Below, piece after piece: positions 1 through 64,000 of a stretch of DNA of 64,000 nucleotides. The notes below the pieces were generated by a model. The model searched no databases. It was not told the DNA's origin and saw only the letters and a program-made list of their open reading frames with translations. The translations under genes were made by a program, and so were the position numbers. Positions within the stretch are counted from its first letter, which is position 1. Each line of letters starts with the position of its first letter. Source of the DNA: Geodermatophilaceae bacterium NBWT11 (GTDB taxonomy: Bacteria > Actinomycetota > Actinomycetes > Mycobacteriales > Geodermatophilaceae); contig CP043652.1 of the NCBI GenBank assembly GCA_014218215.1, positions 3,782,001-3,846,000 of the forward strand, given 5' to 3'.

Positions 1-1
1 G

Positions 2-661
2 AACATCCGGCCGGTCTGCGGGCTGCCGCTCATGCACGTCGAGCGCCCCGAGCTGCGCGGTGTCCGGCGGCTGACCAAGGTGGCCGTCGACCGCACCGTG
101 GCGCTGGTGGTGCTGCTGCTGGGCTCCCCGGCCCTGCTCGCCGTCGCCGCGGCGGTCGCGCTCACCAGCCCGGGCCCGGTGTTCTACCGGCAGCAGCGGG
201 TCGGTCAGGACGGCCGCACCTTCTCGATGCTCAAGTTCCGCAGCATGGTCGTGGACGCCGAGGCACGCCTGGACGTGCTGCAGGCCGCCAGCGAGGGCAA
301 CGGCGTGCTGTTCAAGATGCGCGGGGACCCGCGCGTCACCCGGGTGGGCCGGGTCCTGCGGCGCTACTCGCTGGACGAGCTGCCCCAGCTGCTCAACGTG
401 CTCGGGGGCCAGATGTCGCTGGTCGGGCCGCGCCCGCCGCTGCCCTCCGAGGTCGAGAAGTACGGCTTCGACATGCACCGACGGTTCCTGGTCAAGCCCG
501 GCATCACCGGGCTCTGGCAGATCAGTGGACGATCGGACCTGTCGTGGGACGACTCGGTGCGCATCGACGTCCGGTACGTGGAGAACTGGTCGCTGATGTT
601 CGACCTGATGATCCTCTGGAAGACCGTGGGCGCCGTCGTCCGCGGCTCCGGGGCCTACTGA
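2..661 (+). CDS. Sugar-phosphate (polyprenyl glycosylphosphotransferase) transferase, 5'-truncated
   Basis: C-terminal catalytic part of an exopolysaccharide polyprenyl glycosylphosphotransferase (bacterial sugar transferase family, PF02397), which moves a sugar-1-phosphate onto undecaprenyl phosphate at the inner membrane to start polymer assembly. The open frame runs in from the window edge without a stop, so the Met at 32 is internal. A hydrophobic segment (VALVVLLLGSPALLAV) precedes the cytosolic domain. Family motifs are visible: KFRSM, a DELPQL block, LVGPRPPLPSE and KPGITGLWQISGR. The likely neighbour in function is the downstream UDP-glucose dehydrogenase, which would supply UDP-glucuronate. 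The exact sugar cannot be read from the sequence. Confidence 0.9.
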   Translation, partial: NIRPVCGLPLMHVERPELRGVRRLTKVAVDRTVALVVLLLGSPALLAVAAAVALTSPGPVFYRQQRVGQDGRTFSMLKFRSMVVDAEARLDVLQAASEGNGVLFKMRGDPRVTRVGRVLRRYSLDELPQLLNVLGGQMSLVGPRPPLPSEVEKYGFDMHRRFLVKPGITGLWQISGRSDLSWDDSVRIDVRYVENWSLMFDLMILWKTVGAVVRGSGAY

Positions 662-711
662 ACCCCCGCACGACAGACTCACCACACCACCCCCTGCGAG
701 GACGAGGACAC

Positions 712-2031
712 ATGAAGCTCTCCGTGATCGGTTGCGGTTACCTGGGCGCGGTGCACGCGGCGTCCATGGCCGAGTTGGGCCACGACGTGGTCGGCATCGA
801 GGTCGACGTGCCCAAGGCGCAGCTGTTGGCCGCCGGGAAGGCCCCGTTCCACGAGCCCGGGTTCGAGGAGCTGCTGGGCCGGTCGTTGGCCTCGGGCCGG
901 CTCCGGTTCTCCTCCGACATGGCCGACGCGGCGGGGTCGGCCGTGCACTTCGTGTGCGTGGGGACCCCGCAGAAGCGCGGGGAGTACGCCGCGGACCTGC
1001 GGTACGTGGAGGCCGCGACCGAGGCGTTGCTGGCGGTGCTGGAGCCCGGGGACCTGGTGGTGGGCAAGTCCACCGTGCCGGTGGGGACGGCGGCGCGGCT
1101 GGCCGAGCTGGTCGAGGGCAAGGTGCCCGGGGCGACGCTGGTGTGGAACCCGGAGTTCCTGCGCGAGGGGTTCGCCGTCCAGGACACCCTGCACCCGGAC
1201 CGGCTGGTCTACGGCGTGCCGGCCGGTGCCGACGGCGACCGGGCCCGGGCGGTGCTGGACGAGGTGTACGCCACGATCGTGGCCGCCGGGACACCGCAGG
1301 TGGTCACCGACTACGCCACCGCGGAGATGGTGAAGACCGCGGCGAACTCGTTCCTGGCCACGAAGATCTCCTTCATCAACGCGATGGCCGAGCTGTGCGA
1401 GGCGACGGGCGCGGACGTGAAGCAGCTGGCCGACGCGATCGGCTACGACGACCGGATCGGCCGCAAGTTCCTCAACGCCGGGCTGGGCTTCGGCGGTGGG
1501 TGCCTGCCCAAGGACATCCGGGCGTTCATGGCCCGGGCCGGGGAGCTGGGTGCGGACCAGGCGCTGACGTTCCTGCGCGAGGTCGACAACATCAACATGC
1601 GCCGCCGGATCCGGATGGTGGACCTGGCGCGGGAGGTGTGCGACGGGTCGCTGGTCGGCAAGCGCATCGCCGTCCTCGGGGCCGCGTTCAAGCCCGACTC
1701 CGACGACATCCGGGACTCACCCGCGCTCAACGTGGCCGCCCAGCTGCAGCTGCAGGGGGCCTCGGTGCGGGTGACCGACCCGGCCGCGGGGGACAACATC
1801 CGCCGGTCGTGGCCGCAGCTGGACGTGGTGGACACCGCCGAGGAGGCCGCCGAGCGCGCCGACGCGGTGCTGCTGCTGACCGAGTGGAAGCAGTTCCGCG
1901 AGCTCGACCCGGTCGCGTTCGGCACGGTGGTGGCGAAGAAGCGGGTGCTGGACGGCCGGCAGGCCCTGGACCGGGACGCCTGGGAGGCCGCGGGCTGGGC
2001 GTACCGCGCCCTCGGCCGCCGGGCCGGCTGA
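712..2031 (+). CDS. UDP-glucose/GDP-mannose 6-dehydrogenase family
   Basis: Oxidises a nucleotide sugar, most likely UDP-glucose to UDP-glucuronate, with two NAD+. The 439-residue protein starts with a Rossmann motif (SVIGCGYLGAVHAASMAELGH), has the central FLATKISFINAMAELCE helix and the catalytic Cys in GFGGGCLPKD, and ends with the UDP-binding domain (GAAFKPDSDDIRDSPAL). The ATG at 712 follows a GAGGACGAGGA ribosome-binding stretch; longer upstream reading in this frame is not supported. It lies 50 nt after the sugar transferase and 8 nt before the nucleotidyltransferase, so it may be shared between the exopolysaccharide locus and the lasso locus. GDP-mannose as substrate is less likely but not excluded. 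Confidence 0.92.
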   Translation: MKLSVIGCGYLGAVHAASMAELGHDVVGIEVDVPKAQLLAAGKAPFHEPGFEELLGRSLASGRLRFSSDMADAAGSAVHFVCVGTPQKRGEYAADLRYVEAATEALLAVLEPGDLVVGKSTVPVGTAARLAELVEGKVPGATLVWNPEFLREGFAVQDTLHPDRLVYGVPAGADGDRARAVLDEVYATIVAAGTPQVVTDYATAEMVKTAANSFLATKISFINAMAELCEATGADVKQLADAIGYDDRIGRKFLNAGLGFGGGCLPKDIRAFMARAGELGADQALTFLREVDNINMRRRIRMVDLAREVCDGSLVGKRIAVLGAAFKPDSDDIRDSPALNVAAQLQLQGASVRVTDPAAGDNIRRSWPQLDVVDTAEEAAERADAVLLLTEWKQFRELDPVAFGTVVAKKRVLDGRQALDRDAWEAAGWAYRALGRRAG

Positions 2032-2039
2032 CCGCCGCC

Positions 2040-3185
2040 GTGCCCGGGCCGCGGCCGAGCAGCCCGGGCGCCGTGGTGCTCTGGGCCGCCCGGCGGGCGG
2101 CCGGGCACGACGCGCCGCCACCGGCCTGGCGGGGGGACGACGGGGCGCTGCGCGCCGCGGTCGCCCACCACCGGGCCTGGCTGCTGCTCGCCGCGCACGG
2201 CCCCGACGTGCCCGGTGTGCCGGGGGCGCTGCTTGCCGAGGCCTGGGCCCGCCGGGACCGGGCGCGCCGGGCGCAGCTGCAGACCGACGCCGACCTCACC
2301 GTCGCCGGCGCCGCCCTGGACGCGGCCGGCGTCCGGTGGGCCTGCCTCAAGGGCCCGGTGCTGACCGCGGTGCACGCCCGGGCCGGGGCCGACCGGGCCG
2401 CCCTGGACCTGGACCTGCTCGTCGCCCCCGACCGGCTCGCCGCGGCACTCGACGCCTTCGAGGGCGCCGGCGGCGCAATGCTGACCCGCAACTTCGCGCT
2501 GCTGCGCCGCGAGCTGCCCGGCGAGGTCGCCGTCCGCGGCCGGTTCGGCACCGTGCTGGACCTGCACTGGACGCTGGTCAACCGGGCCGGCCGACGACGC
2601 CGCACCACCGTGTCCACCACGGACCTGCTCGACCGGGCCTCGCCGGTGCAGCTCGCCGGCCGTCCGGTGCCCGCGCTGCAGCCCGACGACGCCCTCGTGC
2701 ACGTCTGCCTGCACGCCGCGCTGGCCGGGGCGACCCGGGTGTCCTGGCTGCTGGACGTGACGCTGTCGGTGCAGGACCGCCCGGTCGACTGGTCCCGGGT
2801 GGTCGGCACCGCCCGGGCCTGGGGGGTGCCCGCCCCGGTGGGCCTGGTGCTCGCCCGCGCCGCGACCCTGTTGGCGGCCCCGGTGCCGCGGTCGGTGCTG
2901 CGCCGGCTCGCGGCCCCGGACTGGCGGTTGGCGGAGCGGTGGGCCGGGCCGCGCGTCCTGCACAGCACCGCCGACCTGGGCAGCTGGCCGGCCCGGCTGG
3001 CCGTCGGCTCGGCCGAGCACGCGACCGTCCCGGGACTGCTCACCGCCCGGGCCGCCCGGCTCGTCGCCGGCCGCCCGGCGGCGTTCGTGCAGGGGGCGTC
3101 GGCCCCGGGATCGGCCCTGCACCCGGCCGGGGACCACGCCGACCTCACCGCCTTCCTGCAGACCGTCGCGCAGGAGGCGGCGTGA
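2040..3185 (+). CDS. NTP_transf_5 nucleotidyltransferase family protein (lasso-locus tailoring)
   Basis: 381-residue protein of the uncharacterised nucleotidyltransferase family PF14907 (NTP_transf_5). The diagnostic LKG motif (ACLKGPVLTAVH) and the DxDLLV metal-binding motif (ALDLDLLVAPD) are present, followed by an LDLHW block. Members commonly sit in lasso-peptide loci next to a kinase. As I recall, the Bacillus pseudomycoidin homologue is linked to sugar addition on a phosphorylated lasso peptide. Here it is the first gene of the lasso operon, overlapping the next start by GTGA at 3182. The GTG at 2040 is preferred because it lies 8 nt after the dehydrogenase; GTGs at 2073 and 2076 are alternatives. 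Its substrate is unknown. Confidence 0.8.
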   Translation: MPGPRPSSPGAVVLWAARRAAGHDAPPPAWRGDDGALRAAVAHHRAWLLLAAHGPDVPGVPGALLAEAWARRDRARRAQLQTDADLTVAGAALDAAGVRWACLKGPVLTAVHARAGADRAALDLDLLVAPDRLAAALDAFEGAGGAMLTRNFALLRRELPGEVAVRGRFGTVLDLHWTLVNRAGRRRRTTVSTTDLLDRASPVQLAGRPVPALQPDDALVHVCLHAALAGATRVSWLLDVTLSVQDRPVDWSRVVGTARAWGVPAPVGLVLARAATLLAAPVPRSVLRRLAAPDWRLAERWAGPRVLHSTADLGSWPARLAVGSAEHATVPGLLTARAARLVAGRPAAFVQGASAPGSALHPAGDHADLTAFLQTVAQEAA

Positions 3186-3990
3186 CCCCCCGCTGGCTGC
3201 GCCTGCACCTGGCCGGCGAGCGCCTGCTGGAGGGCGCGGTGCACCGGGCCGAGGCGCCTGGGACGGCGTGTGGCTGGGCCTGCTGACCCCCGACCAGCTC
3301 GCCCTGCTCGACCGGCACTTCTACGACGGCGAGCCGGTCTACCGCTCCGAGGCGCACAACCGGCAGGGCCTCTTCGACTGGGAGACCCACGTGGTGGACA
3401 CCCACCTGCCGGCCGGCTGCCGGGTCGTCGTCACCGGCGCCGGCGGGGGCCGCGAGGTGCTGGCGCTGCTGGCCCGCGGGCACGACGTCGCCGGCTTCGA
3501 GCCCAACCCCACGCTGGCGGCCGTGGGCGCCACGCTGACCGCGGCCGACGGGCACGGTGCCCGGGTGGCGGTCAGTGCCCGGGACGGGTTCCCGGTGGGT
3601 CCGGGCAGCACCGATGCCGTCGTCCTGGGCTGGGGCTCCTACATGCTCGTGCCCACCCGCTCGGCCCGGGTCGCCCTGCTGCGCGCCGCGGCGGCGGCGG
3701 CCGGCGGCGGTCCGGTGCTGCTGTCCTACTTCCGGCTGCCGGCCGACCGACGCCAGTTCCGCACCGCGCTGCGGGTCGCCCGCCCGCTGCGGCGCTGGCG
3801 CGGGGCCGAGCCACCGCTGCTCGGGGACGCACTGGCCCCCAACGCGGTGCACCACTTCACCGGCGCGCAGATCGCCGAGGAGGCCGCCGCGGCCGAGCTG
3901 GTCGTGGTCGAGCGGGGCGACGGGGAGTACGGCTGGGCCGTCGTGCGGGCACCGGCCCGCACCCAGGAGACAGGGGAGGGACCACCATGA
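3182..3990 (+). CDS. Class I SAM-dependent methyltransferase-like protein, apparent -1 frame break
   Basis: Rossmann-fold methyltransferase-like protein. The SAM-binding glycine motif (VVVTGAGGGREVLAL) is followed by an acidic residue after strand 2 (AGFEPNP). The uninterrupted frame begins at GTG 3268 and gives 240 residues. However, a GTG at 3182 overlapping the previous stop gives a plausible N-terminus (VTPRWLRLHLAGERLLEGAVHRAEA) that runs into a stop at 3286. Joining the two frames near 3256 (GCGCCTGGG) needs one extra base, for example one more C, and yields EAPWDGVWLGLL. I read this as one gene with a lost base. It ends in ATGA overlap with the PqqD-like gene, so it belongs to the lasso operon. 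Its target is unknown. Confidence 0.7.
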
Positions 3991-4259
3991 GCGAGGGACC
4001 GACGATCAGGCTGCGGCCGGGGGCGGTGTCCTGGCGCGAGGCCGACGGCGAGGTGATCGCCCTGGACCTGGGCACCTCGGACTACCTGGGGGTCAACGCC
4101 ACCGGTGCGGCGCTGTGGACCCGGATCGCCGAGGGCAGCACCGCGGCCGAGCTCGTGGGCGTGCTGCAGGCGCAGTTCGACGTGTCGGCGGACCGGGCCG
4201 CCGCCGACGTGGCCGCTTTCGTCGGGGACCTCCGCACCCGGGGACTGCTCGAGACGTGA
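3987..4259 (+). CDS. PqqD-like RiPP recognition element (lasso B1)
   Basis: Small 90-residue PqqD-family protein. Such proteins form a winged-helix RiPP recognition element that binds the leader of a lasso precursor and presents it to the B2 protease and the cyclase. The typical pattern is visible: an N-terminal beta section (VIALDLGTSDYLGVNATGAALWTRI), where the LNxTGxxLW-like motif is diagnostic, then helices and the closing LRTRGLLE. Start ATG 3987 overlaps the upstream stop (ATGA) and the stop overlaps the B2 start (GTGA), so translation is probably coupled. It is separate from B2, as in actinobacterial clusters, not fused. Confidence 0.9.
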   Translation: MSEGPTIRLRPGAVSWREADGEVIALDLGTSDYLGVNATGAALWTRIAEGSTAAELVGVLQAQFDVSADRAAADVAAFVGDLRTRGLLET

Positions 4260-4693
4260 TCCCCCGTCCTGCGCCGTCCCGGTTGCACGACCCGGCCCGG
4301 TGGGGGGCCTACCGGCGGGAGCCGCTGACCGGGCGGCTCGCGCCGGCCACCCTGCGCGCGGCCTGGTGGGCCCGGACGGCGGTGCGCCGGGCCCGCCGGG
4401 CGCTGGCCGCGGACGGTGTCGACGCCGTGGTGGCCCCACCGCCGGCGCTGCCGGCCGGCGCCCGCCGCGGGGTCGAGGCCGTGCTGCGCCGCACCGCGCC
4501 GACCTGCCTGGAACGCAGCCTGGTGCTGCAGGCCTGGCTGGCCGCCCACGACGTGCCCTGCGAGGTCGTCGTCGGCGTCGCGGGCTCGACCGGCGGGGAC
4601 GGCGGGGTGCGGGCGCACGCCTGGCTCGACGTCGAGGCGCACGACCCGGTCGCCCGTGGCTACCGGGAGATCCACCGGCTGCCGCCGCGGTGA
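4256..4693 (+). CDS. Lasso peptide leader protease B2 (transglutaminase-like)
   Basis: 145-residue transglutaminase-fold cysteine protease of the lasso B2 family, which removes the leader from the precursor so that the core can cyclise. A Cys-His-Asp triad is readable: Cys84 in APTCLERSLVLQAWL, His121 and Asp125 in RAHAWLDVEAH. The CLERSL motif is characteristic of this family. The GTG start overlaps the PqqD stop and the stop overlaps the cyclase start by 4 nt. The length is normal for stand-alone B2 proteins. With the B1 and C genes adjoining it, the assignment is strong. Confidence 0.92.
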   Translation: MIPRPAPSRLHDPARWGAYRREPLTGRLAPATLRAAWWARTAVRRARRALAADGVDAVVAPPPALPAGARRGVEAVLRRTAPTCLERSLVLQAWLAAHDVPCEVVVGVAGSTGGDGGVRAHAWLDVEAHDPVARGYREIHRLPPR

Positions 4694-5850
4694 CGCCGTC
4701 GACCGCCTGGCAGCTCGACCCGCTCGAGCTCGCCGCCGGGTTCCCGCTGGGGCTGGGTCCCGGACCCGCGTTGGCCCGTGCGCTGCCGGGCACCCCGACC
4801 GCGCGCGGCGCCTTCGAGGCCGTGCTGCGCCAGGCGCTGCGCCGTCCGCCGTGCGTGGTCAGCTTCTCCGGCGGCCGGGACTCCTCCGCCGTGCTCGCGG
4901 TGGCCGCCCTCGTCGCGCGCCGGGAGGGGCTGCCGCCCCCGGTCGCGGTCACCCTGCGGTTCGCCGGGGTGCCCGCCGCGGAGGAGTCGGCGTGGCAGGA
5001 GCAGGTGGTCGCCCACCTCGGGGTGGCCGACTGGGAGGTCGTCGAGGTCACCGGCCAGCTGGACCTGGTCGGTCCCGTGGCCGCCCGCGAGACCGGTCGG
5101 CACGGGGTCCTGTGGCCGGCGAACACGCTCTTCCACGCCCCCGTGGCGGAGCGGGCGGCCGGTGGCACGCTGGTCACCGGGTTCGGCGGGGACGAGGTGA
5201 TGAGCCCCGGGTGGGCGTGGGACCGGGTCGGCCGGTTGCGCGACCGCACGAGCCGGCCGGTGCCGGCCGACCTGGTCGAGCTGGCCGGGGCGGTGGCACG
5301 TGGACCGGTGCGCCGGTGGGTGCTGGACCGCCGTCCCGAGCCCAGCGCGCCCAGCCCCTGGCTGCACCCGGGCGTGGACGCCGAGGTGCGGGACCGGTGG
5401 CGGGCCCTGCGGGCGGCGGAGCCGGTGCGGCACGACCGGGCCCTGCTCGGGCACTGGTGGACCTCGCGCTACCTGCAGGTCACCCGGCAGAGCCTGCGGC
5501 TGCTGGCCGCCGGGCACGGCGCCGCCGTGGCCCACCCGTTCACCGAGCCGGCCTTCCTGGCCGCGCTGGCGCGGGAACGGGGGCACTCCGGGCCCCGGCA
5601 CCGGACCCGGGAGATGGTCCGGCTGTTCGCCGACGTGCTGCCGCAGGCCACGGTGTCCCGGGTGGGCAAGGCGACGTTCAACGGCGCGTTCTGGGGCCCG
5701 CACACCCGGGCGTTCGTCGCCGACTGGGACGGGTCGGGGGTCGACCCCGCGCTGGTCGACGTGGCCGCGCTGCGCCGGGAGTGGGCCGCGGCCGACCCGG
5801 ACGCCCGCACCCACCCGCTGCTGCAGGCCGCCTGGGCTGCCCGGGTCTAG
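4690..5850 (+). CDS. Asparagine-synthetase-like lasso cyclase (C), lacking the glutaminase-like domain
   Basis: 386-residue asparagine synthase-related protein. Lasso cyclases adenylate the side-chain carboxyl of a core Asp or Glu and join it to the core N-terminus, making the macrolactam ring. The PP-loop for ATP is present at residues 60-66 (SGGRDSS), with a second conserved block GFGGDEVMSPGW and the KATFNGAFWG region near the C-terminus. Canonical lasso cyclases are about 500-600 residues with an N-terminal glutaminase-like domain; here the PP-loop begins almost at once, so that domain is absent. The GTG start is fixed by overlap with B2. The stop overlaps the convergent kinase by 4 nt. 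Confidence 0.88.
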   Translation: MTPSTAWQLDPLELAAGFPLGLGPGPALARALPGTPTARGAFEAVLRQALRRPPCVVSFSGGRDSSAVLAVAALVARREGLPPPVAVTLRFAGVPAAEESAWQEQVVAHLGVADWEVVEVTGQLDLVGPVAARETGRHGVLWPANTLFHAPVAERAAGGTLVTGFGGDEVMSPGWAWDRVGRLRDRTSRPVPADLVELAGAVARGPVRRWVLDRRPEPSAPSPWLHPGVDAEVRDRWRALRAAEPVRHDRALLGHWWTSRYLQVTRQSLRLLAAGHGAAVAHPFTEPAFLAALARERGHSGPRHRTREMVRLFADVLPQATVSRVGKATFNGAFWGPHTRAFVADWDGSGVDPALVDVAALRREWAAADPDARTHPLLQAAWAARV

Positions 5851-6674
5851 CGCCGGGCGAGCTCGGCGAGCAGCTGCTCGGTGGCCGCCGCCATCAGCGA
5901 CCAGTCCCGGGGCCGGGTCCACTGCAGCACCGGGACGCCGGCCAGGTCGAAGAACTGCGCCGGGTCCGGTGGGGGACGGCGCAGCGCCGCCGCCTGCACC
6001 AGCAACGGCACCCGCGCCGCCGGCGGCACCGGGCGCAGGTCGGGCGGACCCCAGGCCGGCACCAGCCACCCGGCCAGCGGGGTCGGCCCCGCCGGGGGCA
6101 CCGGCACCCGCCACCGCTCACGGCGACCGACCACGCCCATCGGGGTGCCCAGCCCGAGGTGCTCGGCGGCGCCGCGGCGCAGGTCGACCAGGCCCGGACC
6201 GGGCAGCACCTGGCGGTCGACGACCACGGCGACGTCGTCGGTGACCACGGGGTGGCCCAGCACGTGCGCCTGGGCGACCAGCGAGCTCTTCCCGGCGTCC
6301 CGGGCGCCCAGCACGCCCCACGCCCGGCCGGCGACGGACACCGCGCCGGCGTGGAAGACGTCGTGGCCCAGCCAGTGGGCGGCGATCGCGGACACCAGGG
6401 AGAGGTGCGGGTGCACCAGGTGGTCGTGCGGCAGGGGGTCGACGGTGGTGAAGTGCGCCGTCCGGGTGGCCCGGTCCAGGTGCAGGTCACCCGCACCGTT
6501 GACCATCGCGAACGCGGCCCGGTCCCCGTCCAGCAGGTCCGCGGTCAGGGTCGAGGGCCCCCGGGCCTGGCCGACCCGCAGCACCGGGGCGTCGGCCGGC
6601 ACGGGGCGCAGCAGGTGCCGGGCGTCGGTCAGGTCGGGCAGGGCGAGCCCGTAGCACCCGAGGTGCGGCGTCAC
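5847..6674 (-). CDS. HPr kinase/phosphorylase-like protein (lasso kinase candidate)
   Basis: 275-residue P-loop protein resembling HPr serine kinase. It has a Walker A-type loop at 123-131 (GARDAGKSS), the preceding DVFHAGAV segment and the downstream acidic VTDDVAVV motif at 144-151. Homologues in lasso clusters, such as the paeninodin kinase, phosphorylate the C-terminal serine of the precursor. The precursor encoded divergently here does end in Ser, which supports that role. The gene is transcribed opposite to the synthesis operon and overlaps the cyclase end by 4 nt; its GTG start lies inside the palindrome at 6665-6688. A role as a regulator-type kinase is the alternative. Confidence 0.8.
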   Translation of the reverse strand: MTPHLGCYGLALPDLTDARHLLRPVPADAPVLRVGQARGPSTLTADLLDGDRAAFAMVNGAGDLHLDRATRTAHFTTVDPLPHDHLVHPHLSLVSAIAAHWLGHDVFHAGAVSVAGRAWGVLGARDAGKSSLVAQAHVLGHPVVTDDVAVVVDRQVLPGPGLVDLRRGAAEHLGLGTPMGVVGRRERWRVPVPPAGPTPLAGWLVPAWGPPDLRPVPPAARVPLLVQAAALRRPPPDPAQFFDLAGVPVLQWTRPRDWSLMAAATEQLLAELARR

Positions 6675-6688
6675 CTAGGTGAAGCCGC
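6665..6688. promoter_or_regulatory. 24-bp near-perfect palindrome between kinase and precursor
   Basis: The segment reads GCGGC-g-TCACCTAGGTGA-a-GCCGC: a perfect 12-bp palindrome at 6671-6682 flanked, after one mismatched pair, by 5-bp matching arms. It overlaps the kinase start codon and lies about 28 bp upstream of the precursor's putative -10 box. Its position in a divergent promoter region suggests an operator, possibly for one of the LuxR-type regulators encoded downstream. That pairing is inference. Confidence 0.5.
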
Positions 6689-6715
6689 CCGGTGACCGGC
6701 CCGGGGCCGCGCACC

Positions 6716-6721
6716 TACGTT
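6716..6721 (+). promoter_or_regulatory. Putative -10 box of the precursor gene (TACGTT)
   Basis: TACGTT fits the actinobacterial TANNNT -10 pattern and lies 29 nt before the precursor start, leaving a short leader that carries the GGGAGC ribosome-binding site. No clear -35 element is seen. Confidence 0.45.
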
Positions 6722-6750
6722 CAGCGCTCCACCGACTCCAGGGAGCAACC

Positions 6751-6915
6751 GTGTTCGAGTACGAGTCACCGACCGTCACGACCATCGGGTCGCTGCACGA
6801 CATGACCCTCCAGTACAAGACGTTCGGCGCCGCCGACGGCGTCATCCTGGTCATCCCCGGCACCCCCAACGGCCCCGGCGGGGACTCCGACGAGTTCGGC
6901 AACGTCCTCAGCTGA
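6751..6915 (+). CDS. Lasso peptide precursor (A)
   Basis: 54-residue precursor starting at GTG 6751, seven nt after a GGGAGC ribosome-binding site. Residues 4-19 match the lasso leader rule YxxPxLxxxGxFxxxT with exact spacing: Tyr4, Pro7, Val9, Gly13, Leu15, Thr19. With Thr at -2 and Leu20 at -1, the core begins at Gln21 as QYKTFGAAD, placing Asp at core position 9, one of the three allowed ring positions (7-9). The core would be 34 residues, longer than most lasso peptides, with a hydrophobic GVILVIPG stretch, a Gly/Pro/Asn linker, an acidic GDSDEF part and a C-terminal Ser. Gln at core position 1 is unusual. The tail may be trimmed after synthesis. Confidence 0.88.
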   Translation: MFEYESPTVTTIGSLHDMTLQYKTFGAADGVILVIPGTPNGPGGDSDEFGNVLS

Positions 6916-6920
6916 CGCGC

Positions 6921-7553
6921 TCACCGCGGCACCAGGCCCAGGTCCAGGGCGCGCTGCACGGCCTGGGCGTGGCTGCGCACCCCGAGCTTGACGAAGATCC
7001 GCGACCGGTGGCTGTCCACGGTGCGGGCCGAGAGCCCCAGCGCCCGGGCGATGGACTTCACCGGGTCACCGGCCAGCATCGCCACCAGCACCTCCTGCTC
7101 CTTGGGCGTCAGCGCCGGCGGGCGGGGGGCGCGGGCCTCCCGCCACTGCTGCAGCACCAGCGCGGCGACGGTGGGGTGCAGGGTCGCGCGCCCGGACACC
7201 GTCTCCCGGACGGCGGTCGCCACGTCCTCGGCGGTGCACTCCTCCAGCAGCAGCACGCCCGACGCCCCGGCCAGGAGCAGCTCCGGGACGGCGCCGGCGC
7301 TCGCCCGCGGGCACACCACCAGCACCCGGGTGGCCGCCCCCAGCACCGCGGGCAGCAGCGCGGCCAGCGGGACGTCGTCCACCACCACGTCGCTGACCAG
7401 CAGCCCGGCCCCCTCCCCGCAGGCCCGGACGACGTCCTCGGCGGTCGTGGGGGTGCGCACCGGGCGCACCCAGGCGTGGGTCAGCACGTCGCGCAGCACG
7501 GACCGCACCAGGGGCGAGGACCCGGCGACCACCGCCGCCACCGCGCCGCTCAC
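6921..7553 (-). CDS. LuxR/NarL-type regulator with degenerate receiver domain
   Basis: 210-residue protein with a C-terminal LuxR helix-turn-helix (LTPKEQEVLVAMLAGDPVKSIARALGLSARTVDSH...) and an N-terminal receiver-like half. The acidic pocket near the start is replaced by AGSSP and the usual lysine near the end of the domain (AGASGVLLLEE) is missing, so phosphorylation is doubtful. It is the second gene of a two-gene operon with another LuxR-type protein (4-nt overlap), and its stop is 5 nt from the lasso precursor stop. No sensor kinase is nearby. It probably regulates the lasso locus; ligand or partner unknown. Confidence 0.8.
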   Translation of the reverse strand: MSGAVAAVVAGSSPLVRSVLRDVLTHAWVRPVRTPTTAEDVVRACGEGAGLLVSDVVVDDVPLAALLPAVLGAATRVLVVCPRASAGAVPELLLAGASGVLLLEECTAEDVATAVRETVSGRATLHPTVAALVLQQWREARAPRPPALTPKEQEVLVAMLAGDPVKSIARALGLSARTVDSHRSRIFVKLGVRSHAQAVQRALDLGLVPR

Positions 7554-8101
7554 CGGTCGTCGTCCGGGGCGGTCCGGGGCACCGGGACGCGGGTGAGCGG
7601 CACCCCGGCCGAGCGGAGCTCGTGGGCCAGCCGCACCGCCTCGACCTGCGTGGACACCCCGAGCTTGGCCATCGCCCGCTGCCTCGCCGCCTGCACCGCG
7701 CGGGGGCTGATGCCCAGGTCGGCGGCGGTCCGTGCGGCCGGTACGCCGGCCGCGACGGCGCTCAGCACGGCGTCCTCGCGGGGGGACAGCGACGGACGGC
7801 CGACCCCGGCCGGCGCCGGGGGGACGCAGGCGGCCTGGCGCACCCGCGCGGCCAGCCCGGTCAGGTCGGCCACGTCGAGGTCCTCGACGGCCACGCTGCG
7901 GGTCCCGGGGTGCCCCGACGGGCTCAGCCAGACCGTCCTGTCGAGATCGGCCGGTACGACCTCCGGCCAGCCGGCGTACGAGCCCACCAGGCGCAGCCCC
8001 GACACCCGCCCCAGCGCTGCGGCGAGGGCGGCGCGGACCAGCGGGCGCGGGTCGACGACGCCCACCGATGCAGGACCGGGCGGACCCGACGAGCCGGACA
8101 T
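7550..8101 (-). CDS. Short LuxR-type regulator (degenerate receiver)
   Basis: 183-residue protein with a C-terminal LuxR DNA-binding domain (LSPREDAVLSAVAAGVPAARTAADLGISPRAVQAARQRAMAKLGV). The N-terminal half keeps only traces of a receiver (VGVVDPRPLVRAALAAAL) and is shorter than normal. ATG 8101 is chosen because a longer frame upstream would run through the divergent ABC transporter. It is transcribed first in a pair with the other regulator, 18 bp from the exporter start on the opposite strand, so it is placed to control both directions. Confidence 0.78.
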   Translation of the reverse strand: MSGSSGPPGPASVGVVDPRPLVRAALAAALGRVSGLRLVGSYAGWPEVVPADLDRTVWLSPSGHPGTRSVAVEDLDVADLTGLAARVRQAACVPPAPAGVGRPSLSPREDAVLSAVAAGVPAARTAADLGISPRAVQAARQRAMAKLGVSTQVEAVRLAHELRSAGVPLTRVPVPRTAPDDDR

Positions 8102-8119
8102 GCGGGCGAGGCTAGTCGG

Positions 8120-9916
8120 ATGAGACCACTCAGTGCAGCTGGTCGATGGCAGAGAGTGATCAGGCGCCGGCGGAGTCTGCCGGTGGCCACCGCCGTCGCC
8201 ACGGTCTGGCGGGCCGACCGCCGGGGCACCCTCGTCGCCGGAGGGCTCGCCCTGGGCGGCGCGCTGTGCGGTCTCGGGCTGGTCGCGGCGAGCCACCTCG
8301 CGCTCCGCACGGTGCTGGACACCGGTGACGGGTCCGGACTCGTCCTCCCGCTGCTGCTCATCGCCGTCCTCACCGCCGCGTCCGGCTCGATCGGGGTGCT
8401 CACCGGGCTGCACCAGCGGGTGCTGGGCGAGCGGGTGGCCCAGGCGGTCTGGCGGTCGCTGCTGGCCTCGTGCGCGTCGGTCGACCTGGTCACCTACGAG
8501 TCCACCGGCTTCCTGGACCGGCTGGAACGGGTGCGCGGCAACGCGGTGAGCCGGCCCGCCGGCGTGGTGACCGCGGTGTTCGGGCTGGCCGGCGGACTGC
8601 TCGGCGTCCTGGTGCTGGGCGGTGCGCTGCTCACGGTGGCGCCGGTGCTGGTCCCGGTGCTCGCCGTGGGCGCCGTCCCCGCGGTGCTGCTGTCCCGCCG
8701 GGCCAGCCGCGCGGAGTTCGCCCTGGCCCGGCGCTCCACCGCGTCGATGCAGCGCCGCGGCTACCTCAAGTCGCTGCTCAGCCATCGGGTGACCGCCGCC
8801 GAGCTGCGCGCCTTCGACGCCGCCCCCGGGCTGCTGGCCCGGCACGACGCGGAGGACGCCGCACACCTGGGCCGGCTGCAGGCCCACGTGGGCGGCCGGC
8901 GACGCACTGCGCTGGCCGGTCTGGTCACCGCGGCGGTGGCCCTCGGCGCGGCGATGGTCGTGGTGGTCTGGCTGGCCACCAGCGGGCGGATCGGGCTGCC
9001 CGGCGCCGGGGCCGCCGCGGTCGCCGCCCGGCTGCTGGGCGGGCAGCTGGCCCGGGTCTTCCGCTCGCTGGGCTCGCTGGTCGAGGCCGGCCCGTTCCTG
9101 GCCGACCTGGACGCCTTCCTCGCCGACTTCCCGGCCCGGGACACCAGCGGGGTGCGGCAGACCCTGCACACCGGGCTGGCCGTCCGGTCGGTCTCCTTCA
9201 CCTACCCCGGGCAGACCCGGCCGGCCCTGGACGACGTCAGTCTCGACGTGCTGCCGGGCCGGGTGGTGGCCCTCGTGGGGGAGAACGGGTCGGGCAAGAC
9301 GACCCTGGCCAAGGTGCTGGCCGGGCTCTACGCCCCGGCCTCCGGGGCGGTCTGCTGGGACGGGCGGGCGCTGGGTCGCGACGACCTCCGGGCCAGCACC
9401 AGCGTGCTGTTCCAGGACTTCCTGCGCTACCAGATGTCGGTCACCGACAACGTCGCCGTCTCGGGCGGGCCCGGGCGGACGACCGACCCCGACCGGGTCG
9501 CCGCGGTGCTGGACCGGGTCGGTGTCGGCGACGCGGTGCGCCGGCTGCCGCACGGGCAGGACACCGTGCTGGGCGTGGAGCTCGGCGAGGGCGGCGACCT
9601 GTCCGGGGGCCAGTGGCAGCGGGTCGCCCTGGCCCGGGCGCTCTACCGGGACAGCGACCTGGTGGTGCTCGACGAGCCCAGCGCCGCCCTGGACCCCCGG
9701 GCCGAGCACGAGCTGTTCCGCGACGTCCGGGCCGTGCTGGACGGCCGGGCCGCCGTGCTCGTCTCGCACCGCTGGTCCAGCGTGCGGCTCGCCGACGTGA
9801 TCCACGTGCTGCACGAGGGCCGGGTGGTCGAACACGGCAGCCACGAGGAGCTGGTCGCCGCCGGCGGCCGGTACGCCGAGCTGTACGCCCTGCAGGCCGA
9901 CGCCTTCGGCGGCTGA
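8120..9916 (+). CDS. ABC exporter, fused membrane and ATPase domains (lasso export, D)
   Basis: 598-residue half-transporter with an N-terminal six-helix-type membrane domain and a C-terminal nucleotide-binding domain. Walker A (GENGSGKTT, near residue 390), the signature LSGGQWQR, Walker B (DLVVLDEPSAALDP) and the H-loop His (VSHRW) are all intact. It probably pumps the mature lasso peptide out and gives self-protection, the usual job of the D protein in these clusters. ATG 8120 lies 18 bp from the divergent regulator. No peptidase C39 domain is present, as expected where B2 removes the leader. Confidence 0.88.
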   Translation: MRPLSAAGRWQRVIRRRRSLPVATAVATVWRADRRGTLVAGGLALGGALCGLGLVAASHLALRTVLDTGDGSGLVLPLLLIAVLTAASGSIGVLTGLHQRVLGERVAQAVWRSLLASCASVDLVTYESTGFLDRLERVRGNAVSRPAGVVTAVFGLAGGLLGVLVLGGALLTVAPVLVPVLAVGAVPAVLLSRRASRAEFALARRSTASMQRRGYLKSLLSHRVTAAELRAFDAAPGLLARHDAEDAAHLGRLQAHVGGRRRTALAGLVTAAVALGAAMVVVVWLATSGRIGLPGAGAAAVAARLLGGQLARVFRSLGSLVEAGPFLADLDAFLADFPARDTSGVRQTLHTGLAVRSVSFTYPGQTRPALDDVSLDVLPGRVVALVGENGSGKTTLAKVLAGLYAPASGAVCWDGRALGRDDLRASTSVLFQDFLRYQMSVTDNVAVSGGPGRTTDPDRVAAVLDRVGVGDAVRRLPHGQDTVLGVELGEGGDLSGGQWQRVALARALYRDSDLVVLDEPSAALDPRAEHELFRDVRAVLDGRAAVLVSHRWSSVRLADVIHVLHEGRVVEHGSHEELVAAGGRYAELYALQADAFGG

Positions 9917-9926
9917 CCCGCGGGCC

Positions 9927-10733
9927 TCAGCCGGAGAGCCGCCCGCAGTCGGCCGGGCCCAGCGCGACCGGCTGCCCGCCGGCCAGCTCGGCGAGCACGA
10001 TCGACTGCACCAGGGGGTCGCGGGGCAGCTGGCCGTGCTCGACGGTCGAGTCCGCGCAGACCGACTGCACGGTCAGGTTGAGTGCGCCGTCGAGCTCGGC
10101 GGAGTCCGGCGGGGTGACGGTCTGGTCCACCGTCGTCCAGATCGACACCCACGTCGGCCCGGCCGGCGTCTCGTCGTCGGCGTTCAGCTCGCGCAGCAGG
10201 TCGCTGTCGGTGGTCAGCTGCCGGCACCCCTCGGGGCACTGGTCGGGGGCGAGCTCGGACCCGAGGTCGGCCAGCGTGGTGCCGTGGTGCGGGGAGCCCA
10301 GGGTGAGGATGCGGCGGGCCTGCTCGGCCCCGCCGTCGGCGGCCCACAGCCGGGCGATGACGCCCCCCGCGGAGTAGCCGATCACGTCCACGCTGCTGGC
10401 CCCGGTCCGCGCCAGCGCGTCGTCCACCGCGGTGCCGAGCACGGCGGCCGAGGCGTTCATGTCCCCGGTGCCCTCGTCGGGCACGTCGACGACCGTGGCG
10501 TCCCGGCCGACGGCGTCGAGCCGGTCGGCGAGCGTCTGCAGGGAGGCCGTCGAGCCGCCGTACCCGGGCACGAGCAGCACCGGGCCCAGCTCGGACTGGG
10601 ACACCTCGGTCGCGTCGTCGGCGGTGAGCCGGGGGACCAGCAGCGCCGCGGTCAGCGCCAGGGCGGCGACCACGACGGCGGCCAGCAACCCGAGCACGAG
10701 CCGGCGACGGGCGGGGGAGAGGCTGGCGAACAC
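9927..10733 (-). CDS. Secreted or membrane-anchored lipase / alpha-beta hydrolase
   Basis: 268-residue alpha/beta hydrolase resembling triacylglycerol lipases. An N-terminal hydrophobic segment (LVLGLLAAVVVAALALTAALLV) acts as a signal or anchor. The oxyanion part LLVPGYGGS and the nucleophile elbow GYSAGG (Ser) are clear, as is the following SPHHGT block. A later Asp and the His in STVEHGQL probably complete the triad. It is convergent with the ABC exporter (10-nt gap) and seems to be the first gene outside the lasso cluster. Substrate unknown. Confidence 0.85.
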   Translation of the reverse strand: MFASLSPARRRLVLGLLAAVVVAALALTAALLVPRLTADDATEVSQSELGPVLLVPGYGGSTASLQTLADRLDAVGRDATVVDVPDEGTGDMNASAAVLGTAVDDALARTGASSVDVIGYSAGGVIARLWAADGGAEQARRILTLGSPHHGTTLADLGSELAPDQCPEGCRQLTTDSDLLRELNADDETPAGPTWVSIWTTVDQTVTPPDSAELDGALNLTVQSVCADSTVEHGQLPRDPLVQSIVLAELAGGQPVALGPADCGRLSG

Positions 10734-10777
10734 CCCACCACTGTCCCCGGTTTCCCCGGTCCTGGTGGACTGTCCCC

Positions 10778-11464
10778 GTGCCGTCCTTCCTCAGCCGCGA
10801 CGAGTACTTCGACGCGTGGTCCACCTGGCACGGCGGCACCGACCCGCGCGACAGCGGGATCGTCCGCGGCTGGCTGACCATCGCGTACACCCTGGCGCGG
10901 CCGCTGTCCGGGCTCTCCCCGCTGCTGGTCACCGCGCTGGGCCTGGTCGTGGCGCTGGCCTCGATCGGCCCCGCCGCGGCCGGCGGGCTGTGGCTGGTCC
11001 CCGCCGGGCTGCTGATCGGGCTGTCCGGGCTGCTGGACTCCCTGGACGGCGCGCTGGCCATCGCGGGCGGGCGGGCCAGCCGGCGGGGGTTCGTGCTGGA
11101 CTCCGTCGTCGACCGGCTGACCGAGGTCGCCTACGCCCTCGCCTTCTGGGTCGCCGGGGCTCCCGGCTGGCTCGTGGTCGCCTTCGGCGCGCTCTGCTGG
11201 CTGCCGGACTACCTGCGCGCCCGGGCCGGGCAGGCCGGGGTCGACGAGACCGGCGCGGTGTCGGTGTGGGAACGGCCGACCCGGGTCGCGATGGCCGGGA
11301 TGACGCTCGGCGGGGCCGGGGTCTCCTCGCTGGTCGGACTGGCCGAGCCGGTCGTGGTGGCCGGCGCCGCGGTGGGTGTGCTGCTCGGCGTCGTCGGCAC
11401 CACGCAGCTGGGCCTGCAGCTGCGCAGGGCGCTGGACGGCCCCGGTCCCGTTACGCTCGGGTGA
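10778..11464 (+). CDS. CDP-alcohol phosphatidyltransferase family membrane protein
   Basis: 228-residue membrane enzyme of the CDP-alcohol phosphatidyltransferase family, which joins a CDP-activated lipid or alcohol to an acceptor alcohol. The catalytic aspartate pattern is present in a slightly divergent form: DSLDGALA, then GFVLDSVVD nine residues later. The AR pair of the classic motif is replaced by AI. Several hydrophobic helices follow. The GTG start at 10778 lies in a 44-nt gap from the divergent lipase. The head-group alcohol cannot be predicted. Confidence 0.82.
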   Translation: MPSFLSRDEYFDAWSTWHGGTDPRDSGIVRGWLTIAYTLARPLSGLSPLLVTALGLVVALASIGPAAAGGLWLVPAGLLIGLSGLLDSLDGALAIAGGRASRRGFVLDSVVDRLTEVAYALAFWVAGAPGWLVVAFGALCWLPDYLRARAGQAGVDETGAVSVWERPTRVAMAGMTLGGAGVSSLVGLAEPVVVAGAAVGVLLGVVGTTQLGLQLRRALDGPGPVTLG

Positions 11465-11535
11465 ACCCCGGGGGGGCTGCCGAGCAGCCGGCCACCGGGT
11501 CCGTGTGAGCCCGCACCCCCCTCTGGAGCCCCACC

Positions 11536-12528
11536 GTGTCCGTCGCCGTGACCGGTTCGATCGCCACCGACCACCTGATGACCTTCCCGGGCACCTTCAC
11601 CGAGCAGTTCGTCGAGGGCCAGATGGAGAACGTCTCGCTGTCGTTCCTGGTCGACGACCTGGTGCAGCACCGCGGCGGCGCCGGGGCCAACATGGCCTAC
11701 GGCATGGGCCTGCTCGGCCTGACCCCGGTGCTCGTCGGCGCGGTCGGCAACGACTTCGACGACTACGAGGCCTGGCTGAACCGGCACGGGGTGGACACCG
11801 CCTCGGTGCACTGGTCCGAGCTCAAGCACACGGCCCGGTTCACCTGCACGACCGACTCGGCGAACAACCAGATCGCGTCGTTCTACTCCGGCGCCATGGC
11901 CGAGGCCTCGATGATCGAGCTGGCCCCGGTGGAGAAGCGGGTCGGCACCCTGGACCTGGTCATCGTCGGCCCGAACGACCCCACCGCGATGGTGCAGCAC
12001 ACCCAGGAGTGCCGGGACCGCGGCTACGCGTTCATGGCCGACCCCTCCCAGCAGCTGGCCTGGGCCGACGGCGAGATGATCCGCACCCTGGTCGACGGCG
12101 CCGAGCTGCTGTTCACCAACGAGTACGAGGCCGCGCTGCTCAAGCAGAAGACCGGCTGGAGCCACGCCGAGGTGCTCGACCGGGTCGGCACCTGGGTGAC
12201 CACCCGGGCCGCCAACGGCGTGCGGGTCGAGCGGGTGGGGGAGGAGACGATCGAGGTCATCGCCGTCCCCGAGACCCGCCCCGTGGAGCCCACCGGCGGC
12301 GGCGACGCGCTGCGCGCCGGCTTCGTCGCCGCCCGCCAGTGGGGCCTGTCGCTGGAGCGGGCCACCCAGGTCGGCTCGGCCGTGGCCACCGCCGCCGTCG
12401 AGGTCGTGGGCACCCAGGAGTACTCGCTGCCCCGGGAGTCGTTCCTGCAGCGCTTCGAGGCCGCCTTCGGTGCGGAGGCCGCCGCCGAGGTGGCCCCGCA
12501 CCTGCCTCACTCCCCGCGCAACGCCTGA
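11536..12528 (+). CDS. PfkB-family carbohydrate kinase (adenosine-kinase-like)
   Basis: 330-residue ribokinase-fold kinase. It resembles the actinobacterial adenosine kinase/CbhK group, which phosphorylates adenosine or sugars. The N-terminal RGGAGANMAYGMGLLG and the C-terminal PTGGGDALRAGF motif, with the catalytic Asp of the anion hole, are visible; the usual GAGD is GGGD here. A GGAG site lies 8 nt before GTG 11536. Its end overlaps the convergent flavin-reductase gene by 22 nt. Confidence 0.85.
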   Translation: MSVAVTGSIATDHLMTFPGTFTEQFVEGQMENVSLSFLVDDLVQHRGGAGANMAYGMGLLGLTPVLVGAVGNDFDDYEAWLNRHGVDTASVHWSELKHTARFTCTTDSANNQIASFYSGAMAEASMIELAPVEKRVGTLDLVIVGPNDPTAMVQHTQECRDRGYAFMADPSQQLAWADGEMIRTLVDGAELLFTNEYEAALLKQKTGWSHAEVLDRVGTWVTTRAANGVRVERVGEETIEVIAVPETRPVEPTGGGDALRAGFVAARQWGLSLERATQVGSAVATAAVEVVGTQEYSLPRESFLQRFEAAFGAEAAAEVAPHLPHSPRNA

Positions 12529-13160
12529 CCGATCGAGGGGTCCTCGGACCACTGGCTGAAGGGGATCCGCTTGATCTCCTTCAGCTCCCCGATCGTCGCC
12601 CACTCGTTGCCGCCCAGGCGGGCCAGCGGGTTCAGCTCCTCGATCCGCGGGCGGCCGTCGCGGACGACGGTCTCCCACGCCGTGGCGTGCACGACCCGAC
12701 CGAAGACGACGGTGCTGTCGCCCAGCCGGATCGTCGAGTGCAGCACGCACTCCAGGCTCACCGGGGACTCCGCGACCCGCTTGGCCGCCACCACCGAGCT
12801 GTCCTCCAGCGTGACACCGGTCTGCTCGGCCTCGTCGTGGTCGGGCGGGAAGTCGGTCCCGGTGGCGTTGACCTGCTCGAACAGCGCCTCCGGCGTCAGG
12901 TTGACGGTGAAGTCACCGGTCGCCTCGACGTTGTTCAGGGAGTCCTTGCGGCCCACGGACGTGAACTGCACGATCGGCGGGTCCACGCAGGCCACCGTGT
13001 AGAAGCTGTGCGGGGCCAGGTTGTGGCCCCCGTCGGCGTCGCGGCTGCAGACCCAGGCGATCGGGCGGGGGACGACGACGGAGTTCAGCACCCGGTAGAA
13101 GGCCCCGGTGCCCATCTCGGCCGGGTCGAAGTGCGTGCGGGCGTGGTCGGGAGAGGTCAC
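12507..13160 (-). CDS. Flavin reductase-like domain protein
   Basis: 217-residue flavin reductase-like (FMN-binding split-barrel) protein. Visible features include the start region MGTGAFYRVLNSVVVPRPIAWVCSRD, the NLAPHSFYTVACVDPP strand and the SLNNVEATGDFTVNL block typical of this family. It binds FMN and probably reduces flavin for a partner monooxygenase, which is not identified here. GTG 13160 is the first start after the upstream glycosyltransferase stop (11-nt gap), so it is probably the last gene of the carotenoid operon. Confidence 0.83.
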   Translation of the reverse strand: MTSPDHARTHFDPAEMGTGAFYRVLNSVVVPRPIAWVCSRDADGGHNLAPHSFYTVACVDPPIVQFTSVGRKDSLNNVEATGDFTVNLTPEALFEQVNATGTDFPPDHDEAEQTGVTLEDSSVVAAKRVAESPVSLECVLHSTIRLGDSTVVFGRVVHATAWETVVRDGRPRIEELNPLARLGGNEWATIGELKEIKRIPFSQWSEDPSIGQALRGE

Positions 13161-13171
13161 GCCGTCCAGTC

Positions 13172-14248
13172 TCACCGCAGCGTGCGGCCCCGCCACTCCA
13201 GGGTGCCGCGCCGGCGGCCCAGCACCGAGCCGACCAGCAGCACGTCGAGCAGTGCGACCCCCAGCGGGTGGGTCAGGCTGTCGGGCCACACCCGGCCGCC
13301 GATGCGGGCGGCGGTCACCGCCCGGCCCAGCACGCCGGCGGCGTAGCCGACCAGCCCGGCCCGGGTCCCGCTCAGCGGGGGGACCACGTACACCGCCGTC
13401 AGCGCCGCCCCCGCCAGCAGGCTGCCCACCGGTGACCCGCCCAGCGCCGACCACAGCGACTTCTCGTAGCCGGCCCGCAGCGGCGCCCAGCCCTCGTACA
13501 TCCGGGTCGCGGCCAGCGTCGAGCCCTCGACCACCACGCCCCGCCCGCCCGAGCGCTTCAGCGCCCGCAGCAGCGCGATGTCCTCGAGCACCTCCCCGCG
13601 CACCGCACCGTGCCCGCCGGCCCGCTCGTAGGCGTCCCGGCGGACCACCAGGAACTGCCCGTTGGCTGCAGCCAGCGAGGGCCGGGGCGAGCGCTCGGCG
13701 AGCCGCAGCGGCAGCGTGGTCGCCCACAGCCACTGCTGCAGCGGCTGCACCAGCCGCTCGGCCGGGGTGACCGCGAGCTGCCGGGGCCAGGGCGAGACCA
13801 GGTCCAGGTCGTGCGCGTCGAGCAGCGCCACCGCGGCGGCAACGGCGTGCGGGGCGAGCCGGACGTCGGCGTCGAGGAACACCAGCACGTCGACGTCGCC
13901 GGCCCCGGCCGCGCCCTGGGCGCAGGCGGCCGGCTTGCCCAGCCACCCGGCCGCGGGCGGGGTGGCCGTCCGCACCTCGACGCCGTGCGCCCGGGCGATC
14001 GCGGCCGTGCCGTCGGTGGACCCGTCGTCGACCACCACCGTGTGCAGGTGGGGCACCCCGGTCTGGGCGGCCACCGACTCCAGGCAGCCCGTCAGGGTGG
14101 CCTCCTCGTCCCGGGCCGGGACGACGACCCGCACCCGGTGGCGCACCGGCGGTGGGTCGGCCGCCGGCCGCCGGAGCAGCGCGGTGTTGACCACGGCGTG
14201 CACCGCCGTGGCCACGCTGATCCCGGCGAGCAGCGCGACCGGCCTCAC
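13172..14248 (-). CDS. Family 2 glycosyltransferase, CruG/CrtQ-like
   Basis: 358-residue membrane-associated GT2 enzyme. The core VVVPARDEEATLTGCLESV, the DDGSTDGT motif, the DxD metal motif in VFLDADVRL and a later GEVLEDIAL acidic block are present, followed by C-terminal hydrophobic helices. Its start overlaps the cruF-like stop by GTGA. CruF/CruG pairs glycosylate carotenoids such as myxol-type or bacterioruberin-type pigments, and CrtQ-type enzymes glucosylate apo-carotenoids. Direct evidence here is only the fold and the neighbours. Confidence 0.8.
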   Translation of the reverse strand: MRPVALLAGISVATAVHAVVNTALLRRPAADPPPVRHRVRVVVPARDEEATLTGCLESVAAQTGVPHLHTVVVDDGSTDGTAAIARAHGVEVRTATPPAAGWLGKPAACAQGAAGAGDVDVLVFLDADVRLAPHAVAAAVALLDAHDLDLVSPWPRQLAVTPAERLVQPLQQWLWATTLPLRLAERSPRPSLAAANGQFLVVRRDAYERAGGHGAVRGEVLEDIALLRALKRSGGRGVVVEGSTLAATRMYEGWAPLRAGYEKSLWSALGGSPVGSLLAGAALTAVYVVPPLSGTRAGLVGYAAGVLGRAVTAARIGGRVWPDSLTHPLGVALLDVLLVGSVLGRRRGTLEWRGRTLR

Positions 14249-15024
14249 CGGCGGGTGCGCTGCCGGGCGAGTGCGACGAGCACCGGTACCGCCAGCACGA
14301 CGCCCCAGGCGGCCGAGCCGGGCAGGTCGAGGAACGCCGCGTGGGCCAGGGCCCCGCCCAGGGTCATCCAGCCCAGCACCAGCATCGGGGCGCCGTCCCC
14401 GAGCCGGGGCGCGGTCCGGGCGGCCAGCGCGTCCAGGGCGGCCATCGTCACCAGCCCGGCCAGCAGCCAGCCGGCCAGGTTCGTCAGCGGCACGGTGTCG
14501 ATCCCGGGCAGCCCCGGGGAGGGGTGCGCCCAGGTCCAGTAGCCGGCCTGGACGAGCTGGGGGTCCAGCACGACGTCCCAGGCGGCGAAGACGGCAGCAG
14601 CGGTGGCGATCCGGCCCAGCCGGTGGGCAGGCACCAGCCGGCGGGCCAGCAGCCAGCTCGGCCAGGCCATCATCAGCCACGCCAGCGGCACCAGGAACGG
14701 CACGCCGAGCAGCGTCGGGCCCAGCGCGTCGGAGTACGTGTAGCTGCCGTACGGGAACCCGGTCGCCAGCCCGACCGCCTCGAACAGCACCGAGGCGGCC
14801 ACCACCACCCCGAGCACGCCGAGCCCGGTCCGTGCGCCCCGCGAGACCCAGGCGTGCGCCACCGACAGGGCCGATCCGAGCAGGACGATCGTCCAGCTCA
14901 CGACGTCCCGGCCGCCGCCCCCGGCGAGCGGGTAGGCGATCGCGGCCAGCACCAGCGCTCCGGCGAGCACCCACGGCACCCGGGCCGCCGTCGGGTGGGC
15001 GGTGCGCTGGTCCAGCGTCGTCAC
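14245..15024 (-). CDS. CruF-like carotenoid biosynthesis membrane protein
   Basis: 259-residue multi-helix membrane protein of the carotenoid biosynthesis family PF04240 (CruF, carotenoid 1,2-hydratase type). Recognisable elements include EAVGLATGFPYGSYTYSDALGP and AAWDVVLDPQLVQAGYWTW, with conserved Asp and Trp residues in the membrane. Both ends overlap neighbours by 4 nt. The family hydrates terminal double bonds of acyclic ends, making the hydroxyl that a CruG-like enzyme can glycosylate. I leave the symbol blank because the substrate is not shown. Confidence 0.82.
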   Translation of the reverse strand: MTTLDQRTAHPTAARVPWVLAGALVLAAIAYPLAGGGGRDVVSWTIVLLGSALSVAHAWVSRGARTGLGVLGVVVAASVLFEAVGLATGFPYGSYTYSDALGPTLLGVPFLVPLAWLMMAWPSWLLARRLVPAHRLGRIATAAAVFAAWDVVLDPQLVQAGYWTWAHPSPGLPGIDTVPLTNLAGWLLAGLVTMAALDALAARTAPRLGDGAPMLVLGWMTLGGALAHAAFLDLPGSAAWGVVLAVPVLVALARQRTRR

Positions 15025-16631
15025 CGGCGGGTGAGCCGCTTCGTCAGCCGGCCCAGCCGGGACCGGTCGCCCAGCACCACCCGGGCCGCCGTCCGCCCGG
15101 AGTTGCCCGACACCCCGCCACCGGGGTGCGTGGAGGCCCCGGACAGGTACAGCCCTGGCAGCCCCGGCACCCGGTGCCCGGAGAGCTCCGGGGTGGGCCG
15201 GAAGGCGAACATCGAGGCCAGCGACATCTCCACGTGCATGACGTTGCCCCGCACCAGGCCGAGCTCCTGCTCCAGCCGCAGCGGGGTCTGCACGTACATC
15301 CGCTGTACCGAGTCGGCGAACCCGGGGGCGTACCGGTCGACGGCCTCGATCAGCCGACGGGCCTCGGTGTCGGCGATGGCGTCCCAGTCGGCGCCGTCGG
15401 CCATCGCGTACGGGTACCACTGGCCCCAGATCGTCACCACGTGCTGGCCCTCGGGCGCCAGGGTGTCGTCGCTGGCGGAGAAGCTCATGGCCAGCGGCAC
15501 CGGCTCGCGCGGCACCTCCCCGGCCAGCCAGTCGCCGTGCGCCCGGGCCAGCTGGGCGCGGTCGGTGCACAGCAGTTGCAGTCCCTGTAACGAGTCCGCC
15601 GCCGACACCCCGGGGTACTGGGGCAGGGCATCGGTCTGGCAGCGGACGACCAGGCCGAAGCCGTTGCCCAACGGGGGCGCGGCGTCGGCCAGGGCGGGTG
15701 GTGCGTCGTCCCCGGCGATGGCCGCGGTGGCGCTCACGTGGCAGGCGGCGACGACGACGGGGGCCTGGATCCGTCGCCCGGACGCGGTGACGACGCCGGT
15801 GACCCGGCCGTCCTCGGTGATCAGCGACGCGGCGCCGTCGCCGAGGGTGACCCGGCCGCCGTGCGACTCGAGCTTGGCGCGCAGCGCGCGGGTCAGGCCA
15901 CCGGAACCACCGACCGGGTGCCCGGGCGGGGTGGTGTGCAGCAGGGCCGCCCAGCCGACCATGGCCGCGGTGCCGGGCTCGGACATCGGGGGTCCGGACT
16001 GGGCGCCGAACCAGGCCAGCGCCGCCTTGAGGCGCTCGGAGGAGAACCACCGGTCCAGCAGGGCGTCGCCGGAGCCGAGGAAGTCCGTCGCCAGTTCACC
16101 GCCCGCCGTGCGCGGTCGGCCCTTCGCCGGCGCCCCGAGCGGCCACAGGTGGCGCACCAGCCGGGCCGGGCTGGGCCGGTCACCGAAGGCCTGGACGACC
16201 TGGGCGCTGCGGGGGCCCCAGACGCCGACGAAGCGGCGGTAGGCGGCGGCGTCCTCGGGCCCGCAGGCGGCCTCGATGGAGGCGCAGGTGGCGTCGAGGT
16301 CGACGGAGAACACGATCGGACGGCCGTCGGGCCCCTCGCTGCCCGGCGCGGTGGCCGGGGCGAAGCCCCACGGGTCGCAGTCGACGTAGCGGAGGCCGTG
16401 GGCGGCGAGGTCGAGCTCCTCGACGATCCCGGAGTGCCGGATGATCACGTGCGCACTGGAGCCCCGGTCGACGTGCACGCCGGGCCAGCGTTCCACGGTG
16501 GAGACCGCCCCACCGAGCACGGTGTCGCTCTCGACCACCTCGACGTGCAGGCCGGCCTCGGCCAGGTGGCAGGCGGCGACCATGCCGTTGTGCCCGGACC
16601 CGATGACGATCGCGTCGGCGGTGTCAGACAT
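15021..16631 (-). CDS. Phytoene-dehydrogenase-like FAD oxidoreductase (CrtO/CrtI-type)
   Basis: 536-residue FAD-dependent amine-oxidase/phytoene-dehydrogenase family protein. It has an N-terminal dinucleotide fold (AIVIGSGHNGMVAACHLAEAG), a GGSGGLTRAL substrate-side block and the C-terminal FAD motif (GLYLSGASTHPGGGVSGNSGR). Members desaturate carotenoids or add keto groups (CrtO). Being next to CruF- and CruG-like genes, a carotenoid role is likely. ATG 16631 overlaps the GNAT gene by 8 nt. Desaturase and ketolase cannot be separated by reading alone. Confidence 0.85.
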   Translation of the reverse strand: MSDTADAIVIGSGHNGMVAACHLAEAGLHVEVVESDTVLGGAVSTVERWPGVHVDRGSSAHVIIRHSGIVEELDLAAHGLRYVDCDPWGFAPATAPGSEGPDGRPIVFSVDLDATCASIEAACGPEDAAAYRRFVGVWGPRSAQVVQAFGDRPSPARLVRHLWPLGAPAKGRPRTAGGELATDFLGSGDALLDRWFSSERLKAALAWFGAQSGPPMSEPGTAAMVGWAALLHTTPPGHPVGGSGGLTRALRAKLESHGGRVTLGDGAASLITEDGRVTGVVTASGRRIQAPVVVAACHVSATAAIAGDDAPPALADAAPPLGNGFGLVVRCQTDALPQYPGVSAADSLQGLQLLCTDRAQLARAHGDWLAGEVPREPVPLAMSFSASDDTLAPEGQHVVTIWGQWYPYAMADGADWDAIADTEARRLIEAVDRYAPGFADSVQRMYVQTPLRLEQELGLVRGNVMHVEMSLASMFAFRPTPELSGHRVPGLPGLYLSGASTHPGGGVSGNSGRTAARVVLGDRSRLGRLTKRLTRR

Positions 16632-17199
16632 CGGCGGGGGTGCCCAGCGGCAGGCGGGCACCGAGGATCGCGAAGGGCCGGGCGTCGCCGGGGAAGTGGT
16701 AGCCGCGGGCCAGGTCGACGAAGCCGTCGGCCTGGTAGAGCCCGAAGGCCTTGGTCGGGGAGTCCGGGGTGCTCAGCAGCGCGGCGGGGTGCGGCAGGTC
16801 GGCGACCAGGGCGTGCAGCAGCTGGCGACCCAGGCCCTTGCTCTGGTGCTCGGGGTGCACGTGCAGCTCGCAGACCTCGAAGGCGCCGGGCAGCCAGCGC
16901 TTGGCGGTGCGCCGGTCGAGGGCGTGCCGCACCTGGTCGTGCCACCACTGGCCGGGCGCGACGAGGTAGCCGTAGCCGAAGCCGACCAGCTGCTCGCCCT
17001 GCGGGGTCTGGGTGAACGCGCCGACCGCACGGAAGCCCGAGCGCTCGGTGTGCTGCACGGCGTAGCCGTACCGGCCGGCGACGACGGAGTCCCCGTAGCC
17101 CATCGCGGCGCCGTAGATGGCCAGTGCCTCGTGCAGGTGGTCGCGCATCCAGCGGGTGGGCAGCTCGACCACCCGGGTGGCGGGGACGGTGTCGGTCAC
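16624..17199 (-). CDS. GNAT-family N-acetyltransferase
   Basis: 191-residue acetyltransferase with the GNAT core: beta-strand FEVCELHVHPEHQSKGLGRQLL carries the Q/RxxGxG/A acetyl-CoA loop (QSKGLG), and a later AFGLYQADGFVDLARGY segment matches the end of the fold. The GTG start overlaps the YbaK-like gene and the stop overlaps the FAD oxidoreductase. The acceptor is unknown; a small amine or protein N-terminus are both possible. Confidence 0.82.
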   Translation of the reverse strand: MTDTVPATRVVELPTRWMRDHLHEALAIYGAAMGYGDSVVAGRYGYAVQHTERSGFRAVGAFTQTPQGEQLVGFGYGYLVAPGQWWHDQVRHALDRRTAKRWLPGAFEVCELHVHPEHQSKGLGRQLLHALVADLPHPAALLSTPDSPTKAFGLYQADGFVDLARGYHFPGDARPFAILGARLPLGTPADV

Positions 17200-17729
17200 G
17201 GGGTGCGGGCCTCATCGGGTGCGGGGGCGGGTGGGTCGAACGGTGCGGCGACCTCGGCCGGGGTGCCGGCGGTGATCGCCAGCAGCTCGTCGTAGCTGGT
17301 CGGGAAGACGGTGTGCGGGTGGCCGGCGGCGGCCCAGACGACGGGGTGGCGGGCGAGCTCGACGTCGACCAGCGTGCCGATCGGGTGCGGGTGCCCGACG
17401 GGGGCGACCCCGCCGATCGCCTGGCCGGTGTGCCGCCGGACGAACTCCGGGCTCGCCCGGCGCACCTCGCGGACCCCGAGCAGGCCGGCCACCATCCCGG
17501 TGTCCACCCGGTGGGCGCCGCTGGTCATCACCATCACCGGGTTGCCGTCGACGTCGAAGACCAGGCTGTTGGCGATCGCCCCGACCCCGACGCCGAGCTG
17601 TGCCGCGGCCGCGGCGGCGGTGGGTGCGCTGTCGGGCAGCTCGCGGACCGCGTCGGCGGCACCGTCGGCGCCGGCGGCCCGCAGCTGCGCGAGGACCTCG
17701 GCCACCCGGGGGTGGTCAGCAACGGTCAT
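17196..17729 (-). CDS. YbaK/EbsC-family aminoacyl-tRNA deacylase-like protein
   Basis: 177-residue protein of the YbaK/ProX editing family, which hydrolyses mischarged aminoacyl-tRNAs in the cytosol. Visible: the conserved lysine position is replaced in AIANSLVFDVDGNPVMVMTSGAHRVD, then RRASPEFVRRHTGQAIGGVAPVGHP, where the GxxxGGxxPxG stretch is diagnostic. The C-terminal tail is Pro/Asp rich. It is embedded in an operon with 4-nt overlaps on both sides. Confidence 0.85.
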   Translation of the reverse strand: MTVADHPRVAEVLAQLRAAGADGAADAVRELPDSAPTAAAAAAQLGVGVGAIANSLVFDVDGNPVMVMTSGAHRVDTGMVAGLLGVREVRRASPEFVRRHTGQAIGGVAPVGHPHPIGTLVDVELARHPVVWAAAGHPHTVFPTSYDELLAITAGTPAEVAAPFDPPAPAPDEARTP

Positions 17730-18412
17730 GACCCGAGTCTCCCACCGGTGTCCCCGGTGCCGCCGGTCGCACCGTGCCCGTGGGGAGACCGCCGGCGCAG
17801 CAGCAGGGCCGCCTGGGGCGTGGTCTCCCGGGGGCCGGCGGGACGGTCCCAGCGGGTCACCGGCTCGAAGCCGGCCCCGTCCAGCACGGCGAGCAGCTCC
17901 TCGGGGTCCAGTCGCCAGACGTCGAGGTCCACCGCGCGGCCGTAGGCCGACATGCGGCGCAGGTGGGCGGTGCCGACCTGGAAGGCCACCAGCAGGTGCC
18001 CGCCGGGCCGGAGCACCCGGGCCAGCTCGGCGGTCACGACGGGCCGGTCGGCCGGGGCGACGTGGATCAGGCAGTACCAGGCCAGGACGGCGGAGAGCTG
18101 CCCGTCGGGTTCGTCCAGGGCGGCCAGGTCCCCCGCGGCGAACGCGATCCCGGGGTGGTCGCGGCGCGCGACGGCGACCATCCGGGGGGAGAGGTCGACC
18201 CCGCGCACGTCGACCCCGAGGGCGTGCAGGTGACCGGTGGTGCGACCGGTGCCGCAGCCGGCGTCGAGCACCGGACCGTCGACCACGGCGACCAGCGCGT
18301 CGAGCACCCGGCGCTCCCACGGCTGGCCGGTCAGGTCGCGGCCCACCAGTCGGGCGTAGGGCTCGGCGACGGTGTCGTAGGCGCGGCGCACGCGTGCTGT
18401 CGGGTCGTCCAC
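17726..18412 (-). CDS. Class I SAM-dependent methyltransferase
   Basis: 228-residue methyltransferase. Motif I is VLDAGCGTGRTTGHL, the acidic residue after strand 2 is in GVDLSPRM, and the motif after strand 4 is AWYCLIHV. It is the first gene of the seven-gene minus-strand operon that ends with the flavin reductase. The GTG start lies about 100 bp from the LexA box of the divergent dnaE2 operon. Substrate unknown; a carotenoid or quinone target is only a guess. Confidence 0.82.
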   Translation of the reverse strand: MDDPTARVRRAYDTVAEPYARLVGRDLTGQPWERRVLDALVAVVDGPVLDAGCGTGRTTGHLHALGVDVRGVDLSPRMVAVARRDHPGIAFAAGDLAALDEPDGQLSAVLAWYCLIHVAPADRPVVTAELARVLRPGGHLLVAFQVGTAHLRRMSAYGRAVDLDVWRLDPEELLAVLDGAGFEPVTRWDRPAGPRETTPQAALLLRRRSPHGHGATGGTGDTGGRLGS

Positions 18413-18513
18413 GAGCCCACTGTGGAGGAGGGGTCCGACAGTCGCGACGGGTGTCCACAGGGCACGCGCGCCGGCTTGACGCCCGCCGGGGCGCCGTGGT
18501 CTGCTCGTCGTGT

Positions 18514-18529
18514 TCGAACAGGTGTTCGA
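18514..18529. promoter_or_regulatory. LexA (SOS) box of the dnaE2 operon
   Basis: TCGAACAGGTGTTCGA is a perfect match to the actinobacterial LexA operator TCGAAC-N4-GTTCGA. It lies 48 bp before the DUF6504 start. The same 16 bases, extended to 20 shared bases, occur before dinB at 31495. The site should repress the operon until DNA damage induces RecA. Confidence 0.92.
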
Positions 18530-18576
18530 ACAGCCGGTGGGGAAGTCGGCTGGGGTGCAGGAGGGCGGAGTCTGTC

Positions 18577-18909
18577 ATGAGCCGTGTGCTGCTCGGCGCG
18601 GGAGGCCGCGTCGGTGAAGAGGTGCAGGTCGAGCAGGGTCCGCTGGGGCCCGTGCAGTTCTGGCGGGCGGGCAGCCGGCACGAGGTCGGCGAGCTGCTCG
18701 ACCACTGGGTCGAGACGTCCCCCTGGTGGCAGCGCGGGGCGGCCACCGGTGGCGGCGGAGGCGCCTCGGCCGACCTGGTGGCCACCCGGCAGGTGTGGCG
18801 GCTGGAGGCGGTCCGTGCCGGCCGGTCGCAGACCAGCTTCGCCGGGGTGTTCGACCTGTCGTGGGAGCCGGCCGAGAACTGCTGGCTGCTCGTCCGGGTG
18901 CACGACTGA
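18577..18909 (+). CDS. DUF6504 family protein (SOS mutagenesis operon)
   Basis: 110-residue protein matching the actinobacterial DUF6504 family that accompanies SAV_6107 and DnaE2-type polymerase genes. Visible features are the start MSRVLLGAGGRVGEEVQVEQ, a VQFWRAGSRHEV strand, and a Trp-rich WVETSPWWQR segment, ending in WLLVRVHD. No catalytic motif is recognised. It is first in an operon behind a LexA box; the stop overlaps the next ATG (TGATG). It may be a small accessory factor for error-prone synthesis. Confidence 0.8.
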   Translation: MSRVLLGAGGRVGEEVQVEQGPLGPVQFWRAGSRHEVGELLDHWVETSPWWQRGAATGGGGGASADLVATRQVWRLEAVRAGRSQTSFAGVFDLSWEPAENCWLLVRVHD

Positions 18910-19412
18910 TGGGCGCGGTCCGGGTGCTCTCACCCGCCCAGCTCGAGCTCACCCCGCCGTTGCCGCCGGCTGCCTCCCAGCTGCTGGGGCAGGCCCACCG
19001 GGGGCTGGCCGAGGCCGCGGTCTGCCCGGACGCGGGGTGGCGCTACGCCACCGCGCACCTGGCCGCACTGCGCGGGGCCGCCGCGGTGCTGGCCGCCCGC
19101 ACCCGTCCCGAGTCCGGCCGGCGCCGCCCCCGCAGCGCCTGGGTGCTCATCGGCCAGGTCGCCCCCGAGCTCGGTGAGTGGGCCGCGTTCTTCGCCGCCG
19201 GTGCGGCCAAGCGCGCCGCCGCCGAGGCCGGGCTCTCCCACGCGGTCACCGAGCGGGAGGCCGACGACCTGGTCCGGGACGCCGGTGCGTTCCTGGCGGT
19301 CGTGGAGACCACCCTCGGCCGCCCGGTCTCCGCCGATGCCGCCCGTCCCGCGCCGCCCGCGGGTGCCGGCGCCGTGGTCACCCGGCTGTACCCCGACCCG
19401 ACCGCCCCGTGA
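18909..19412 (+). CDS. SAV_6107-family HEPN domain protein
   Basis: 167-residue helical protein of the SAV_6107 HEPN family. The sequence is rich in Ala-helices (QLLGQAHRGLAEAAVCPDAGWRYATAHLAALRGAAAVLAARTRP) and has an AWVLIGQVAPELGEWAAFFA segment typical of the family. The start overlaps the DUF6504 stop and the stop overlaps the dnaE2 start. No R-x4-6-H RNase motif is obvious. Its constant association with DUF6504 and the polymerase points to a role in the SOS mutasome; this is inference. Confidence 0.82.
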   Translation: MGAVRVLSPAQLELTPPLPPAASQLLGQAHRGLAEAAVCPDAGWRYATAHLAALRGAAAVLAARTRPESGRRRPRSAWVLIGQVAPELGEWAAFFAAGAAKRAAAEAGLSHAVTEREADDLVRDAGAFLAVVETTLGRPVSADAARPAPPAGAGAVVTRLYPDPTAP

Positions 19413-22400
19413 GCGACCCCTTCGTCCACCTGCACGTCGCCTCGGGCTACTCGATGCAGCACGGCGCCAACCACCCGGCCGACCTGGTCGCCCGGGCGGT
19501 CGACCACGGCATGGGCGCCCTGGCCCTCACCGACCGGGACGGTCTCTACGGGGCGGTCAAGTTCGGGCTGGCCTGCCGGTCGGCCGGGATCCGGCCGCTG
19601 TTCGGGGTGGACCTCGCCGTCGACCCGCTGGCCGGAGGCGAGCCCGCCGACCTGCGGGCACCGTCCGGCCCGCTCCTGCCCGGGGGGCGGCTGCCCCCGG
19701 CCGCGGCCCGCCCCGCCCCGGGGCACGGTCGGGCGATCCCCTCGGCGTCGGCGCGCACCGGGCGCCGGTCCCCGGCCCGCGGTGGGGCCAGCGTCGACCC
19801 CCGGCACCCCCGGGTGGTGTTCCTGGCCCGCGACGGCGCCGGCTGGCGGTCGTTGTGCCGGTTGACCAGCGCCACCCACCTGGCCGGCACCCGCGGCGAG
19901 CCGGTCAGCTCGCTGGCCCTCGCCGCCGAGCACTCGACCGGGTTGCTGGCGGTCCTGGGGCCCGGCTCCTCGGTGGGCCGCGCGCTGCTGGAGGGCCGGG
20001 CCGACCTGGCACGGGCCCGCCTCGACGCCTGGCGCGAGGTGTTCGGGCCCGGGCAGCTGGTCCTGGAGGTCGTGCACCACCGCGGCCGCGGTGACCGCGG
20101 CCGGGCCCAGGCGATGCTCCGGTTCGCCACCGAGGCCCGCGTGCCGGCGGTGCTCACCAACGCGGTCCGCTACGTCGACGCCTTCGACGCACCCACCGCC
20201 GACGTGCTCGACGCCGCCCGCCGGCTGGTGCCGCTGGGGGAGCGGCACGTCGACCGGCGCACCGCCGAGGGCCACCTGAAGTCGGGCAAGGAGATGGCCG
20301 AGGTCGCCCTGGACCTCGTCGGGTCCGACCGGGACGCCGGCCGGCTGCTGCTGGACACCACCGCCCGGGTCGCCGAGCAGTGCGTGGTCGACGTCCGCGA
20401 CGACCTCGGCATCGGCACCGTCCGCTACCCCGAGCTCGACGTGGTCACCAGCCCGGCCGAACGGGGGATGGGCCCCTCCCAGGTCCTGCGGGCGCGGTGC
20501 CAGGCCGGCATCGGGCGCCGCGGGATGGTCGACGGTCTCGAGGTCCAGCAGCGACTGGACGAGGAGCTCGAGGTCATCGACCACCTGGGCTACCCGTCCT
20601 ACTTCCTCACCGTCGCCGACGTGGTCGACCTGATCAAGAGCCTGCGGGTGCGCGCGGCCGCCCGCGGGTCCGGTGCCGGCAGCCTGGTCACCTACCTGCT
20701 GGGCATCTCCGACGTCGACCCGATCCGGTACGGGCTGCTCATGGAGCGGTTCCTCTCCCCGCTGCGCCACCAGCTGCCCGACATCGACATCGACGTGGAG
20801 TCCGCCCGCCGGATGGAGGTCTACGACGCGGTGATCGACCGCTTCGGGGCCCAGCGGGTCAGCTGCATCTCGATGATGGACACCTACCGGGTGCGGCACG
20901 CCATCCGCGACGTCGGCGCGGCCCTCGGGCTGCCGCCGGGGGAGATCGACGCGGTGGCCAAGGCCTTCCCGCACGTGCGGGCCAACCAGGTGCACGCCGC
21001 GCTGCGCGACCTGCCCGAGCTGCGCGCGGCCCGGTTGGGCTCGAAGCGCTCCGGCGGCAGCGGCGACCTGGACCTGGTGTTCGACCTGGTCTCCCGGCTC
21101 GACGGGCTGCCCCGGCACATCGCCCTGCACCCGTGCGGGGTGCTGCTGTCCGACGCGACCCTGCTCGACCGCACCCCGGTGGAGCAGAGCTACCTGGGCT
21201 ACCCGATGAGCCAGTTCGACAAGGACGACGTCGAGGACCTCGGGCTGCTCAAGCTGGACCTGCTGGGCATCCGGATGCAGTCGGCGATCGCGCACGCCAT
21301 GGACGAGGTGGCCCGGGTCGACGGTGTGGAGGTCGCCATCGACGAGGTGCCCCGCGACGACCCCACGACCTTCGAGCTGATCCGCAGCACCCGCACGCTG
21401 GGCATGTTCCAGATCGAGTCGCCCGGTCAGCGCGAGCTGGTCGGCAAGTTCGGGCCACGGACGTTCGAGGACGTCATCATCGACATCTCGCTGTTCCGGC
21501 CCGGGCCGGTGAAGAGCGACATGATCACCCCGTTCCTGATGGCCCGGAACGGCTGGCGCGACCCGGTGTACCCGCACCCCCGGCTGCAGCCGGCCCTGGA
21601 GGAGACCGCCGGCGTGGTGGTCTTCCACGAGCAGGTGCTGCGGATCGTCGCGGAGATGACCGACTGCGACCTGGCCAGCGCCGACGAGGTCCGGCGCGCC
21701 CTGGGGGAGAAGGACGCCCATCCCGAGGTCCGTGCCTGGTTCATGCCGCGGGCGCTGGAGGAGGGCTTCGACGAGGACGTGGCCGAGCAGGTCTGGCAGG
21801 TGCTGGTGGCCTTCGGGTCCTTCGGCTTCTGCAAGGCCCACGCCGCGGCCTTCGCGCTGCCCACCTACCAGTCGGCGTGGCTGAAGACCCACCACACGGC
21901 GGCCTTCCTGTCCGGGGTGCTCACCCACGACCCGGGCATGTACCCCAAGCGGCTGATCCTCGACGACGCCCGCAACTTCGGGATCTCGGTGCTCGGCCTG
22001 GACGTCAACGCCTCCACCGACAGCTACCGGGTCGAACGGGTCGACGGGGCCGACGGGGCCGACGTCGGGCGGGTGCTCGACGACGCCTTCGGGGACGGGA
22101 CGCCCGAGGCTCCCGCCCGGACGCGGCCGGAGTGGATGCCGGCGGCGATGCCCGACCCGGCCCGGTACGGGATCCGGTTGTCCCTGGCCGACGTGAAGGG
22201 CATCTCCGACGACGAGCTCGCCCGGGTGGTCGCCGGACAGCCCTACCGCTCGCTGGCCGACTTCTGGAACCGTGCGTCGGTGTCCCGGCCGGTGGTCGAG
22301 CGGCTGGTGGTGGCCGGGGGGTTCGACTCCCTCTACGGGTTCGGGTCCCGGGACAGCGAGGGCGCCCGGCCCACCCGTCGGCGGGACGAGGTCACCCGGC

Positions 22401-23260
22401 GCGACCTGCTGCTGCAGATCGGTGAGCTGGACCGGTGGAGCCGCAGCGGTGCCCGGGCGAGCTCCGGCGGGCAGCTCAGCCTGGACCTGATGGGCGGGGG
22501 AGACCCCGCCGAGGAGGAGCCGGCGGGGCTGTTCGACCTGGCGGAGGACGACCAGGACGCCCCCGGGGTGGCGACGGTCGTGCGGTCGACCGGGCCGGCC
22601 AGCGGACTGCCGGAGTTCACCGACGCCGAGCGGGTGCGCGCCGAGCTCGAGGTCCTCGGGCTGGACGCCAGCCGGCACGTGGTGGAGGACTACCGGCCGT
22701 TCCTGGCCGCGCTCGGCGCGGTGCCGGCCGGGGAGCTGCTGGGCTGCCGGTCGGGGTCGGAGGTGCTGGTCGGCGGGGTCAAGGTGGCCACCCAGACGCC
22801 ACCGATCCGGTCCGGTCGGCGGGTGGTCTTCGTGACCCTGGACGACGGCACCGGCTGCACCGACTCCACCTTCTTCGAGGACGTGCAGGGGCCCTACGCC
22901 GCGACGGTGTTCCACTCCTGGCTGCTGGTGGTGCGTGGGGTGCTGCGCCGGACCGGTCCGCGGGGCATCTCCATGCGGGCCACCGGGGCGTGGGAGCTGC
23001 CGGCGCTGTACGAGGCGTGGGAGGCCGGCGGGCTGGACGCGGTCGCCGAGCTGATGGCCACCCCCGCCGGGTTCACCGAGCAGGGCATCGCCGGGGCGGC
23101 GGCCTCGCGCAGTCCCCGCCCGGTGGTGGTCCGGCCGGTCCTGGTGCACCCCACCGGGTTCCGCATGTCGCCCTACGCCGACATCAAGCCCGCCGGGGAG
23201 GACTCGAAGGTGGCCCCACGCAAGCTCTGGCACTCCAGCTCGGGCAGTTCCGGGCACTGA
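19409..23260 (+). CDS. dnaE2: Error-prone DNA polymerase III alpha subunit, DnaE2-type
   Basis: 1283-residue C-family polymerase. An N-terminal PHP domain starts with FVHLHVASGYSMQHG, the palm has the catalytic acidic cluster PDIDIDVE near residue 458, and the helix-hairpin-helix and OB regions follow (VLVGGVKVATQTPPI). The KMSK-like FGFCKAHAAAFAL block confirms DnaE. It is longer than typical DnaE2 proteins (about 1080-1130 residues), in part because of a Pro/Gly/Arg-rich insert at roughly residues 75-130 in the PHP domain. GTG 19409 overlaps the previous stop. The LexA box and partners suggest damage-induced translesion synthesis. Confidence 0.9.
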   Translation: MSDPFVHLHVASGYSMQHGANHPADLVARAVDHGMGALALTDRDGLYGAVKFGLACRSAGIRPLFGVDLAVDPLAGGEPADLRAPSGPLLPGGRLPPAAARPAPGHGRAIPSASARTGRRSPARGGASVDPRHPRVVFLARDGAGWRSLCRLTSATHLAGTRGEPVSSLALAAEHSTGLLAVLGPGSSVGRALLEGRADLARARLDAWREVFGPGQLVLEVVHHRGRGDRGRAQAMLRFATEARVPAVLTNAVRYVDAFDAPTADVLDAARRLVPLGERHVDRRTAEGHLKSGKEMAEVALDLVGSDRDAGRLLLDTTARVAEQCVVDVRDDLGIGTVRYPELDVVTSPAERGMGPSQVLRARCQAGIGRRGMVDGLEVQQRLDEELEVIDHLGYPSYFLTVADVVDLIKSLRVRAAARGSGAGSLVTYLLGISDVDPIRYGLLMERFLSPLRHQLPDIDIDVESARRMEVYDAVIDRFGAQRVSCISMMDTYRVRHAIRDVGAALGLPPGEIDAVAKAFPHVRANQVHAALRDLPELRAARLGSKRSGGSGDLDLVFDLVSRLDGLPRHIALHPCGVLLSDATLLDRTPVEQSYLGYPMSQFDKDDVEDLGLLKLDLLGIRMQSAIAHAMDEVARVDGVEVAIDEVPRDDPTTFELIRSTRTLGMFQIESPGQRELVGKFGPRTFEDVIIDISLFRPGPVKSDMITPFLMARNGWRDPVYPHPRLQPALEETAGVVVFHEQVLRIVAEMTDCDLASADEVRRALGEKDAHPEVRAWFMPRALEEGFDEDVAEQVWQVLVAFGSFGFCKAHAAAFALPTYQSAWLKTHHTAAFLSGVLTHDPGMYPKRLILDDARNFGISVLGLDVNASTDSYRVERVDGADGADVGRVLDDAFGDGTPEAPARTRPEWMPAAMPDPARYGIRLSLADVKGISDDELARVVAGQPYRSLADFWNRASVSRPVVERLVVAGGFDSLYGFGSRDSEGARPTRRRDEVTRRDLLLQIGELDRWSRSGARASSGGQLSLDLMGGGDPAEEEPAGLFDLAEDDQDAPGVATVVRSTGPASGLPEFTDAERVRAELEVLGLDASRHVVEDYRPFLAALGAVPAGELLGCRSGSEVLVGGVKVATQTPPIRSGRRVVFVTLDDGTGCTDSTFFEDVQGPYAATVFHSWLLVVRGVLRRTGPRGISMRATGAWELPALYEAWEAGGLDAVAELMATPAGFTEQGIAGAAASRSPRPVVVRPVLVHPTGFRMSPYADIKPAGEDSKVAPRKLWHSSSGSSGH

Positions 23261-23294
23261 TGGCACAGACCCGGTCACCCCGCCCGCCCGCGGC

Positions 23295-23300
23295 TAGGCT
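23295..23300 (+). promoter_or_regulatory. TAGGCT -10 box of a leaderless methyltransferase gene
   Basis: TAGGCT ends 7 nt before GTG 23308. This spacing is typical of leaderless actinobacterial transcripts and argues for GTG 23308 as the start rather than ATG 23260. Confidence 0.5.
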
Positions 23301-23307
23301 GCGTCGG

Positions 23308-24141
23308 GTGCCGCCGTCTGAGTCCCCGCCCGCCACCACCCCGACCGGGGTCGCCGAGCCGCCGGTCCGCACCGCGGCCGTCTGGGCGGCGCTGGACCCG
23401 GTGGTCCGGGCCGGGTCGCTGCAGGTGCTCGACGTGGGCGGCGGGGCCGGGGTGTTCGCGGTCCCGCTGGCCCAGCTGGGGCACCACGTCACCGTGGTCG
23501 ACACCTCCGCCGACGCACTCGCCACCCTCCGCCGGCGGGCCGACCTGGCCGGCGTCGGCGACCGGGTCCGCGGGCTGCAGGGCGACGCCGACCAGCTCGA
23601 CGCCGTCCTCGACCAGGCCCCCGACGGTGGCTACGAGCTGGTGCTGGTGCACTCGGTCCTCGAGGTCGTCGACGACCCAGCGGCCACCCTCACCGGCATC
23701 GCCGCGGTCCTGCGCCCCGGGGGCACGCTGAGCGTCACCGCCGCCAACCGTGCCGGAGCCGTCCTCGCCCGCGCCCTGGGCGGCCACCCGGTCGAGGCCC
23801 GCGCCCTGCTCGGTGACCGCGACCCCGCCCCGGCACGCTCGCGCAGCCGGCAGGCCCGTCGCCGCTTCAGCCCCCGGGAGCTCGTCGACCTGGTCGGGCA
23901 GGCCGGACTGCGCCCCGGTGACTGGCGGGGGGTCTCGGTGGTCGCCGACCTCCTCGAGTCCACCTCCGGCGCCGACCCGGCCGCACTGCGCACCCTGGAG
24001 CTCGCCCTGGCCGGCACCTCGCCCTACCGGGACGTCGCCACCGGTCTGCACGTCCTGGCCACCCGTGAGGCCGGTGGGCAGCCCCCCGTCGACGACAGCG
24101 CCCACGGCCGGCACCGCTCCGCCGACCCCCGGCCGGCATGA
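23308..24141 (+). CDS. Class I SAM-dependent methyltransferase
   Basis: 277-residue methyltransferase: motif I VLDVGGGAGVFAVPLAQLG, acidic loop VVDTSAD, and VLVHSVLEVVDDP as motif IV. The C-terminal region has a basic helix (RSRSRQARRRFSPRELVDLV). GTG 23308 follows a -10-like TAGGCT by 7 nt; an ATG at 23260 overlapping the dnaE2 stop would add 16 residues. It overlaps the phosphatase-like gene by 4 nt at its end. Substrate unknown. Confidence 0.83.
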   Translation: MPPSESPPATTPTGVAEPPVRTAAVWAALDPVVRAGSLQVLDVGGGAGVFAVPLAQLGHHVTVVDTSADALATLRRRADLAGVGDRVRGLQGDADQLDAVLDQAPDGGYELVLVHSVLEVVDDPAATLTGIAAVLRPGGTLSVTAANRAGAVLARALGGHPVEARALLGDRDPAPARSRSRQARRRFSPRELVDLVGQAGLRPGDWRGVSVVADLLESTSGADPAALRTLELALAGTSPYRDVATGLHVLATREAGGQPPVDDSAHGRHRSADPRPA

Positions 24142-25325
24142 CCCTCCCGCCCGACCTGCACGTCCCCGCGTACGGCACCGCCACGCTGGCCGACGTCCTG
24201 CCCGGGGTGCTCACCGCACTGGGCGTGCCGCCCGCCCGCCCCCAGCCCGGCGCGGCCGACCTGCCCGCCGACCCGCTCGACCTGGAGACCGCCCTGCGTG
24301 GCGCCCGGCGGGTCGCGGTGCTGCTGGTCGACGGGCTGGGTGCCGACCTGGTCCGCGCGCACCCCGACCAGGCGCCGGTGCTGAACGCGCTGCTGAGCCC
24401 GGTCGGTGACCTGCAGGCACCGTGCCCGAGCACCACCCCGGTCAGCCTCACCACGCTGGGCACCGGGCTGCCGCCGGGCAGCCACGGCGTCCTCGGGTTC
24501 GTCACCGACGTCCCCGGCGAGGACCGCGCGCTCACCCACACGCACTGGACCGACGACCCCGACCCGGACACCTGGCAGGCCCGGCCCACCGCCTTCCAGC
24601 AGCTCGCCGCCGCCGGGGTGGACAGCACCGTGGTCGGCCCCTACGCCTTCGCCGGCTCCGGGCTGACGAAGGCCGCCTACCGGGGGGCCCGCTACACCTC
24701 GGCGGTCAGCCCCGGCGACCTCGCCGCCATGACCGGGCACGCCCTGGCCGCCGCCGACCGGACGCTGGTCTACGGCTACCACGCCGAGCTCGACCTGACC
24801 GGTCACGTCCGCGGGGTCGACTCCGACAGCTGGCGCAACCAGCTCGCCGTCGTCGACGCGATGGTCGGCCAGGTCGTCGACGGGCTGCCCGCCGACGCGG
24901 CCCTGCTGGTCACCGCCGACCACGGGATGCTCGACGTCCCGCACGACACCCGGCTGGACATCGACGAGGAGGTCGAGCTCCAGGAGGACGTCCGGCTGCT
25001 CGCCGGGGAGCCCCGGGCCCGCTACGTGCACGCCCGGGAGGGCTCGGCCGCCGACGTGCTGGCCACCTGGCAGGGCGTGCTGGCCCACCGCGCGTGGGTG
25101 GTGAGCCGAGAGGAGGCCGTCGACAGCGGGGTGTTCGGCCCGGTCGACGCCGCGTTGGCCGCCCGGATCGGCGACGTGGTCGCCCTGGCCCGGGGCAGCT
25201 GGGCGTTCACCGCCACCCGCCGGGAGAAGGTGCCCTCGATGCTGGCCGCCTGCCACGGCTCGTTGACCGCGACCGAGCTCGCGATCCCGCTGCTGCTGGC
25301 CCGCGGACGGGCGCTGGACGCGTGA
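24138..25325 (+). CDS. Alkaline phosphatase superfamily / nucleotide pyrophosphatase-type protein
   Basis: 395-residue protein of the type I phosphodiesterase/nucleotide pyrophosphatase family. The first metal Asp is in VAVLLVDGLGAD, the nucleophile Thr is in PSTTPVSLTTLGTG, and the metal His and Asp residues appear in HAELDLTGHVRGVDSDSW and TADHGMLDVP. No signal peptide is seen, so it is cytosolic. ATG 24138 overlaps the methyltransferase stop; the stop overlaps the [2Fe-2S] gene by 4 nt. Substrate unknown. Confidence 0.86.
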   Translation: MTLPPDLHVPAYGTATLADVLPGVLTALGVPPARPQPGAADLPADPLDLETALRGARRVAVLLVDGLGADLVRAHPDQAPVLNALLSPVGDLQAPCPSTTPVSLTTLGTGLPPGSHGVLGFVTDVPGEDRALTHTHWTDDPDPDTWQARPTAFQQLAAAGVDSTVVGPYAFAGSGLTKAAYRGARYTSAVSPGDLAAMTGHALAAADRTLVYGYHAELDLTGHVRGVDSDSWRNQLAVVDAMVGQVVDGLPADAALLVTADHGMLDVPHDTRLDIDEEVELQEDVRLLAGEPRARYVHAREGSAADVLATWQGVLAHRAWVVSREEAVDSGVFGPVDAALAARIGDVVALARGSWAFTATRREKVPSMLAACHGSLTATELAIPLLLARGRALDA

Positions 25326-25702
25326 GCCGGCGCGCCAAGGGCCCCCAGGAGCCCACCCTCACCGTCTGCCGCGGCTGCTGCTGCGGACGCACCGAGAAGC
25401 ACCCCGAGGTCGACCACCGGGCCCAGCTGTCCGCGCTGCAGGCCACCGGCGTCCGGGTGCGGGTGGTCGACTGCCTGGACGCCTGCGAACGGTCCAACGT
25501 CGTGGTGGTCAGCCCGTCCCCGGCCGGTCGCAACGCCGGTGCCCGCCCGGTCTGGCTGGGCGGCGTGCTCGACGTCGAGACCACCACCGAGGTCGCCGAG
25601 TGGGTGCGCGCAGGGGGTCCGGGCGTCGCCGATCCGCCCGGGTTCCTCGACCTGCAGGTCTTCAGCCCGTCGCGGCGCACCCGCGCCGAGGCCGAGCTCT
25701 AG
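25322..25702 (+). CDS. Thioredoxin-like [2Fe-2S] ferredoxin domain protein
   Basis: 126-residue protein with the cysteine pattern of thioredoxin-like [2Fe-2S] ferredoxins: CRGCCCGRTEKHPEVDH near residue 16 and CLDACERSN near residue 50. GTG 25322 overlaps the phosphatase-like stop. It converges on the sucrase-ferredoxin-like gene with a 4-nt overlap, and both proteins are of the same broad fold. It is probably a small electron carrier or metal-binding protein. Confidence 0.8.
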   Translation: MSRRAKGPQEPTLTVCRGCCCGRTEKHPEVDHRAQLSALQATGVRVRVVDCLDACERSNVVVVSPSPAGRNAGARPVWLGGVLDVETTTEVAEWVRAGGPGVADPPGFLDLQVFSPSRRTRAEAEL

Positions 25703-26718
25703 CGGGGGGCCGCAGCGACCGAGAGCGGGTGCCAGGTCCGCCACCGGCCCGGCCGCACCGCGGCGCAGGTCAGCAGCCGGGAGTCCGCGGACAGCCGGCT
25801 GTCGATCGTGACCAGCACGTCGCCGTCCGGCCCGCCCAGGGTGACCGCCCAGCGCTCCACCCCCGCCTCGTCGACCTGCAGCGGGCGGACCCCGCGCACC
25901 GGCAGGTCGTGCACGCCGAGCAGGCCCAGCTCGGACCGGGCGTGCTGCTGGGCGGCCTGCGCGGCGGGGGTCAGACCGGCGCGACCGCGCAGGTGGTCCA
26001 GCACGACCTCGCCGCGGCCGTGCGCCTGCACCAGCGCTGCGCCGTCGCCGGGCACCTGCCCGTAGACGTGCCCGGTGGGCAGCACCAGCACGTTGGCGGC
26101 GAACCGGTCGCCGCCCAGGTGGCTGGTCTCCCACACGTCGGCCGGGCCCGCGGCGGGCAGGGCCCGGGCCAGCGGACGGCCCCGCACCGCGCAGCAGGCG
26201 TCGTGCCCACCGTGCGTGCAGACCAGGTAGGTCGGGTCGTCGTGGTCCACGCCGACCGACCCGTCGAGGGGCGCGTCGAGCAGCTCGGCGTCGGTCTCCC
26301 GGGAGGACCAGCGCAGCCAGGACGCGGCGACGTCGGCCACGGCCCAGCGGCGCCCGGAGTCCGCCAGCCGGTCGCCGGGACGGCGCACCATCTGGATCCG
26401 CAGGCCCAGCTCGCGGGCCCGGGCGGCCAGCAGCGGGGCGACCGCGGGGTCGAACCGGGACTGCAGCAGGGCGTCCCGGCCCCACGGGCCGGGCTGCTCG
26501 ACGAGCAGCCAGCGGCGGGCCGGGGGAGCGGTGGCGACGGGGGAGTCCGCGGCGAGCAGTGCCTGGACCGAGCACCGGGAGGCGTCGAGCCGGCCGACCG
26601 GGGTGGACCGGGCGGACGGCTCGACGAGGGGGAGGTCCTCCTCCGGGGTCTGGCAGAAGTCGTCCACCGGACCCGAGGGGGACTGCTCAGACACCTGCTG
26701 CGTGCTCATCTCCTCCAT
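25699..26718 (-). CDS. Sucrase/ferredoxin-like (Suc_Fer) protein
   Basis: 339-residue Suc_Fer-like family protein (PF06999). A cluster-binding motif CTHGGHDACCAVRGRPLA is followed by HLGGDRFAANVLVLPTGHVYG, which is the diagnostic block. It is thought to bind a [2Fe-2S] centre; the reaction is unknown. ATG 26718 has a GGAGG site 10 nt upstream; ATG 26709 is an alternative. It lies downstream of the JmjC gene, with a 32-nt overlap, in the same operon. Confidence 0.85.
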   Translation of the reverse strand: MEEMSTQQVSEQSPSGPVDDFCQTPEEDLPLVEPSARSTPVGRLDASRCSVQALLAADSPVATAPPARRWLLVEQPGPWGRDALLQSRFDPAVAPLLAARARELGLRIQMVRRPGDRLADSGRRWAVADVAASWLRWSSRETDAELLDAPLDGSVGVDHDDPTYLVCTHGGHDACCAVRGRPLARALPAAGPADVWETSHLGGDRFAANVLVLPTGHVYGQVPGDGAALVQAHGRGEVVLDHLRGRAGLTPAAQAAQQHARSELGLLGVHDLPVRGVRPLQVDEAGVERWAVTLGGPDGDVLVTIDSRLSADSRLLTCAAVRPGRWRTWHPLSVAAAPR

Positions 26719-27940
26719 GGTGCACAGGTCCTCCGGCCGATGCGTCGGGCACGACGGCCACGGACTCCACCACGAGGCGGCGGGCCAGCACCAGCTGCTC
26801 GTCGGCGGCCAGGCCGGGCAGGTCGCCGACCTTGAGCTCCCCGGCCGCGAGCAGCTCGGCCAGGGCCGGGCGGGTCTCCGCCGGCAGGTCGTGGTGCCTG
26901 CGCCCGGCGACCAACGTCACCCGCTCGCCGACCACGTCGCGCAGCTGCACCCGCAGCCGGGGTCGCAGCCGCAGCACGGTGTCGGCCGACAGCGCGGCGG
27001 CCGCGGTCGACTGGGCCAGCGGTGAGACGGGCTCGGGTCGCACCTGGGCCCAGGTGCGCGAGCGCAGCCGGTCGGCGACCTCGGCCGGGTCGACCCGGTC
27101 CAGGGCGGCGTGCAGCCCGGCGAGCACCGCGGCGACGTCGTCGGCGGTGGTGTCCGGGCCGGTGAGGTCGACGCCGAGGGGCAGCGACCGGCGCAGCGTC
27201 GGGTCGTCCACGGCCAGGGTGCGCACGAGGTCCAGCGCGGACTCCACGGCACCCCAGCGGGTCACCGGGTGCACCCCGATGGTCAGGTGCGCGCTGATCT
27301 CGCCCAGCGCGGTGGCCGAGTGCAGGTAGCCGCGCGGCAGGTAGAGCGCGTCACCGGGGCGCAGCACGGTGTCGATCACCGGCTCACGCTCGGCGGCGGC
27401 AGCGACCTCCTCGGCGCGCTCGCCCCAGGGCTGGCTGCGCAGCGGGTCGGTGAGCACCGGCTCGTGGATCGTCCAGTGCTTCTCCCCGGCGACCTGCAGC
27501 ACGAAGACGTCGTGCACGTCGTAGTGCGGGGAGAACCCGCGCGAGGACGGCGGGGTGACGTAGGCGTTGACCTGGGTGGGGTGGCCGAGGTCGGCGGCGA
27601 GCTGGTCGGCGAACTCGACCAGGGGCGGCCACAGCCGGTGCAGGCCCTGCAGCACGACGGTGCTGCCCTCGCTGAACAGCCGCAGCACGGAGTCCGAGGA
27701 GACCTGGTCGGCGACCTCGGCCCCGGCGCCGCCGGAGGTGGTGAAGCGCTTGGTGTCGACGACGGCGCCGTCCTTGGCGATCCGCAGGAACGGGGTGCGC
27801 AGGCCGCGGGTGGAGAGTAACTCGTCGACGTCGGCCAGGGTCATCAGGTCGGAGAAGTCAGCGCCCAGCTCCGCAGCGCTGGACAGCAGGGGCCGGCGCG
27901 ACCAGTGCTGCTCGGCGAAGACCTGCGGGTCCACGCGCAC
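26687..27940 (-). CDS. JmjC/cupin-domain 2-oxoglutarate oxygenase (ribosomal oxygenase-like)
   Basis: 417-residue cupin protein of the JmjC ribosomal-oxygenase group, Fe(II)- and 2-oxoglutarate-dependent hydroxylases. The iron triad is readable: HxD in FSPHYDVHDVFVLQV and the distal His in LPRGYLHSATALG. KHWTIHEPVL is the usual following strand. The C-terminal half is helical (winged-helix-like), as in ribosomal oxygenases. It is encoded just downstream of a tandem-repeat acidic protein on the same strand, a possible substrate. A ribosomal protein target is the family default. Confidence 0.85.
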   Translation of the reverse strand: MRVDPQVFAEQHWSRRPLLSSAAELGADFSDLMTLADVDELLSTRGLRTPFLRIAKDGAVVDTKRFTTSGGAGAEVADQVSSDSVLRLFSEGSTVVLQGLHRLWPPLVEFADQLAADLGHPTQVNAYVTPPSSRGFSPHYDVHDVFVLQVAGEKHWTIHEPVLTDPLRSQPWGERAEEVAAAAEREPVIDTVLRPGDALYLPRGYLHSATALGEISAHLTIGVHPVTRWGAVESALDLVRTLAVDDPTLRRSLPLGVDLTGPDTTADDVAAVLAGLHAALDRVDPAEVADRLRSRTWAQVRPEPVSPLAQSTAAAALSADTVLRLRPRLRVQLRDVVGERVTLVAGRRHHDLPAETRPALAELLAAGELKVGDLPGLAADEQLVLARRLVVESVAVVPDASAGGPVHHGGDEHAAGV

Positions 27941-28002
27941 GCAGCGCCGCAGGGCCGGGCGGAGAGACTCCTCCGCCCGGCCCTGCGAGGTCGTGGTGCG
28001 GC

Positions 28003-28278
28003 TCAGGCCGAACCGTCCGCGCCGCCGTCCTGCTGGCCCGGGGTCCCGCCGCCGGCGCCACTGTCCGCGGGGCCCTCGGCGCCGCCGTCAGCCCCACCGT
28101 CGGCACCGCCGTCGGCGCCGCCGTCCTGCTGGCCCGGGGTGCCCTCGCCGGCACCGCTGTCCGCGGGGCCCTCGGCGGAGCCGTCCGCGCCACCGTCGTG
28201 CTGGCCCGGGGTGCCCTCGCCGGCACCGCTGTCCGCGGGGCCCTCCACGCTGGTCATGTCGTCGTCGTCGAACGCCAC
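28003..28278 (-). CDS. Tandem-repeat Gly/Asp/Ala-rich small protein
   Basis: 91-residue low-complexity protein. After MAFDDDDMTSV it consists of three near-identical units of about 24 residues, EGPADSGAGEGTPGQ followed by (H/Q)DGGADG..., the last having extra GGAD steps. It has no hydrophobic or aromatic core and is very acidic, so it is probably disordered. The GTG start has a perfect GGAGG site 4 nt upstream, which supports real translation. Similar short repeat proteins occur in actinobacteria without known function. Its neighbour on the same strand, 62 nt downstream, is the JmjC oxygenase. Confidence 0.7.
   Translation of the reverse strand: MAFDDDDMTSVEGPADSGAGEGTPGQHDGGADGSAEGPADSGAGEGTPGQQDGGADGGADGGADGGAEGPADSGAGGGTPGQQDGGADGSA
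28031..28245 (-). repeat. Coding tandem repeat, three copies (72- and 96-nt spacing)
   Basis: Near-identical units begin at 28031, 28127 and 28199, each opening with TGCTGGCCCGGGGT. The third and second are 72 nt apart; the first and second are 96 nt apart because of inserted GGAD-coding triplets. All keep the reading frame, so copy number changes by recombination would leave the protein in frame. Confidence 0.85.
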
Positions 28279-28407
28279 GGTTCCTCCATCACAGTCGTGC
28301 TGCGGCCGTCGGACGACGGCCTCGGGGGAGGTCTACCGCAGTGATCGACTCCGTACACATGCGGGTCCGTTGGTTGGGACCCCCGGGCCCCGGGGCACGG
28401 TCGGACC

Positions 28408-29391
28408 GTGGCCACCCCCCTCGACGTCCGGGACCGGTGGGCCGACGAGGTCCACCGTGCCGCGACCGCGTTCACCGACCTCCTCGCCGCCGGCTGGGGG
28501 CCACCGCTGCCCGGCGCCGGAGCGACCGCCGACCGCTGGGCCGCGCTGCACGCGCTGGGGCGCACGGACCTCCCGCTGGCCCGCCTCGCCGAGGGCCACG
28601 CCGACGCGGTCGCCGTCCTCGCCGAGCTCGACGGACCGCTGGTGGAGCGCGGTGAGCGCCTCGGGGTCTGGGCCGCCGAGCCCCCCAGCGGTCGGGTGAG
28701 CGCGCGGCGGACGGCCGGCGGCTGGCGGTTGGCCGGCACCAAGCAGTGGTGCTCGGGCGCCCGGGCGTGCACCGCGGCCCTGGTCACCGCACACGCCGAG
28801 GACGGCCGCCGGCTCTTCCTGGTCGACCTGTCCGCCGCCGGGGTCACGCCCCGGCCGGGTCGGTGGGTGTCGGCCGGGATGGCCGGCAGCGACACCGCCG
28901 ACGTCGAGCTGGACGACGTGCCCGCCCTCGCGGTCGGCGGCCCGCGGGCCTACCTGGACCGCCCGGGCTTCTGGCACGGCGGCATCGGGGTGGCGGCGGT
29001 GTGGGCCGGCGGGGCGACCGGCGTGGCCGACGCGCTGGCCGACGTCGTCCGCACCGCCGCCCCCGACCCGCACCGGGACGCGGCCTGGGGCGCCGTGGAC
29101 GTCGCGCTGACCGGGGTGGACGGCGCGCTCGCGGTCGCCGCGGCCGAGGTGGACGCCGACCCCGACGACCGTGCCGGCACCGCCGCGCGGCGGGCCGGCC
29201 GGGTGCGGGGACTGGCTGCCCGCACCGGCACCGAGGTGCTGGACGCCGTGGGCCGCGCGCTGGGTGCTGGGCCCACCGGGCACGACGCCGGGTACGCCGC
29301 CCGCAGCGCCGACCTGACCGTCTACCTCCGCCAGCACCACGGCGAGCGTGACCTCGCCGGTCTGGCCGACGCCCTGCGCGGCACCCGGTGA
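28408..29391 (+). CDS. Acyl-CoA dehydrogenase-like protein
   Basis: 327-residue acyl-CoA dehydrogenase-fold protein, shorter than the usual 380 residues or so. The flavin/substrate strand is visible as WRLAGTKQWCSGA and the later VAAVWAGGATGVADAL, and the C-terminal helices are RSADLTVYLRQHHGERDL. No clear catalytic Glu is identified. It begins an operon whose next genes overlap or lie close: PIG-L deacetylase, NodS-like methyltransferase and a glycosyltransferase. GTG 28408 is chosen as the first start after the divergent gap. Confidence 0.78.
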   Translation: MATPLDVRDRWADEVHRAATAFTDLLAAGWGPPLPGAGATADRWAALHALGRTDLPLARLAEGHADAVAVLAELDGPLVERGERLGVWAAEPPSGRVSARRTAGGWRLAGTKQWCSGARACTAALVTAHAEDGRRLFLVDLSAAGVTPRPGRWVSAGMAGSDTADVELDDVPALAVGGPRAYLDRPGFWHGGIGVAAVWAGGATGVADALADVVRTAAPDPHRDAAWGAVDVALTGVDGALAVAAAEVDADPDDRAGTAARRAGRVRGLAARTGTEVLDAVGRALGAGPTGHDAGYAARSADLTVYLRQHHGERDLAGLADALRGTR

Positions 29392-30140
29392 GCGCCCCCG
29401 CCGCCGGGCACACGCCGGACGCCACCGCCGAGGACGCCTGGGCGGGCTGGCTGCCGCAGCAGGACTGGCCCACCTGGGTGCCCGACCCGACCTGGCGACG
29501 GGTGGTGGTCTGCGCCGCACACCCCGACGACGAGGTGCTGGGCGTCGGCGGCACGATCGCGCTGCTCGCCGGCGCCGGGGTCGAGGTGCACCTGGTGGCG
29601 GTCACCGACGGGGAGGCCAGCCACCCCGGCAGCACCGTGCTCACCCCCGCGCAGCTCGCCCCGGCCCGGGTCGCCGAGTCCGGCCACGCGCTGACCGCCC
29701 TCGGCGCCCCGCAGACCACGAGCACCCGGCTGGGGCTGCCCGACTCCGCCGTCGCCGCCCACGAGGACGAGCTCGCCGTCGCGCTGGCCGCCGCGGTCGC
29801 CGGGGCCGACGCCGTGCTCACCACCTGGACCGGGGACGGGCACCCCGACCACGAGGCGGTCGGGCGGGCCGCGGTCGCCGCCGGGGCCCGGCTGGGCGTC
29901 CCCGTGTGGCAGTACCCGGTCTGGACCTGGCACTGGGCGGCCCCGGCCGATCCCCGGGTGCCCTGGGACCGGGCGCACCGGGTGCCGCTGCCGGCATCGG
30001 TGCAGGCGGCCAAGCAGGCCGCGATCGGCTGCTTCACCACCCAGGTCCGGCCGCTGGGACCCGACCCGGCCGACGCCGTGGTGCTCCCGCCGGAGTTCCT
30101 CGCGCACTTCGGCCGCGACCAGGAGGTGGTGTGGCAGTGA
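29388..30140 (+). CDS. PIG-L family deacetylase
   Basis: 250-residue zinc deacetylase of the PIG-L (LmbE) family, removing N-acetyl groups from glucosamine-type substrates. The zinc motif AAHPDDEVLG and the second HPDHEAVGR are intact. GTG 29388 overlaps the acyl-CoA dehydrogenase stop. The next gene is a NodS-like methyltransferase, so an acetylated sugar could be deacetylated and then methylated. Confidence 0.88.
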   Translation: MSAPAAGHTPDATAEDAWAGWLPQQDWPTWVPDPTWRRVVVCAAHPDDEVLGVGGTIALLAGAGVEVHLVAVTDGEASHPGSTVLTPAQLAPARVAESGHALTALGAPQTTSTRLGLPDSAVAAHEDELAVALAAAVAGADAVLTTWTGDGHPDHEAVGRAAVAAGARLGVPVWQYPVWTWHWAAPADPRVPWDRAHRVPLPASVQAAKQAAIGCFTTQVRPLGPDPADAVVLPPEFLAHFGRDQEVVWQ

Positions 30141-30751
30141 CCCTGCCCCCGTCGTTCTTCGACGAGATGTACGCCGCGGCCGAGGACCCGTGGTCGATGC
30201 GCAGCCGCTGGTACGAGCGGCGCAAGTACGCCCTGACCACGGCGGTGCTGCCCCGCGAGCGGTACGGCGACGGGCTCGAGGTCGGCTGCTCGGTGGGCGA
30301 GCTGACCGCGGCGCTGGCCCCGCGCTGCGACCGGCTCGTCGGCTGGGACGCCAGCGCCGCGGCCGTGGAGCGGGCCCGGGCCCGCACCGCCGACCTGCCC
30401 GGGGTGACCGTCGAGCAGCACGCCGTCCCGGCCACCCCGCTGCCGGCGGTCGACCTGCTGGTGCTGTCCGAGGTCCTGTACTACCTGTCCCCGGCCGACC
30501 TGGCGGTGTTCTGCGACCAGGTCCGGACGGCGGTCCGCCCCGGCGGGACGCTGCTGGCCGTGCACTGGCGGCACGCGGTGCCCGAGTACCCGCAGACCGG
30601 GGACGCCGTGCACCGGGCGCTGCGGACGGCGCTGGACTGGCCGCGGGTGGCCACCCACGACGAGACCGACCTGCTGCTGGACTGCTGGGTGCGGGCCCCG
30701 GCCGGCGACGAGCGGGCCGCCTCGGTCGCGGCCGCGGAGGACCTCTGGTGA
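30131..30751 (+). CDS. NodS-like SAM-dependent methyltransferase
   Basis: 206-residue methyltransferase resembling NodS, the N-methyltransferase of Nod-factor synthesis. Motifs are GLEVGCSVGELTAALAP, GWDASAAAVERAR and LLVLSEVLYYLSP; the start FFDEMYAAAEDPWSMRSRWYERRKYALT is typical. An AGGAGG site at 30121-30126 lies within the PIG-L end; GTG 30131 or 30137 may be used. It overlaps both neighbours. Substrate unknown. Confidence 0.82.
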   Translation: MAVTLPPSFFDEMYAAAEDPWSMRSRWYERRKYALTTAVLPRERYGDGLEVGCSVGELTAALAPRCDRLVGWDASAAAVERARARTADLPGVTVEQHAVPATPLPAVDLLVLSEVLYYLSPADLAVFCDQVRTAVRPGGTLLAVHWRHAVPEYPQTGDAVHRALRTALDWPRVATHDETDLLLDCWVRAPAGDERAASVAAAEDLW

Positions 30752-31489
30752 GCGGGGTGGACCTGCTCGGCGTCGTCGTCCCGGCCCGGGACGAGGCCCA
30801 GCTGCTGCCGGCCTGCCTGGCCGCGCTGGCGACCGCCGCGGCGCACCCGGAGCTGGCCGGCACCCGGGTGCTGGTGGTCGTGGTCGCCGACCGCTGCACC
30901 GACGACACCGCCGCGCTGGCCACGGCCGCCGGGGCGACCGTGCTGGTCCCCGACGGGTCCACGCTGGGCGACGTCCGGCACGCCGGGGTGCTGGCGGTGC
31001 TCGCCGAGGCCGCCCGCACCGGGGTGCCCTCCCGCCGCGTCTGGGTGGCCAACACCGACGCCGACAGCCGGGTGCCCGCCGACTGGTTGGCCCTGCAGCG
31101 GGCCGCGGCCGCGTCCGGGGTGGACGCCGTCCTGGGCCTGGTCGAGGTGACGGACTGGGCCGGGCACCCGCCGCACGTCGCCGCGGCCTTCGCCCGGGAC
31201 TACGACGCCTGGCGGGAGGACGGCGCCGGCGCGGTGCACCCGCACGTGCACGGGGCGAACCTGGGCGTGCGGGGGGACGCCTACACCCGCGGTCGGCGGG
31301 TTCGGTCCGCTGGTGGTGTCCGAGGACGCCGCCCTGGTCGGGGCCCTGCTGATGGCCGGGCGGACCGTGCTGCGCACCCCGGCGTCCCCGGTGCTCACCT
31401 CGGCCCGGCGCACCCCGCGGGCCGACCTGGGCTTCGGCCACGACCTCGACCGGCTGGCCGCCGACCCGGGGGAGGACCCGCCCCGGTAG
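30748..31489 (+). pseudogene. Family 2 glycosyltransferase with an apparent +1 frame break
   Basis: GT2-type enzyme: GVVVPARDEAQLLPACL, then VVADRCTDDTA and NTDADSRVPADW. The frame from GTG 30748 is good to HGANLGVRGDAYT (about 31287), then turns to meaningless Arg/Gly-rich sequence. Removing one C from ACCCGCG at 31285-31291 restores AVGGFGPLVVSEDAALVGALL, which is the expected ED acceptor motif, and runs to TAG 31487. It may be a true lesion or an error in a C run; the rest is fully conserved, which favours error. It is the last gene of the operon. Confidence 0.78.
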
Positions 31490-31494
31490 GCTGG

Positions 31495-31510
31495 TCGAAC
31501 AGGTGTTCGA
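31495..31510. promoter_or_regulatory. LexA (SOS) box of dinB
   Basis: TCGAACAGGTGTTCGA, identical to the box at 18514, follows a TAGGCT -10-like element at 31487-31492. It overlaps the probable transcription start and a possible GTG start codon at 31503, so LexA binding would block initiation directly. Confidence 0.92.
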
Positions 31511-31526
31511 ACAGGGCGGGGTGGTC

Positions 31527-32771
31527 GTGGAGCGGGCAGCGGGGTGCACGGTGCTGCACGTCGACATGGACGCCTTCTTCGCCAGCGTCGAGGTCCGCCG
31601 CGACCCCTCGCTGGCCGGGCGGCCGGTGATCGTCGGCGGGGCGGGCAACCGCGGGGTGGTCACCTCGGCCACCTACGAGGCCCGCGCCTACGGGGTGCAC
31701 AGCGCGATGCCCACCGCCCGGGCGCTGCGGCTGTGCCCCACCGCCGTCGTCGTCCCGGGCGACATGGCGCTCTACGCCGAGGTGTCCCGCGGGGTGATGG
31801 CGGTCTTCCGCACGATCACCCCGCTGGTCGAGCCGTTGAGCCTGGACGAGGCGTTCCTGGACGTGTCCGGGGCCGGCCGGCGGCTGGGCGACGCCGTGGA
31901 CGTCGCCGAGCTGGTGCGCGCCCGGGTGTTCGACGAGCAGGGCATCACCTGCTCGGTGGGGGTGGCCGGCAGCAAGTTCGTGGCCAAGCTGGCCTCCACC
32001 CGCAGCAAGCCCGACGGGCTGATGGTGGTCCGCCCGCCCGAGGTCATGGACTTCCTGCACCCGCTGCCGGTCGGTGCGCTGTGGGGCGTGGGCGCCAAGA
32101 CCGAGGAGCTGCTGGTCCGGCTCGGGCTGCGCACCGTGGGCGACCTGGCGCACGTGCCGGCCCGCACCCTGCAGCGCGCGCTGGGCCACGCCGCGGGCAG
32201 CCACCTGCACGAGCTGGCCTGGGGCCGCGACCCCCGCCGGGTGGTGCCCGACGAGCCGGAGAAGTCGACCGGGGCGGAGGAGACCTTCGGCACCGACGTC
32301 GACGACCCGGTGGTGATCCACCGCGAGCTGCTGCACCTGTCCGAGCGCACCGCGGGAAGGCTGCGCTCCACCGGGTACGTCGCCCGGACGATCACCCTCA
32401 AGGTCCGGTTCTCCGACTTCCACACCATCACCCGGTCCCGCACGCTGAAGACCCCCACCGACGTCGCCCAGGACCTCTACGACACCGCCCGCGACCTGTT
32501 CGACGGCCTCGGGCTCGACCGGGCCCGGATCCGGCTGGTCGGGGTGCGCGCCGAGGGCCTGGCCGACGTCGACACCACCCCCACCCAGCTGGTCCTCGGC
32601 GCCCGGGAGCACGGCCGGCGCGACGCCGAGCTGGCCGCCGACCGGGCCGCCCGCCGGTTCGGGGCCGGCGCGGTGCGACCGGCCACCCTGCTGCGCCGCG
32701 ACGGGGTCGTCGGCCGCTCCCAGGCGGTGCCTCGACCCGACCGTCCCGACGTCCGCCGGATCGGCGGGTGA
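31527..32771 (+). CDS. dinB: DNA polymerase IV (Y family)
   Basis: Y-family translesion polymerase. The catalytic DMDAFFASVE is at the N-terminus, SLDEAFLDVSG holds the second acidic site, and the fingers, thumb and little-finger regions follow (VGVAGSKFVAKLAS; GRLRSTGYVARTITLKVRFSDF). From GTG 31527 it is 414 residues. Earlier GTGs at 31503 and 31521 are in frame, but 31503 lies inside the LexA box. It is the second SOS-controlled polymerase of the window. The C-terminus is PRPDRPDVRRIGG, with no clear beta-clamp motif noted. Confidence 0.9.
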   Translation: MERAAGCTVLHVDMDAFFASVEVRRDPSLAGRPVIVGGAGNRGVVTSATYEARAYGVHSAMPTARALRLCPTAVVVPGDMALYAEVSRGVMAVFRTITPLVEPLSLDEAFLDVSGAGRRLGDAVDVAELVRARVFDEQGITCSVGVAGSKFVAKLASTRSKPDGLMVVRPPEVMDFLHPLPVGALWGVGAKTEELLVRLGLRTVGDLAHVPARTLQRALGHAAGSHLHELAWGRDPRRVVPDEPEKSTGAEETFGTDVDDPVVIHRELLHLSERTAGRLRSTGYVARTITLKVRFSDFHTITRSRTLKTPTDVAQDLYDTARDLFDGLGLDRARIRLVGVRAEGLADVDTTPTQLVLGAREHGRRDAELAADRAARRFGAGAVRPATLLRRDGVVGRSQAVPRPDRPDVRRIGG

Positions 32772-32902
32772 CCGGGCAGACAGGGGCCCCGGGAACGTCC
32801 CGGTGGCCCGGTTCGTCCTCTGCGCAGACGTCGTCCGACGTCCCTCGACCACCCCGGGCGGGTGATCGGGGCACACCGGACCCGTGTCGGGGACCACTCG
32901 CC

Positions 32903-32931
32903 TTTCGCTGCCTGCGCAAGGCTCGTATCCT
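32903..32931 (+). promoter_or_regulatory. Candidate sigma-70-type promoter before the DUF3040 gene
   Basis: TTTCGC at 32903-32908 and TATCCT at 32926-32931 are separated by 17 bp. The start would give a leader of about 55 nt with an AGGAGG ribosome-binding site at 32981. The -35 match is weak. Confidence 0.45.
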
Positions 32932-32991
32932 CGGACTCACCGCCGGCGGACCGCCACCGGCGGCCCCGGGCTTGGACCTCAGGAGGTCGTC

Positions 32992-33399
32992 GTGCCGCTC
33001 TCCGAGCACGAGCAGAAACTGCTGGAGCAGATCGAGCGTGCGCTCGTCGACGACGACCCGAAGTTCGCCTCGCAGGTGCGCACCGGTGACCGCCGACAGA
33101 AGGCCCGCCGCAAGCTCCAGCTCGGCGCCCTGCTCGTCGTGGCCGGCCTCGCCGTCCTCGTCGGCGGCGCCGTCGTCCCGTCCGTGCCGCTGGGGGTCGT
33201 CGGCTTCCTGGTGATGCTCGGCGGAGCCACCCTCGGTGTCCTCAACTACGCCGCGGCCACCGGCGCCGTCGAGAGCGGGCCCGCCCCCGCCACCGGCGGC
33301 TCCAGCGCGGCCACCGGCCGCGGCAAGGCCGCCAAGGCCCGCCGCCAGCCCCTCAAGGACCGTCTCGAGGAGCGCTTCCGCCGCCGCTACGACCAGTAG
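32992..33399 (+). CDS. DUF3040 small membrane protein
   Basis: 135-residue membrane protein of the actinobacterial DUF3040 family. It starts MPLSEHEQKLLEQIERAL, the family signature, and has two transmembrane helices (LGALLVVAGLAVLVGGAVV and LGVVGFLVMLGGATLGVLNYA), then a basic tail ending in LKDRLEERFRRRYDQ. An AGGAGG site is at 32981-32986. A strong hairpin terminator follows. Function unknown; possibly envelope-related because of the nearby dcw genes. Confidence 0.85.
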   Translation: MPLSEHEQKLLEQIERALVDDDPKFASQVRTGDRRQKARRKLQLGALLVVAGLAVLVGGAVVPSVPLGVVGFLVMLGGATLGVLNYAAATGAVESGPAPATGGSSAATGRGKAAKARRQPLKDRLEERFRRRYDQ

Positions 33400-33413
33400 C
33401 CGCACCAGCCGCC

Positions 33414-33450
33414 CAGCAGCCGTCGCCCCCACGGGGGGCGGCGGCTGCTG
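33414..33450. terminator. Hairpin terminator, bidirectional position
   Basis: Two 17-nt arms (33414-33430 and 33434-33450) pair with one G-T wobble around a 3-nt loop. There is no U run, which is normal for actinobacterial terminators. It lies between the ends of the convergent DUF3040 and tgpA genes and could serve both. Confidence 0.8.
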
Positions 33451-33469
33451 TCGTCCCGGGGGGCGAGGC

Positions 33470-35806
33470 TCAGGCAGGGCGGGTGCTGCGCCGGCGCGGG
33501 GTGTGCGCGGCGACCCAGCGGACGGCGTCCTCCACCGTGGAGGCCGGCCACACCCGCGAGCGCCAGCGGTCCCGGCGGCGCACGGTGGCCCGCAGCGCGC
33601 GGTCCACCACGGCCGAGGACACCGCCAGGTCGGCCCCCGTGCCGGCGGCCGCGGGCCGGCCGTACACCGAGGCCTCCAGCGCCAGGGCGAGGTCCCGCAC
33701 GGCGGTGACGGCGGGCCGGTCGACGGGGGCCACCATCTCGGCGAGCCCGCGGGCCACCTGGCGGGGGGTCCCGCTCGCGGCCACCGGCACCCCGAGGTCG
33801 GTGGTGGTCGCCAGCAGCTCGTCCCAGGCGTCACCGGCCGAGCCCGAGGACAGCCGTCGCCGGCGGCGGGCCCGCCGGAGGAGCCCCGGGGTGGCCAGCA
33901 GCGCGGCCAGCAGCAGCGTCCCGCCGGTGCCGGCCGCCACGACGCCCCACGGCGTACCGGCCTGCTGGGTCGAGGGCAGGTCGAGGGGGGTGAACTGGTC
34001 GTCGCGGTCGAGCTCGGCGGTGGGCAGCCCACCGGCGGCGGTGGGCACCGCCTCCGGTGCCTGGTCGGTGGGCCCGCTCTCGCCGTCGGCCCGCGGTGCC
34101 CAGGGCAGGTCGACCCGGCGGGCCACGTCGATCGGGGTCGGGTCGTAGGGCACCCAGCCGAGCCCGTCGAACCAGACCTCGACCCAGGCGTGCGCGTCGG
34201 CGGTGGTGATCAGCCGGGTGCCGTCGGGCTGCCGGTCACCGGGGGTGTAGCCCAGCACCACCCGGGAGGGCACGCCGGCGGCGCGGGTCAGCACGGCCAT
34301 CGCCCCGGCGTACTGCTCGCAGTAGCCGCGGCGCAGCTCGAGGAAGTCGGCCAGGTCGTCGCCGGTGGTGCCGGGTTCGGTGGTCAGGCTGTAGACGAAG
34401 CCGTTGGCCCGGTCGGTGAGGAAGCCGTAGACCGCCTGCACCCGCTCGGCGGGGGACTGGCCGTCGTCGGTCAGCTGGTCGACGAGGGCCGTGACCCGGG
34501 GGTCGAGCTCGGGCAGCGCGGTGTAGGCGGCCTGCAGCGGGTCGTCGGCGGGCAGCGGCCGGCTCTGGGCCAGCTGCCCGGCGGTGGGCCGGGCCTCCTG
34601 GGCGACGACCTCCCAGGAGCGCCCCGAGGTGCGGGCGCCGTCCCGGCCGAAGACGGTGCTGCTGTCGGCGTCCAGTCGCCAGGGGCCGTCGTCGCTGCCC
34701 TCCCCGTCGTCCTCGGTGACCTCGACCGACAGCGGGGAGGCGAACACCGGCAGGAAGCGGTCGGCGTGCTCGACGGCGGTGATCCGGGCGGTGACCCGGC
34801 GGCTGTCGACGCCGCCGGGCAGCGGGGCCAGCTCGTCGGAGTCGGCGACCGAGGTGGTGCCGTCGAGGTTCCCGATGCCCCAGCCCTCGTCGGTGTACTC
34901 GTCCAGTGCGACGGCACGCAGGTACTCGGGGTCCACGACCGTGGTGTCCAGGGTCAGCAGGTCGATCGGGGTGGGCTGGGTGAGCTGGCCCTGCAGAGCG
35001 GCCTGGGGGTCCAGCGCGGTGCCGGTGCTCGACCCGCCACCGGGGCCGTCCCCGGTGCCCAGGCCGGTGGCGAAGGAGCCCTCGGCCAGCATCGGCACGA
35101 AGGCCGGCAGCAGGATCCCGGCGACCAGCGCCAGCACCCCGGTGCGCAGGGCGGGCAGGGTGCCGGTGCCCAGGGCGGCGCCCGGCCCCGAGCGCGCCCG
35201 GTCGGCCAGCCTGCTGCGCTGGTCGGCCCACAGGAGGACGCCGAAACCCACGGCCGGGCCCAGGAACGCCACCAGCGACACGTCGCCGGTCACGGTGGCC
35301 ACCGGGATGCAGGCCAGCACCAGCAGCGCCAGGCCCCCCAGGGTGGGCTGCCGGCCGGCCACCGCCACCAGGTCGACGGCCAGCGCCAGCGTGGTGAGGA
35401 ACAGCGTGGTGAGCGCGACCAGCCCGGTCAGCGGCAGGGCCGGGGTGGCCTGCTCCTGGATCTCCGACGCGCCCTCGGCGAACAACGCGCCCAGCTCGGC
35501 CAGGCTCCCGGGGGTGGGCAGCACGCCGCCCCAGGCCCGCCCGGGGGTGAAGACGACGGTGAGCGCCGTGGCCGCGGCGAGCACCTGCACCAGCGGGGGC
35601 AGCAGCCCGGCCAGCACGCCGTCGGCCCGGTCGGTGCGGGCCAGCAGCGCGCGGACGGCGAGCCCGGTCGCGGCCACGACGACGACGAGGAAGGCCCCCG
35701 GCGGGAACCACGACCCGGCGGCGAACACCGGGCCCAGGGCGAGGGAGCCCAGCAGCACCGCGACGGCCGCGGCCACCGAGCTGCCGACCCAGCCGGTCCG
35801 GCTCAC
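33470..35806 (-). CDS. TgpA-type transglutaminase membrane protein
   Basis: 778-residue transglutaminase-like protein of the TgpA/DUF3488 group. An N-terminal set of helices is followed by an extracytoplasmic transglutaminase core with Cys in RRGYCEQYAGAMAVLTR, His in ADAHAWVEVWF and Asp in WVPYDPTP, then a TM helix and a cytosolic C-terminal DUF4129-like region. It is the third gene of the classic MoxR-DUF58-TgpA operon, with a 4-nt overlap with DUF58. Its likely role is in the cell envelope; the substrate is not known. Confidence 0.88.
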   Translation of the reverse strand: MSRTGWVGSSVAAAVAVLLGSLALGPVFAAGSWFPPGAFLVVVVAATGLAVRALLARTDRADGVLAGLLPPLVQVLAAATALTVVFTPGRAWGGVLPTPGSLAELGALFAEGASEIQEQATPALPLTGLVALTTLFLTTLALAVDLVAVAGRQPTLGGLALLVLACIPVATVTGDVSLVAFLGPAVGFGVLLWADQRSRLADRARSGPGAALGTGTLPALRTGVLALVAGILLPAFVPMLAEGSFATGLGTGDGPGGGSSTGTALDPQAALQGQLTQPTPIDLLTLDTTVVDPEYLRAVALDEYTDEGWGIGNLDGTTSVADSDELAPLPGGVDSRRVTARITAVEHADRFLPVFASPLSVEVTEDDGEGSDDGPWRLDADSSTVFGRDGARTSGRSWEVVAQEARPTAGQLAQSRPLPADDPLQAAYTALPELDPRVTALVDQLTDDGQSPAERVQAVYGFLTDRANGFVYSLTTEPGTTGDDLADFLELRRGYCEQYAGAMAVLTRAAGVPSRVVLGYTPGDRQPDGTRLITTADAHAWVEVWFDGLGWVPYDPTPIDVARRVDLPWAPRADGESGPTDQAPEAVPTAAGGLPTAELDRDDQFTPLDLPSTQQAGTPWGVVAAGTGGTLLLAALLATPGLLRRARRRRRLSSGSAGDAWDELLATTTDLGVPVAASGTPRQVARGLAEMVAPVDRPAVTAVRDLALALEASVYGRPAAAGTGADLAVSSAVVDRALRATVRRRDRWRSRVWPASTVEDAVRWVAAHTPRRRSTRPA

Positions 35807-37155
35807 GCCGGCACCGCCGTGGTGTCCGCGCCGGCGAGCCGGGCCCACACGGCCTCGACGGTGTCCTGGGGCCCTGCGGTGACCACCCGCCAGCCGGCGG
35901 CGCGCAGCAGCGCGGCGGCGTCCTCGCGCTGCCGGGCGAGCTCGGCCCGCGCCGAGCCGGTGAGCCCGCCGCGCCGCGAGCGGGTCGCGCCGGCGTCGTG
36001 CCAGGCGACCACGTCGACCAGCACGGCGACGTCGGTGCCCGGCCCGGAGCGGGCCCGCACCAGCTCGGCCACCTCGTCGGGTCCGACGGCGCCCAGCAGG
36101 CAGACCACCGGTCCCTCGACGGCGGCCCGGCGCAGCGCCTGCAGGCCGGTGTCCAGGTCGGTCAGTCGGGAGGGGCTCAGCCCGGCCAGCCGCTCGGAGA
36201 GCTCCACCCGGCTCAACCCGCCCCGCCCGGCGGCCGGGGTCAGCACGCCCACGTCGGTCACCACCGACAGGTCGGCGCCGCGGGCGAGCAGGTGGTCCCC
36301 GATGCTCGCCGCGGCCTCGACCACCCACTCCAGGGTGTCCGGCGGGGGAGCGTCGTCCCCGGCCGGGCCCTGGGCGGGGGCGCCGCCGAGCAGGTGGGCG
36401 CGCTGCCGGGTGTCCACGAGCAGGGACGCCGAGGAGCGCCAGGGCTTCTCCTCCAGGCGCACCATCAGCTCACCGGTGCGCGCGGTGGCCCGCCAGTGCA
36501 CCTTGCGCAGGTCGTCACCACGGCGGTACTCCCGGGTGCTGACGTCGTCCTCACCGTGCACGGCGAAGGACCGGCGGGCGCCCTCGGCGCCCCCGCCGGT
36601 GCCCCCGGACAGCGACAGCGGGCCCAGCGGGCGCACCCGGGGGACGACGAGCAGGGTCGCGGTGTCCACCCCGGCGGTCGTGCGCAGCACCAGGCCGAAG
36701 GGGTCGACCAGGCGCAGCCGCAGCGGGCCCAGCACGTGCCGGCCGCGCCGGGCGCCGTGCACCCCGTAGCGCAGTGCCGCGGTGGCGCCGCTGGGCAGCC
36801 GCTCGACCAGGAACCGGGGTCGGCCGCCGAGGTCGGGCGAGAGCTGCTCGGACAGCATCCACATGCCCCCGGGTCGGCGGTCGGTGTTGGTGACCTCCAG
36901 GCGCACCTCGGCGTCCTGGCCGCGCGGCACCCGGGCGGGGGTCACCGTGCGCCGGGTGGCCAGGCGGAACCGGGCCCGGACGACGCCGACCGCCGAGAGC
37001 ACCGGCAGCGCCAGCACGAAGACCGCCAGCTGCACCAGGGAGCGCTCGCCGAGCAGGGCGCCCAGGGCGACCAGGGTGGCCCCGGCCGCGACCAGGCAGC
37101 CCCCGCGCAGCGTCAGCGAGGAGGTGAGCTCGGCCAGCCGGCCACGACGGGACAC
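35803..37155 (-). CDS. DUF58 domain-containing membrane protein
   Basis: 450-residue protein with two N-terminal helices and the DUF58 module, recognised by STREYRRGDDLRKVHWRATARTGELMVR and a von Willebrand-like A fold in the C-terminal half. It pairs with MoxR ATPases. The GTG start lies 10 nt after the MoxR stop and the end overlaps tgpA. Confidence 0.87.
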   Translation of the reverse strand: MSRRGRLAELTSSLTLRGGCLVAAGATLVALGALLGERSLVQLAVFVLALPVLSAVGVVRARFRLATRRTVTPARVPRGQDAEVRLEVTNTDRRPGGMWMLSEQLSPDLGGRPRFLVERLPSGATAALRYGVHGARRGRHVLGPLRLRLVDPFGLVLRTTAGVDTATLLVVPRVRPLGPLSLSGGTGGGAEGARRSFAVHGEDDVSTREYRRGDDLRKVHWRATARTGELMVRLEEKPWRSSASLLVDTRQRAHLLGGAPAQGPAGDDAPPPDTLEWVVEAAASIGDHLLARGADLSVVTDVGVLTPAAGRGGLSRVELSERLAGLSPSRLTDLDTGLQALRRAAVEGPVVCLLGAVGPDEVAELVRARSGPGTDVAVLVDVVAWHDAGATRSRRGGLTGSARAELARQREDAAALLRAAGWRVVTAGPQDTVEAVWARLAGADTTAVPA

Positions 37156-37165
37156 GACGGGGGAG

Positions 37166-38182
37166 TCAGCGCTCGCGGGGGACCGGGACGGCGGTCAGCA
37201 GGTCGGCCACCACCCGGTCGGTGCCGCGGCGGGCGAGGGCGGCGTCGGGGGTGAGCAGCAGCCGGTGGGCCAGCACCGGGCCGGCCATCGCCTGCACGTC
37301 GTCGGGGAGCACGTGGTCCCGGCCGGCGAGCGCGGCGGCGGCGCGGGCGGCGCGCAGAAGCTGCAGTCCGGCCCGGGGGGAGGCGCCCAGCCGGAGGTCC
37401 GGGCTGCGCCGGGTGGCCTCGACGAGGGAGACCACGTAGCGGCGCAGTGCGTCCGAGACGTGCAGCAGGGCCACCCCGTCGACCAGCCGGCGGACCAGGG
37501 CGGCGTCGGCGACCGGGGTGAGCGCGGCCAGCGGGTCGCGGGTCTCCCGCTCGTCGAGCATGGCCAGCTCGGCCTCGCGGTCGGGGTAGCCCATCGACAC
37601 CCGGGCGGTGAAGCGGTCGCGCTGGGCCTCGGGGAGGGGGTAGGTGCCCTCCATCTCCAGCGGGTTCTGGGTGGCCAGCACCATGAACGGCCTGGCCAGC
37701 TCGTAGGTGGTGCCGTCCACGGTGACCTGCCGTTCCTCCATGCACTCCAGCAGCGCCGACTGGGTCTTGGGGGAGGCCCGGTTGATCTCGTCGGCCACGA
37801 CCAGGTTGGCGAACACCGCACCCGGGCGGAACTCGAAGCTGCGGGTCTCCTGGTCGAAGACCGCCACCCCGGTGACGTCGCTGGGCAGCAGGTCCGGGGT
37901 GAACTGGATCCGCCGGACGGTGGAGTCGATGGAGCGGGCCAGCGACTTGGCCAGCGTGGTCTTGCCGACGCCGGGCACGTCCTCGATGAGCAGGTGACCC
38001 TCGGCCAGCAGCACCACCAGCACCAGCCGGACGACGTCGGGCTTGCCCTCCACGACGGTGCTCATGGCCGCGGCGATGCGCGCGCCCTCGGCGGCGACGT
38101 CGACCGGGTCGTCGTGGTCGCCGGCCCCCCGGTGGTGCTGACCGGTCGAGGGGGTCGCTGTCGCCTCCGTCACGCCGCTCAC
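37166..38182 (-). CDS. MoxR-family AAA+ ATPase
   Basis: 338-residue MoxR chaperone-type ATPase. Walker A is EDVPGVGKTTLAKSLAR, Walker B VADEINRASPKTQ, sensor I ATQNPLEMEGTYPLPEAQRDRF, and an arginine finger is expected in RDRFTARVSMGYPDREAE. It is the first gene of the minus-strand operon with DUF58 and TgpA. The N-terminus is Gly/His rich and may be shorter in life. It is divergent from mraZ. Confidence 0.9.
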   Translation of the reverse strand: MSGVTEATATPSTGQHHRGAGDHDDPVDVAAEGARIAAAMSTVVEGKPDVVRLVLVVLLAEGHLLIEDVPGVGKTTLAKSLARSIDSTVRRIQFTPDLLPSDVTGVAVFDQETRSFEFRPGAVFANLVVADEINRASPKTQSALLECMEERQVTVDGTTYELARPFMVLATQNPLEMEGTYPLPEAQRDRFTARVSMGYPDREAELAMLDERETRDPLAALTPVADAALVRRLVDGVALLHVSDALRRYVVSLVEATRRSPDLRLGASPRAGLQLLRAARAAAALAGRDHVLPDDVQAMAGPVLAHRLLLTPDAALARRGTDRVVADLLTAVPVPRER

Positions 38183-38320
38183 CGTACGTGCCGGTGAACC
38201 GGACCCGGCGGGTCTCGTCCCGCCGTCCTCGGGCCTGACCTGCGGGGCAGGGCCGGATCGGGGCCTCGCGGGACCGGCCGGGGGAGCGGGGTGGAGCGCG
38301 GGGGGACACGGGGCGAGTTG

Positions 38321-38365
38321 TGGTGCCTGGTGGGGCCGGGTGGGTTACTGTGGCGCCCGATGGGG
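38321..38365 (+). promoter_or_regulatory. MraZ operator: five TGGNN repeats with exact 10-bp period
   Basis: TGGTG, TGGGG, TGGGT, TGGCG and TGGGG begin at 38321, 38331, 38341, 38351 and 38361, each with a 5-nt spacer. MraZ is known to bind TGGG(A/G/T)-type direct repeats spaced by 5 nt upstream of its own gene. A TACTGT -10-like hexamer at 38346-38351 sits inside the array, so bound MraZ would cover the promoter. Confidence 0.88.
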
Positions 38366-38427
38366 AGGCAGGGCCCACAGGGGGACCTGGCGGGCCCCCG
38401 GGAAGAGCAGGTGGGGGTGGTGGACCG

Positions 38428-38862
38428 GTGTTCCTCGGCAGCCACGCCCTCCGCCTGGACGAGAAGGGCCGACTGGCCCTCCCGGTCCGCTTCCGCGACC
38501 TGGTCTCGGACGGCGTCGTGCTGACCAAGGGCCAGGAGAACTGCGTCTACGCCCTGACCCACGCCCGCGTCGCCGAGATCCAGGCGGCCCGCGCGGCCAC
38601 CATGGCCCGCGACGACGCCGGACGCCGCGCGATGGCCCGACTGGGCTTCGGCTCGATGGTCGAGCTCGAGCCGGACAAGACCGGGCGGATCACCCTCCCC
38701 GCCGGACTCCGCGAGTACGCCGGCCTGGACCGCGACGTCGTCGTGGTCGGTGTCGACACCCGCTTCGAGATCTGGGACGCCACCCGCTGGGACGACTACG
38801 TCGCCGAGCAGGAGGCCGCCTACGCGTCCAGCGAGAGCGAGGGGGTGCCGACGCTGTCCTGA
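38428..38862 (+). CDS. mraZ: Transcriptional regulator and dcw repressor MraZ
   Basis: 144-residue AbrB-fold protein with two MraZ repeats: FLGSHALRLDEKGRLALPVRFR and MVELEPDKTGRITLPAGLREYAGL. It represses the dcw operon by binding the direct repeats just upstream. GTG 38428 is the start giving the standard N-terminus VFLGSHALRLD; longer upstream reading would not match the family. It is followed by a 441-nt leader before rsmH. Confidence 0.93.
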   Translation: MFLGSHALRLDEKGRLALPVRFRDLVSDGVVLTKGQENCVYALTHARVAEIQAARAATMARDDAGRRAMARLGFGSMVELEPDKTGRITLPAGLREYAGLDRDVVVVGVDTRFEIWDATRWDDYVAEQEAAYASSESEGVPTLS

Positions 38863-38916
38863 CGGCGACCGCCGCAGGTCCCCACCGCGCCCCACCCACC
38901 CCACTCCGCCCCACCA

Positions 38917-38941
38917 CCGAGCCGACTTCCCCGCGGCTCGG
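38917..38941 (+). ncRNA. mraW-motif hairpin 1
   Basis: CCGAGCCG pairs perfectly with CGGCTCGG (8 bp) around the 9-nt loop ACTTCCCCG. The loop contains CTTCCCC, the conserved terminal loop of the actinobacterial mraW RNA motif found before mraW (rsmH). It lies in the gene-free stretch 38863-39303 between mraZ and rsmH. Confidence 0.8.
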
Positions 38942-38950
38942 GACCACGGA

Positions 38951-38973
38951 CCAGCCGACTTCCCCGCGGCTGG
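38951..38973 (+). ncRNA. mraW-motif hairpin 2
   Basis: CCAGCCG pairs with CGGCTGG (7 bp) around the same loop ACTTCCCCG. Compared with hairpin 1, the stem changes on both arms (GAG/CTC to CAG/CTG), which is covariation supporting a folded RNA. Confidence 0.8.
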
Positions 38974-39068
38974 ACCACCGGGTGCGGACACGAGAGCACC
39001 ACCCAGCACGAACCGCAGCACCTGCTCCCTGACCCCGAGCAGCAGCCACACCCCGTTGCGGGGCCCCT

Positions 39069-39093
39069 CCTGGCGCACTTCCCCGGTGCCAGG
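39069..39093 (+). ncRNA. mraW-motif hairpin 3
   Basis: CCTGGCGC pairs with GTGCCAGG (8 pairs, one G-U) around the loop ACTTCCCCG. Stem sequence is unlike the first two copies while the loop is identical. The rest of the 38863-39303 leader is C-rich, carries no convincing reading frame, and has weaker hairpins such as CTGCTC/GAGCAG near 39022-39042. Confidence 0.8.
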
Positions 39094-39303
39094 CGGGCCC
39101 CGCCGGGGAGGCCGTGCCACCCCGCACCACCTCGCAGGACCCCCGGGGCGATCCCGGACACCCACCCCGCTCCACCGGCCCGGGGACCACCCGGACCTCG
39201 CGAACCCCACCAGCACCACGAGACACCAGCAGTCACAGCCACACCCCGTCGGCCCACGGCTGGGCCGACGACCTCACTGCAGGACGCACCGAGAGGACCC
39301 GCC

Positions 39304-40284
39304 ATGAGCGCCGACGAGCCGCGCGAGCCCGCGCTGCACGTCCCCGTGCTGCTCGACCGGGTCGTCGAGCTCCTCGGTCCCGCCCTCGCCACCGAGGGCG
39401 CCGTCCTCGTCGACTGCACCCTGGGCCTGGCCGGGCACTCCCTCGCCCTGCTGGACGCGCACCCCGGTCTGCGGCTGATCGGCCTGGACCGCGACCCCGA
39501 CGCCCGGGCCGAGGCCGCCCGCCGGATCGCCGCGGCCGGCCACACCGACCGGGTCACCCTGGTCCCCGCGGTCTTCGACGAGCTGGCCGACGTGCTCGCC
39601 GAGCTCGGCATCGACGAGGTGCAGGGCGTGCTCTTCGACCTCGGTGTCTCCTCGCTGCAGCTGGACCGGCCCAGCCGGGGCTTCAGCTACTCCACCGACG
39701 CCCCGCTGGACATGCGGATGGACCCCAGCACCCCGCTCACCGCCGCCGAGGTGGTGAACACGTACTCCCACGGGCAGCTCGCCCGGGTGCTCTCCACCTT
39801 CGGTGAGGAGCGCTTCGCCGGCCGGATCGCCTCCGCGGTGCTGCGGGAACGGGAGAAGGAGCCCTTCACCGGCACCGCCCGCCTCGCCGAGCTGGTCCGC
39901 GACTCGATCCCCGCCGCCACCCGGCGCACCGGCGGGCACCCGGCCAAGCGGACCTTCCAGGCCCTGCGGATCGAGGTCAACGACGAGCTCGGCGTGCTCA
40001 CCCGGGTGCTGCCCGACGCCGTCGAGGCCCTCGCCGTCGGCGGCCGGCTCGTCGTCATCACCTTCCACTCCCTGGAGGACCGGATCGTGAAGCAGGCCCT
40101 CGCCGTCGGCGCGACCGACGGCACGCCGCCGGAGATGCCGTTCCCGATGCCCGAGCTCGCGCCCACGCTGCGCCTGCTCACCCGGGGCGGCGAGGCCCCG
40201 AGCGACGCCGAGACCACCGACAACCCCCGAGCCGCCTCGGCCCGGGTCCGCGCAGCCGTTCGCCTCCGGAGGGCAGCCCGATGA
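39304..40284 (+). CDS. rsmH: 16S rRNA (cytosine(1402)-N4)-methyltransferase
   Basis: 326-residue RsmH (MraW). It methylates N4 of C1402 in 16S rRNA. Signature blocks are [60 protein letters not shown] and the C-terminal [11 protein letters not shown]. In the SAM motif the usual GxGGH is GLAGHS. ATG 39304 follows GAGAGGACC. It overlaps ftsL by 4 nt. Confidence 0.95.
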
Positions 40285-40820
40285 GCGCCACCGCACGGGT
40301 CCACACCGGGTCGCTCCGCGCCCGGGCGACCGCACCCGCCAGCCCCCGCACGAGTCCCCGCACGAGCCCCCGCGCGAACCCGCGGCCGACCCGGCGGACC
40401 GGCCCGGTGCACGTCCGGCCGGCGCTGCGGCTGGTCTCGGCCCCGGTCGGCACGCCGGCCCGTCCGCGCCGGGTGGCCGCCCCCAAGCGCCGTCGGGCGC
40501 CCTTCGTCGTCCTCGTGGTGTCGTTGCTGGCCGGCACCGCACTCGCCCTGCTGCTGCTCAACACCGCCATCGCGGTGAACTCCCTGGACGCCACCCAGCA
40601 GCGGGCCGCCAACGCCGAGCTCGCCCAGCAGGTCGAGCGGCTGGAGCAGCAGGTCACCACCGCCCGCACCCCGGCCGAGCTCGCCGCCGCGGCCGCGGCC
40701 GCCGGGCTGGTCCCCGCCGGGGCGGCCGGCCACCTCGTCATCGCCCCCGACGGCACCTCCGTCGTCCGGGGCACCCCCGCACCGGCCACCGTGCCCGGCG
40801 CAGACCCGGCCGGAGGCTGA
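40281..40820 (+). CDS. ftsL: FtsL-like septum protein
   Basis: 179-residue bitopic protein placed where ftsL belongs. A long basic, Arg/Pro-rich cytosolic part (about 75 residues) is followed by one transmembrane helix ([25 protein letters not shown]) and a short coiled coil ([24 protein letters not shown]). FtsL helps assemble the FtsQLB-FtsWI divisome. Sequence similarity is weak in this family, so position and topology carry the call. Confidence 0.8.
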
Positions 40821-40825
40821 CACCC

Positions 40826-42685
40826 GTGGCGACCCGACCCTCCGACCCGTCCCGCCGCGCCCCCCGCCCCGCCGGGTCCGGCACCCGTCCCGCGGGCAGC
40901 CGCGACGCCCTGCGTCCGCGCCGCGAGCCGGGCACCCGCCGCGCCCGCGGCATGTCGCCGCAGATGCGCACCCGCCGCAACCGGCTCGGGCTGGGCTTCA
41001 TGGTCGTACTGCTGGTCGCGGTCGTCGGCAAGCTCGTCGTGCTGCAGGGCATCGACGGCGGCGCCTACGCGCAGGCCGCGGAGAACGACCGCATGCAGAC
41101 CTTCGACATCGCGGCCATCCGCGGCGAGATCGTCGACCGGGACGGCAACCGGCTCGCCTACTCGGTGCAGGCCAGCCGGGTGGTCGCCGACCCCTCGATC
41201 GTCACCGACCCCTCGCGCACCGCGCTGGCGCTGACCACCCTGCTCGACGTCCCGGTCTCCACGCTGACCGAGCAGCTGTCGGCCGACGGTCGCTACCAGG
41301 TCCTCGCCGAGCAGGTCGACACCGCCACCACCGACGCGATCACCGAGCTCGGGCTCGCCGGGATCTTCTTCGAGGACGACCCGGTGCGGCTCTACCCCGC
41401 GGGCACCGTCGGCGGGCAGATCGTCGGCTTCGTCGGCCGGGACGGCGACGGGCTGGCCGGCATCGAGCAGACCTACCAGGACGTGCTGGCCGGCAGCGAC
41501 GGCGAGCGCCGCGTGGAGACCGGCGCCGGTGGCGTGCCCATCCCGGCCGGGATCGACGACTCCACCCCCGCGGTGGACGGCGGCACCGTCACGCTGACCA
41601 TCGACGAGGACCTGCAGTTCATGCTGCAGCAGCGGCTGGACACCGAGTGCGCCAACGGGCTCACCACCCGCGGCTCCGGGGTCGTCCAGGACGTGCAGAC
41701 CGGGGAGATCGTGGCCATGGCCACCTGCCCGGGCTACGACCCGGCACAGGCGCGCTCCACCGACCCCTCGCTGCTGGGCAACGCCGCGGTCTCCGACGTC
41801 TTCGAGCCCGGCTCGGTGATGAAGGCGGTGACCCTGGCCGCCGCCGTCGAGGAGGGCGTCGCCACCCCGGACACCGTGCTGTCGGTGCCCGGCCACATCC
41901 AGGCCGGCGACCGGGTGGTCACCGACGCCCACGACCACGCCCCGATCGACTGGACCGTCACCGGCATCCTGGCCAAGTCCAGCAACGTCGGGACGATCAT
42001 GCTGGCCCGCGAGGTCGGCGACGAGCGCCTCGAGGAGTACATGCGGGCCTTCGGCCTGGGCTCCACCACCGGCGTCGAGCTGCCCGGGGAGAGCGCCGGC
42101 ATCCTGCAGGACTCCGCGGACTGGACCGCCAGCCGGGCGGCCAACATCCCGATCGGGCAGGGCGTCTCGGTGACCGCGCTGCAGATGGCGTCGGTCTACC
42201 AGACCATCGCCAACGGCGGCGTCCGGATCGAGCCCCGGCTGGTCTCCTCGGTGACCGCCGCCGACGGCACCGTCACCCCGACCCAGCAGCCCGCGGGCAC
42301 GCGGGTGGTCAGCGAGTCCACCGCCGACCAGCTGGCCTACATGCTCGAGGCCGTGGTCGGCCCCGGCGGCACCGCGCCCCTGGGCGAGGTCGACGGCTTC
42401 CGGGTCGCCGGCAAGACCGGGACGGCGCAGCGGGCCAACCCCGACTGCTCCTGCTACGAGGGCGGCGGCTACTTCACCACCTTCGTCGGCTTCGCCCCGG
42501 CCGACGCCCCCCGCTACGTGGTGGCCGTCGACCTCGAGCGCCCGACCAGCTCCGCCGAGGGCGGCCAGGTCGCCGCCCCGGTGTTCGCCGACGTCATGCA
42601 GTACGCCCTCACCGCGGCCGGCGTGACGCCCTCGGGCACCACCCGTCCGGACTTCCAGCTGACCGGCACGGCCCCCACCGAGTGA
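40826..42685 (+). CDS. ftsI: Penicillin-binding protein FtsI/PBP2-type transpeptidase
   Basis: 619-residue class B penicillin-binding protein, cross-linking septal peptidoglycan. A basic N-terminus and one TM helix (GLGFMVVLLVAVVGKLVVLQ) lead to a dimerisation domain (RGEIVDRDGNRLAYS) and the transpeptidase domain with SVMK, SSN (AKSSNVGT) and KTG (AGKTGTAQ) motifs. It begins 5 nt after ftsL and is followed by a leaderless promoter for murE. Confidence 0.93.
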   Translation: MATRPSDPSRRAPRPAGSGTRPAGSRDALRPRREPGTRRARGMSPQMRTRRNRLGLGFMVVLLVAVVGKLVVLQGIDGGAYAQAAENDRMQTFDIAAIRGEIVDRDGNRLAYSVQASRVVADPSIVTDPSRTALALTTLLDVPVSTLTEQLSADGRYQVLAEQVDTATTDAITELGLAGIFFEDDPVRLYPAGTVGGQIVGFVGRDGDGLAGIEQTYQDVLAGSDGERRVETGAGGVPIPAGIDDSTPAVDGGTVTLTIDEDLQFMLQQRLDTECANGLTTRGSGVVQDVQTGEIVAMATCPGYDPAQARSTDPSLLGNAAVSDVFEPGSVMKAVTLAAAVEEGVATPDTVLSVPGHIQAGDRVVTDAHDHAPIDWTVTGILAKSSNVGTIMLAREVGDERLEEYMRAFGLGSTTGVELPGESAGILQDSADWTASRAANIPIGQGVSVTALQMASVYQTIANGGVRIEPRLVSSVTAADGTVTPTQQPAGTRVVSESTADQLAYMLEAVVGPGGTAPLGEVDGFRVAGKTGTAQRANPDCSCYEGGGYFTTFVGFAPADAPRYVVAVDLERPTSSAEGGQVAAPVFADVMQYALTAAGVTPSGTTRPDFQLTGTAPTE

Positions 42686-42741
42686 GGCACCGGCGACCCG
42701 GCCACCCCGGGTCGCTGGTCGGGTGGAGGTCGGCACGCCGG

Positions 42742-42747
42742 TAGATT
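42742..42747 (+). promoter_or_regulatory. TAGATT -10 box, internal promoter before murE
   Basis: TAGATT ends 8 nt before GTG 42756, fitting a leaderless transcript. It would give murE and downstream mur genes a start independent of the mraZ promoter. Confidence 0.55.
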
Positions 42748-42755
42748 GGAGTCCC

Positions 42756-44258
42756 GTGAGCACTGCTGTGGGCACCCCCCTGTCGCAGCTGGCCGACCTC
42801 CTCGGCCGGCCCGTCCAGGGCGATCCCGGCACCACGCTGACCGGGGTGACCCTGGCCTCGGGCCGGGTCGGTCCCGGTGACCTGTACGCCGCCCTGCCCG
42901 GGGCCCGGGTGCACGGTGCCTCCTTCGCCGCCGAGGCCGTGGAGCGCGGAGCCGTCGCGCTGCTGACCGACCCCGCCGGGGAGCAGGCCTGCACGGCGAC
43001 CGGCGTCCCGGTGTGCGTCGTCCCCGACCCGCGGGCGGTGCTCGGTGACGTCGCCTCCCGGGTGCACGGGCGGCCCAGCGAGGCGCTGACGGTGCTGGGC
43101 ATCACCGGCACCAACGGCAAGACGACGACGGCCTACCTGGTTGAGGCCGGGCTCGCCGCGGCCGGCTGGAGCAGTGGCTTGATCGGCACCGTGCAGACCC
43201 GCACCCGCGGCACCGGCCCGGACGGCGCCCCCGTGGTCACCGAACTGCCCAGCGTGCGCACCACCCCCGAGGCCCCCGACCTGCACGCTCTGCTCGCCGG
43301 CATGCGCCGCGACGGGGTGCGCGCGGTGGTCATGGAGGTCTCCAGCCACGCCCTGGTGCTGGGCCGGGTCGGCGGCGTCGCGTTCGCCGCGGCCGGGTTC
43401 ACCAACCTCTCCCGCGACCACCTGGACTTCCACGGCGACGTGGAGAGCTACTTCCAGGCCAAGGCCCGGCTCTTCGACGGCCGCGCCGCCCGCGAGGTGG
43501 TCGACGTCGACGACGAGCACGGCCGCCGGCTGGTGGGGGAGCGCACCACCACGGTCTCCGGCCGGGGTGCGGCCGCCGACTGGCGCGCCACCGAGGTGAC
43601 GACGACGCTCGACGGCGGCTCGGCCTTCACCCTGCACGGCCCCGGCGAGCGCTCCTGGCCGGCCCGGCTGCGGCTGCCCGGGGCGTTCAACGTGGCCAAC
43701 GCGGTGCTCGCCGTCGCCCTGCTGGACGCCGTCGGGGTCGCGGTGGACGACGCGCTGACCGGCATCGCCGCGACCGTCGTCCCGGGCCGGATGGAGCCGG
43801 TGGACGCCGGGCAGCCCTTCGTCGCCGTCGTGGACTACGCGCACACCCCCGACGCGGTCGCCACCGCGCTCACGGCGCTGCGGGCCACCACGACCGGCCG
43901 GGTGCTCACCGTGCTCGGCTGCGGCGGGGACCGCGACCCCGGCAAGCGGGCCGGGATGGGCGCGGCGGCCGCCGCGGGCAGCGACCTCCTGGTGGTGACC
44001 GACGACAACCCGCGCTCGGAGGACCCGGCCGCGATCCGCGCCGAGATGCTGGCCGGTGTCCCCGTCGACGCCGGCGCCGAGGTGCTGGAGGTCGGCGACC
44101 GGCGCGCCGCGATCGAGGCGGCGGTCGCGGCCGCAGGTCCGGGTGACACCCTGCTGGTCGCCGGCAAGGGCCACGAGACCGGCCAGGACGTCGCCGGTGT
44201 GATCAGCCCCTTCGACGACCGGGTCGAACTGCGACGAGCACTGGAGGCGCGAGCGTGA
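42756..44258 (+). CDS. murE: UDP-MurNAc-L-Ala-D-Glu:meso-diaminopimelate ligase
   Basis: 500-residue Mur ligase that adds the third amino acid of the peptidoglycan stem. ATP-binding GITGTNGKTTTAYLVE, the carbamylated-Lys region, and the DNPR motif (TDDNPRSEDP) specific for meso-diaminopimelate are visible. GTG 42756 has a -10 box at leaderless distance. The stop overlaps murF by 4 nt. Confidence 0.95.
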   Translation: MSTAVGTPLSQLADLLGRPVQGDPGTTLTGVTLASGRVGPGDLYAALPGARVHGASFAAEAVERGAVALLTDPAGEQACTATGVPVCVVPDPRAVLGDVASRVHGRPSEALTVLGITGTNGKTTTAYLVEAGLAAAGWSSGLIGTVQTRTRGTGPDGAPVVTELPSVRTTPEAPDLHALLAGMRRDGVRAVVMEVSSHALVLGRVGGVAFAAAGFTNLSRDHLDFHGDVESYFQAKARLFDGRAAREVVDVDDEHGRRLVGERTTTVSGRGAAADWRATEVTTTLDGGSAFTLHGPGERSWPARLRLPGAFNVANAVLAVALLDAVGVAVDDALTGIAATVVPGRMEPVDAGQPFVAVVDYAHTPDAVATALTALRATTTGRVLTVLGCGGDRDPGKRAGMGAAAAAGSDLLVVTDDNPRSEDPAAIRAEMLAGVPVDAGAEVLEVGDRRAAIEAAVAAAGPGDTLLVAGKGHETGQDVAGVISPFDDRVELRRALEARA

Positions 44259-45622
44259 TCCCGTTCAGCCTCACCGAGGTGGCCACCGCCGTGGGCGGCG
44301 AGCTCACCGGCACCGACGCGACCGTCACCGGGTCGGTGATCGTGGACTCCCGCACCGCCGGCCCCGGCGACCTGTACGTCGCGTTGCCCGGCGAGCGGGT
44401 CGACGGCCACGACTTCCTCGCCGCGGCCGCTGCCGCCGGCGCGGTCGGTGCGCTGTCCACCCGGCCCGACGACGCCGGCACCCCGGTGGTCGTGGTCGCC
44501 GACCCGGTGGTCGCCCTGGGCCGGCTCGCGCACGCGGTGCACGAGCGGCTCACCGGCCTGACCACGGTCGGCATCACCGGCTCGTCGGGCAAGACCTCCA
44601 CCAAGGACCTCCTCGGCCAGGTGCTGGGCACCGTCGGCGCCACGGTCAGCCCACCCGGCTCGTTCAACAACGACATCGGCCTGCCGCTGACCGTGCTGGC
44701 CGCCGACGCCGACACCCGCTTCCTCGTCCTGGAGATGGGCGCCCGCGGCGTCGGGCACGTCGCCCGGCTCTGCGCCGTCGCCCGCCCGGACGTCGGCGTG
44801 GTGCTCAACGTGGGCTCGGCACACCTGGGCGAGTTCGGCAGCGCCGACGTGATCGCCACCGCCAAGGGCGAGCTGGCCGAGGCCGCCGCGTCGGTCGCGG
44901 TGCTCAACGCCGACGACCCGCGGGTGCGCGCCATGGCCGACCGGGCCACCGCCCGGGTGCTGCTCACCGGCACCGCGGACGACGCCGACGTCCGGGCCAC
45001 CGACGTCGAGCTCGACGGCGCCGCTCGGGCCTCGTTCACCCTGCACGCCGCGGGGGAGACCCACCCGGTCCGGCTCCGGGTCGTCGGCGCCCACCAGGTC
45101 GCCAACGCGCTGTCGGCCGCCGGCGCCGCGCTCGCCGCCGGGCTCACCCCCGCCCAGGTCGCGACCGGGCTGTCCGGTGCCACCGCGCAGAGCCGCTGGC
45201 GGATGGAGGTCACCGAGCGCCCCGACGGCGTGACGGTGGTCAACGACGCCTACAACGCCAACCCCGAGTCGATGCGGGCCGCCCTGGCCGCCCTGACCGG
45301 GATGACCGGCACCCGCCGGGTCGCCGTGCTGGGTGCCATGGGCGAACTCGGCCCGGGTGCCGACGCCGCCCACGCCCGGCTCGGCGCGGACGCCGCCGCC
45401 GTGGTCGACCTCCTCGTCGCGGTCGGCCCGGACGCCGCGGGGATCACTGCCGGGGCACGCGCCCTGCGAGAGGAGTCGGTGCACGTGCCGGACCGGGCCG
45501 CCGCCCGCCAGCTGCTCGCGGGGGTGCTCCGCCCGGGCGACGTCGTCCTGGTGAAGGCCTCCCGCTCCTACGGCCTCGAGCAGCTGGCCGCCGATCTCCT
45601 CACCGACGGAGCCCCCTCGTGA
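44255..45622 (+). CDS. murF: UDP-MurNAc-tripeptide D-alanyl-D-alanine ligase
   Basis: 455-residue MurF, adding D-Ala-D-Ala to the UDP-MurNAc tripeptide. The P-loop GITGSSGKTSTKDLL, GSFNNDIGLPLTVL and the central-domain NDAYNANPESMRAAL motif are diagnostic. Overlaps with murE and mraY (4 nt each) suggest coupled translation. Confidence 0.95.
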   Translation: MIPFSLTEVATAVGGELTGTDATVTGSVIVDSRTAGPGDLYVALPGERVDGHDFLAAAAAAGAVGALSTRPDDAGTPVVVVADPVVALGRLAHAVHERLTGLTTVGITGSSGKTSTKDLLGQVLGTVGATVSPPGSFNNDIGLPLTVLAADADTRFLVLEMGARGVGHVARLCAVARPDVGVVLNVGSAHLGEFGSADVIATAKGELAEAAASVAVLNADDPRVRAMADRATARVLLTGTADDADVRATDVELDGAARASFTLHAAGETHPVRLRVVGAHQVANALSAAGAALAAGLTPAQVATGLSGATAQSRWRMEVTERPDGVTVVNDAYNANPESMRAALAALTGMTGTRRVAVLGAMGELGPGADAAHARLGADAAAVVDLLVAVGPDAAGITAGARALREESVHVPDRAAARQLLAGVLRPGDVVLVKASRSYGLEQLAADLLTDGAPS

Positions 45623-46701
45623 AGTCCGTCCTCGTCGCGGCCGGTTTCGGCCTGGTCATCTCCATCCTGCTGACCCCGGTGGCCATCAAGGCCTTCCGCA
45701 GCCGGGGATTCGGCCAGGAGATCCGGGACGACGGCCCGGAGAGCCACCTGTCCAAGAAGGGCACGCCCACCATGGGCGGGACGGTGATCGTGTTCGCCAC
45801 GGTCGCCGGCTACTTCATCTCCCACCTGTTCCTGCTCGGCCAGGAGGGTCGCGGGGTCACCACCACCGGCCTGCTGCTGCTCTTCCTGCTGGTCGGGCTG
45901 GGCACGGTCGGCTTCCTCGACGACTACCTGAAGATCGCGCACCGGCGCAGCCTGGGGCTGAACAAGACCGCCAAGCTGGTCGGCCAGCTCGTCGTGGGCC
46001 TGGTCTTCGCCGGCCTGGCGCTGATCGAGGGCGACGGTCCCGGGGGTCAGGCGGTCGCCTCCACCACGGTCTCCTTCGTCCGGGAGATCGCCCCGCTGGC
46101 GATGCCCGCGGTGCTGTTCATGGTGCTGGCCTACCTCTTCATCGCCGGCTTCTCCAACGCGGTGAACCTCACCGACGGCCTGGACGGGCTGGCCGCGGGC
46201 TGCTCGGCGATGGTGTTCGGCGCCTACGTGGTCATGTCGTTCTGGCAGTTCGGGCACGACTGCTCCGCCGGGGTGGTCGCCGGTTGCTACACCGTGCGCG
46301 ACCCGCTGGACGTGACCCTGGTGGCCGCGGCCGCGATGGGCGCCTGCCTGGGCTTCCTGTGGTGGAACACCTCCCCGGCCCGGATCTTCATGGGCGACAC
46401 CGGCTCGCTGGCCCTCGGTGGGCTGATGGCCGGCATCGCGATCGTCACCCGCACCGAGCTGCTGCTGGTCGTCATCGGCGGGCTCTTCGTGGCCATCACG
46501 CTCTCGGTGGTCATCCAGGTCGCGTTCTTCAAGGCCACCCGGCGCCGGGTCTTCCGGATGGCGCCCCTGCACCACCACTTCGAACTGGCCGGGTGGGCCG
46601 AGAACACCGTGATCGTCCGGTTCTGGCTGGTCACCGCCATGTCGGTGGCCCTGGGCATCGGGCTGTTCTACGCCGACTGGCTCGACCTCACGGGGCTGTA
46701 G
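45619..46701 (+). CDS. mraY: Phospho-MurNAc-pentapeptide transferase
   Basis: 360-residue polytopic membrane enzyme making lipid I from UDP-MurNAc-pentapeptide and undecaprenyl phosphate. Conserved loops are present: KKGTPTMGG, FLDDYLKI, NAVNLTDGLDGLAAG and MGDTGSLALGG, with the closing APLHHHFELAGW. GTG 45619 overlaps murF. The stop is immediately followed by murD. Confidence 0.96.
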   Translation: MKSVLVAAGFGLVISILLTPVAIKAFRSRGFGQEIRDDGPESHLSKKGTPTMGGTVIVFATVAGYFISHLFLLGQEGRGVTTTGLLLLFLLVGLGTVGFLDDYLKIAHRRSLGLNKTAKLVGQLVVGLVFAGLALIEGDGPGGQAVASTTVSFVREIAPLAMPAVLFMVLAYLFIAGFSNAVNLTDGLDGLAAGCSAMVFGAYVVMSFWQFGHDCSAGVVAGCYTVRDPLDVTLVAAAAMGACLGFLWWNTSPARIFMGDTGSLALGGLMAGIAIVTRTELLLVVIGGLFVAITLSVVIQVAFFKATRRRVFRMAPLHHHFELAGWAENTVIVRFWLVTAMSVALGIGLFYADWLDLTGL

Positions 46702-48123
46702 GTGGACGCCCCCCTCGGTCGGGTCCTCGTCTGCGGCCTGGGGGTGTCCGGGGCCGCGGCCGCCCGGGTGCTGCTGGCCCGCGGGGACACCGTGCTGCTC
46801 GCCGACGGCGGCGCACCCGCCGCCCGGGCCGAGCTGGAGGCCGCGGGTGCGGTCTGGCTCGGCGCGGTCACCGAGGTGCCCGACGACGTCGACCTCGTGG
46901 TCACCTCCCCGGGCTGGCGCCCGGACTCCCCGTTGCTGCTGTCGGCGGCTCGGGCCGGGATCGAGGTGGTCGGCGAGCCCGAGCTGGCCTGGCGGCTGCG
47001 GCTGCCGCTGCCCTCGGGGGAGCCGGCGCCCTGGTACGCCGTCACCGGCACCAACGGCAAGACGACGACGGTGACCATGCTGGAGTCGGTGCTGCTGGCC
47101 GGCGGACTCCGCGCGGTCGCCGCCGGCAACGTGGGCCGCCCGCTGGTCGAGGTGGTCACCGCGGTCGAGCCCGACGGCACGCCGACCTTCGACGCGGTCG
47201 CGGTCGAGCTGTCGAGCTTCCAACTGCACTGGTCGTCGTCGCTGGCCCCGGCCGCCGCGGCCGTGCTGAACGTGGCCGACGACCACGTCGACTGGCACGG
47301 CAGCCCGGAGGCCTACCGGGACGCCAAGGCACGCGTCCTGGCGCTCACCCCGGTGGCCGTCGCCGACGCCGGCGACCCGGTCGCCGCCTCCCTGGTCCGC
47401 GAGCACCGGCACCCGGTGACCGTCACCCTCGAGGAACCCCAGCCCGGTCAGCTCGGCGTCCGCTCCGGCGCGCTGGTCGACCGTGCCTTCGCGGCCTCCC
47501 CGGCCGGGGAGGTGCTGGTCGAGCAGTCCGCGCTGCAGGTGAGCGGACCGCACAACGCGGTCAACGCCCTCGTCGCCGCGGCGCTGGCCCGGGTCGCCGG
47601 GGTGTCCGCGGCCGACATCGGCCGGGGGCTGGCCGGCTTCCGCGGCGGTGCGCACCGCAACGTGCTGGTCGGCACGGTGGACGGGGTGGACTTCGTCGAC
47701 GACAGCAAGGCCACCAACCCGCACGCTGCCGGTGCCTCGCTGGCCGCCTACCCCCGGGTGGTCTGGATCGCCGGCGGGCTGCTCAAGGGCGCCGACGTCG
47801 ACCCGCTGGTGGCCGCGGTGGCCGCCCGGCTGGCCGGGGTGGTGCTCCTGGGCCGCGACCGGGAGCTGCTGGCCCGGTCGTTGGCCCGACACGCCCCCGC
47901 GGTCCCACGGATCGTCGTCCCCAGCGGTGATGATGCAGCCGTGACGGGTGTGACTGGAGAGACGGCTGAGGTCGTGATGGAGCGGGTGGTGCGGGCAGCC
48001 GTACAGCTCGCCCGTCCCGGCGACACCGTGCTGCTCGCCCCCGCCGCCGCGTCGATGGACGTGTTCACCGACTACGGGCACCGGGGCCGCGCCTTCGCCG
48101 ACGCGGTCCGCGCCCTGCGCTGA
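46702..48123 (+). CDS. murD: UDP-MurNAc-L-alanine:D-glutamate ligase
   Basis: 473-residue MurD, adding D-Glu to UDP-MurNAc-L-Ala. N-terminal Rossmann-like GLGVSGAAAARVL, ATP loop VTGTNGKTTTVTML, ADDHVDWHGS and DDSKATNPHA are all present. The gene begins directly after the mraY stop with GTG. Confidence 0.95.
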   Translation: MDAPLGRVLVCGLGVSGAAAARVLLARGDTVLLADGGAPAARAELEAAGAVWLGAVTEVPDDVDLVVTSPGWRPDSPLLLSAARAGIEVVGEPELAWRLRLPLPSGEPAPWYAVTGTNGKTTTVTMLESVLLAGGLRAVAAGNVGRPLVEVVTAVEPDGTPTFDAVAVELSSFQLHWSSSLAPAAAAVLNVADDHVDWHGSPEAYRDAKARVLALTPVAVADAGDPVAASLVREHRHPVTVTLEEPQPGQLGVRSGALVDRAFAASPAGEVLVEQSALQVSGPHNAVNALVAAALARVAGVSAADIGRGLAGFRGGAHRNVLVGTVDGVDFVDDSKATNPHAAGASLAAYPRVVWIAGGLLKGADVDPLVAAVAARLAGVVLLGRDRELLARSLARHAPAVPRIVVPSGDDAAVTGVTGETAEVVMERVVRAAVQLARPGDTVLLAPAAASMDVFTDYGHRGRAFADAVRALR

Positions 48124-48134
48124 CGGGGGCCCGC

Positions 48135-49688
48135 ATGGCCAGCACGACCACCACCCGCCCGACCACCCGCTCCGCCACGGGGTCCGCCGCCGCACGCAAG
48201 CGGGGGGAGGCGGCGGTCCGCGGACCGCTGTTCCGGGCGCCGGCCTGGCTCGAGGGGCCGATGACCAGCTCCCAGCTGGTGCTCGGCTCGGCCGGGCTGC
48301 TGCTGTCCATCGGCCTGGTGATGGTCTTCTCGGCCTCCAGCATGGAGTCCGCGCTCAACGACGGGTCGCCCTGGGCGCCGGGTCTCAAGCAGGTCGCGGT
48401 CGCCTTCGTCGGGCTGATCGGCATGTTCGTGGCGCTGCGGCTGCCGGTCGGGCACCTGCGCCGCTGGTCGGGCATCGCGCTGCTGCTGTCCTTCGTGCTG
48501 CTGATGGCCGTGCTGGTGCCCGGCATCGGCAAGGAGCTCAACGGCGCCCGGCAGTGGATCAACCTGGGCGTGACGGACTTCCAGCCCTCGGAGTTCACCA
48601 AGCTGGTCTTCGCGCTGTGGGGCGCGCACGTCATCGCCGTCCGCGAGCGCTGGCTGACCACGTCGTCCCTGCTGGTCCCGGTGCTGCCGGTGTTCGCGAT
48701 GCTCAGCGGGCTGCTCATCCTCGAGCCCGACATGGGCGCGGTGGTCAGCCTGGGCCTGGTGCTCGCCGGCCTGCTCTGGGCCGGTGGCATCTCCGGGCGG
48801 CTGATCGCCTGCGGGGTGGGGCTGGCGGCGGGGGCGGTCGCGCTCATGGTCGCCCTGGCGCCCTACCGGCTGGCCCGGGTCACCTCGTTCCTGGACCCCT
48901 TCGCCGACCCGCTCGGTGACGGGTTCCAGGCCGTCCGCGGCCTCTACGCGCTGGCCACCGGCGGCTTCTGGGGCGTGGGGCTGGGCAACAGCCGGATGAA
49001 GTGGAACCTGCTGCCGCACGCCGAGAGCGACTACATCTTCGCGATCATCGGCGAGGAGCTCGGCTTCCTCGGCTGCCTGGTCGTGATCACCCTCTACGGC
49101 GTGCTGGCCTACGCCGGCTTCCGCATCGCCCGCCGCTCGGCCGACCGGTTCATCCAGCTCGCCAGCATCGCGATCACCGTCTGGCTGATCGGCCAGGCCA
49201 CGATGAACATGGGCTACGTCGTCGGGCTGCTCCCGGTCACCGGCGTGCAGCTGCCGCTGGTCTCCGCCGGTGGCACGTCGATGGTCATCACGCTGTTCAT
49301 CGTGGGTCTGCTGGCCCGGTTCGCCCGCTCCGAGCCCGAGGCCATCGCCCACCTGCGGGCCCACCGCCAGGCCGTGCCCGTCGGGCGGCTCGGCCGGCTG
49401 GGTCGCTGGCTGCTGCCGGTGCCCCCGAACGCCGTCGACCCGCTGCCCACCGTGGGACGCCGTCGTCCCACCGCCGACGCACCGCGTCGGCCGGCCGGGC
49501 GCACCGTGGCCCGGGTCCGCGACGGGCGGGCACCGGCGCCCGCGGCACCGGCCGCACCCCCCGCCCGGCAGACTGGCCGGGACCGCCCGACCGGGCGCAG
49601 CGCGCCGGCCCGCACCCCGTCCCGCACCCCGTCCCGAGGCCAGGGTGCCCCCCGTCCCCGGACGGACCGGCCCGCACGTCCCCGGTGA
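48135..49688 (+). CDS. ftsW: Lipid II polymerase FtsW (SEDS family)
   Basis: 517-residue SEDS glycosyltransferase that polymerises lipid II at the septum. About ten membrane helices are visible, with [22 protein letters not shown], the catalytic LEPDMGAV region and [20 protein letters not shown]. The C-terminal 130 residues form a cytosolic Pro/Arg/Ala-rich tail that is probably disordered. ATG 48135. Confidence 0.95.
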
Positions 49689-49716
49689 GCCCCCCGACCC
49701 CTGTGAGACTGCACCC

Positions 49717-50844
49717 GTGACTGCGCCACCCCCCACCCGCTCCCGCCCCGTCAGCGTCGTCCTCGCCGGCGGCGGCACCGGCGGCCACATCGAGCCGATG
49801 CTCGCCCTGGCCGACGCCCTCGTCCGGCGCACCGACACCCCCGGCGGCACCCCCCGGGTGACCTGCCTGGGCACCGCACGCGGCATGGAGACCCGACTGG
49901 TCCCGGCCCGCGGGCACGAGCTGCGGCTCATCCCGCCGGTCCCGCTGCCCCGCAAGCCCACCCCGGACCTGCTGCGCGTGCCGGGCCGGGTCCGCCGGTC
50001 GGTCGCCGACACCCGGGCGCTGCTGCGCGAGCTGGATGCCGACGTCGTCGTCGGGTTCGGCGGCTACGTCGCGCTGCCGGCCTACCTGGCGGCCCGCCTG
50101 GAGAAGGTGCCCGTCGTGGTGCACGAGCAGAACCCGCTGCCCGGCCTGGCCAACCGGGTCGGTGCCCGGATCGCCGCCCGGGTCGCCGTCACCACCCCCG
50201 GCACCCCGCTGCGCGGCGCCGTGCACGTGGGCATGCCGCTGCGCCCGGCCATCACCGGCCTGGACCGGGCGGCGCTGCGCGCCGAGGCCCGCGCGCACTT
50301 CGGGCTGGACGCCGACCGGCCCACCCTGCTGGTCTTCGGCGGCTCCCAGGGCGCCCGCTCGCTGAACACCGCGGCCACCGGCGCGGCCGACGCGCTCACC
50401 GCCGCCGGGGTCCAGGTGCTGCACGCCCGGGGCCCGAAGAACACCGAGGTGTCCGTGCCCGCCCGCCCGGCCGGTTCGGCGCCCTACGTGGTCGTGGACT
50501 ACCTGGAGCGGATGGACCTGGCCTACGCCGCGGCCGACCTCGCCCTGTGCCGCTCGGGCGCGGTGAGCGTGGCCGAGCTGTCCGCCGTCGGGCTGCCCGG
50601 GGCGTTCGTGCCGCTGCCGATCGGCAACGGCGAGCAGCGTCGCAACGCCCTGCCCGTCGTCGAGGCCGGGGGAGGGCTGCTGGTCGACGACGCCGACCTC
50701 TCCCCGGCCTGGATCACCGGCACCCTGCTGCCGCTGCTCACCGACCCCGCCCGGCTGGCCGAGCTGTCCCGGCACGCCGCCGCGGCCGGGGTGCCCGACG
50801 CCGACGAGAAGCTCGCCGACCTGACCCTGGAGGTGGCCCGATGA
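49717..50844 (+). CDS. murG: UDP-GlcNAc:lipid I N-acetylglucosaminyltransferase
   Basis: 375-residue GT-B enzyme producing lipid II at the membrane. The N-terminal [62 protein letters not shown] and the C-terminal GNGEQRRNA motif are conserved. GTG 49717 is 28 nt after ftsW; the ATG of murC overlaps its stop. Confidence 0.95.
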
Positions 50845-52280
50845 GTGCTGCCGACGTCGCCGCCTGGCGCGACCCGATCCCGACCCTGGAGTCCCTGGGC
50901 GCGGTGCACTTCATCGGCATCGGCGGGGCCGGGATGAGCGGCATCGCCCGCATCCTGCTGGCCCGCGGGGTCGCCGTCTCCGGCAGCGACCGGCGCGACA
51001 CCCCCACCCTGCTGGCGCTGGGTGCCCTCGGTGCCCGGATCGAGGTCGGGCACGACGCGGCCCACCTCGGCGACGCCGGCACCGTCGTCGTCTCCACCGC
51101 CATCCGCCCGGACAACCCGGAGCTGGTCGCCGCCCGCGAACGGGGCCTGCGGGTGCTGCCGCGCGCGGTCGCGCTGGCCGCGGTGATGGCCGGGCGGCGC
51201 AGCGTCGCCGTCGCCGGCACGCACGGCAAGACCTCGACCACCTCGATGCTCACCGTCGCGGTGCAGGCCTGCGGTGCCGACCCCTCCTTCGCCATCGGCG
51301 GCGACCTCAACGAGTCCGGCTCCAACGCCCACGCCGGCAGCGGCGACGTGTTCGTCGCCGAGGCCGACGAGAGCGACCGCTCGTTCCTGCTGCTGGCCCC
51401 CTTCGCTGGCATCGTCACCAACGTCGAGGCCGACCACCTCGACAACTACGGCGACCTGGCCGCCGTCGAGGCCGCGTTCGACACCTTCCTGGGCACGATC
51501 CACCCCGCCGGGCTCCTGGTGCTCTGCCGGGACGACCCGGGCGCCGCGCGGCTGGCCGACGTGCCGACCACCGCGGCCCGGGTGCGCACCTACGGGCGGG
51601 GCGCGGACGCCGACCTGCAGGTCCGCGACCTCGTCGTCGGCCCCGAGGGCACCAGCTGGACCGCGGTGCTCGACGGCACCGAGATCGGCCGGGTCTCCAT
51701 CCGGCTGCCCGGGGAGCACATGGCCCTCAACAGCGCCGCGGCGCTGCTGACCGGCCTGGAGCTGGGCTTCCCGGCGGCCGACCTGATGGCCGGCCTGGCC
51801 CGCTTCGGCGGCGTGCACCGCCGGTTCGAGCTCAAGGGGACCGCCGCCGGCGTGCGGGTCTACGACGACTACGCCCACCACCCCACCGAGGTCACCGCCC
51901 AGCTGAGGGCCGCGCGCGCCGTGGTCGGCGACGGTCGCCTGGTGGTGCTCTTCCAGCCGCACCTCTACAGCCGCACCGCCGAGTTCGCCGACGGCTTCGG
52001 CACCGCCCTCGGGCTGGCCGACGAGGTCGTGGTGATGGAGGTCTACGGCGCCCGCGAGGACCCGGTGCCCGGGGTGACCGGCGCGCTGGTCGCCGACCGG
52101 GTGCCTCTCCCGGCCGACCGGGTGCACTTCGAGCCGTCGTGGTCCGCGGCCGCCGCCGCGGTCGCCGGCCGGGCGCGGCCCGGTGACCTGGTGCTCACGA
52201 TGGGCGCCGGGGACGTCGTCATGGTCGGCCCGGAGATCCTCACCGCCCTGACCGACCGGCCCGGGGACGACCAGCGGTGA
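50841..52280 (+). CDS. murC: UDP-N-acetylmuramate:L-alanine ligase
   Basis: 479-residue MurC, attaching the first stem residue. [42 protein letters not shown] and [11 protein letters not shown] are the classic motifs. ATG 50841 overlaps murG and the stop overlaps ftsQ (GTGA). Confidence 0.95.
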
Positions 52281-53068
52281 GCCGCCAGGGGAGCACCACC
52301 CGGGACCGCACCCGCGGCGCCCGGCGCGGTGCGACCCCCGCGGGCGGCTCGACCGTCACCCGCATCCGGCCCAAGCTGGACCGGCGGCGCAAGCGGCTGG
52401 TCGTGCTCGGGTCGGCGGTCCTGCTGGTCGCCGTGGCGGCCTGGGTGGTGCTGGCCAGCCCCCTGCTGGCCGTGCGTGCCGTCCAGGTCGACGGAACCCG
52501 GACCCTCAGCGTCGAGGAGGTGCGCCAGGTGGCCGGGGTGGCCGAGGGCACCCCGCTGGTCCGGGTCGACACCGCCGCCGCCGCCGCGCGGGTGTCCGCG
52601 CTGCCGCAGGTCGCCTCCGCCGAGGTCACCCGGGGCTGGCCCGACCGGGTGGTCGTCACCCTCGTCGAGCGCACGCCGGTCGCGGTCGTCGAGTCCGCGG
52701 GCACGCGCTCGCTGGTCGACGCCACCGGCACCGTGTTCGACACGATCACCGGTGATGCGCCGGCCGGCGTCGTCCCGCTGCAGGTCACCGACCCCGGCCC
52801 GGACGACGCCGCCACCCGCGCGGCGCTGGCCGCGGTGGTGTCCCTGCCCGACGCCGTCCGCAGCCAGGTCACGTCGGTGACGGCCACCGGCGGGGACGAC
52901 GTCACCCTCACCCTGGTCGACGGCACCACCGTGCTGTGGGGGAGCGCCGAGCAGGCCGACCGCAAGGCCGAGGTGCTCGCCGCGGTGCTCGACCAGCTGG
53001 CCGCCGGCACCGTCGACCCGGCCGCCCAGATCGACGTCAGCTCCCCGGAGGCCGTGGTCCTGAGGTGA
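52277..53068 (+). CDS. ftsQ: Cell division protein FtsQ
   Basis: 263-residue bitopic protein. A basic N-terminus is followed by a TM helix (LVVLGSAVLLVAVAAWVVLA), then a POTRA domain (LLAVRAVQVDGTRTLSVEEVRQVAGVAEGTPLVRVD) and the beta-rich FtsQ domain (VTRGWPDRVVVTLVERTPVAVV). It recruits the FtsLB pair. The GTG start overlaps murC. Confidence 0.92.
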   Translation: MSRQGSTTRDRTRGARRGATPAGGSTVTRIRPKLDRRRKRLVVLGSAVLLVAVAAWVVLASPLLAVRAVQVDGTRTLSVEEVRQVAGVAEGTPLVRVDTAAAAARVSALPQVASAEVTRGWPDRVVVTLVERTPVAVVESAGTRSLVDATGTVFDTITGDAPAGVVPLQVTDPGPDDAATRAALAAVVSLPDAVRSQVTSVTATGGDDVTLTLVDGTTVLWGSAEQADRKAEVLAAVLDQLAAGTVDPAAQIDVSSPEAVVLR

Positions 53069-53101
53069 CCCTCCTCCGGTGAGGCACGGCAGGGTGTCCC
53101 C

Positions 53102-53695
53102 ATGAGCTCACCGACGGGTCCCCAGCCGATCAGCCGTTTCCCGGTGCCCGAGCGCGCCGACCTCCCCGAGGACCTGCGGGAGAGGTTCGACACGGTCGAG
53201 GAGAAGTCCGGGTTCCTCCCCAACGTGTTCGCCGCGCTGGCCTGGCGTCCCGACGAGGCGCGGGCGTTCTTCGCCATGCACGACGCGCTGATGGACAAGG
53301 AGACCCCCGGGCTGTCCAAGGCCGACCGGGAGGTCGTCGTGGTGGCCACCAGTGCGGCCAACGACTGCCTCTACTGCGTGGTCGCGCACGGCGCCATCGC
53401 CCGGGTGCGCTCCCGCGACCCGCACCTGGCCGACCAGGTCGCGGTCGACTGGCGCAAGGCCCCGGTGGACGCCCGGATGAAGGCGGTGCTCGAGGTCGCC
53501 GTCACCCTGGCCCTGCGCCCCGCGGAGGTCACCGCGGCGGACCTGGCCTCCCTGCGGGGCCACGGCCTGACCCAGGACGACGTGTGGGACCTGGGCATGA
53601 TCGTGGGCTTCTTCGCCCTGTCCAACCGGCTGGCGCACGTCGCTGCGATCCCGCCGAACGAGGAGTTCTACCTGATGGGCCGGCTCCCGCGCTGA
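53102..53695 (+). CDS. AhpD-like / peroxidase-related carboxymuconolactone decarboxylase family protein
   Basis: 197-residue AhpD-fold protein. The active-site CxxC with the following His is seen in NDCLYCVVAHGAIARV. The N-terminal part (FPVPERADLPEDLRERFDTVEEKSGFLPNVFAAL) matches the peroxidase-related subgroup. It probably reduces peroxides with thiol electrons. It lies between ftsQ and ftsZ, where most actinobacteria have no gene. ATG 53102 lies 33 nt after ftsQ, so it may be cotranscribed. Confidence 0.87.
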   Translation: MSSPTGPQPISRFPVPERADLPEDLRERFDTVEEKSGFLPNVFAALAWRPDEARAFFAMHDALMDKETPGLSKADREVVVVATSAANDCLYCVVAHGAIARVRSRDPHLADQVAVDWRKAPVDARMKAVLEVAVTLALRPAEVTAADLASLRGHGLTQDDVWDLGMIVGFFALSNRLAHVAAIPPNEEFYLMGRLPR

Positions 53696-53918
53696 GGCTC
53701 GTGCGGGGGTCCGCGACACGCCCGGGGCGGGCCGGGTCTCGAACGAGACGGGGCCGAGCCGCCCGTCCGGGCTCGACCCGGGGATGAGACGCTCACGGGG
53801 CGGGTCGTCACCAGCCGTGAGGCGCGAGTGACGGACGGGTCGAGGGCGCCCGCTGAGGCACCTCGTCGCCGACACGCCGGGCCACCGGAGCGTGCTGGCG
53901 TGCGGCACCCGGCGCACC

Positions 53919-53968
53919 TAGCTTCGTCACCAACGACGAGTTGACATAACCATAATGCTCAATCTGAG
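53919..53968 (+). promoter_or_regulatory. ftsZ upstream promoter elements
   Basis: A TAGCTT -10-like hexamer (53919-53924) is followed by an unusually AT-rich stretch with TTGACA (53941-53946), CATAAT (53951-53956) and a CTCA-ATC-TGAG inverted repeat (53958-53968). In this GC-rich DNA the stretch stands out. ftsZ promoters in actinobacteria commonly lie here. The rest of the 290-nt gap shows nothing else I can name. Confidence 0.55.
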
Positions 53969-53985
53969 GATGAGGGTCCAGCACC

Positions 53986-55257
53986 ATGACACCTCCGCAC
54001 AACTACCTCGCGGTCATCAAGGTCGTCGGCATCGGCGGCGGCGGGGTGAACGCGGTCAACCGCATGATCGAGGTCGGCCTCAAGGGCGTCGAGTTCATCG
54101 CGATCAACACCGATGCCCAGGCGCTGCTGATGAGCGACGCCGACGTCAAGCTCGACGTCGGCCGTGAGCTCACCCGCGGCCTGGGCGCCGGCGCGCAGCC
54201 CGACGTCGGCCGCCAGGCCGCCGAGGACCACCGCGAGGAGATCGAAGAGGTGCTCAAGGGCGCCGACATGGTCTTCGTGACCGCCGGCGAGGGTGGTGGC
54301 ACCGGCACCGGTGGCGCGCCCGTCGTGGCGTCCATCGCCCGCAAGCTCGGCGCGCTCACCATCGGCGTGGTCACCCGCCCGTTCTCCTTCGAGGGCAAGC
54401 GGCGGGCCGTGCAGGCCGAGTCCGGCATCGACGAGCTGCGCAACGAGTGCGACACGCTGATCGTCATCCCCAACGACCGGCTGCTGCAGCTGGGCGACCG
54501 GAACGTGTCCGTGATGGACGCCTTCCGCACCGCGGACCAGGTGCTGCTGTCCGGTGTCCAGGGCATCACCGACCTGATCACCACCCCCGGCCTGATCAAC
54601 CTGGACTTCGCCGACGTCAAGTCGGTCATGTCCGGTGCGGGCTCGGCCCTCATGGGCATCGGCAGCGCCCGCGGGGACAACCGCGCGCTGCTGGCCGCCG
54701 AGCAGGCCATCGCCTCGCCGCTGCTGGAGGCCTCGATGGAGGGCGCCCACGGCGTGCTGCTGTCGATCTCCGGTGGCTCGGACCTGGGCCTGTTCGAGAT
54801 CAACGAGGCCGCCTCGCTGGTCTCCGACGCCGCGCACGCCGACGCCAACATCATCTTCGGTGCCGTCATCGACGACGCCCTGGGTGACGAGGTGCGGGTG
54901 ACCGTCATCGCCGCCGGGTTCGACGGCGGCAAGCCCAGCGGGACCAACCGCAAGGACGCCCAGCCCGCCGCCCAGGCGCCGGCCACCCAGTCCCTGCCGG
55001 TCACCCCGCAGCGCCCGCAGACCCCTGCGCCCACCCAGACCGGCGAGCGGCTGGTCGCCCAGCCCCGCCAGCAGGCCTCCCACACCTCCGGCGGGCAGAC
55101 CTCCACCCCCCGGCACGGTCAGCCGGCCCAAGGAGGTGGCATCACGGTCCCGCCGCTGCCGCCCATCCCGGGCCCGGTCTCCGGTCAGCGTCGCCCGCTG
55201 GCGTCCGAGGACTTCGAGGAGGAGCTCGACATCCCCGAGTTCCTCCGCTCGACCTGA
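53986..55257 (+). CDS. ftsZ: Cell division GTPase FtsZ
   Basis: 423-residue tubulin-like GTPase forming the Z ring. The GTP signature [11 protein letters not shown] (about residues 103-113), the NTDAQAL and N-terminal [14 protein letters not shown] loops and the T7 [11 protein letters not shown] are present. After a Pro/Gln/Thr-rich linker, the conserved tail ELDIPEFLR (for binding FtsW, SepF and others) closes the protein. ATG 53986 after GAGGGTCC. Confidence 0.96.
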
Positions 55258-55268
55258 GCGACGAGCGC

Positions 55269-56015
55269 ATGAGCACGACCGATCCGGCCGCCCCGCCGAC
55301 CCGGTCCCTCCGTCCCCGACGGGTGGTGACCGACCGGCGGGGCGGCCGTTCGTCGTCCCCGTACCACCACTTCAACCTGGGCGGGCACGTCGGCGACGAC
55401 CCGGCCGCCGTCACGGCCAACCGGGAGCGGCTGGCCCGCGAGCTGGGGGTCGAGACCGCCGACCTGGTCTGGATGTCCCAGGTGCACGGCACGGCCGTCG
55501 AGGTGGTCACCGGCCGTCAGACCGGTCCGCCGCCCGAGGCCGACGCCCTGGTCACCGCCACCCCCGGCCTGGTGCTCTGCGTGCTGGTCGCCGACTGCGT
55601 GCCCGTGCTGCTGGCCGACCCGGTCGCCGGGGTGGTCGCCGCGGTGCACGCCGGCCGGGAGGGCGTCCGCCAGGGCGTCGTCCCCGCCGCACTGCGCGCG
55701 ATGGCCGACCTGGGCTCCCGGCCCGGGGACGTGCAGGCCCTGCTGGGTCCCGCCGTCTGTGGACTGGACTACGAGGTGCCACGGGCGATGGCCGACGAGG
55801 TGGCGCGGGTGGCCCCCGACGCCGCCGTCCGCTCCCGCCGGGGCACCCCCGCCCTGGACCTGCGGGCCGGACTGACCCAGACGCTGCACCGCGCGGGGGT
55901 CGGCCAGGTGGTGCAGGACCCCCGCTGCACGGTGGAGGACCGGGTGCTGTTCAGCCACCGCCGGGACGGCGTCACCGGGCGCCAGGCCGGCGTCGTCTGG
56001 CTGGAGCCCCGCTGA
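55269..56015 (+). CDS. pgeF: Peptidoglycan editing factor / laccase-domain protein (YfiH, PgeF)
   Basis: 248-residue YfiH-family protein (multicopper polyphenol oxidase fold). The metal-binding residues are visible in QVHGTAV, VADCVPVLLAD and AAVHAGREGVRQG (His, Cys, His). PgeF corrects wrongly built UDP-MurNAc peptides (L-Ser removal). It starts 11 nt after ftsZ and ends 11 nt before yggS. Confidence 0.9.
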   Translation: MSTTDPAAPPTRSLRPRRVVTDRRGGRSSSPYHHFNLGGHVGDDPAAVTANRERLARELGVETADLVWMSQVHGTAVEVVTGRQTGPPPEADALVTATPGLVLCVLVADCVPVLLADPVAGVVAAVHAGREGVRQGVVPAALRAMADLGSRPGDVQALLGPAVCGLDYEVPRAMADEVARVAPDAAVRSRRGTPALDLRAGLTQTLHRAGVGQVVQDPRCTVEDRVLFSHRRDGVTGRQAGVVWLEPR

Positions 56016-56026
56016 GCCCCGACCGG

Positions 56027-56727
56027 ATGACCGAGGCGCTGACCGCCGTGCGCACCCGGGTCGACGACGCCGCCCGGGCCGCCGGTCGGGACCCCGCCGA
56101 CGTCGCGCTGCTGGCGGTCAGCAAGACCTGGCCGGCCGCCGACGTCGCGGCGCTGGCAGCGCTGGGGCAGCGGGACTTCGCGGAGAACAAGGTGCAGGAG
56201 CTGACCGGCAAGGCCGCCGAGCTCGCCGACCTCGACCTCCGCTGGCACCTGGTCGGCCAGTTGCAGCGCAACAAGGCCACCGCGGTGGTCGGCCTGGGTG
56301 CCGTCGTGCAGTCGGTGGACCGGGCCTCGCTCGTCGAGCGGCTGGCCGGGGTCTCCGAGCGGGCCGAGGTGGTCACCGACGTCTTCGTCCAGGTCGACCT
56401 CGGCGGGCCCGAGGGCCGGACGGCGGCCCGCGGGGAGCCGACCCCAGCGACGTCCCCGGGCTGGCCGACCTGGTCGCGGGATCGGCGTCGTTGCGGCTGC
56501 GCGGCCTGATGGCCGTCGCCCCCCGCGAGGCACCGCCCGGCCCGGCGTTCGCCCAGCTCGGCGCCCTGTGGGAGCGGGTCCGCGGGGACCACCCGGAGGC
56601 CACCGAGCTGTCCGCCGGGATGAGCGCGGACCTCGAGGAGGCGGTCGCCGTGGGCGCCACGCTGGTGCGTGTCGGTACCGCGCTGTTCGGACGGCGGCCC
56701 CTAGCCTCCGGAGCAGGACCAGCGTGA
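56027..56727 (+). pseudogene. yggS: YggS-family PLP homeostasis protein with apparent frame break
   Basis: YggS/PROSC family PLP-binding protein. From ATG 56027 the reading is normal (LLAVSKTWPA with the PLP lysine, [38 protein letters not shown]) but after 56430 it runs out of frame and stops at 56509. Adding one G to the GGGG run at 56432-56435 restores [32 protein letters not shown] and continues to [28 protein letters not shown], ending at TGA 56725. The conserved reading on both sides suggests a sequencing error. Confidence 0.85.
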
Positions 56728-56752
56728 CACGTGGGTCCCGTGGGACTCGCGA

Positions 56753-56803
56753 GACGCACTGCGCACCGCACACGACGCACTGCCACGACACACCGCACAC
56801 GAC
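56753..56803 (+). repeat. A/C-rich direct repeats before sepF
   Basis: GACGCACTG occurs at 56753-56761 and 56774-56782, and CACCGCACACGAC occurs at 56764-56776 and 56791-56803 (27-nt step). The region is nearly free of T. It makes an unstructured leader before the sepF ribosome-binding site. Confidence 0.6.
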
Positions 56804-56825
56804 ACACACGAGAGGGGGCCCTCCG

Positions 56826-57554
56826 ATGGCCGGAGCCATGCGCAAGATGGGGATCTACCTCGGGCTCGTCGAGGACGACGACGCCCGCGCCGCCTACGGG
56901 CGGTACGACGCGCGACAGTCCGAGTACGACGACCGGGACGACCGCCACGCCGGTGGTCGCGCCGACCGCCGCGACCGGTACGGCTACCGGGACGAGCCGG
57001 TGGACGGCTACGCCGACACCGACTACCCCTCGCAGGAGTTCGTCTCCGAGGAGGTCCCGGTCGCCGAGCTGGCCCCCGAGCCGGTGCTGCCCCGCCGCAG
57101 CGGGTCACCCCGCCGGCTGGACCTGGCCCCCGCGCCGTCCCCGTCGGTCGGCCTGGGCCGCCCCACGGGTGCCACGGCCGCCACGGCCGCCTCCGGCCCG
57201 CTGGCCGCCGGGCTCGCCGTGCGCGAGCCGGTGGCCGCGCCTCTGCCCCCGGTCGTCACCGCCCCGCCGGTGAAGGCCTACAAGATCACCACCCTGCACC
57301 CCCGCACGTACAACGAGGCCCGCACCATCGGTGAGCGCTTCCGCGACGGCCAGCCGGTCATCATGAACCTCAGCGACATGGACGACGCGGACGCCAAGCG
57401 CCTGGTCGACTTCGCCGCGGGTCTGTCGTTCGGGCTGCACGGTAGTATCGAGCGAGTCACGGCCAAGGTGTTCCTGATCAGTCCGCAGGGCACCGACGTG
57501 ACGGCTGAGGACAAGGCCCGCATCCGTGAGGGCGGCTTCTTCAACCAGTCCTGA
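56826..57554 (+). CDS. sepF: Cell division protein SepF
   Basis: 242-residue SepF, the FtsZ membrane anchor of actinobacteria. N-terminal amphipathic helix [15 protein letters not shown], then a long Asp/Arg/Tyr-rich and Ala/Pro-rich linker, then the SepF core ([49 protein letters not shown]). Membrane binding and FtsZ tail binding are family functions. ATG 56826 follows a GAGGGGGC site. Confidence 0.92.
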
Positions 57555-57610
57555 CCCCCCGTGGGGCTGGTGACCACCGGTCACGGCCCCACCCTGAGCG
57601 AGCGAGGACC

Positions 57611-57910
57611 GTGTCCCTTCTCCTGCAGATCGTGTCATCGGTGCTGCTCGTGTTCCTGATCCTGCTGTTCGCCCGCTTCGTGGTGGACTGGGTGATGGTC
57701 CTGGCCCGCAGTTGGCGCCCCGCCGGCGTCGTCGCCGCGGGCCTCGAGGTCGTGTACGCGGTGACCGACCCGCCGCTCAAGGCGATCCGCAAGGTCATCC
57801 CGCCGTTGAACCTGGGCACCATCAGGTTGGACCTCGGGTTTATGGTGCTCCTGATCGCCGTGTTCATCCTGCGCGGCATCGTGGACTCCTTGGCCTTCCA
57901 GTTCGCGTGA
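57611..57910 (+). CDS. YggT-family membrane protein
   Basis: 99-residue protein with two membrane helices (LQIVSSVLLVFLILLFARFVVDWV; LGFMVLLIAVFILRGIVDSLA) and the intervening YAVTDPPLKAIRKVIPPL motif. YggT proteins follow sepF in actinobacteria; their biochemical role is unclear. GTG 57611. Confidence 0.9.
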   Translation: MSLLLQIVSSVLLVFLILLFARFVVDWVMVLARSWRPAGVVAAGLEVVYAVTDPPLKAIRKVIPPLNLGTIRLDLGFMVLLIAVFILRGIVDSLAFQFA

Positions 57911-58009
57911 TCCCCGTTCCGCGGAACGGGCTCGCCAGACCTGGGTGGCCGATGGACGCCGCCCGTCTGACACAGTCCCTGTTCCTCCCGTCCGACCCGA
58001 GGTGACCCG

Positions 58010-58747
58010 ATGCCACTCACGCCCGCCGACGTGCACAACGTCGTCTTCAAGAAGCCGCCGATCGGCAAGCGTGGCTACGACGAGGACGAGGTCGATGCCT
58101 TCCTCGACGTCGTCGAGGCCGAGCTCGCCCGGCTGATCGAGGAGAACAACGAGCTGCGCACCAGCAGCGGTGGTTCCTCCGCGAAGGACGAGCGTCCGGC
58201 CGAGCGGCCCGAGCCCGTCCAGGCCGCTGCCGCCCCGCCGCCGCCCCCGCCCGCTGCCTCGCCGTCCCGCGAGGACGACGGCGTGCGCGCCTCCCGGATG
58301 CTGACCCTGGCCACCGAGACGGCCGACCGGTACGTCAACGAGGCCAAGCAGCAGGCCGACCAGCTGGTCGGCACCGCCAAGACCAACAGCGACCGGATGC
58401 TCACCGACGCCCGCACCAAGAGCGAGGCGCAGCTGGCCGAGGCCAAGCAGCGTGCCGACTCGATGGTGGGCGACGCCCGCACCCGCGCCGACACCATGGA
58501 GCGCGAGGCCCGCGCCAAGGCCACGGCCCTGGACCAGGAGGCCGAGCGCAAGCACGTCGAGGTCATGGGTTCGCTGGAGGAGAAGCGCAGCAGCCTGGAG
58601 CGCAAGATCGAGGAGCTGCGCACCTTCGAGCGCGAGTACCGCACCCGGCTGCGCTCCTACCTCGAGTCGCACCTGCGTGACCTGGACAGCCGCGGTTCCG
58701 CGGAGCCGGCGTCCAACGCCCGGCAGAACCAGCACGCCGGCGCCTGA
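58010..58747 (+). CDS. divIVA: DivIVA / Wag31 polar growth protein
   Basis: 245-residue coiled-coil protein that marks curved membranes and recruits the polar wall-synthesis machinery. The N-terminal DivIVA domain ([41 protein letters not shown]) is followed by an Ala/Pro-rich hinge and a long coiled coil rich in [16 protein letters not shown]-type repeats. GAGGTGAC precedes ATG 58010. A strong terminator follows. Confidence 0.94.
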
Positions 58748-58763
58748 GAGAAGGCACCAGCAC

Positions 58764-58805
58764 CGCGAGAGCCCCCACCGACAGCTGTCGGTGGGGGCTC
58801 TCGCG
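58764..58805 (+). terminator. Perfect 42-bp palindrome, terminator of the divIVA end
   Basis: Two 21-nt arms (58764-58784, 58785-58805) are exact inverted complements, giving a hairpin of about 19 bp once a small loop is allowed. There is no U run. It closes the dcw operon just before the leaderless promoter at 58820. Confidence 0.85.
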
Positions 58806-58819
58806 CGTGTGGGCCCGGT

Positions 58820-58825
58820 TACGCT
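58820..58825 (+). promoter_or_regulatory. TACGCT -10 box of a leaderless gene
   Basis: TACGCT ends 6 nt before GTG 58832, the usual leaderless spacing. It directly follows the divIVA terminator. Confidence 0.5.
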
Positions 58826-58831
58826 CCCCGG

Positions 58832-59443
58832 GTGATCGCGCTGGCTGGGCTGCTCGTCCTCGTCGCCGTCGCCCTGCTGGTGGGCGGCCTGTCCGGCGGC
58901 GACACCGTCCTGCTGTGGTCCGCGGTGGGGGTCAGCGGGCTGGCGGCGGTCGTGCTGACCGTGCAGACGGTCCGCCGCAACCGCGCCACGGCAGCGAAGG
59001 CCGCGGCAGCGAAGGCCGCGGCGGCCCCTGAGCCCGTGGTCGCCGGCAAGCCGGTGGTCGTCGCCGAGGAACCGGCGGTCGTCGAGGAGCCGGTGGTCGC
59101 CGCCGAGACCCCGGGGGCGGTGGAGCCGGTCGTCGGGAAGCGCGCCACGCGGCCCGCCGCCACCCGTGCGACCTCCTCGGACGGGGAGCCGGCAGAGGAG
59201 GAGGTCGAGGTGACCGACCTGCTGCTGGTCATCGACCTGACCGACGAGGTCGTCGTCGTCGACGAGCACCCGCGCTACCACCTGGCCGGCTGCTCGCAGA
59301 CCGCCGGTGCGGAGGAGATCCCGCTCCCGCTGGTGGAGGCCCGCCAGGACGGCTTCACCGCGTGCGGCGTGTGCTGCCCCGACCAGCACCTCGCGGCGGC
59401 CGAGCGTTCCCGCCGGGCCGCCGCGAAGAGCCAGACCGCCTAG
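58832..59443 (+). CDS. Small membrane protein with C-terminal Cys/His motif, function unknown
   Basis: 203-residue protein. Two N-terminal helices (ALAGLLVLVAVALLVGGL; LLWSAVGVSGLAAVVLTVQTV) are followed by an Ala/Pro/Val/Glu-rich spacer and a C-terminal domain with HPRYHLAGCSQT and GFTACGVCCPD. These could bind a metal. Leaderless start at GTG 58832. It ends with a 4-nt overlap to ileS on the other strand. I do not recognise a specific function. Confidence 0.75.
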   Translation: MIALAGLLVLVAVALLVGGLSGGDTVLLWSAVGVSGLAAVVLTVQTVRRNRATAAKAAAAKAAAAPEPVVAGKPVVVAEEPAVVEEPVVAAETPGAVEPVVGKRATRPAATRATSSDGEPAEEEVEVTDLLLVIDLTDEVVVVDEHPRYHLAGCSQTAGAEEIPLPLVEARQDGFTACGVCCPDQHLAAAERSRRAAAKSQTA

Positions 59444-62400
59444 CCGGCGGCCCGGGCCAGCCAGAAGCGGGAGCCGTCCGGGCCCTCGGTGCCCTCGCCG
59501 GCGCCTGCGGTCTCGGCGTGCACGGTCGTGGCCAGGACCTCGCCGGACAGCGCGGGCGCGGCCTCGGTGAGCGCCTGCGCCAGCTGGCCGTCGGCGGTCC
59601 ACCAGAGCTCGATCCGGTCGCTGACCTCCAGGCCGGAGGACTTCCGCAGGTCCTGGACCAGCCGCACGGCCTCGCGGACCAGTCCGGCCCGTTCCAGCTC
59701 GGGGGTGAGCGTCAGGTCCAGGGCCACGGTCAGGCCACCGGCCGAGGCCACCGTCCAGCCCTCGCGCGGGGTCTCGGTGACCACGAGGTCGCCGTCCTCC
59801 AGCGGGACGTCGACACCGTCCACCGGCACGGTCGCCGTGCCGGCCCGGTAGGCCGCGACCAGGGTCGCGGCGTCCTGCGCCGCGACCGCCTTCGCCACCG
59901 CCTGCACCTGCTTGCCCATCCGCCGTCCGACGGCGCGGAAGTCGACCTTGAGGCTGACGTCGACGAGGTCGCCCTCCACGGCGGACAGCTCGGTCAGCTC
60001 GGCGACGTTCAGCTCGTCGGCCACCTCGGCGACCAGGTCCCGCGGCAGCGAGGACCAGCCCGAGGCCGCGACCAGCGCGCGGGCCAGCGGCTGCCGGGTG
60101 CGCACCTTGGAGGCGGTGCGGGCCGAGCGGCCGAGCTCGACCAGCCGGCGGACCAGCGCCACCTGGGCGACCAGGGTGTCGTCCCGGGCCGCCTCGTCCA
60201 CGGTCGGCCAGGTGCTCAGGTGCACCGAGTCGACCGGCCCGGGGAGACCGGGGGCGACGACCTCGTGCCACACCCGCTCGGTGACGAACGGGGTGAACGG
60301 GGCCATCAGCCGGGTCAGCCCGTCGAGCACCTCGTGCAGGGTGCCCAGCGCGGCCGGGTCGCCCTCCCAGAAGCGCCGGCGGGAGCGTCGGACGTACCAG
60401 TTGGAGAGGTCGTCGACGAAGCCGGCGATCAGCCGGCCCGCGGTCTGGGTGTCGAAGGCCTCCAGGGCGTCGGTGACGCCGGCGGTGACCTGGGCCAGCT
60501 CGGCCAGCGCCCAGCGATCCAGCAGCGGCCGCTCGGCGGCCGCGGGGGCGGGGGAGGCGGCCGGGTCCCAGTCGTTGGTGCTGGCGTAGAGGCTGAAGAA
60601 GCTGGCGGTGTTCCAGTAGGTCAGCAGCACCTTGCGGACGACCTCGGACAGCGTGGTGTGCCCGACCCGGCGGGCCTGCCACGGCGAGCCGCCGGCCAGC
60701 ATGAACCAGCGGACGGCGTCGGCCCCGTGCTGGTCCATCAGCGGGATGGGCTCGATGGTGTTGCCCAGGTGCTTGCTCATCTTCCGGCCGTCCTCGGCCA
60801 GGATGTGGCCCAGGCAGAGGACGTCCTCGTAGGAGCTCTTCCCGAACACCAGGGTGCCCACGGCCATGAGCGTGTAGAACCAGCCGCGGGTCTGGTCGAT
60901 GGCCTCGGCGATGAACTGTGCCGGGTAGGCGGCCTCGAACTGCTCCTGGTTGCGGTGCGGGGCACCCCACTGCGCGAAGGGCATCGACCCGGAGTCGTAC
61001 CAGGCGTCGATGACCTGGCGGACCCGCCGGAAGGTGCCCTCCTCCCCGGGCAGGGTGAAGGTGACGTCGTCGATGAAGGGCCGGTGCGGGTCGAGGTCGG
61101 CGAGGTCGCGGCCGGTGAGCTCGGACAGCTCGGCCAGCGACCCGATCGCCACCATCCGCGAGGGGTCCAGCTCGTTGCGCCAGATCGGCAGGGGGGTGCC
61201 CCAGTACCGGTCGCGGGACAGCGCCCAGTCGACGTTGTTGCGCAGCCAGTCGCCGTAGCGGCCCCACTGCACGTTCTCCGGGTGCCAGGTGGTACCGGCG
61301 TTCTCGGCCAGCAGCTGGTCCTTGATCTCGCTGGTGCGGATGTACCAGGAGGGCTGGGCGTAGTTGATCAGCGGCGTGTGGCAGCGCCAGCAGTGCGGGT
61401 AGGTGTGCTCGTAGCGGTACTCCCGCCACAGCACGCCCCGGTCGGCCAGCGCCTGCACCAGCGTGGGGTCCGCGGCCTTGAAGAAGTGCCCGCCGACCAG
61501 CGGCACGTCGGCGTGGAAGTGGCCGGTGGAGTCGATCGGGTTGACCACCGGCAGGCCGTAGGACCGGCAGGTGGCGAGGTCCTCGGCGCCGAAGGCGGGG
61601 GACTGGTGCACCAGGCCGGTGCCGTCGTCGAAGGTCACGTAGTCGGCCAGCAGCACGTAGTGCGCGTCGCCCTCGGGGAACTCCACCAGGTCGAACGGGC
61701 GCTGGTAGTGCACCCGCTCCCAGTCCCGGCCCACGGTCGTGGCCAGCACCTCGTAGGGCACGTCGGCGCCGAGGACGGCGGCGACCAGCGGCTCGGCGAT
61801 GACGACGGTGCGCTCGCGGCCCTCGTGCTCGGCGCGCACCACCAGGTAGGTGACGTCGGGGTTGACCGCGACCGCGGTGTTGCTCGGCAGCGTCCAGGGC
61901 GTCGTCGTCCAGACCAGCAGGTCGGCCTTGCCGGCCCACTCGCCGCTGGTGACCGGCAGCGAGACGTAGACCGAGGGGTCGGTGACCGTCTCGTAGCCCT
62001 GGGCCACCTCGTGGTCGCTCAACCCGGTGCCGCAGCGCGGGCAGTAGGGGGCGACCCGGTGGTCCTCGGTGAGCAGGCCCTTGTCGAAGACGGTCTTGAG
62101 CGACCACCAGACGCTCTCGATGTAGGCCGGGTCCATCGTCCAGTAGGCGGTGGACATGTCCACCCAGTAGCCCATCCGGTCCGTCAGCTCGCTGAAGGCG
62201 TCCACGTGCCGCTCCACCGAGGCCCGGCAACGAGCGTTGAACTCGGCGATGCCGTACCGCTCGATGTCGGGCTTGCCGGCGAAGCCGAGCTCCTGCTCCA
62301 CGGCGATCTCCACCGGCAGGCCGTGGCAGTCCCAGCCGGCCCGGCGGGGCACGTGGAAGCCCTGCATCGTCTTGAACCGGGGGAAGACGTCCTTGAACGC

Positions 62401-62601
62401 CCGGGCCTCGATGTGGTGGGTGCCCGGCCGGCCGTTCGCCGTCGGCGGGCCCTCGTAGAAGTTCCACTGCGGGCGGCCCGCGGACTGGGCCAGCGAGCGG
62501 GCGAAGACGTCGTCCCCGGCCCACTGGTCGAGGACCTCGTGCTCGAGCGCGGGCAGGTCGACCTGCGGGGGGAGGGCACGGAACGGGGAGGACGGGCTCA
62601 C
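59440..62601 (-). CDS. ileS: Isoleucyl-tRNA synthetase
   Basis: 1053-residue class I synthetase. The HIGH-like motif is in NGRPGTHHIEARAFKD, KMSKHLGN is intact, an editing domain with LLVWTTTPWTLPSN is present, and a C-terminal anticodon-binding part follows. GTG 62601 is preferred: GGGAGG lies 9 nt upstream and the protein then begins VSPSSPFRALPPQVDLP. Earlier in-frame starts at 62628 and 62610 have no ribosome-binding site. It converges with the preceding small membrane protein gene. Confidence 0.93.
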   Translation of the reverse strand: MSPSSPFRALPPQVDLPALEHEVLDQWAGDDVFARSLAQSAGRPQWNFYEGPPTANGRPGTHHIEARAFKDVFPRFKTMQGFHVPRRAGWDCHGLPVEIAVEQELGFAGKPDIERYGIAEFNARCRASVERHVDAFSELTDRMGYWVDMSTAYWTMDPAYIESVWWSLKTVFDKGLLTEDHRVAPYCPRCGTGLSDHEVAQGYETVTDPSVYVSLPVTSGEWAGKADLLVWTTTPWTLPSNTAVAVNPDVTYLVVRAEHEGRERTVVIAEPLVAAVLGADVPYEVLATTVGRDWERVHYQRPFDLVEFPEGDAHYVLLADYVTFDDGTGLVHQSPAFGAEDLATCRSYGLPVVNPIDSTGHFHADVPLVGGHFFKAADPTLVQALADRGVLWREYRYEHTYPHCWRCHTPLINYAQPSWYIRTSEIKDQLLAENAGTTWHPENVQWGRYGDWLRNNVDWALSRDRYWGTPLPIWRNELDPSRMVAIGSLAELSELTGRDLADLDPHRPFIDDVTFTLPGEEGTFRRVRQVIDAWYDSGSMPFAQWGAPHRNQEQFEAAYPAQFIAEAIDQTRGWFYTLMAVGTLVFGKSSYEDVLCLGHILAEDGRKMSKHLGNTIEPIPLMDQHGADAVRWFMLAGGSPWQARRVGHTTLSEVVRKVLLTYWNTASFFSLYASTNDWDPAASPAPAAAERPLLDRWALAELAQVTAGVTDALEAFDTQTAGRLIAGFVDDLSNWYVRRSRRRFWEGDPAALGTLHEVLDGLTRLMAPFTPFVTERVWHEVVAPGLPGPVDSVHLSTWPTVDEAARDDTLVAQVALVRRLVELGRSARTASKVRTRQPLARALVAASGWSSLPRDLVAEVADELNVAELTELSAVEGDLVDVSLKVDFRAVGRRMGKQVQAVAKAVAAQDAATLVAAYRAGTATVPVDGVDVPLEDGDLVVTETPREGWTVASAGGLTVALDLTLTPELERAGLVREAVRLVQDLRKSSGLEVSDRIELWWTADGQLAQALTEAAPALSGEVLATTVHAETAGAGEGTEGPDGSRFWLARAAG

Positions 62602-62687
62602 ACGTCCCATCCTCCCAGCCCCCGCCAAGCCGCCTGCGCGGGATCGTCACACCGGTACGGGACACTGCGCACCGTGGGGGTGAGCCG

Positions 62688-64000
62688 ATGGACACGACGG
62701 TGACCATCGCACTCGCCGTCGGTGCCCTCGTCGTGCTCGTCGCGGCCGTGGCGCTGCGGCTGTCCGACCGCCTCGGGCTGCCCTCGCTGCTCATCTACCT
62801 GCTGCTCGGGGTGGCGCTGGGGGAGGCCGGGTTCGGCGTCCAGTTCGAGGACGTCGGGCTCACCCAGACCCTCGGTGTGGCGGCGCTGGTGGTGATCCTC
62901 GCCGAGGGCGGGTTGACCACCCGGTGGTCCGACGTCCGGCGCGCCGTGGGCCCCGGGCTGACCCTGGCGACCGTCGGGGTGCTGGTCTCGATCGTGGTGA
63001 CCGCCGCGATCGCCGTCTGGCTGCTGGACTTCTCCTGGGAGTTCGCGCTGCTGCTGGGCGCCGTGGTCAGCTCCACCGACGCCGCCGCGGTCTTCGCTAC
63101 GCTGCGCCGGCTGCCGCTGCCCCGCCGGATGGCCGCCTCCCTGGAGATGGAGTCCGGCCTCAACGACGCCCCGGTCATCCTCCTGGTCCTCGTCCTGTCC
63201 GAGCGGCTCGTCGGCGGGGAGACCGCCAGCTGGTGGATCACCGCGGTGGAGGTGGTCGGTGAGCTGGCCGGCGGCTCGGTGCTCGGCGTCGCGATCGGCT
63301 TCGGCGGGGCGTGGCTGCTGCGCCGGGCGGCGCTGCCCCTGGTCGGTTTCTACCCGCTGGCCACCCTGGCGCTGTGCGTGCTGGCCTTCGCCTCGGCCGA
63401 CCTGGTGCACACCTCGGGCTTCGTCGCGGTCTACCTGTGCGGTCTGGTGCTGGGCAACTCCTCGCTGCCGCACCGTGCCGGCACCATCGGGTTCGCCGAG
63501 GGGATGGCGAGCCTGGCCCAGATCGGGCTCTTCGTGCTGCTGGGCCTCCTGGTCAGCCCGGGCCGGCTGCCCGAGGCGGTGCTGCCCGCGCTGCTCATCG
63601 GCGGGGCGCTGCTGCTCGTCGCCCGGCCGCTGTCGGTGGTGGCCAGCCTGGCCTGGTTCAAGGTGCCGTGGGCCCAGCAGGCGTTCATCTCCTGGGCCGG
63701 GCTGCGCGGGGCGGTGCCGATCGTGCTGGCCACGTTCCCGATCGCCGCGCAGGTGCCGGGGGCGACCCGGGTCTTCGACATCGTGTTCGTGCTGGTCGTC
63801 GTCTTCACCGTCGTGCAGGGCGGGTCGCTGCCGGCCGTCGCCCGCTGGCTGCGGATCGCCACGCCGATCACCCCGCGCGACATCGACGTGGAGTCCGCCC
63901 CGCTGGACGAGCTGGGCGCCGAGCTGATGCAGCTGAGGGTGCCCGAGGGCTCCCGGCTGCACGGTGTCTACCTGCCCGAGCTGCGACTGCCCGAGGACGC
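62688..64000 (+). CDS. CPA1-family K+ or Na+/H+ antiporter, 3'-truncated
   Basis: The first 437 residues of a NhaP2-like cation/proton antiporter. About twelve membrane helices are visible, with the transport core GAVVSSTDAAAVFATLRR and LEMESGLNDAPVILL, and AGLRGAVPIVLATFPI. After the last helix comes the beginning of a cytosolic regulatory TrkA-C type domain (LMQLRVPEGSRLHGVYLPEL). ATG 62688 starts it and no stop occurs before the edge. It is divergent from ileS. Confidence 0.88.
   Translation, partial: MDTTVTIALAVGALVVLVAAVALRLSDRLGLPSLLIYLLLGVALGEAGFGVQFEDVGLTQTLGVAALVVILAEGGLTTRWSDVRRAVGPGLTLATVGVLVSIVVTAAIAVWLLDFSWEFALLLGAVVSSTDAAAVFATLRRLPLPRRMAASLEMESGLNDAPVILLVLVLSERLVGGETASWWITAVEVVGELAGGSVLGVAIGFGGAWLLRRAALPLVGFYPLATLALCVLAFASADLVHTSGFVAVYLCGLVLGNSSLPHRAGTIGFAEGMASLAQIGLFVLLGLLVSPGRLPEAVLPALLIGGALLLVARPLSVVASLAWFKVPWAQQAFISWAGLRGAVPIVLATFPIAAQVPGATRVFDIVFVLVVVFTVVQGGSLPAVARWLRIATPITPRDIDVESAPLDELGAELMQLRVPEGSRLHGVYLPELRLPED

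What the first reader, a model, noticed from the sequence alone, without database searches (positions are those of the whole stretch)
2040..9916. Complete lasso-peptide gene cluster with extra tailoring genes
The sequence shows a PqqD-like B1, a B2 protease with Cys84/His121/Asp125, an asparagine-synthetase-like cyclase with SGGRDSS, a precursor with an exact lasso leader pattern, and an ABC exporter. The same operon or its divergent arm also holds an NTP_transf_5 protein, a methyltransferase and an HPr-kinase-like protein. The product is not one I can name.
Basis: partly seen in the sequence, partly recalled or inferred. Interest (0 to 1): 0.88.

Follow-up and report, generated by a model that had tools for sequence, protein, structure and literature searches.

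The report
Phospho-lasso gene cluster with short cyclase
This stretch encodes machinery that probably ties a small peptide into a lasso and decorates its end with phosphate and perhaps sugar, using a cut-down version of the usual ring-closing enzyme, and it sits at the end of a polysaccharide gene cluster.

Summary
A same-genus genome lacks exactly this 7,893-bp block (2033-9925), so tailoring genes and regulators form one unit. It follows a polysaccharide locus.

Twenty-seven such short cyclases form one clade against 13 others (100/100). The profile matches 20 of 394 class and 27 of 397 order genomes sampled. Of 45 short-cyclase stretches examined, 43 also hold an HPr-kinase-like gene. Their precursors keep an acid at position 8 or 9 (53 of 60) and a C-terminal Ser (50 of 59; 0 of 14 in kinase-free comparison loci). 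Best reading: a phosphorylated, perhaps glycosylated lasso peptide of the paeninodin/pseudomycoidin kind, made by a minimal cyclase. Around the window, Lys-x5-Asp mostly stays fixed while its distance from the cut varies, so 10-11-residue rings or a Lys-Asp ring are possible there. No product was observed.

The parts
2033..9925 (.). Whole cluster as one presence/absence block (7,893 bp)
   Evidence: blastn: same-genus stretch L129 joins window 711-2032 and 9926-14000 at one base (89.6% and 92.4% identity)
2040..3185 (+). NTP_transf_5 nucleotidyltransferase (PsmN-like candidate; probable GTG start at 2040)
   Evidence: PF14907 E 2.9e-32; start codon read
3268..3990 (+). SAM methyltransferase-like protein (start uncertain)
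   Evidence: sub-cut-off Methyltransf_23/25 and daptide_MTase E 0.0025; found in 6 of 29 short-cyclase loci, window included, and 1 of 16 more
3987..4259 (+). B1, PqqD-like RiPP recognition element
   Evidence: PF05402 3.7e-18; lasso_PqqD_Strm 7e-12, below cut-off
4256..4693 (+). B2, transglutaminase-like leader peptidase, C84/H121/D125
   Evidence: PF13471 and NF033537, both over cut-off; residues
4690..5850 (+). C, short cyclase: synthetase half only, SGGRDSS from residue 60, Lys327
   Evidence: PF00733; model pLDDT 92.6; aligns to residues from about 126-180 onward of beta-lactam, carbapenam and asparagine synthetases and TsnB9
5847..6674 (-). K, HPr-kinase-like peptide kinase (H108, GARDAGKS P-loop, D146-D147)
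6751..6915 (+). A, precursor, 54 aa, GTG start after AGGGAG
   Evidence: sequence; homologues
6751..6810 (+). leader, 20 aa, Y4-P7-V9-G13-T19(-2)
   Evidence: alignment
6811..6912 (+). predicted core, 34 aa, Gln1 to C-terminal Ser34; Lys3 and Asp9
   Evidence: T(-2) rule applied to the sequence; cut site not shown experimentally
6921..7553 (-). LuxR/NarL-type regulator 1
   Evidence: GerE 1.5e-16
7550..8101 (-). LuxR-type regulator 2 (start inferred)
   Evidence: GerE 2.8e-11 on 7550-8038; start read from the longer frame
8120..9916 (+). D, ABC exporter (permease plus ATPase)
   Evidence: ABC_tran 1e-30, MsbA/type-I-secretion-like; ATG at 8120
32..2031 (+). context, not part of the block: sugar transferase (32-661) and UDP-glucose/GDP-mannose dehydrogenase (706-2031), end of a polysaccharide locus
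   Evidence: PF02397 6.6e-69; PF03721/PF00984/PF03720; upstream frames in L133

Best explanation
A lasso-peptide cluster of a phosphorylated type. B1 binds the YxxP leader. K phosphorylates the C-terminal Ser of the linear precursor, and the nucleotidyltransferase then decorates that phosphate, probably with sugar. B2 cuts after Thr19-Leu20, and the short cyclase C adenylates Asp9 and closes the macrolactam with the new N-terminal amine of Gln1, trapping the 25-residue tail. The ABC protein exports the product. The methyltransferase adds a lineage-specific change whose site is unknown, and the two LuxR regulators control the unit. Shown by sequence: genes, motifs, block boundaries, Asp9, C-terminal Ser, missing N-terminal domain. 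Inferred: every reaction, their order, threading, and the sugar.
For: Genes and motifs. Clean presence/absence block. Among 60 precursors near short cyclases an acid stands at position 9 after T(-2) in 45 and at 8 in 8 more. C-terminal Ser in 50 of 59 precursors with a known end (L171 runs off its contig), against 0 of 14 that I picked out of the kinase-free comparison loci (list; 13 of the 14 lie in loci where a full-length C was found). Kinase gene within the fetched stretch in 28 of 29 plus 15 of 16 short-cyclase loci, with H...GxxxxGKS/T...[DE]D in all 43 (DD in 42; L026 has ED), against 2 of 20 comparison loci. C keeps SGGxDS, and its Lys327 aligns with the RxxK lysine of 11 full-length cyclases. 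Locus L019 carries B2 and C in a single frame. Function of homologues: PadeK/ThcoK/SyanK, PsmK/PsmN, BsfK (passages of PMC9266682, PMC8498205, PMC10368454).
Against: No product, no expression data, and no characterised enzyme of the short-cyclase clade is known to me. The clade's stem is long (2.16) and it does not nest inside the full-length cyclases, so a shared function is not given by phylogeny. Gln at core position 1 is unusual (recalled) and could form pyroglutamate. In 7 of 60 precursors, all in or near the window's clade, the first acid from position 7 on is at 10 or 11. Two close relatives do not end in Ser (L015 ..SN, L019 ..SP), nor do six of the f16-type precursors (L172, L173, L175-L178). 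BsfK phosphorylates Ser3, not the C-terminus (PMC10368454). PEPCK, not HPr kinase, is the top-ranked fold match of K.
Confidence: 0.72

Rival explanations
1. Shifted ring chemistry: in the window's clade the macrolactam joins the side-chain amine of the conserved Lys to the Asp six residues later, not the N-terminal amine, leaving a short free N-terminus.
For: K-x5-D is present in WIN, L015-L021, L165 and L180 (10 precursors; also in L060b, L061, L069; 13 of 60 in all), while 2, 3 or 4 residues lie between the predicted cut and the Lys. By arithmetic a Lys(N-epsilon)-x5-Asp ring has 26 atoms, between the 25 and 28 of ordinary 8- and 9-residue lasso rings, whereas alpha-amine rings to Asp10/Asp11 would have 31/34.
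Against: L050, in the window's 9-member clade, has K-x6-D, and L171, sister to L180, has no such Lys. The window itself fits the ordinary Asp9 rule. 47 of 60 short-cyclase precursors have no Lys at that place. The Lys may matter for recognition only.
Confidence: 0.13
2. Linear phosphopeptide: C no longer closes a ring (or does another amidation) and the product is a phosphorylated, glycosylated linear peptide like the LPP family.
For: C lacks the N-terminal half. LPP clusters share RRE, HprK-like kinase, NTP transferase and MsbA-like exporter, and were found in capsule loci (PMC13381572, sections 6 and 12). Locus L115 has B1, B2, K, NTP and exporter with no cyclase found in 12 kb.
Against: C's ATP-binding and catalytic-Lys motifs are invariant over 27 sequences. 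An acid at position 8 or 9 is kept in 53 of 60 precursors, which a linear peptide would not need. B2 is a lasso-type peptidase, not the SpI peptidase of LPP.
Confidence: 0.1
3. Decayed or silent cluster in this strain.
For: Patchy: short cyclase in 7 of 112 family genomes, and the block is absent from a close relative.
Against: Frames are open, catalytic residues intact, the precursor has a ribosome-binding site, and the nearest relative keeps 72% identity in C.
Confidence: 0.05

Closest known systems
Paeninodin / pseudomycoidin-type phosphorylated lasso peptides (Bacillota; SyanK in Pseudomonadota)
   Same: B1, B2, C, HPr-kinase-like K, C-terminal Ser, nucleotidyltransferase N, ABC exporter; frequent placement in capsular polysaccharide loci reported for Bacilli (PMC13381572)
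   Different: Very likely an actinomycete; Tyr leader rather than the Trp favoured by paeninodin RREs (PMC13381572); half-size cyclase in its own clade (length of the paeninodin cyclase not checked, paper not held); extra methyltransferase and LuxR pair; 34-residue core by the T(-2) rule
LPP, linear polyphosphorylated peptides (PMC13381572)
   Same: RRE, HprK-like kinase, NTP transferase, MsbA-like exporter, polysaccharide-locus setting
   Different: LPP has an SpI peptidase and no macrolactam cyclase; here B2 and C are present
Bsf lasso cluster of Bradymonas sediminis (PMC10368454)
   Same: A, B1, B2, C, D plus kinase and nucleotidyltransferase
   Different: Ile(-2) leader, Ser3 phosphorylation, C-terminal Asp
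Full-length actinobacterial lasso cyclases, beta-lactam synthetase, asparagine synthetase
   Same: synthetase-domain fold, SGGxDS, catalytic-Lys region
   Different: they carry an N-terminal domain that the window's C lacks

Membership tests
Lasso peptide (precursor) | Leader YxxPx[L/V/I]...G.....T(-2) | tested here: met
   no library model for lasso leaders fired
Lasso peptide (precursor) | Asp/Glu at core position 7-9 for the macrolactam | tested here: met
   Asp9 in the window; 53 of 60 short-cyclase precursors at 8 or 9, 7 of 60 only at 10-11
Lasso peptide (enzymes) | RRE B1 and transglutaminase-like B2 with Cys-His-Asp | tested here: met
Lasso peptide (enzymes) | Asparagine-synthetase-like cyclase C with ATP motif and catalytic Lys | tested here: met
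Canonical full-length lasso cyclase | N-terminal amidotransferase-like domain before the synthetase domain | tested here: not met
   386 aa; model residues 1-386 align to chain residues from about 126-180 onward; Asn_synthase starts at residue 43 here against 211-232 in three full-length Cs
Lasso peptide (product) | Threaded macrolactam | not testable with these tools
   needs MS/NMR
Paeninodin-type phospho-lasso | HPr-kinase-like K with His-Lys-Asp-Asp | tested here: met
Paeninodin-type phospho-lasso | C-terminal Ser present as phosphate acceptor | tested here: met
   Ser present; phosphorylation itself not testable
Paeninodin-type phospho-lasso | Trp-type leader favoured by paeninodin RREs (PMC13381572) | tested here: not met
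   window leader has Tyr4
LPP (linear polyphosphorylated peptide) | SpI signal-peptidase-like peptidase, no cyclase | tested here: not met
   B2 and C present; no signal-peptidase hit among the 10 cluster proteins scanned
Graspetide | ATP-grasp ligase | tested here: not met
   no ATP-grasp hit among the 10 cluster proteins scanned

The most novel reading that the evidence does not exclude
A minimal lasso cyclase, lacking the usual N-terminal half, defines a separate branch of lasso biosynthesis tied to C-terminal phosphorylation; within the window's clade it has moved ring closure from the N-terminal amine to a conserved lysine side chain (or expanded the ring to 10-11 residues), and the phospho-glycosylated lasso is made for, or attached to, the exopolysaccharide whose locus it ends.
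Probability: 0.15. Interest if true: 0.82.

Novelty: new variant of a known kind. Interest (0 to 1): 0.6.

Why it matters
[quoted passage not shown] A natural 386-aa cyclase would be a small, tractable enzyme for structure and peptide engineering and a direct test of what the missing half does. Kinase, C-terminal Ser and polysaccharide setting recur here outside the Bacillota, where they were reported, which hints at a shared role in the cell envelope or biofilm. The mostly fixed K-x5-D with a shifting cut distance makes the ring-size limits of lasso peptides testable.

Tried and rejected
Plasmid collection searched with C and NTP: no match. With a diverged B2: 4 records, looked at. One of them, Thalassobaculum (L128), has B1, B2, NTP, exporter and a 630-aa asparagine-synthase-related protein, but its kinase match is weak (E 7e-4) and my motif pattern did not match it. 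L027 and L028 (same phylum) have kinase and NTP matches and long, weakly matching cyclase frames (624 and 595 aa). So short cyclases are probably not a general feature of kinase-type clusters, but this was not tested further.

A first idea that an invariant Lys and Asp prove a Lys-Asp crosslink (8 sequences) was cut back when the wider set showed no Lys at that place in 47 of 60 precursors but an acid at 8 or 9 in 53. Polysaccharide linkage: homologues of the window's sugar transferase or dehydrogenase in 14 of 29 and 1 of 16 short-cyclase loci, 0 of 20 comparison loci. Many of these loci are near copies, and the neighbours scanned in L059, L067 and L050 do not make a full polysaccharide locus, so outside the window's family this is only suggestive. 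NCBIfam and Pfam miss or barely reach K and MT. A plain Foldseek job for K did not start; the VIA-align look was used instead.

Rows dropped or not looked at. Leader-pattern hits judged spurious: L016 4947, L060 7178, L064 5487, L065 5395, L165 10435, L166 8190. No precursor found in L068 and L179. The 14 comparison precursors were picked by eye, and the three from kinase-bearing L118 were kept apart. The 20 comparison loci were picked by me from the list, mostly strong B2 matches; a full-length C was found in 13 of them. A3 leaves out L058 and L059 (near copies) and L069 (no SGG motif in the frame). The tree holds 11 full-length cyclases and 2 of 3 asnB genes; the 20 Cs added were not tested against an outgroup. 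Of 19 genomes new, 15 were fetched; G897, G911, G1056 and G1083 (weaker or split matches) were not. L171 is cut by its contig end and left out of the C-terminal count. In stop-to-stop frames more than 131 residues precede SGG in 5 of 29 Cs and 6 of 20; in the window this is overlap with B2 and in L019 a B2-C fusion, the others were not resolved one by one. Distances of 234-334 for the 11 full-length Cs are likewise counted in stop-to-stop frames.
Full report
Where it is. The window is bases 3,782,001-3,846,000 of a 4.59-Mb single-contig genome. A same-genus genome (G005) holds a contig of 874,803 bases, the length of the Modestobacter sp. Leaf380 contig that encodes a 72%-identical cyclase, so the organism is very likely a Modestobacter-like actinomycete (Geodermatophilaceae, recalled). 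One place in the genome matches the B2 family PF13471.

What is there. From left to right: a nucleotidyltransferase (NTP_transf_5), a methyltransferase-like protein, PqqD-like B1, peptidase B2, an asparagine-synthetase-like C, a divergent HPr-kinase-like K, the precursor A, two LuxR-type regulators on the minus strand, and an ABC exporter. B2 has C84, H121, D125. The precursor starts at GTG 6751 after AGGGAG: a 20-residue leader ending ...HDMTL and a predicted 34-residue core from Gln1 to Ser34. The strict pattern of leader plus acid is found once in the window and not in 60 Markov resamples.

Where it begins and ends. In a same-genus genome (L129, from G008) the dehydrogenase gene and the lipase-like gene are neighbours: window 711-2032 and 9926-14000 align there at 89.6% and 92.4% identity and meet at a single base. 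So 2033-9925 was gained or lost whole; it contains the ten genes above. G008 has no match to C anywhere, but is only 73% complete. A nine-base word (CGGCTGACC) lies near both ends, at 2025-2033 and 9910-9918 (read). Upstream of the window, five of seven frames scanned in L133 hit polysaccharide families: a pyruvyltransferase, two glycosyltransferases, a Wzy-like protein (sub-cut-off) and a Wzx-like flippase; two had no hit. The window itself starts with a sugar transferase and a UDP-sugar dehydrogenase. The cluster therefore follows a polysaccharide locus.

Relatives. With the window's C as query, 7 of 112 family genomes match; a profile finds 20 of 394 sampled class genomes and 27 of 397 sampled order genomes, the window's own genome counted each time and the family members again in the last. 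I examined 45 short-cyclase stretches including the window (29, 16). For comparison, the B2 family matches 99 of the 394 class genomes, and I fetched 20 of those places away from short cyclases.

Ring. Counting from T(-2), an acid stands at core position 9 in 45 of 60 precursors and at 8 in 8 more. That is the strongest sign that these half-size enzymes still close lasso-type rings. The seven exceptions (L016, L017, L018, L165 at 10; L021, L050, L180 at 11) lie in or near the window's clade. There, Lys-x5-Asp is kept in 8 of the 9 clade members (L050 has K-x6-D) and in L021 and L180, but not in L171, the sister of L180, while 2-4 residues lie between the predicted cut and the Lys. Either rings of 10-11 residues form, or the cut shifts, or the lysine side chain is the amine. 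A Lys(N-epsilon)-x5-Asp ring has 26 atoms against 25 and 28 for ordinary 8- and 9-residue rings (arithmetic). The window itself fits the ordinary rule (Asp9) and cannot decide.

What is known. Phosphorylated lasso clusters with kinase, and some with nucleotidyltransferase, are described for Bacillota and Pseudomonadota (PMC8498205 passages), rumen Bacillota (PMC7533575 passages) and Bradymonas (PMC10368454 passages); paeninodin and LPP clusters often lie with capsule loci of Bacilli (PMC13381572, sections 6 and 12 read). I saw no report of a lasso cyclase without its N-terminal domain, nor of 10-11-residue lasso rings, in the listings of searches of the held open-access library, nor in the passages I read. 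The paeninodin and pseudomycoidin papers themselves were not held, so their cyclase lengths were not checked. antiSMASH would probably flag such loci (recalled), so they may already sit unnamed in databases.

Verdict. A real, complete and probably functional lasso cluster; membership in the lasso and phospho-lasso kind is well supported by sequence, with a structurally distinct short cyclase. New variant of a known kind.

Noticed in passing
L115 (G744), about 2600-7500: B1, B2, HPr-kinase-like gene, NTP_transf_5-like gene and ABC exporter with no cyclase found in 12 kb: possibly an actinobacterial linear phosphopeptide cluster.
   Followed up: partly
L118 (G582), precursors near 1266, 2627, 3382: Three Trp-type leaders (W..P) whose peptides all end in PAS, with an HPr-kinase-like gene in the same 11.5 kb.
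   Followed up: no
L019, 7690-9636 minus: B2 peptidase and short cyclase in one open frame, a natural B2-C fusion.
   Followed up: partly
L059, 3448-6459: An EF-Tu-type GTPase gene (CysN-like by recall) and an inositol-phosphatase-family gene directly before B1; sulfate activation for tailoring is possible.
   Followed up: no
L172, L173, L175-L178: A sub-group of short-cyclase precursors with G1-rich cores (mostly GGxxGxDDG) that do not end in Ser; five of six have Ser one or two residues before the end.
   Followed up: no
window 2025-2033 and 9910-9918: Nine-base word CGGCTGACC near both ends of the presence/absence block, over the stop codons of the dehydrogenase and the exporter.
   Followed up: partly
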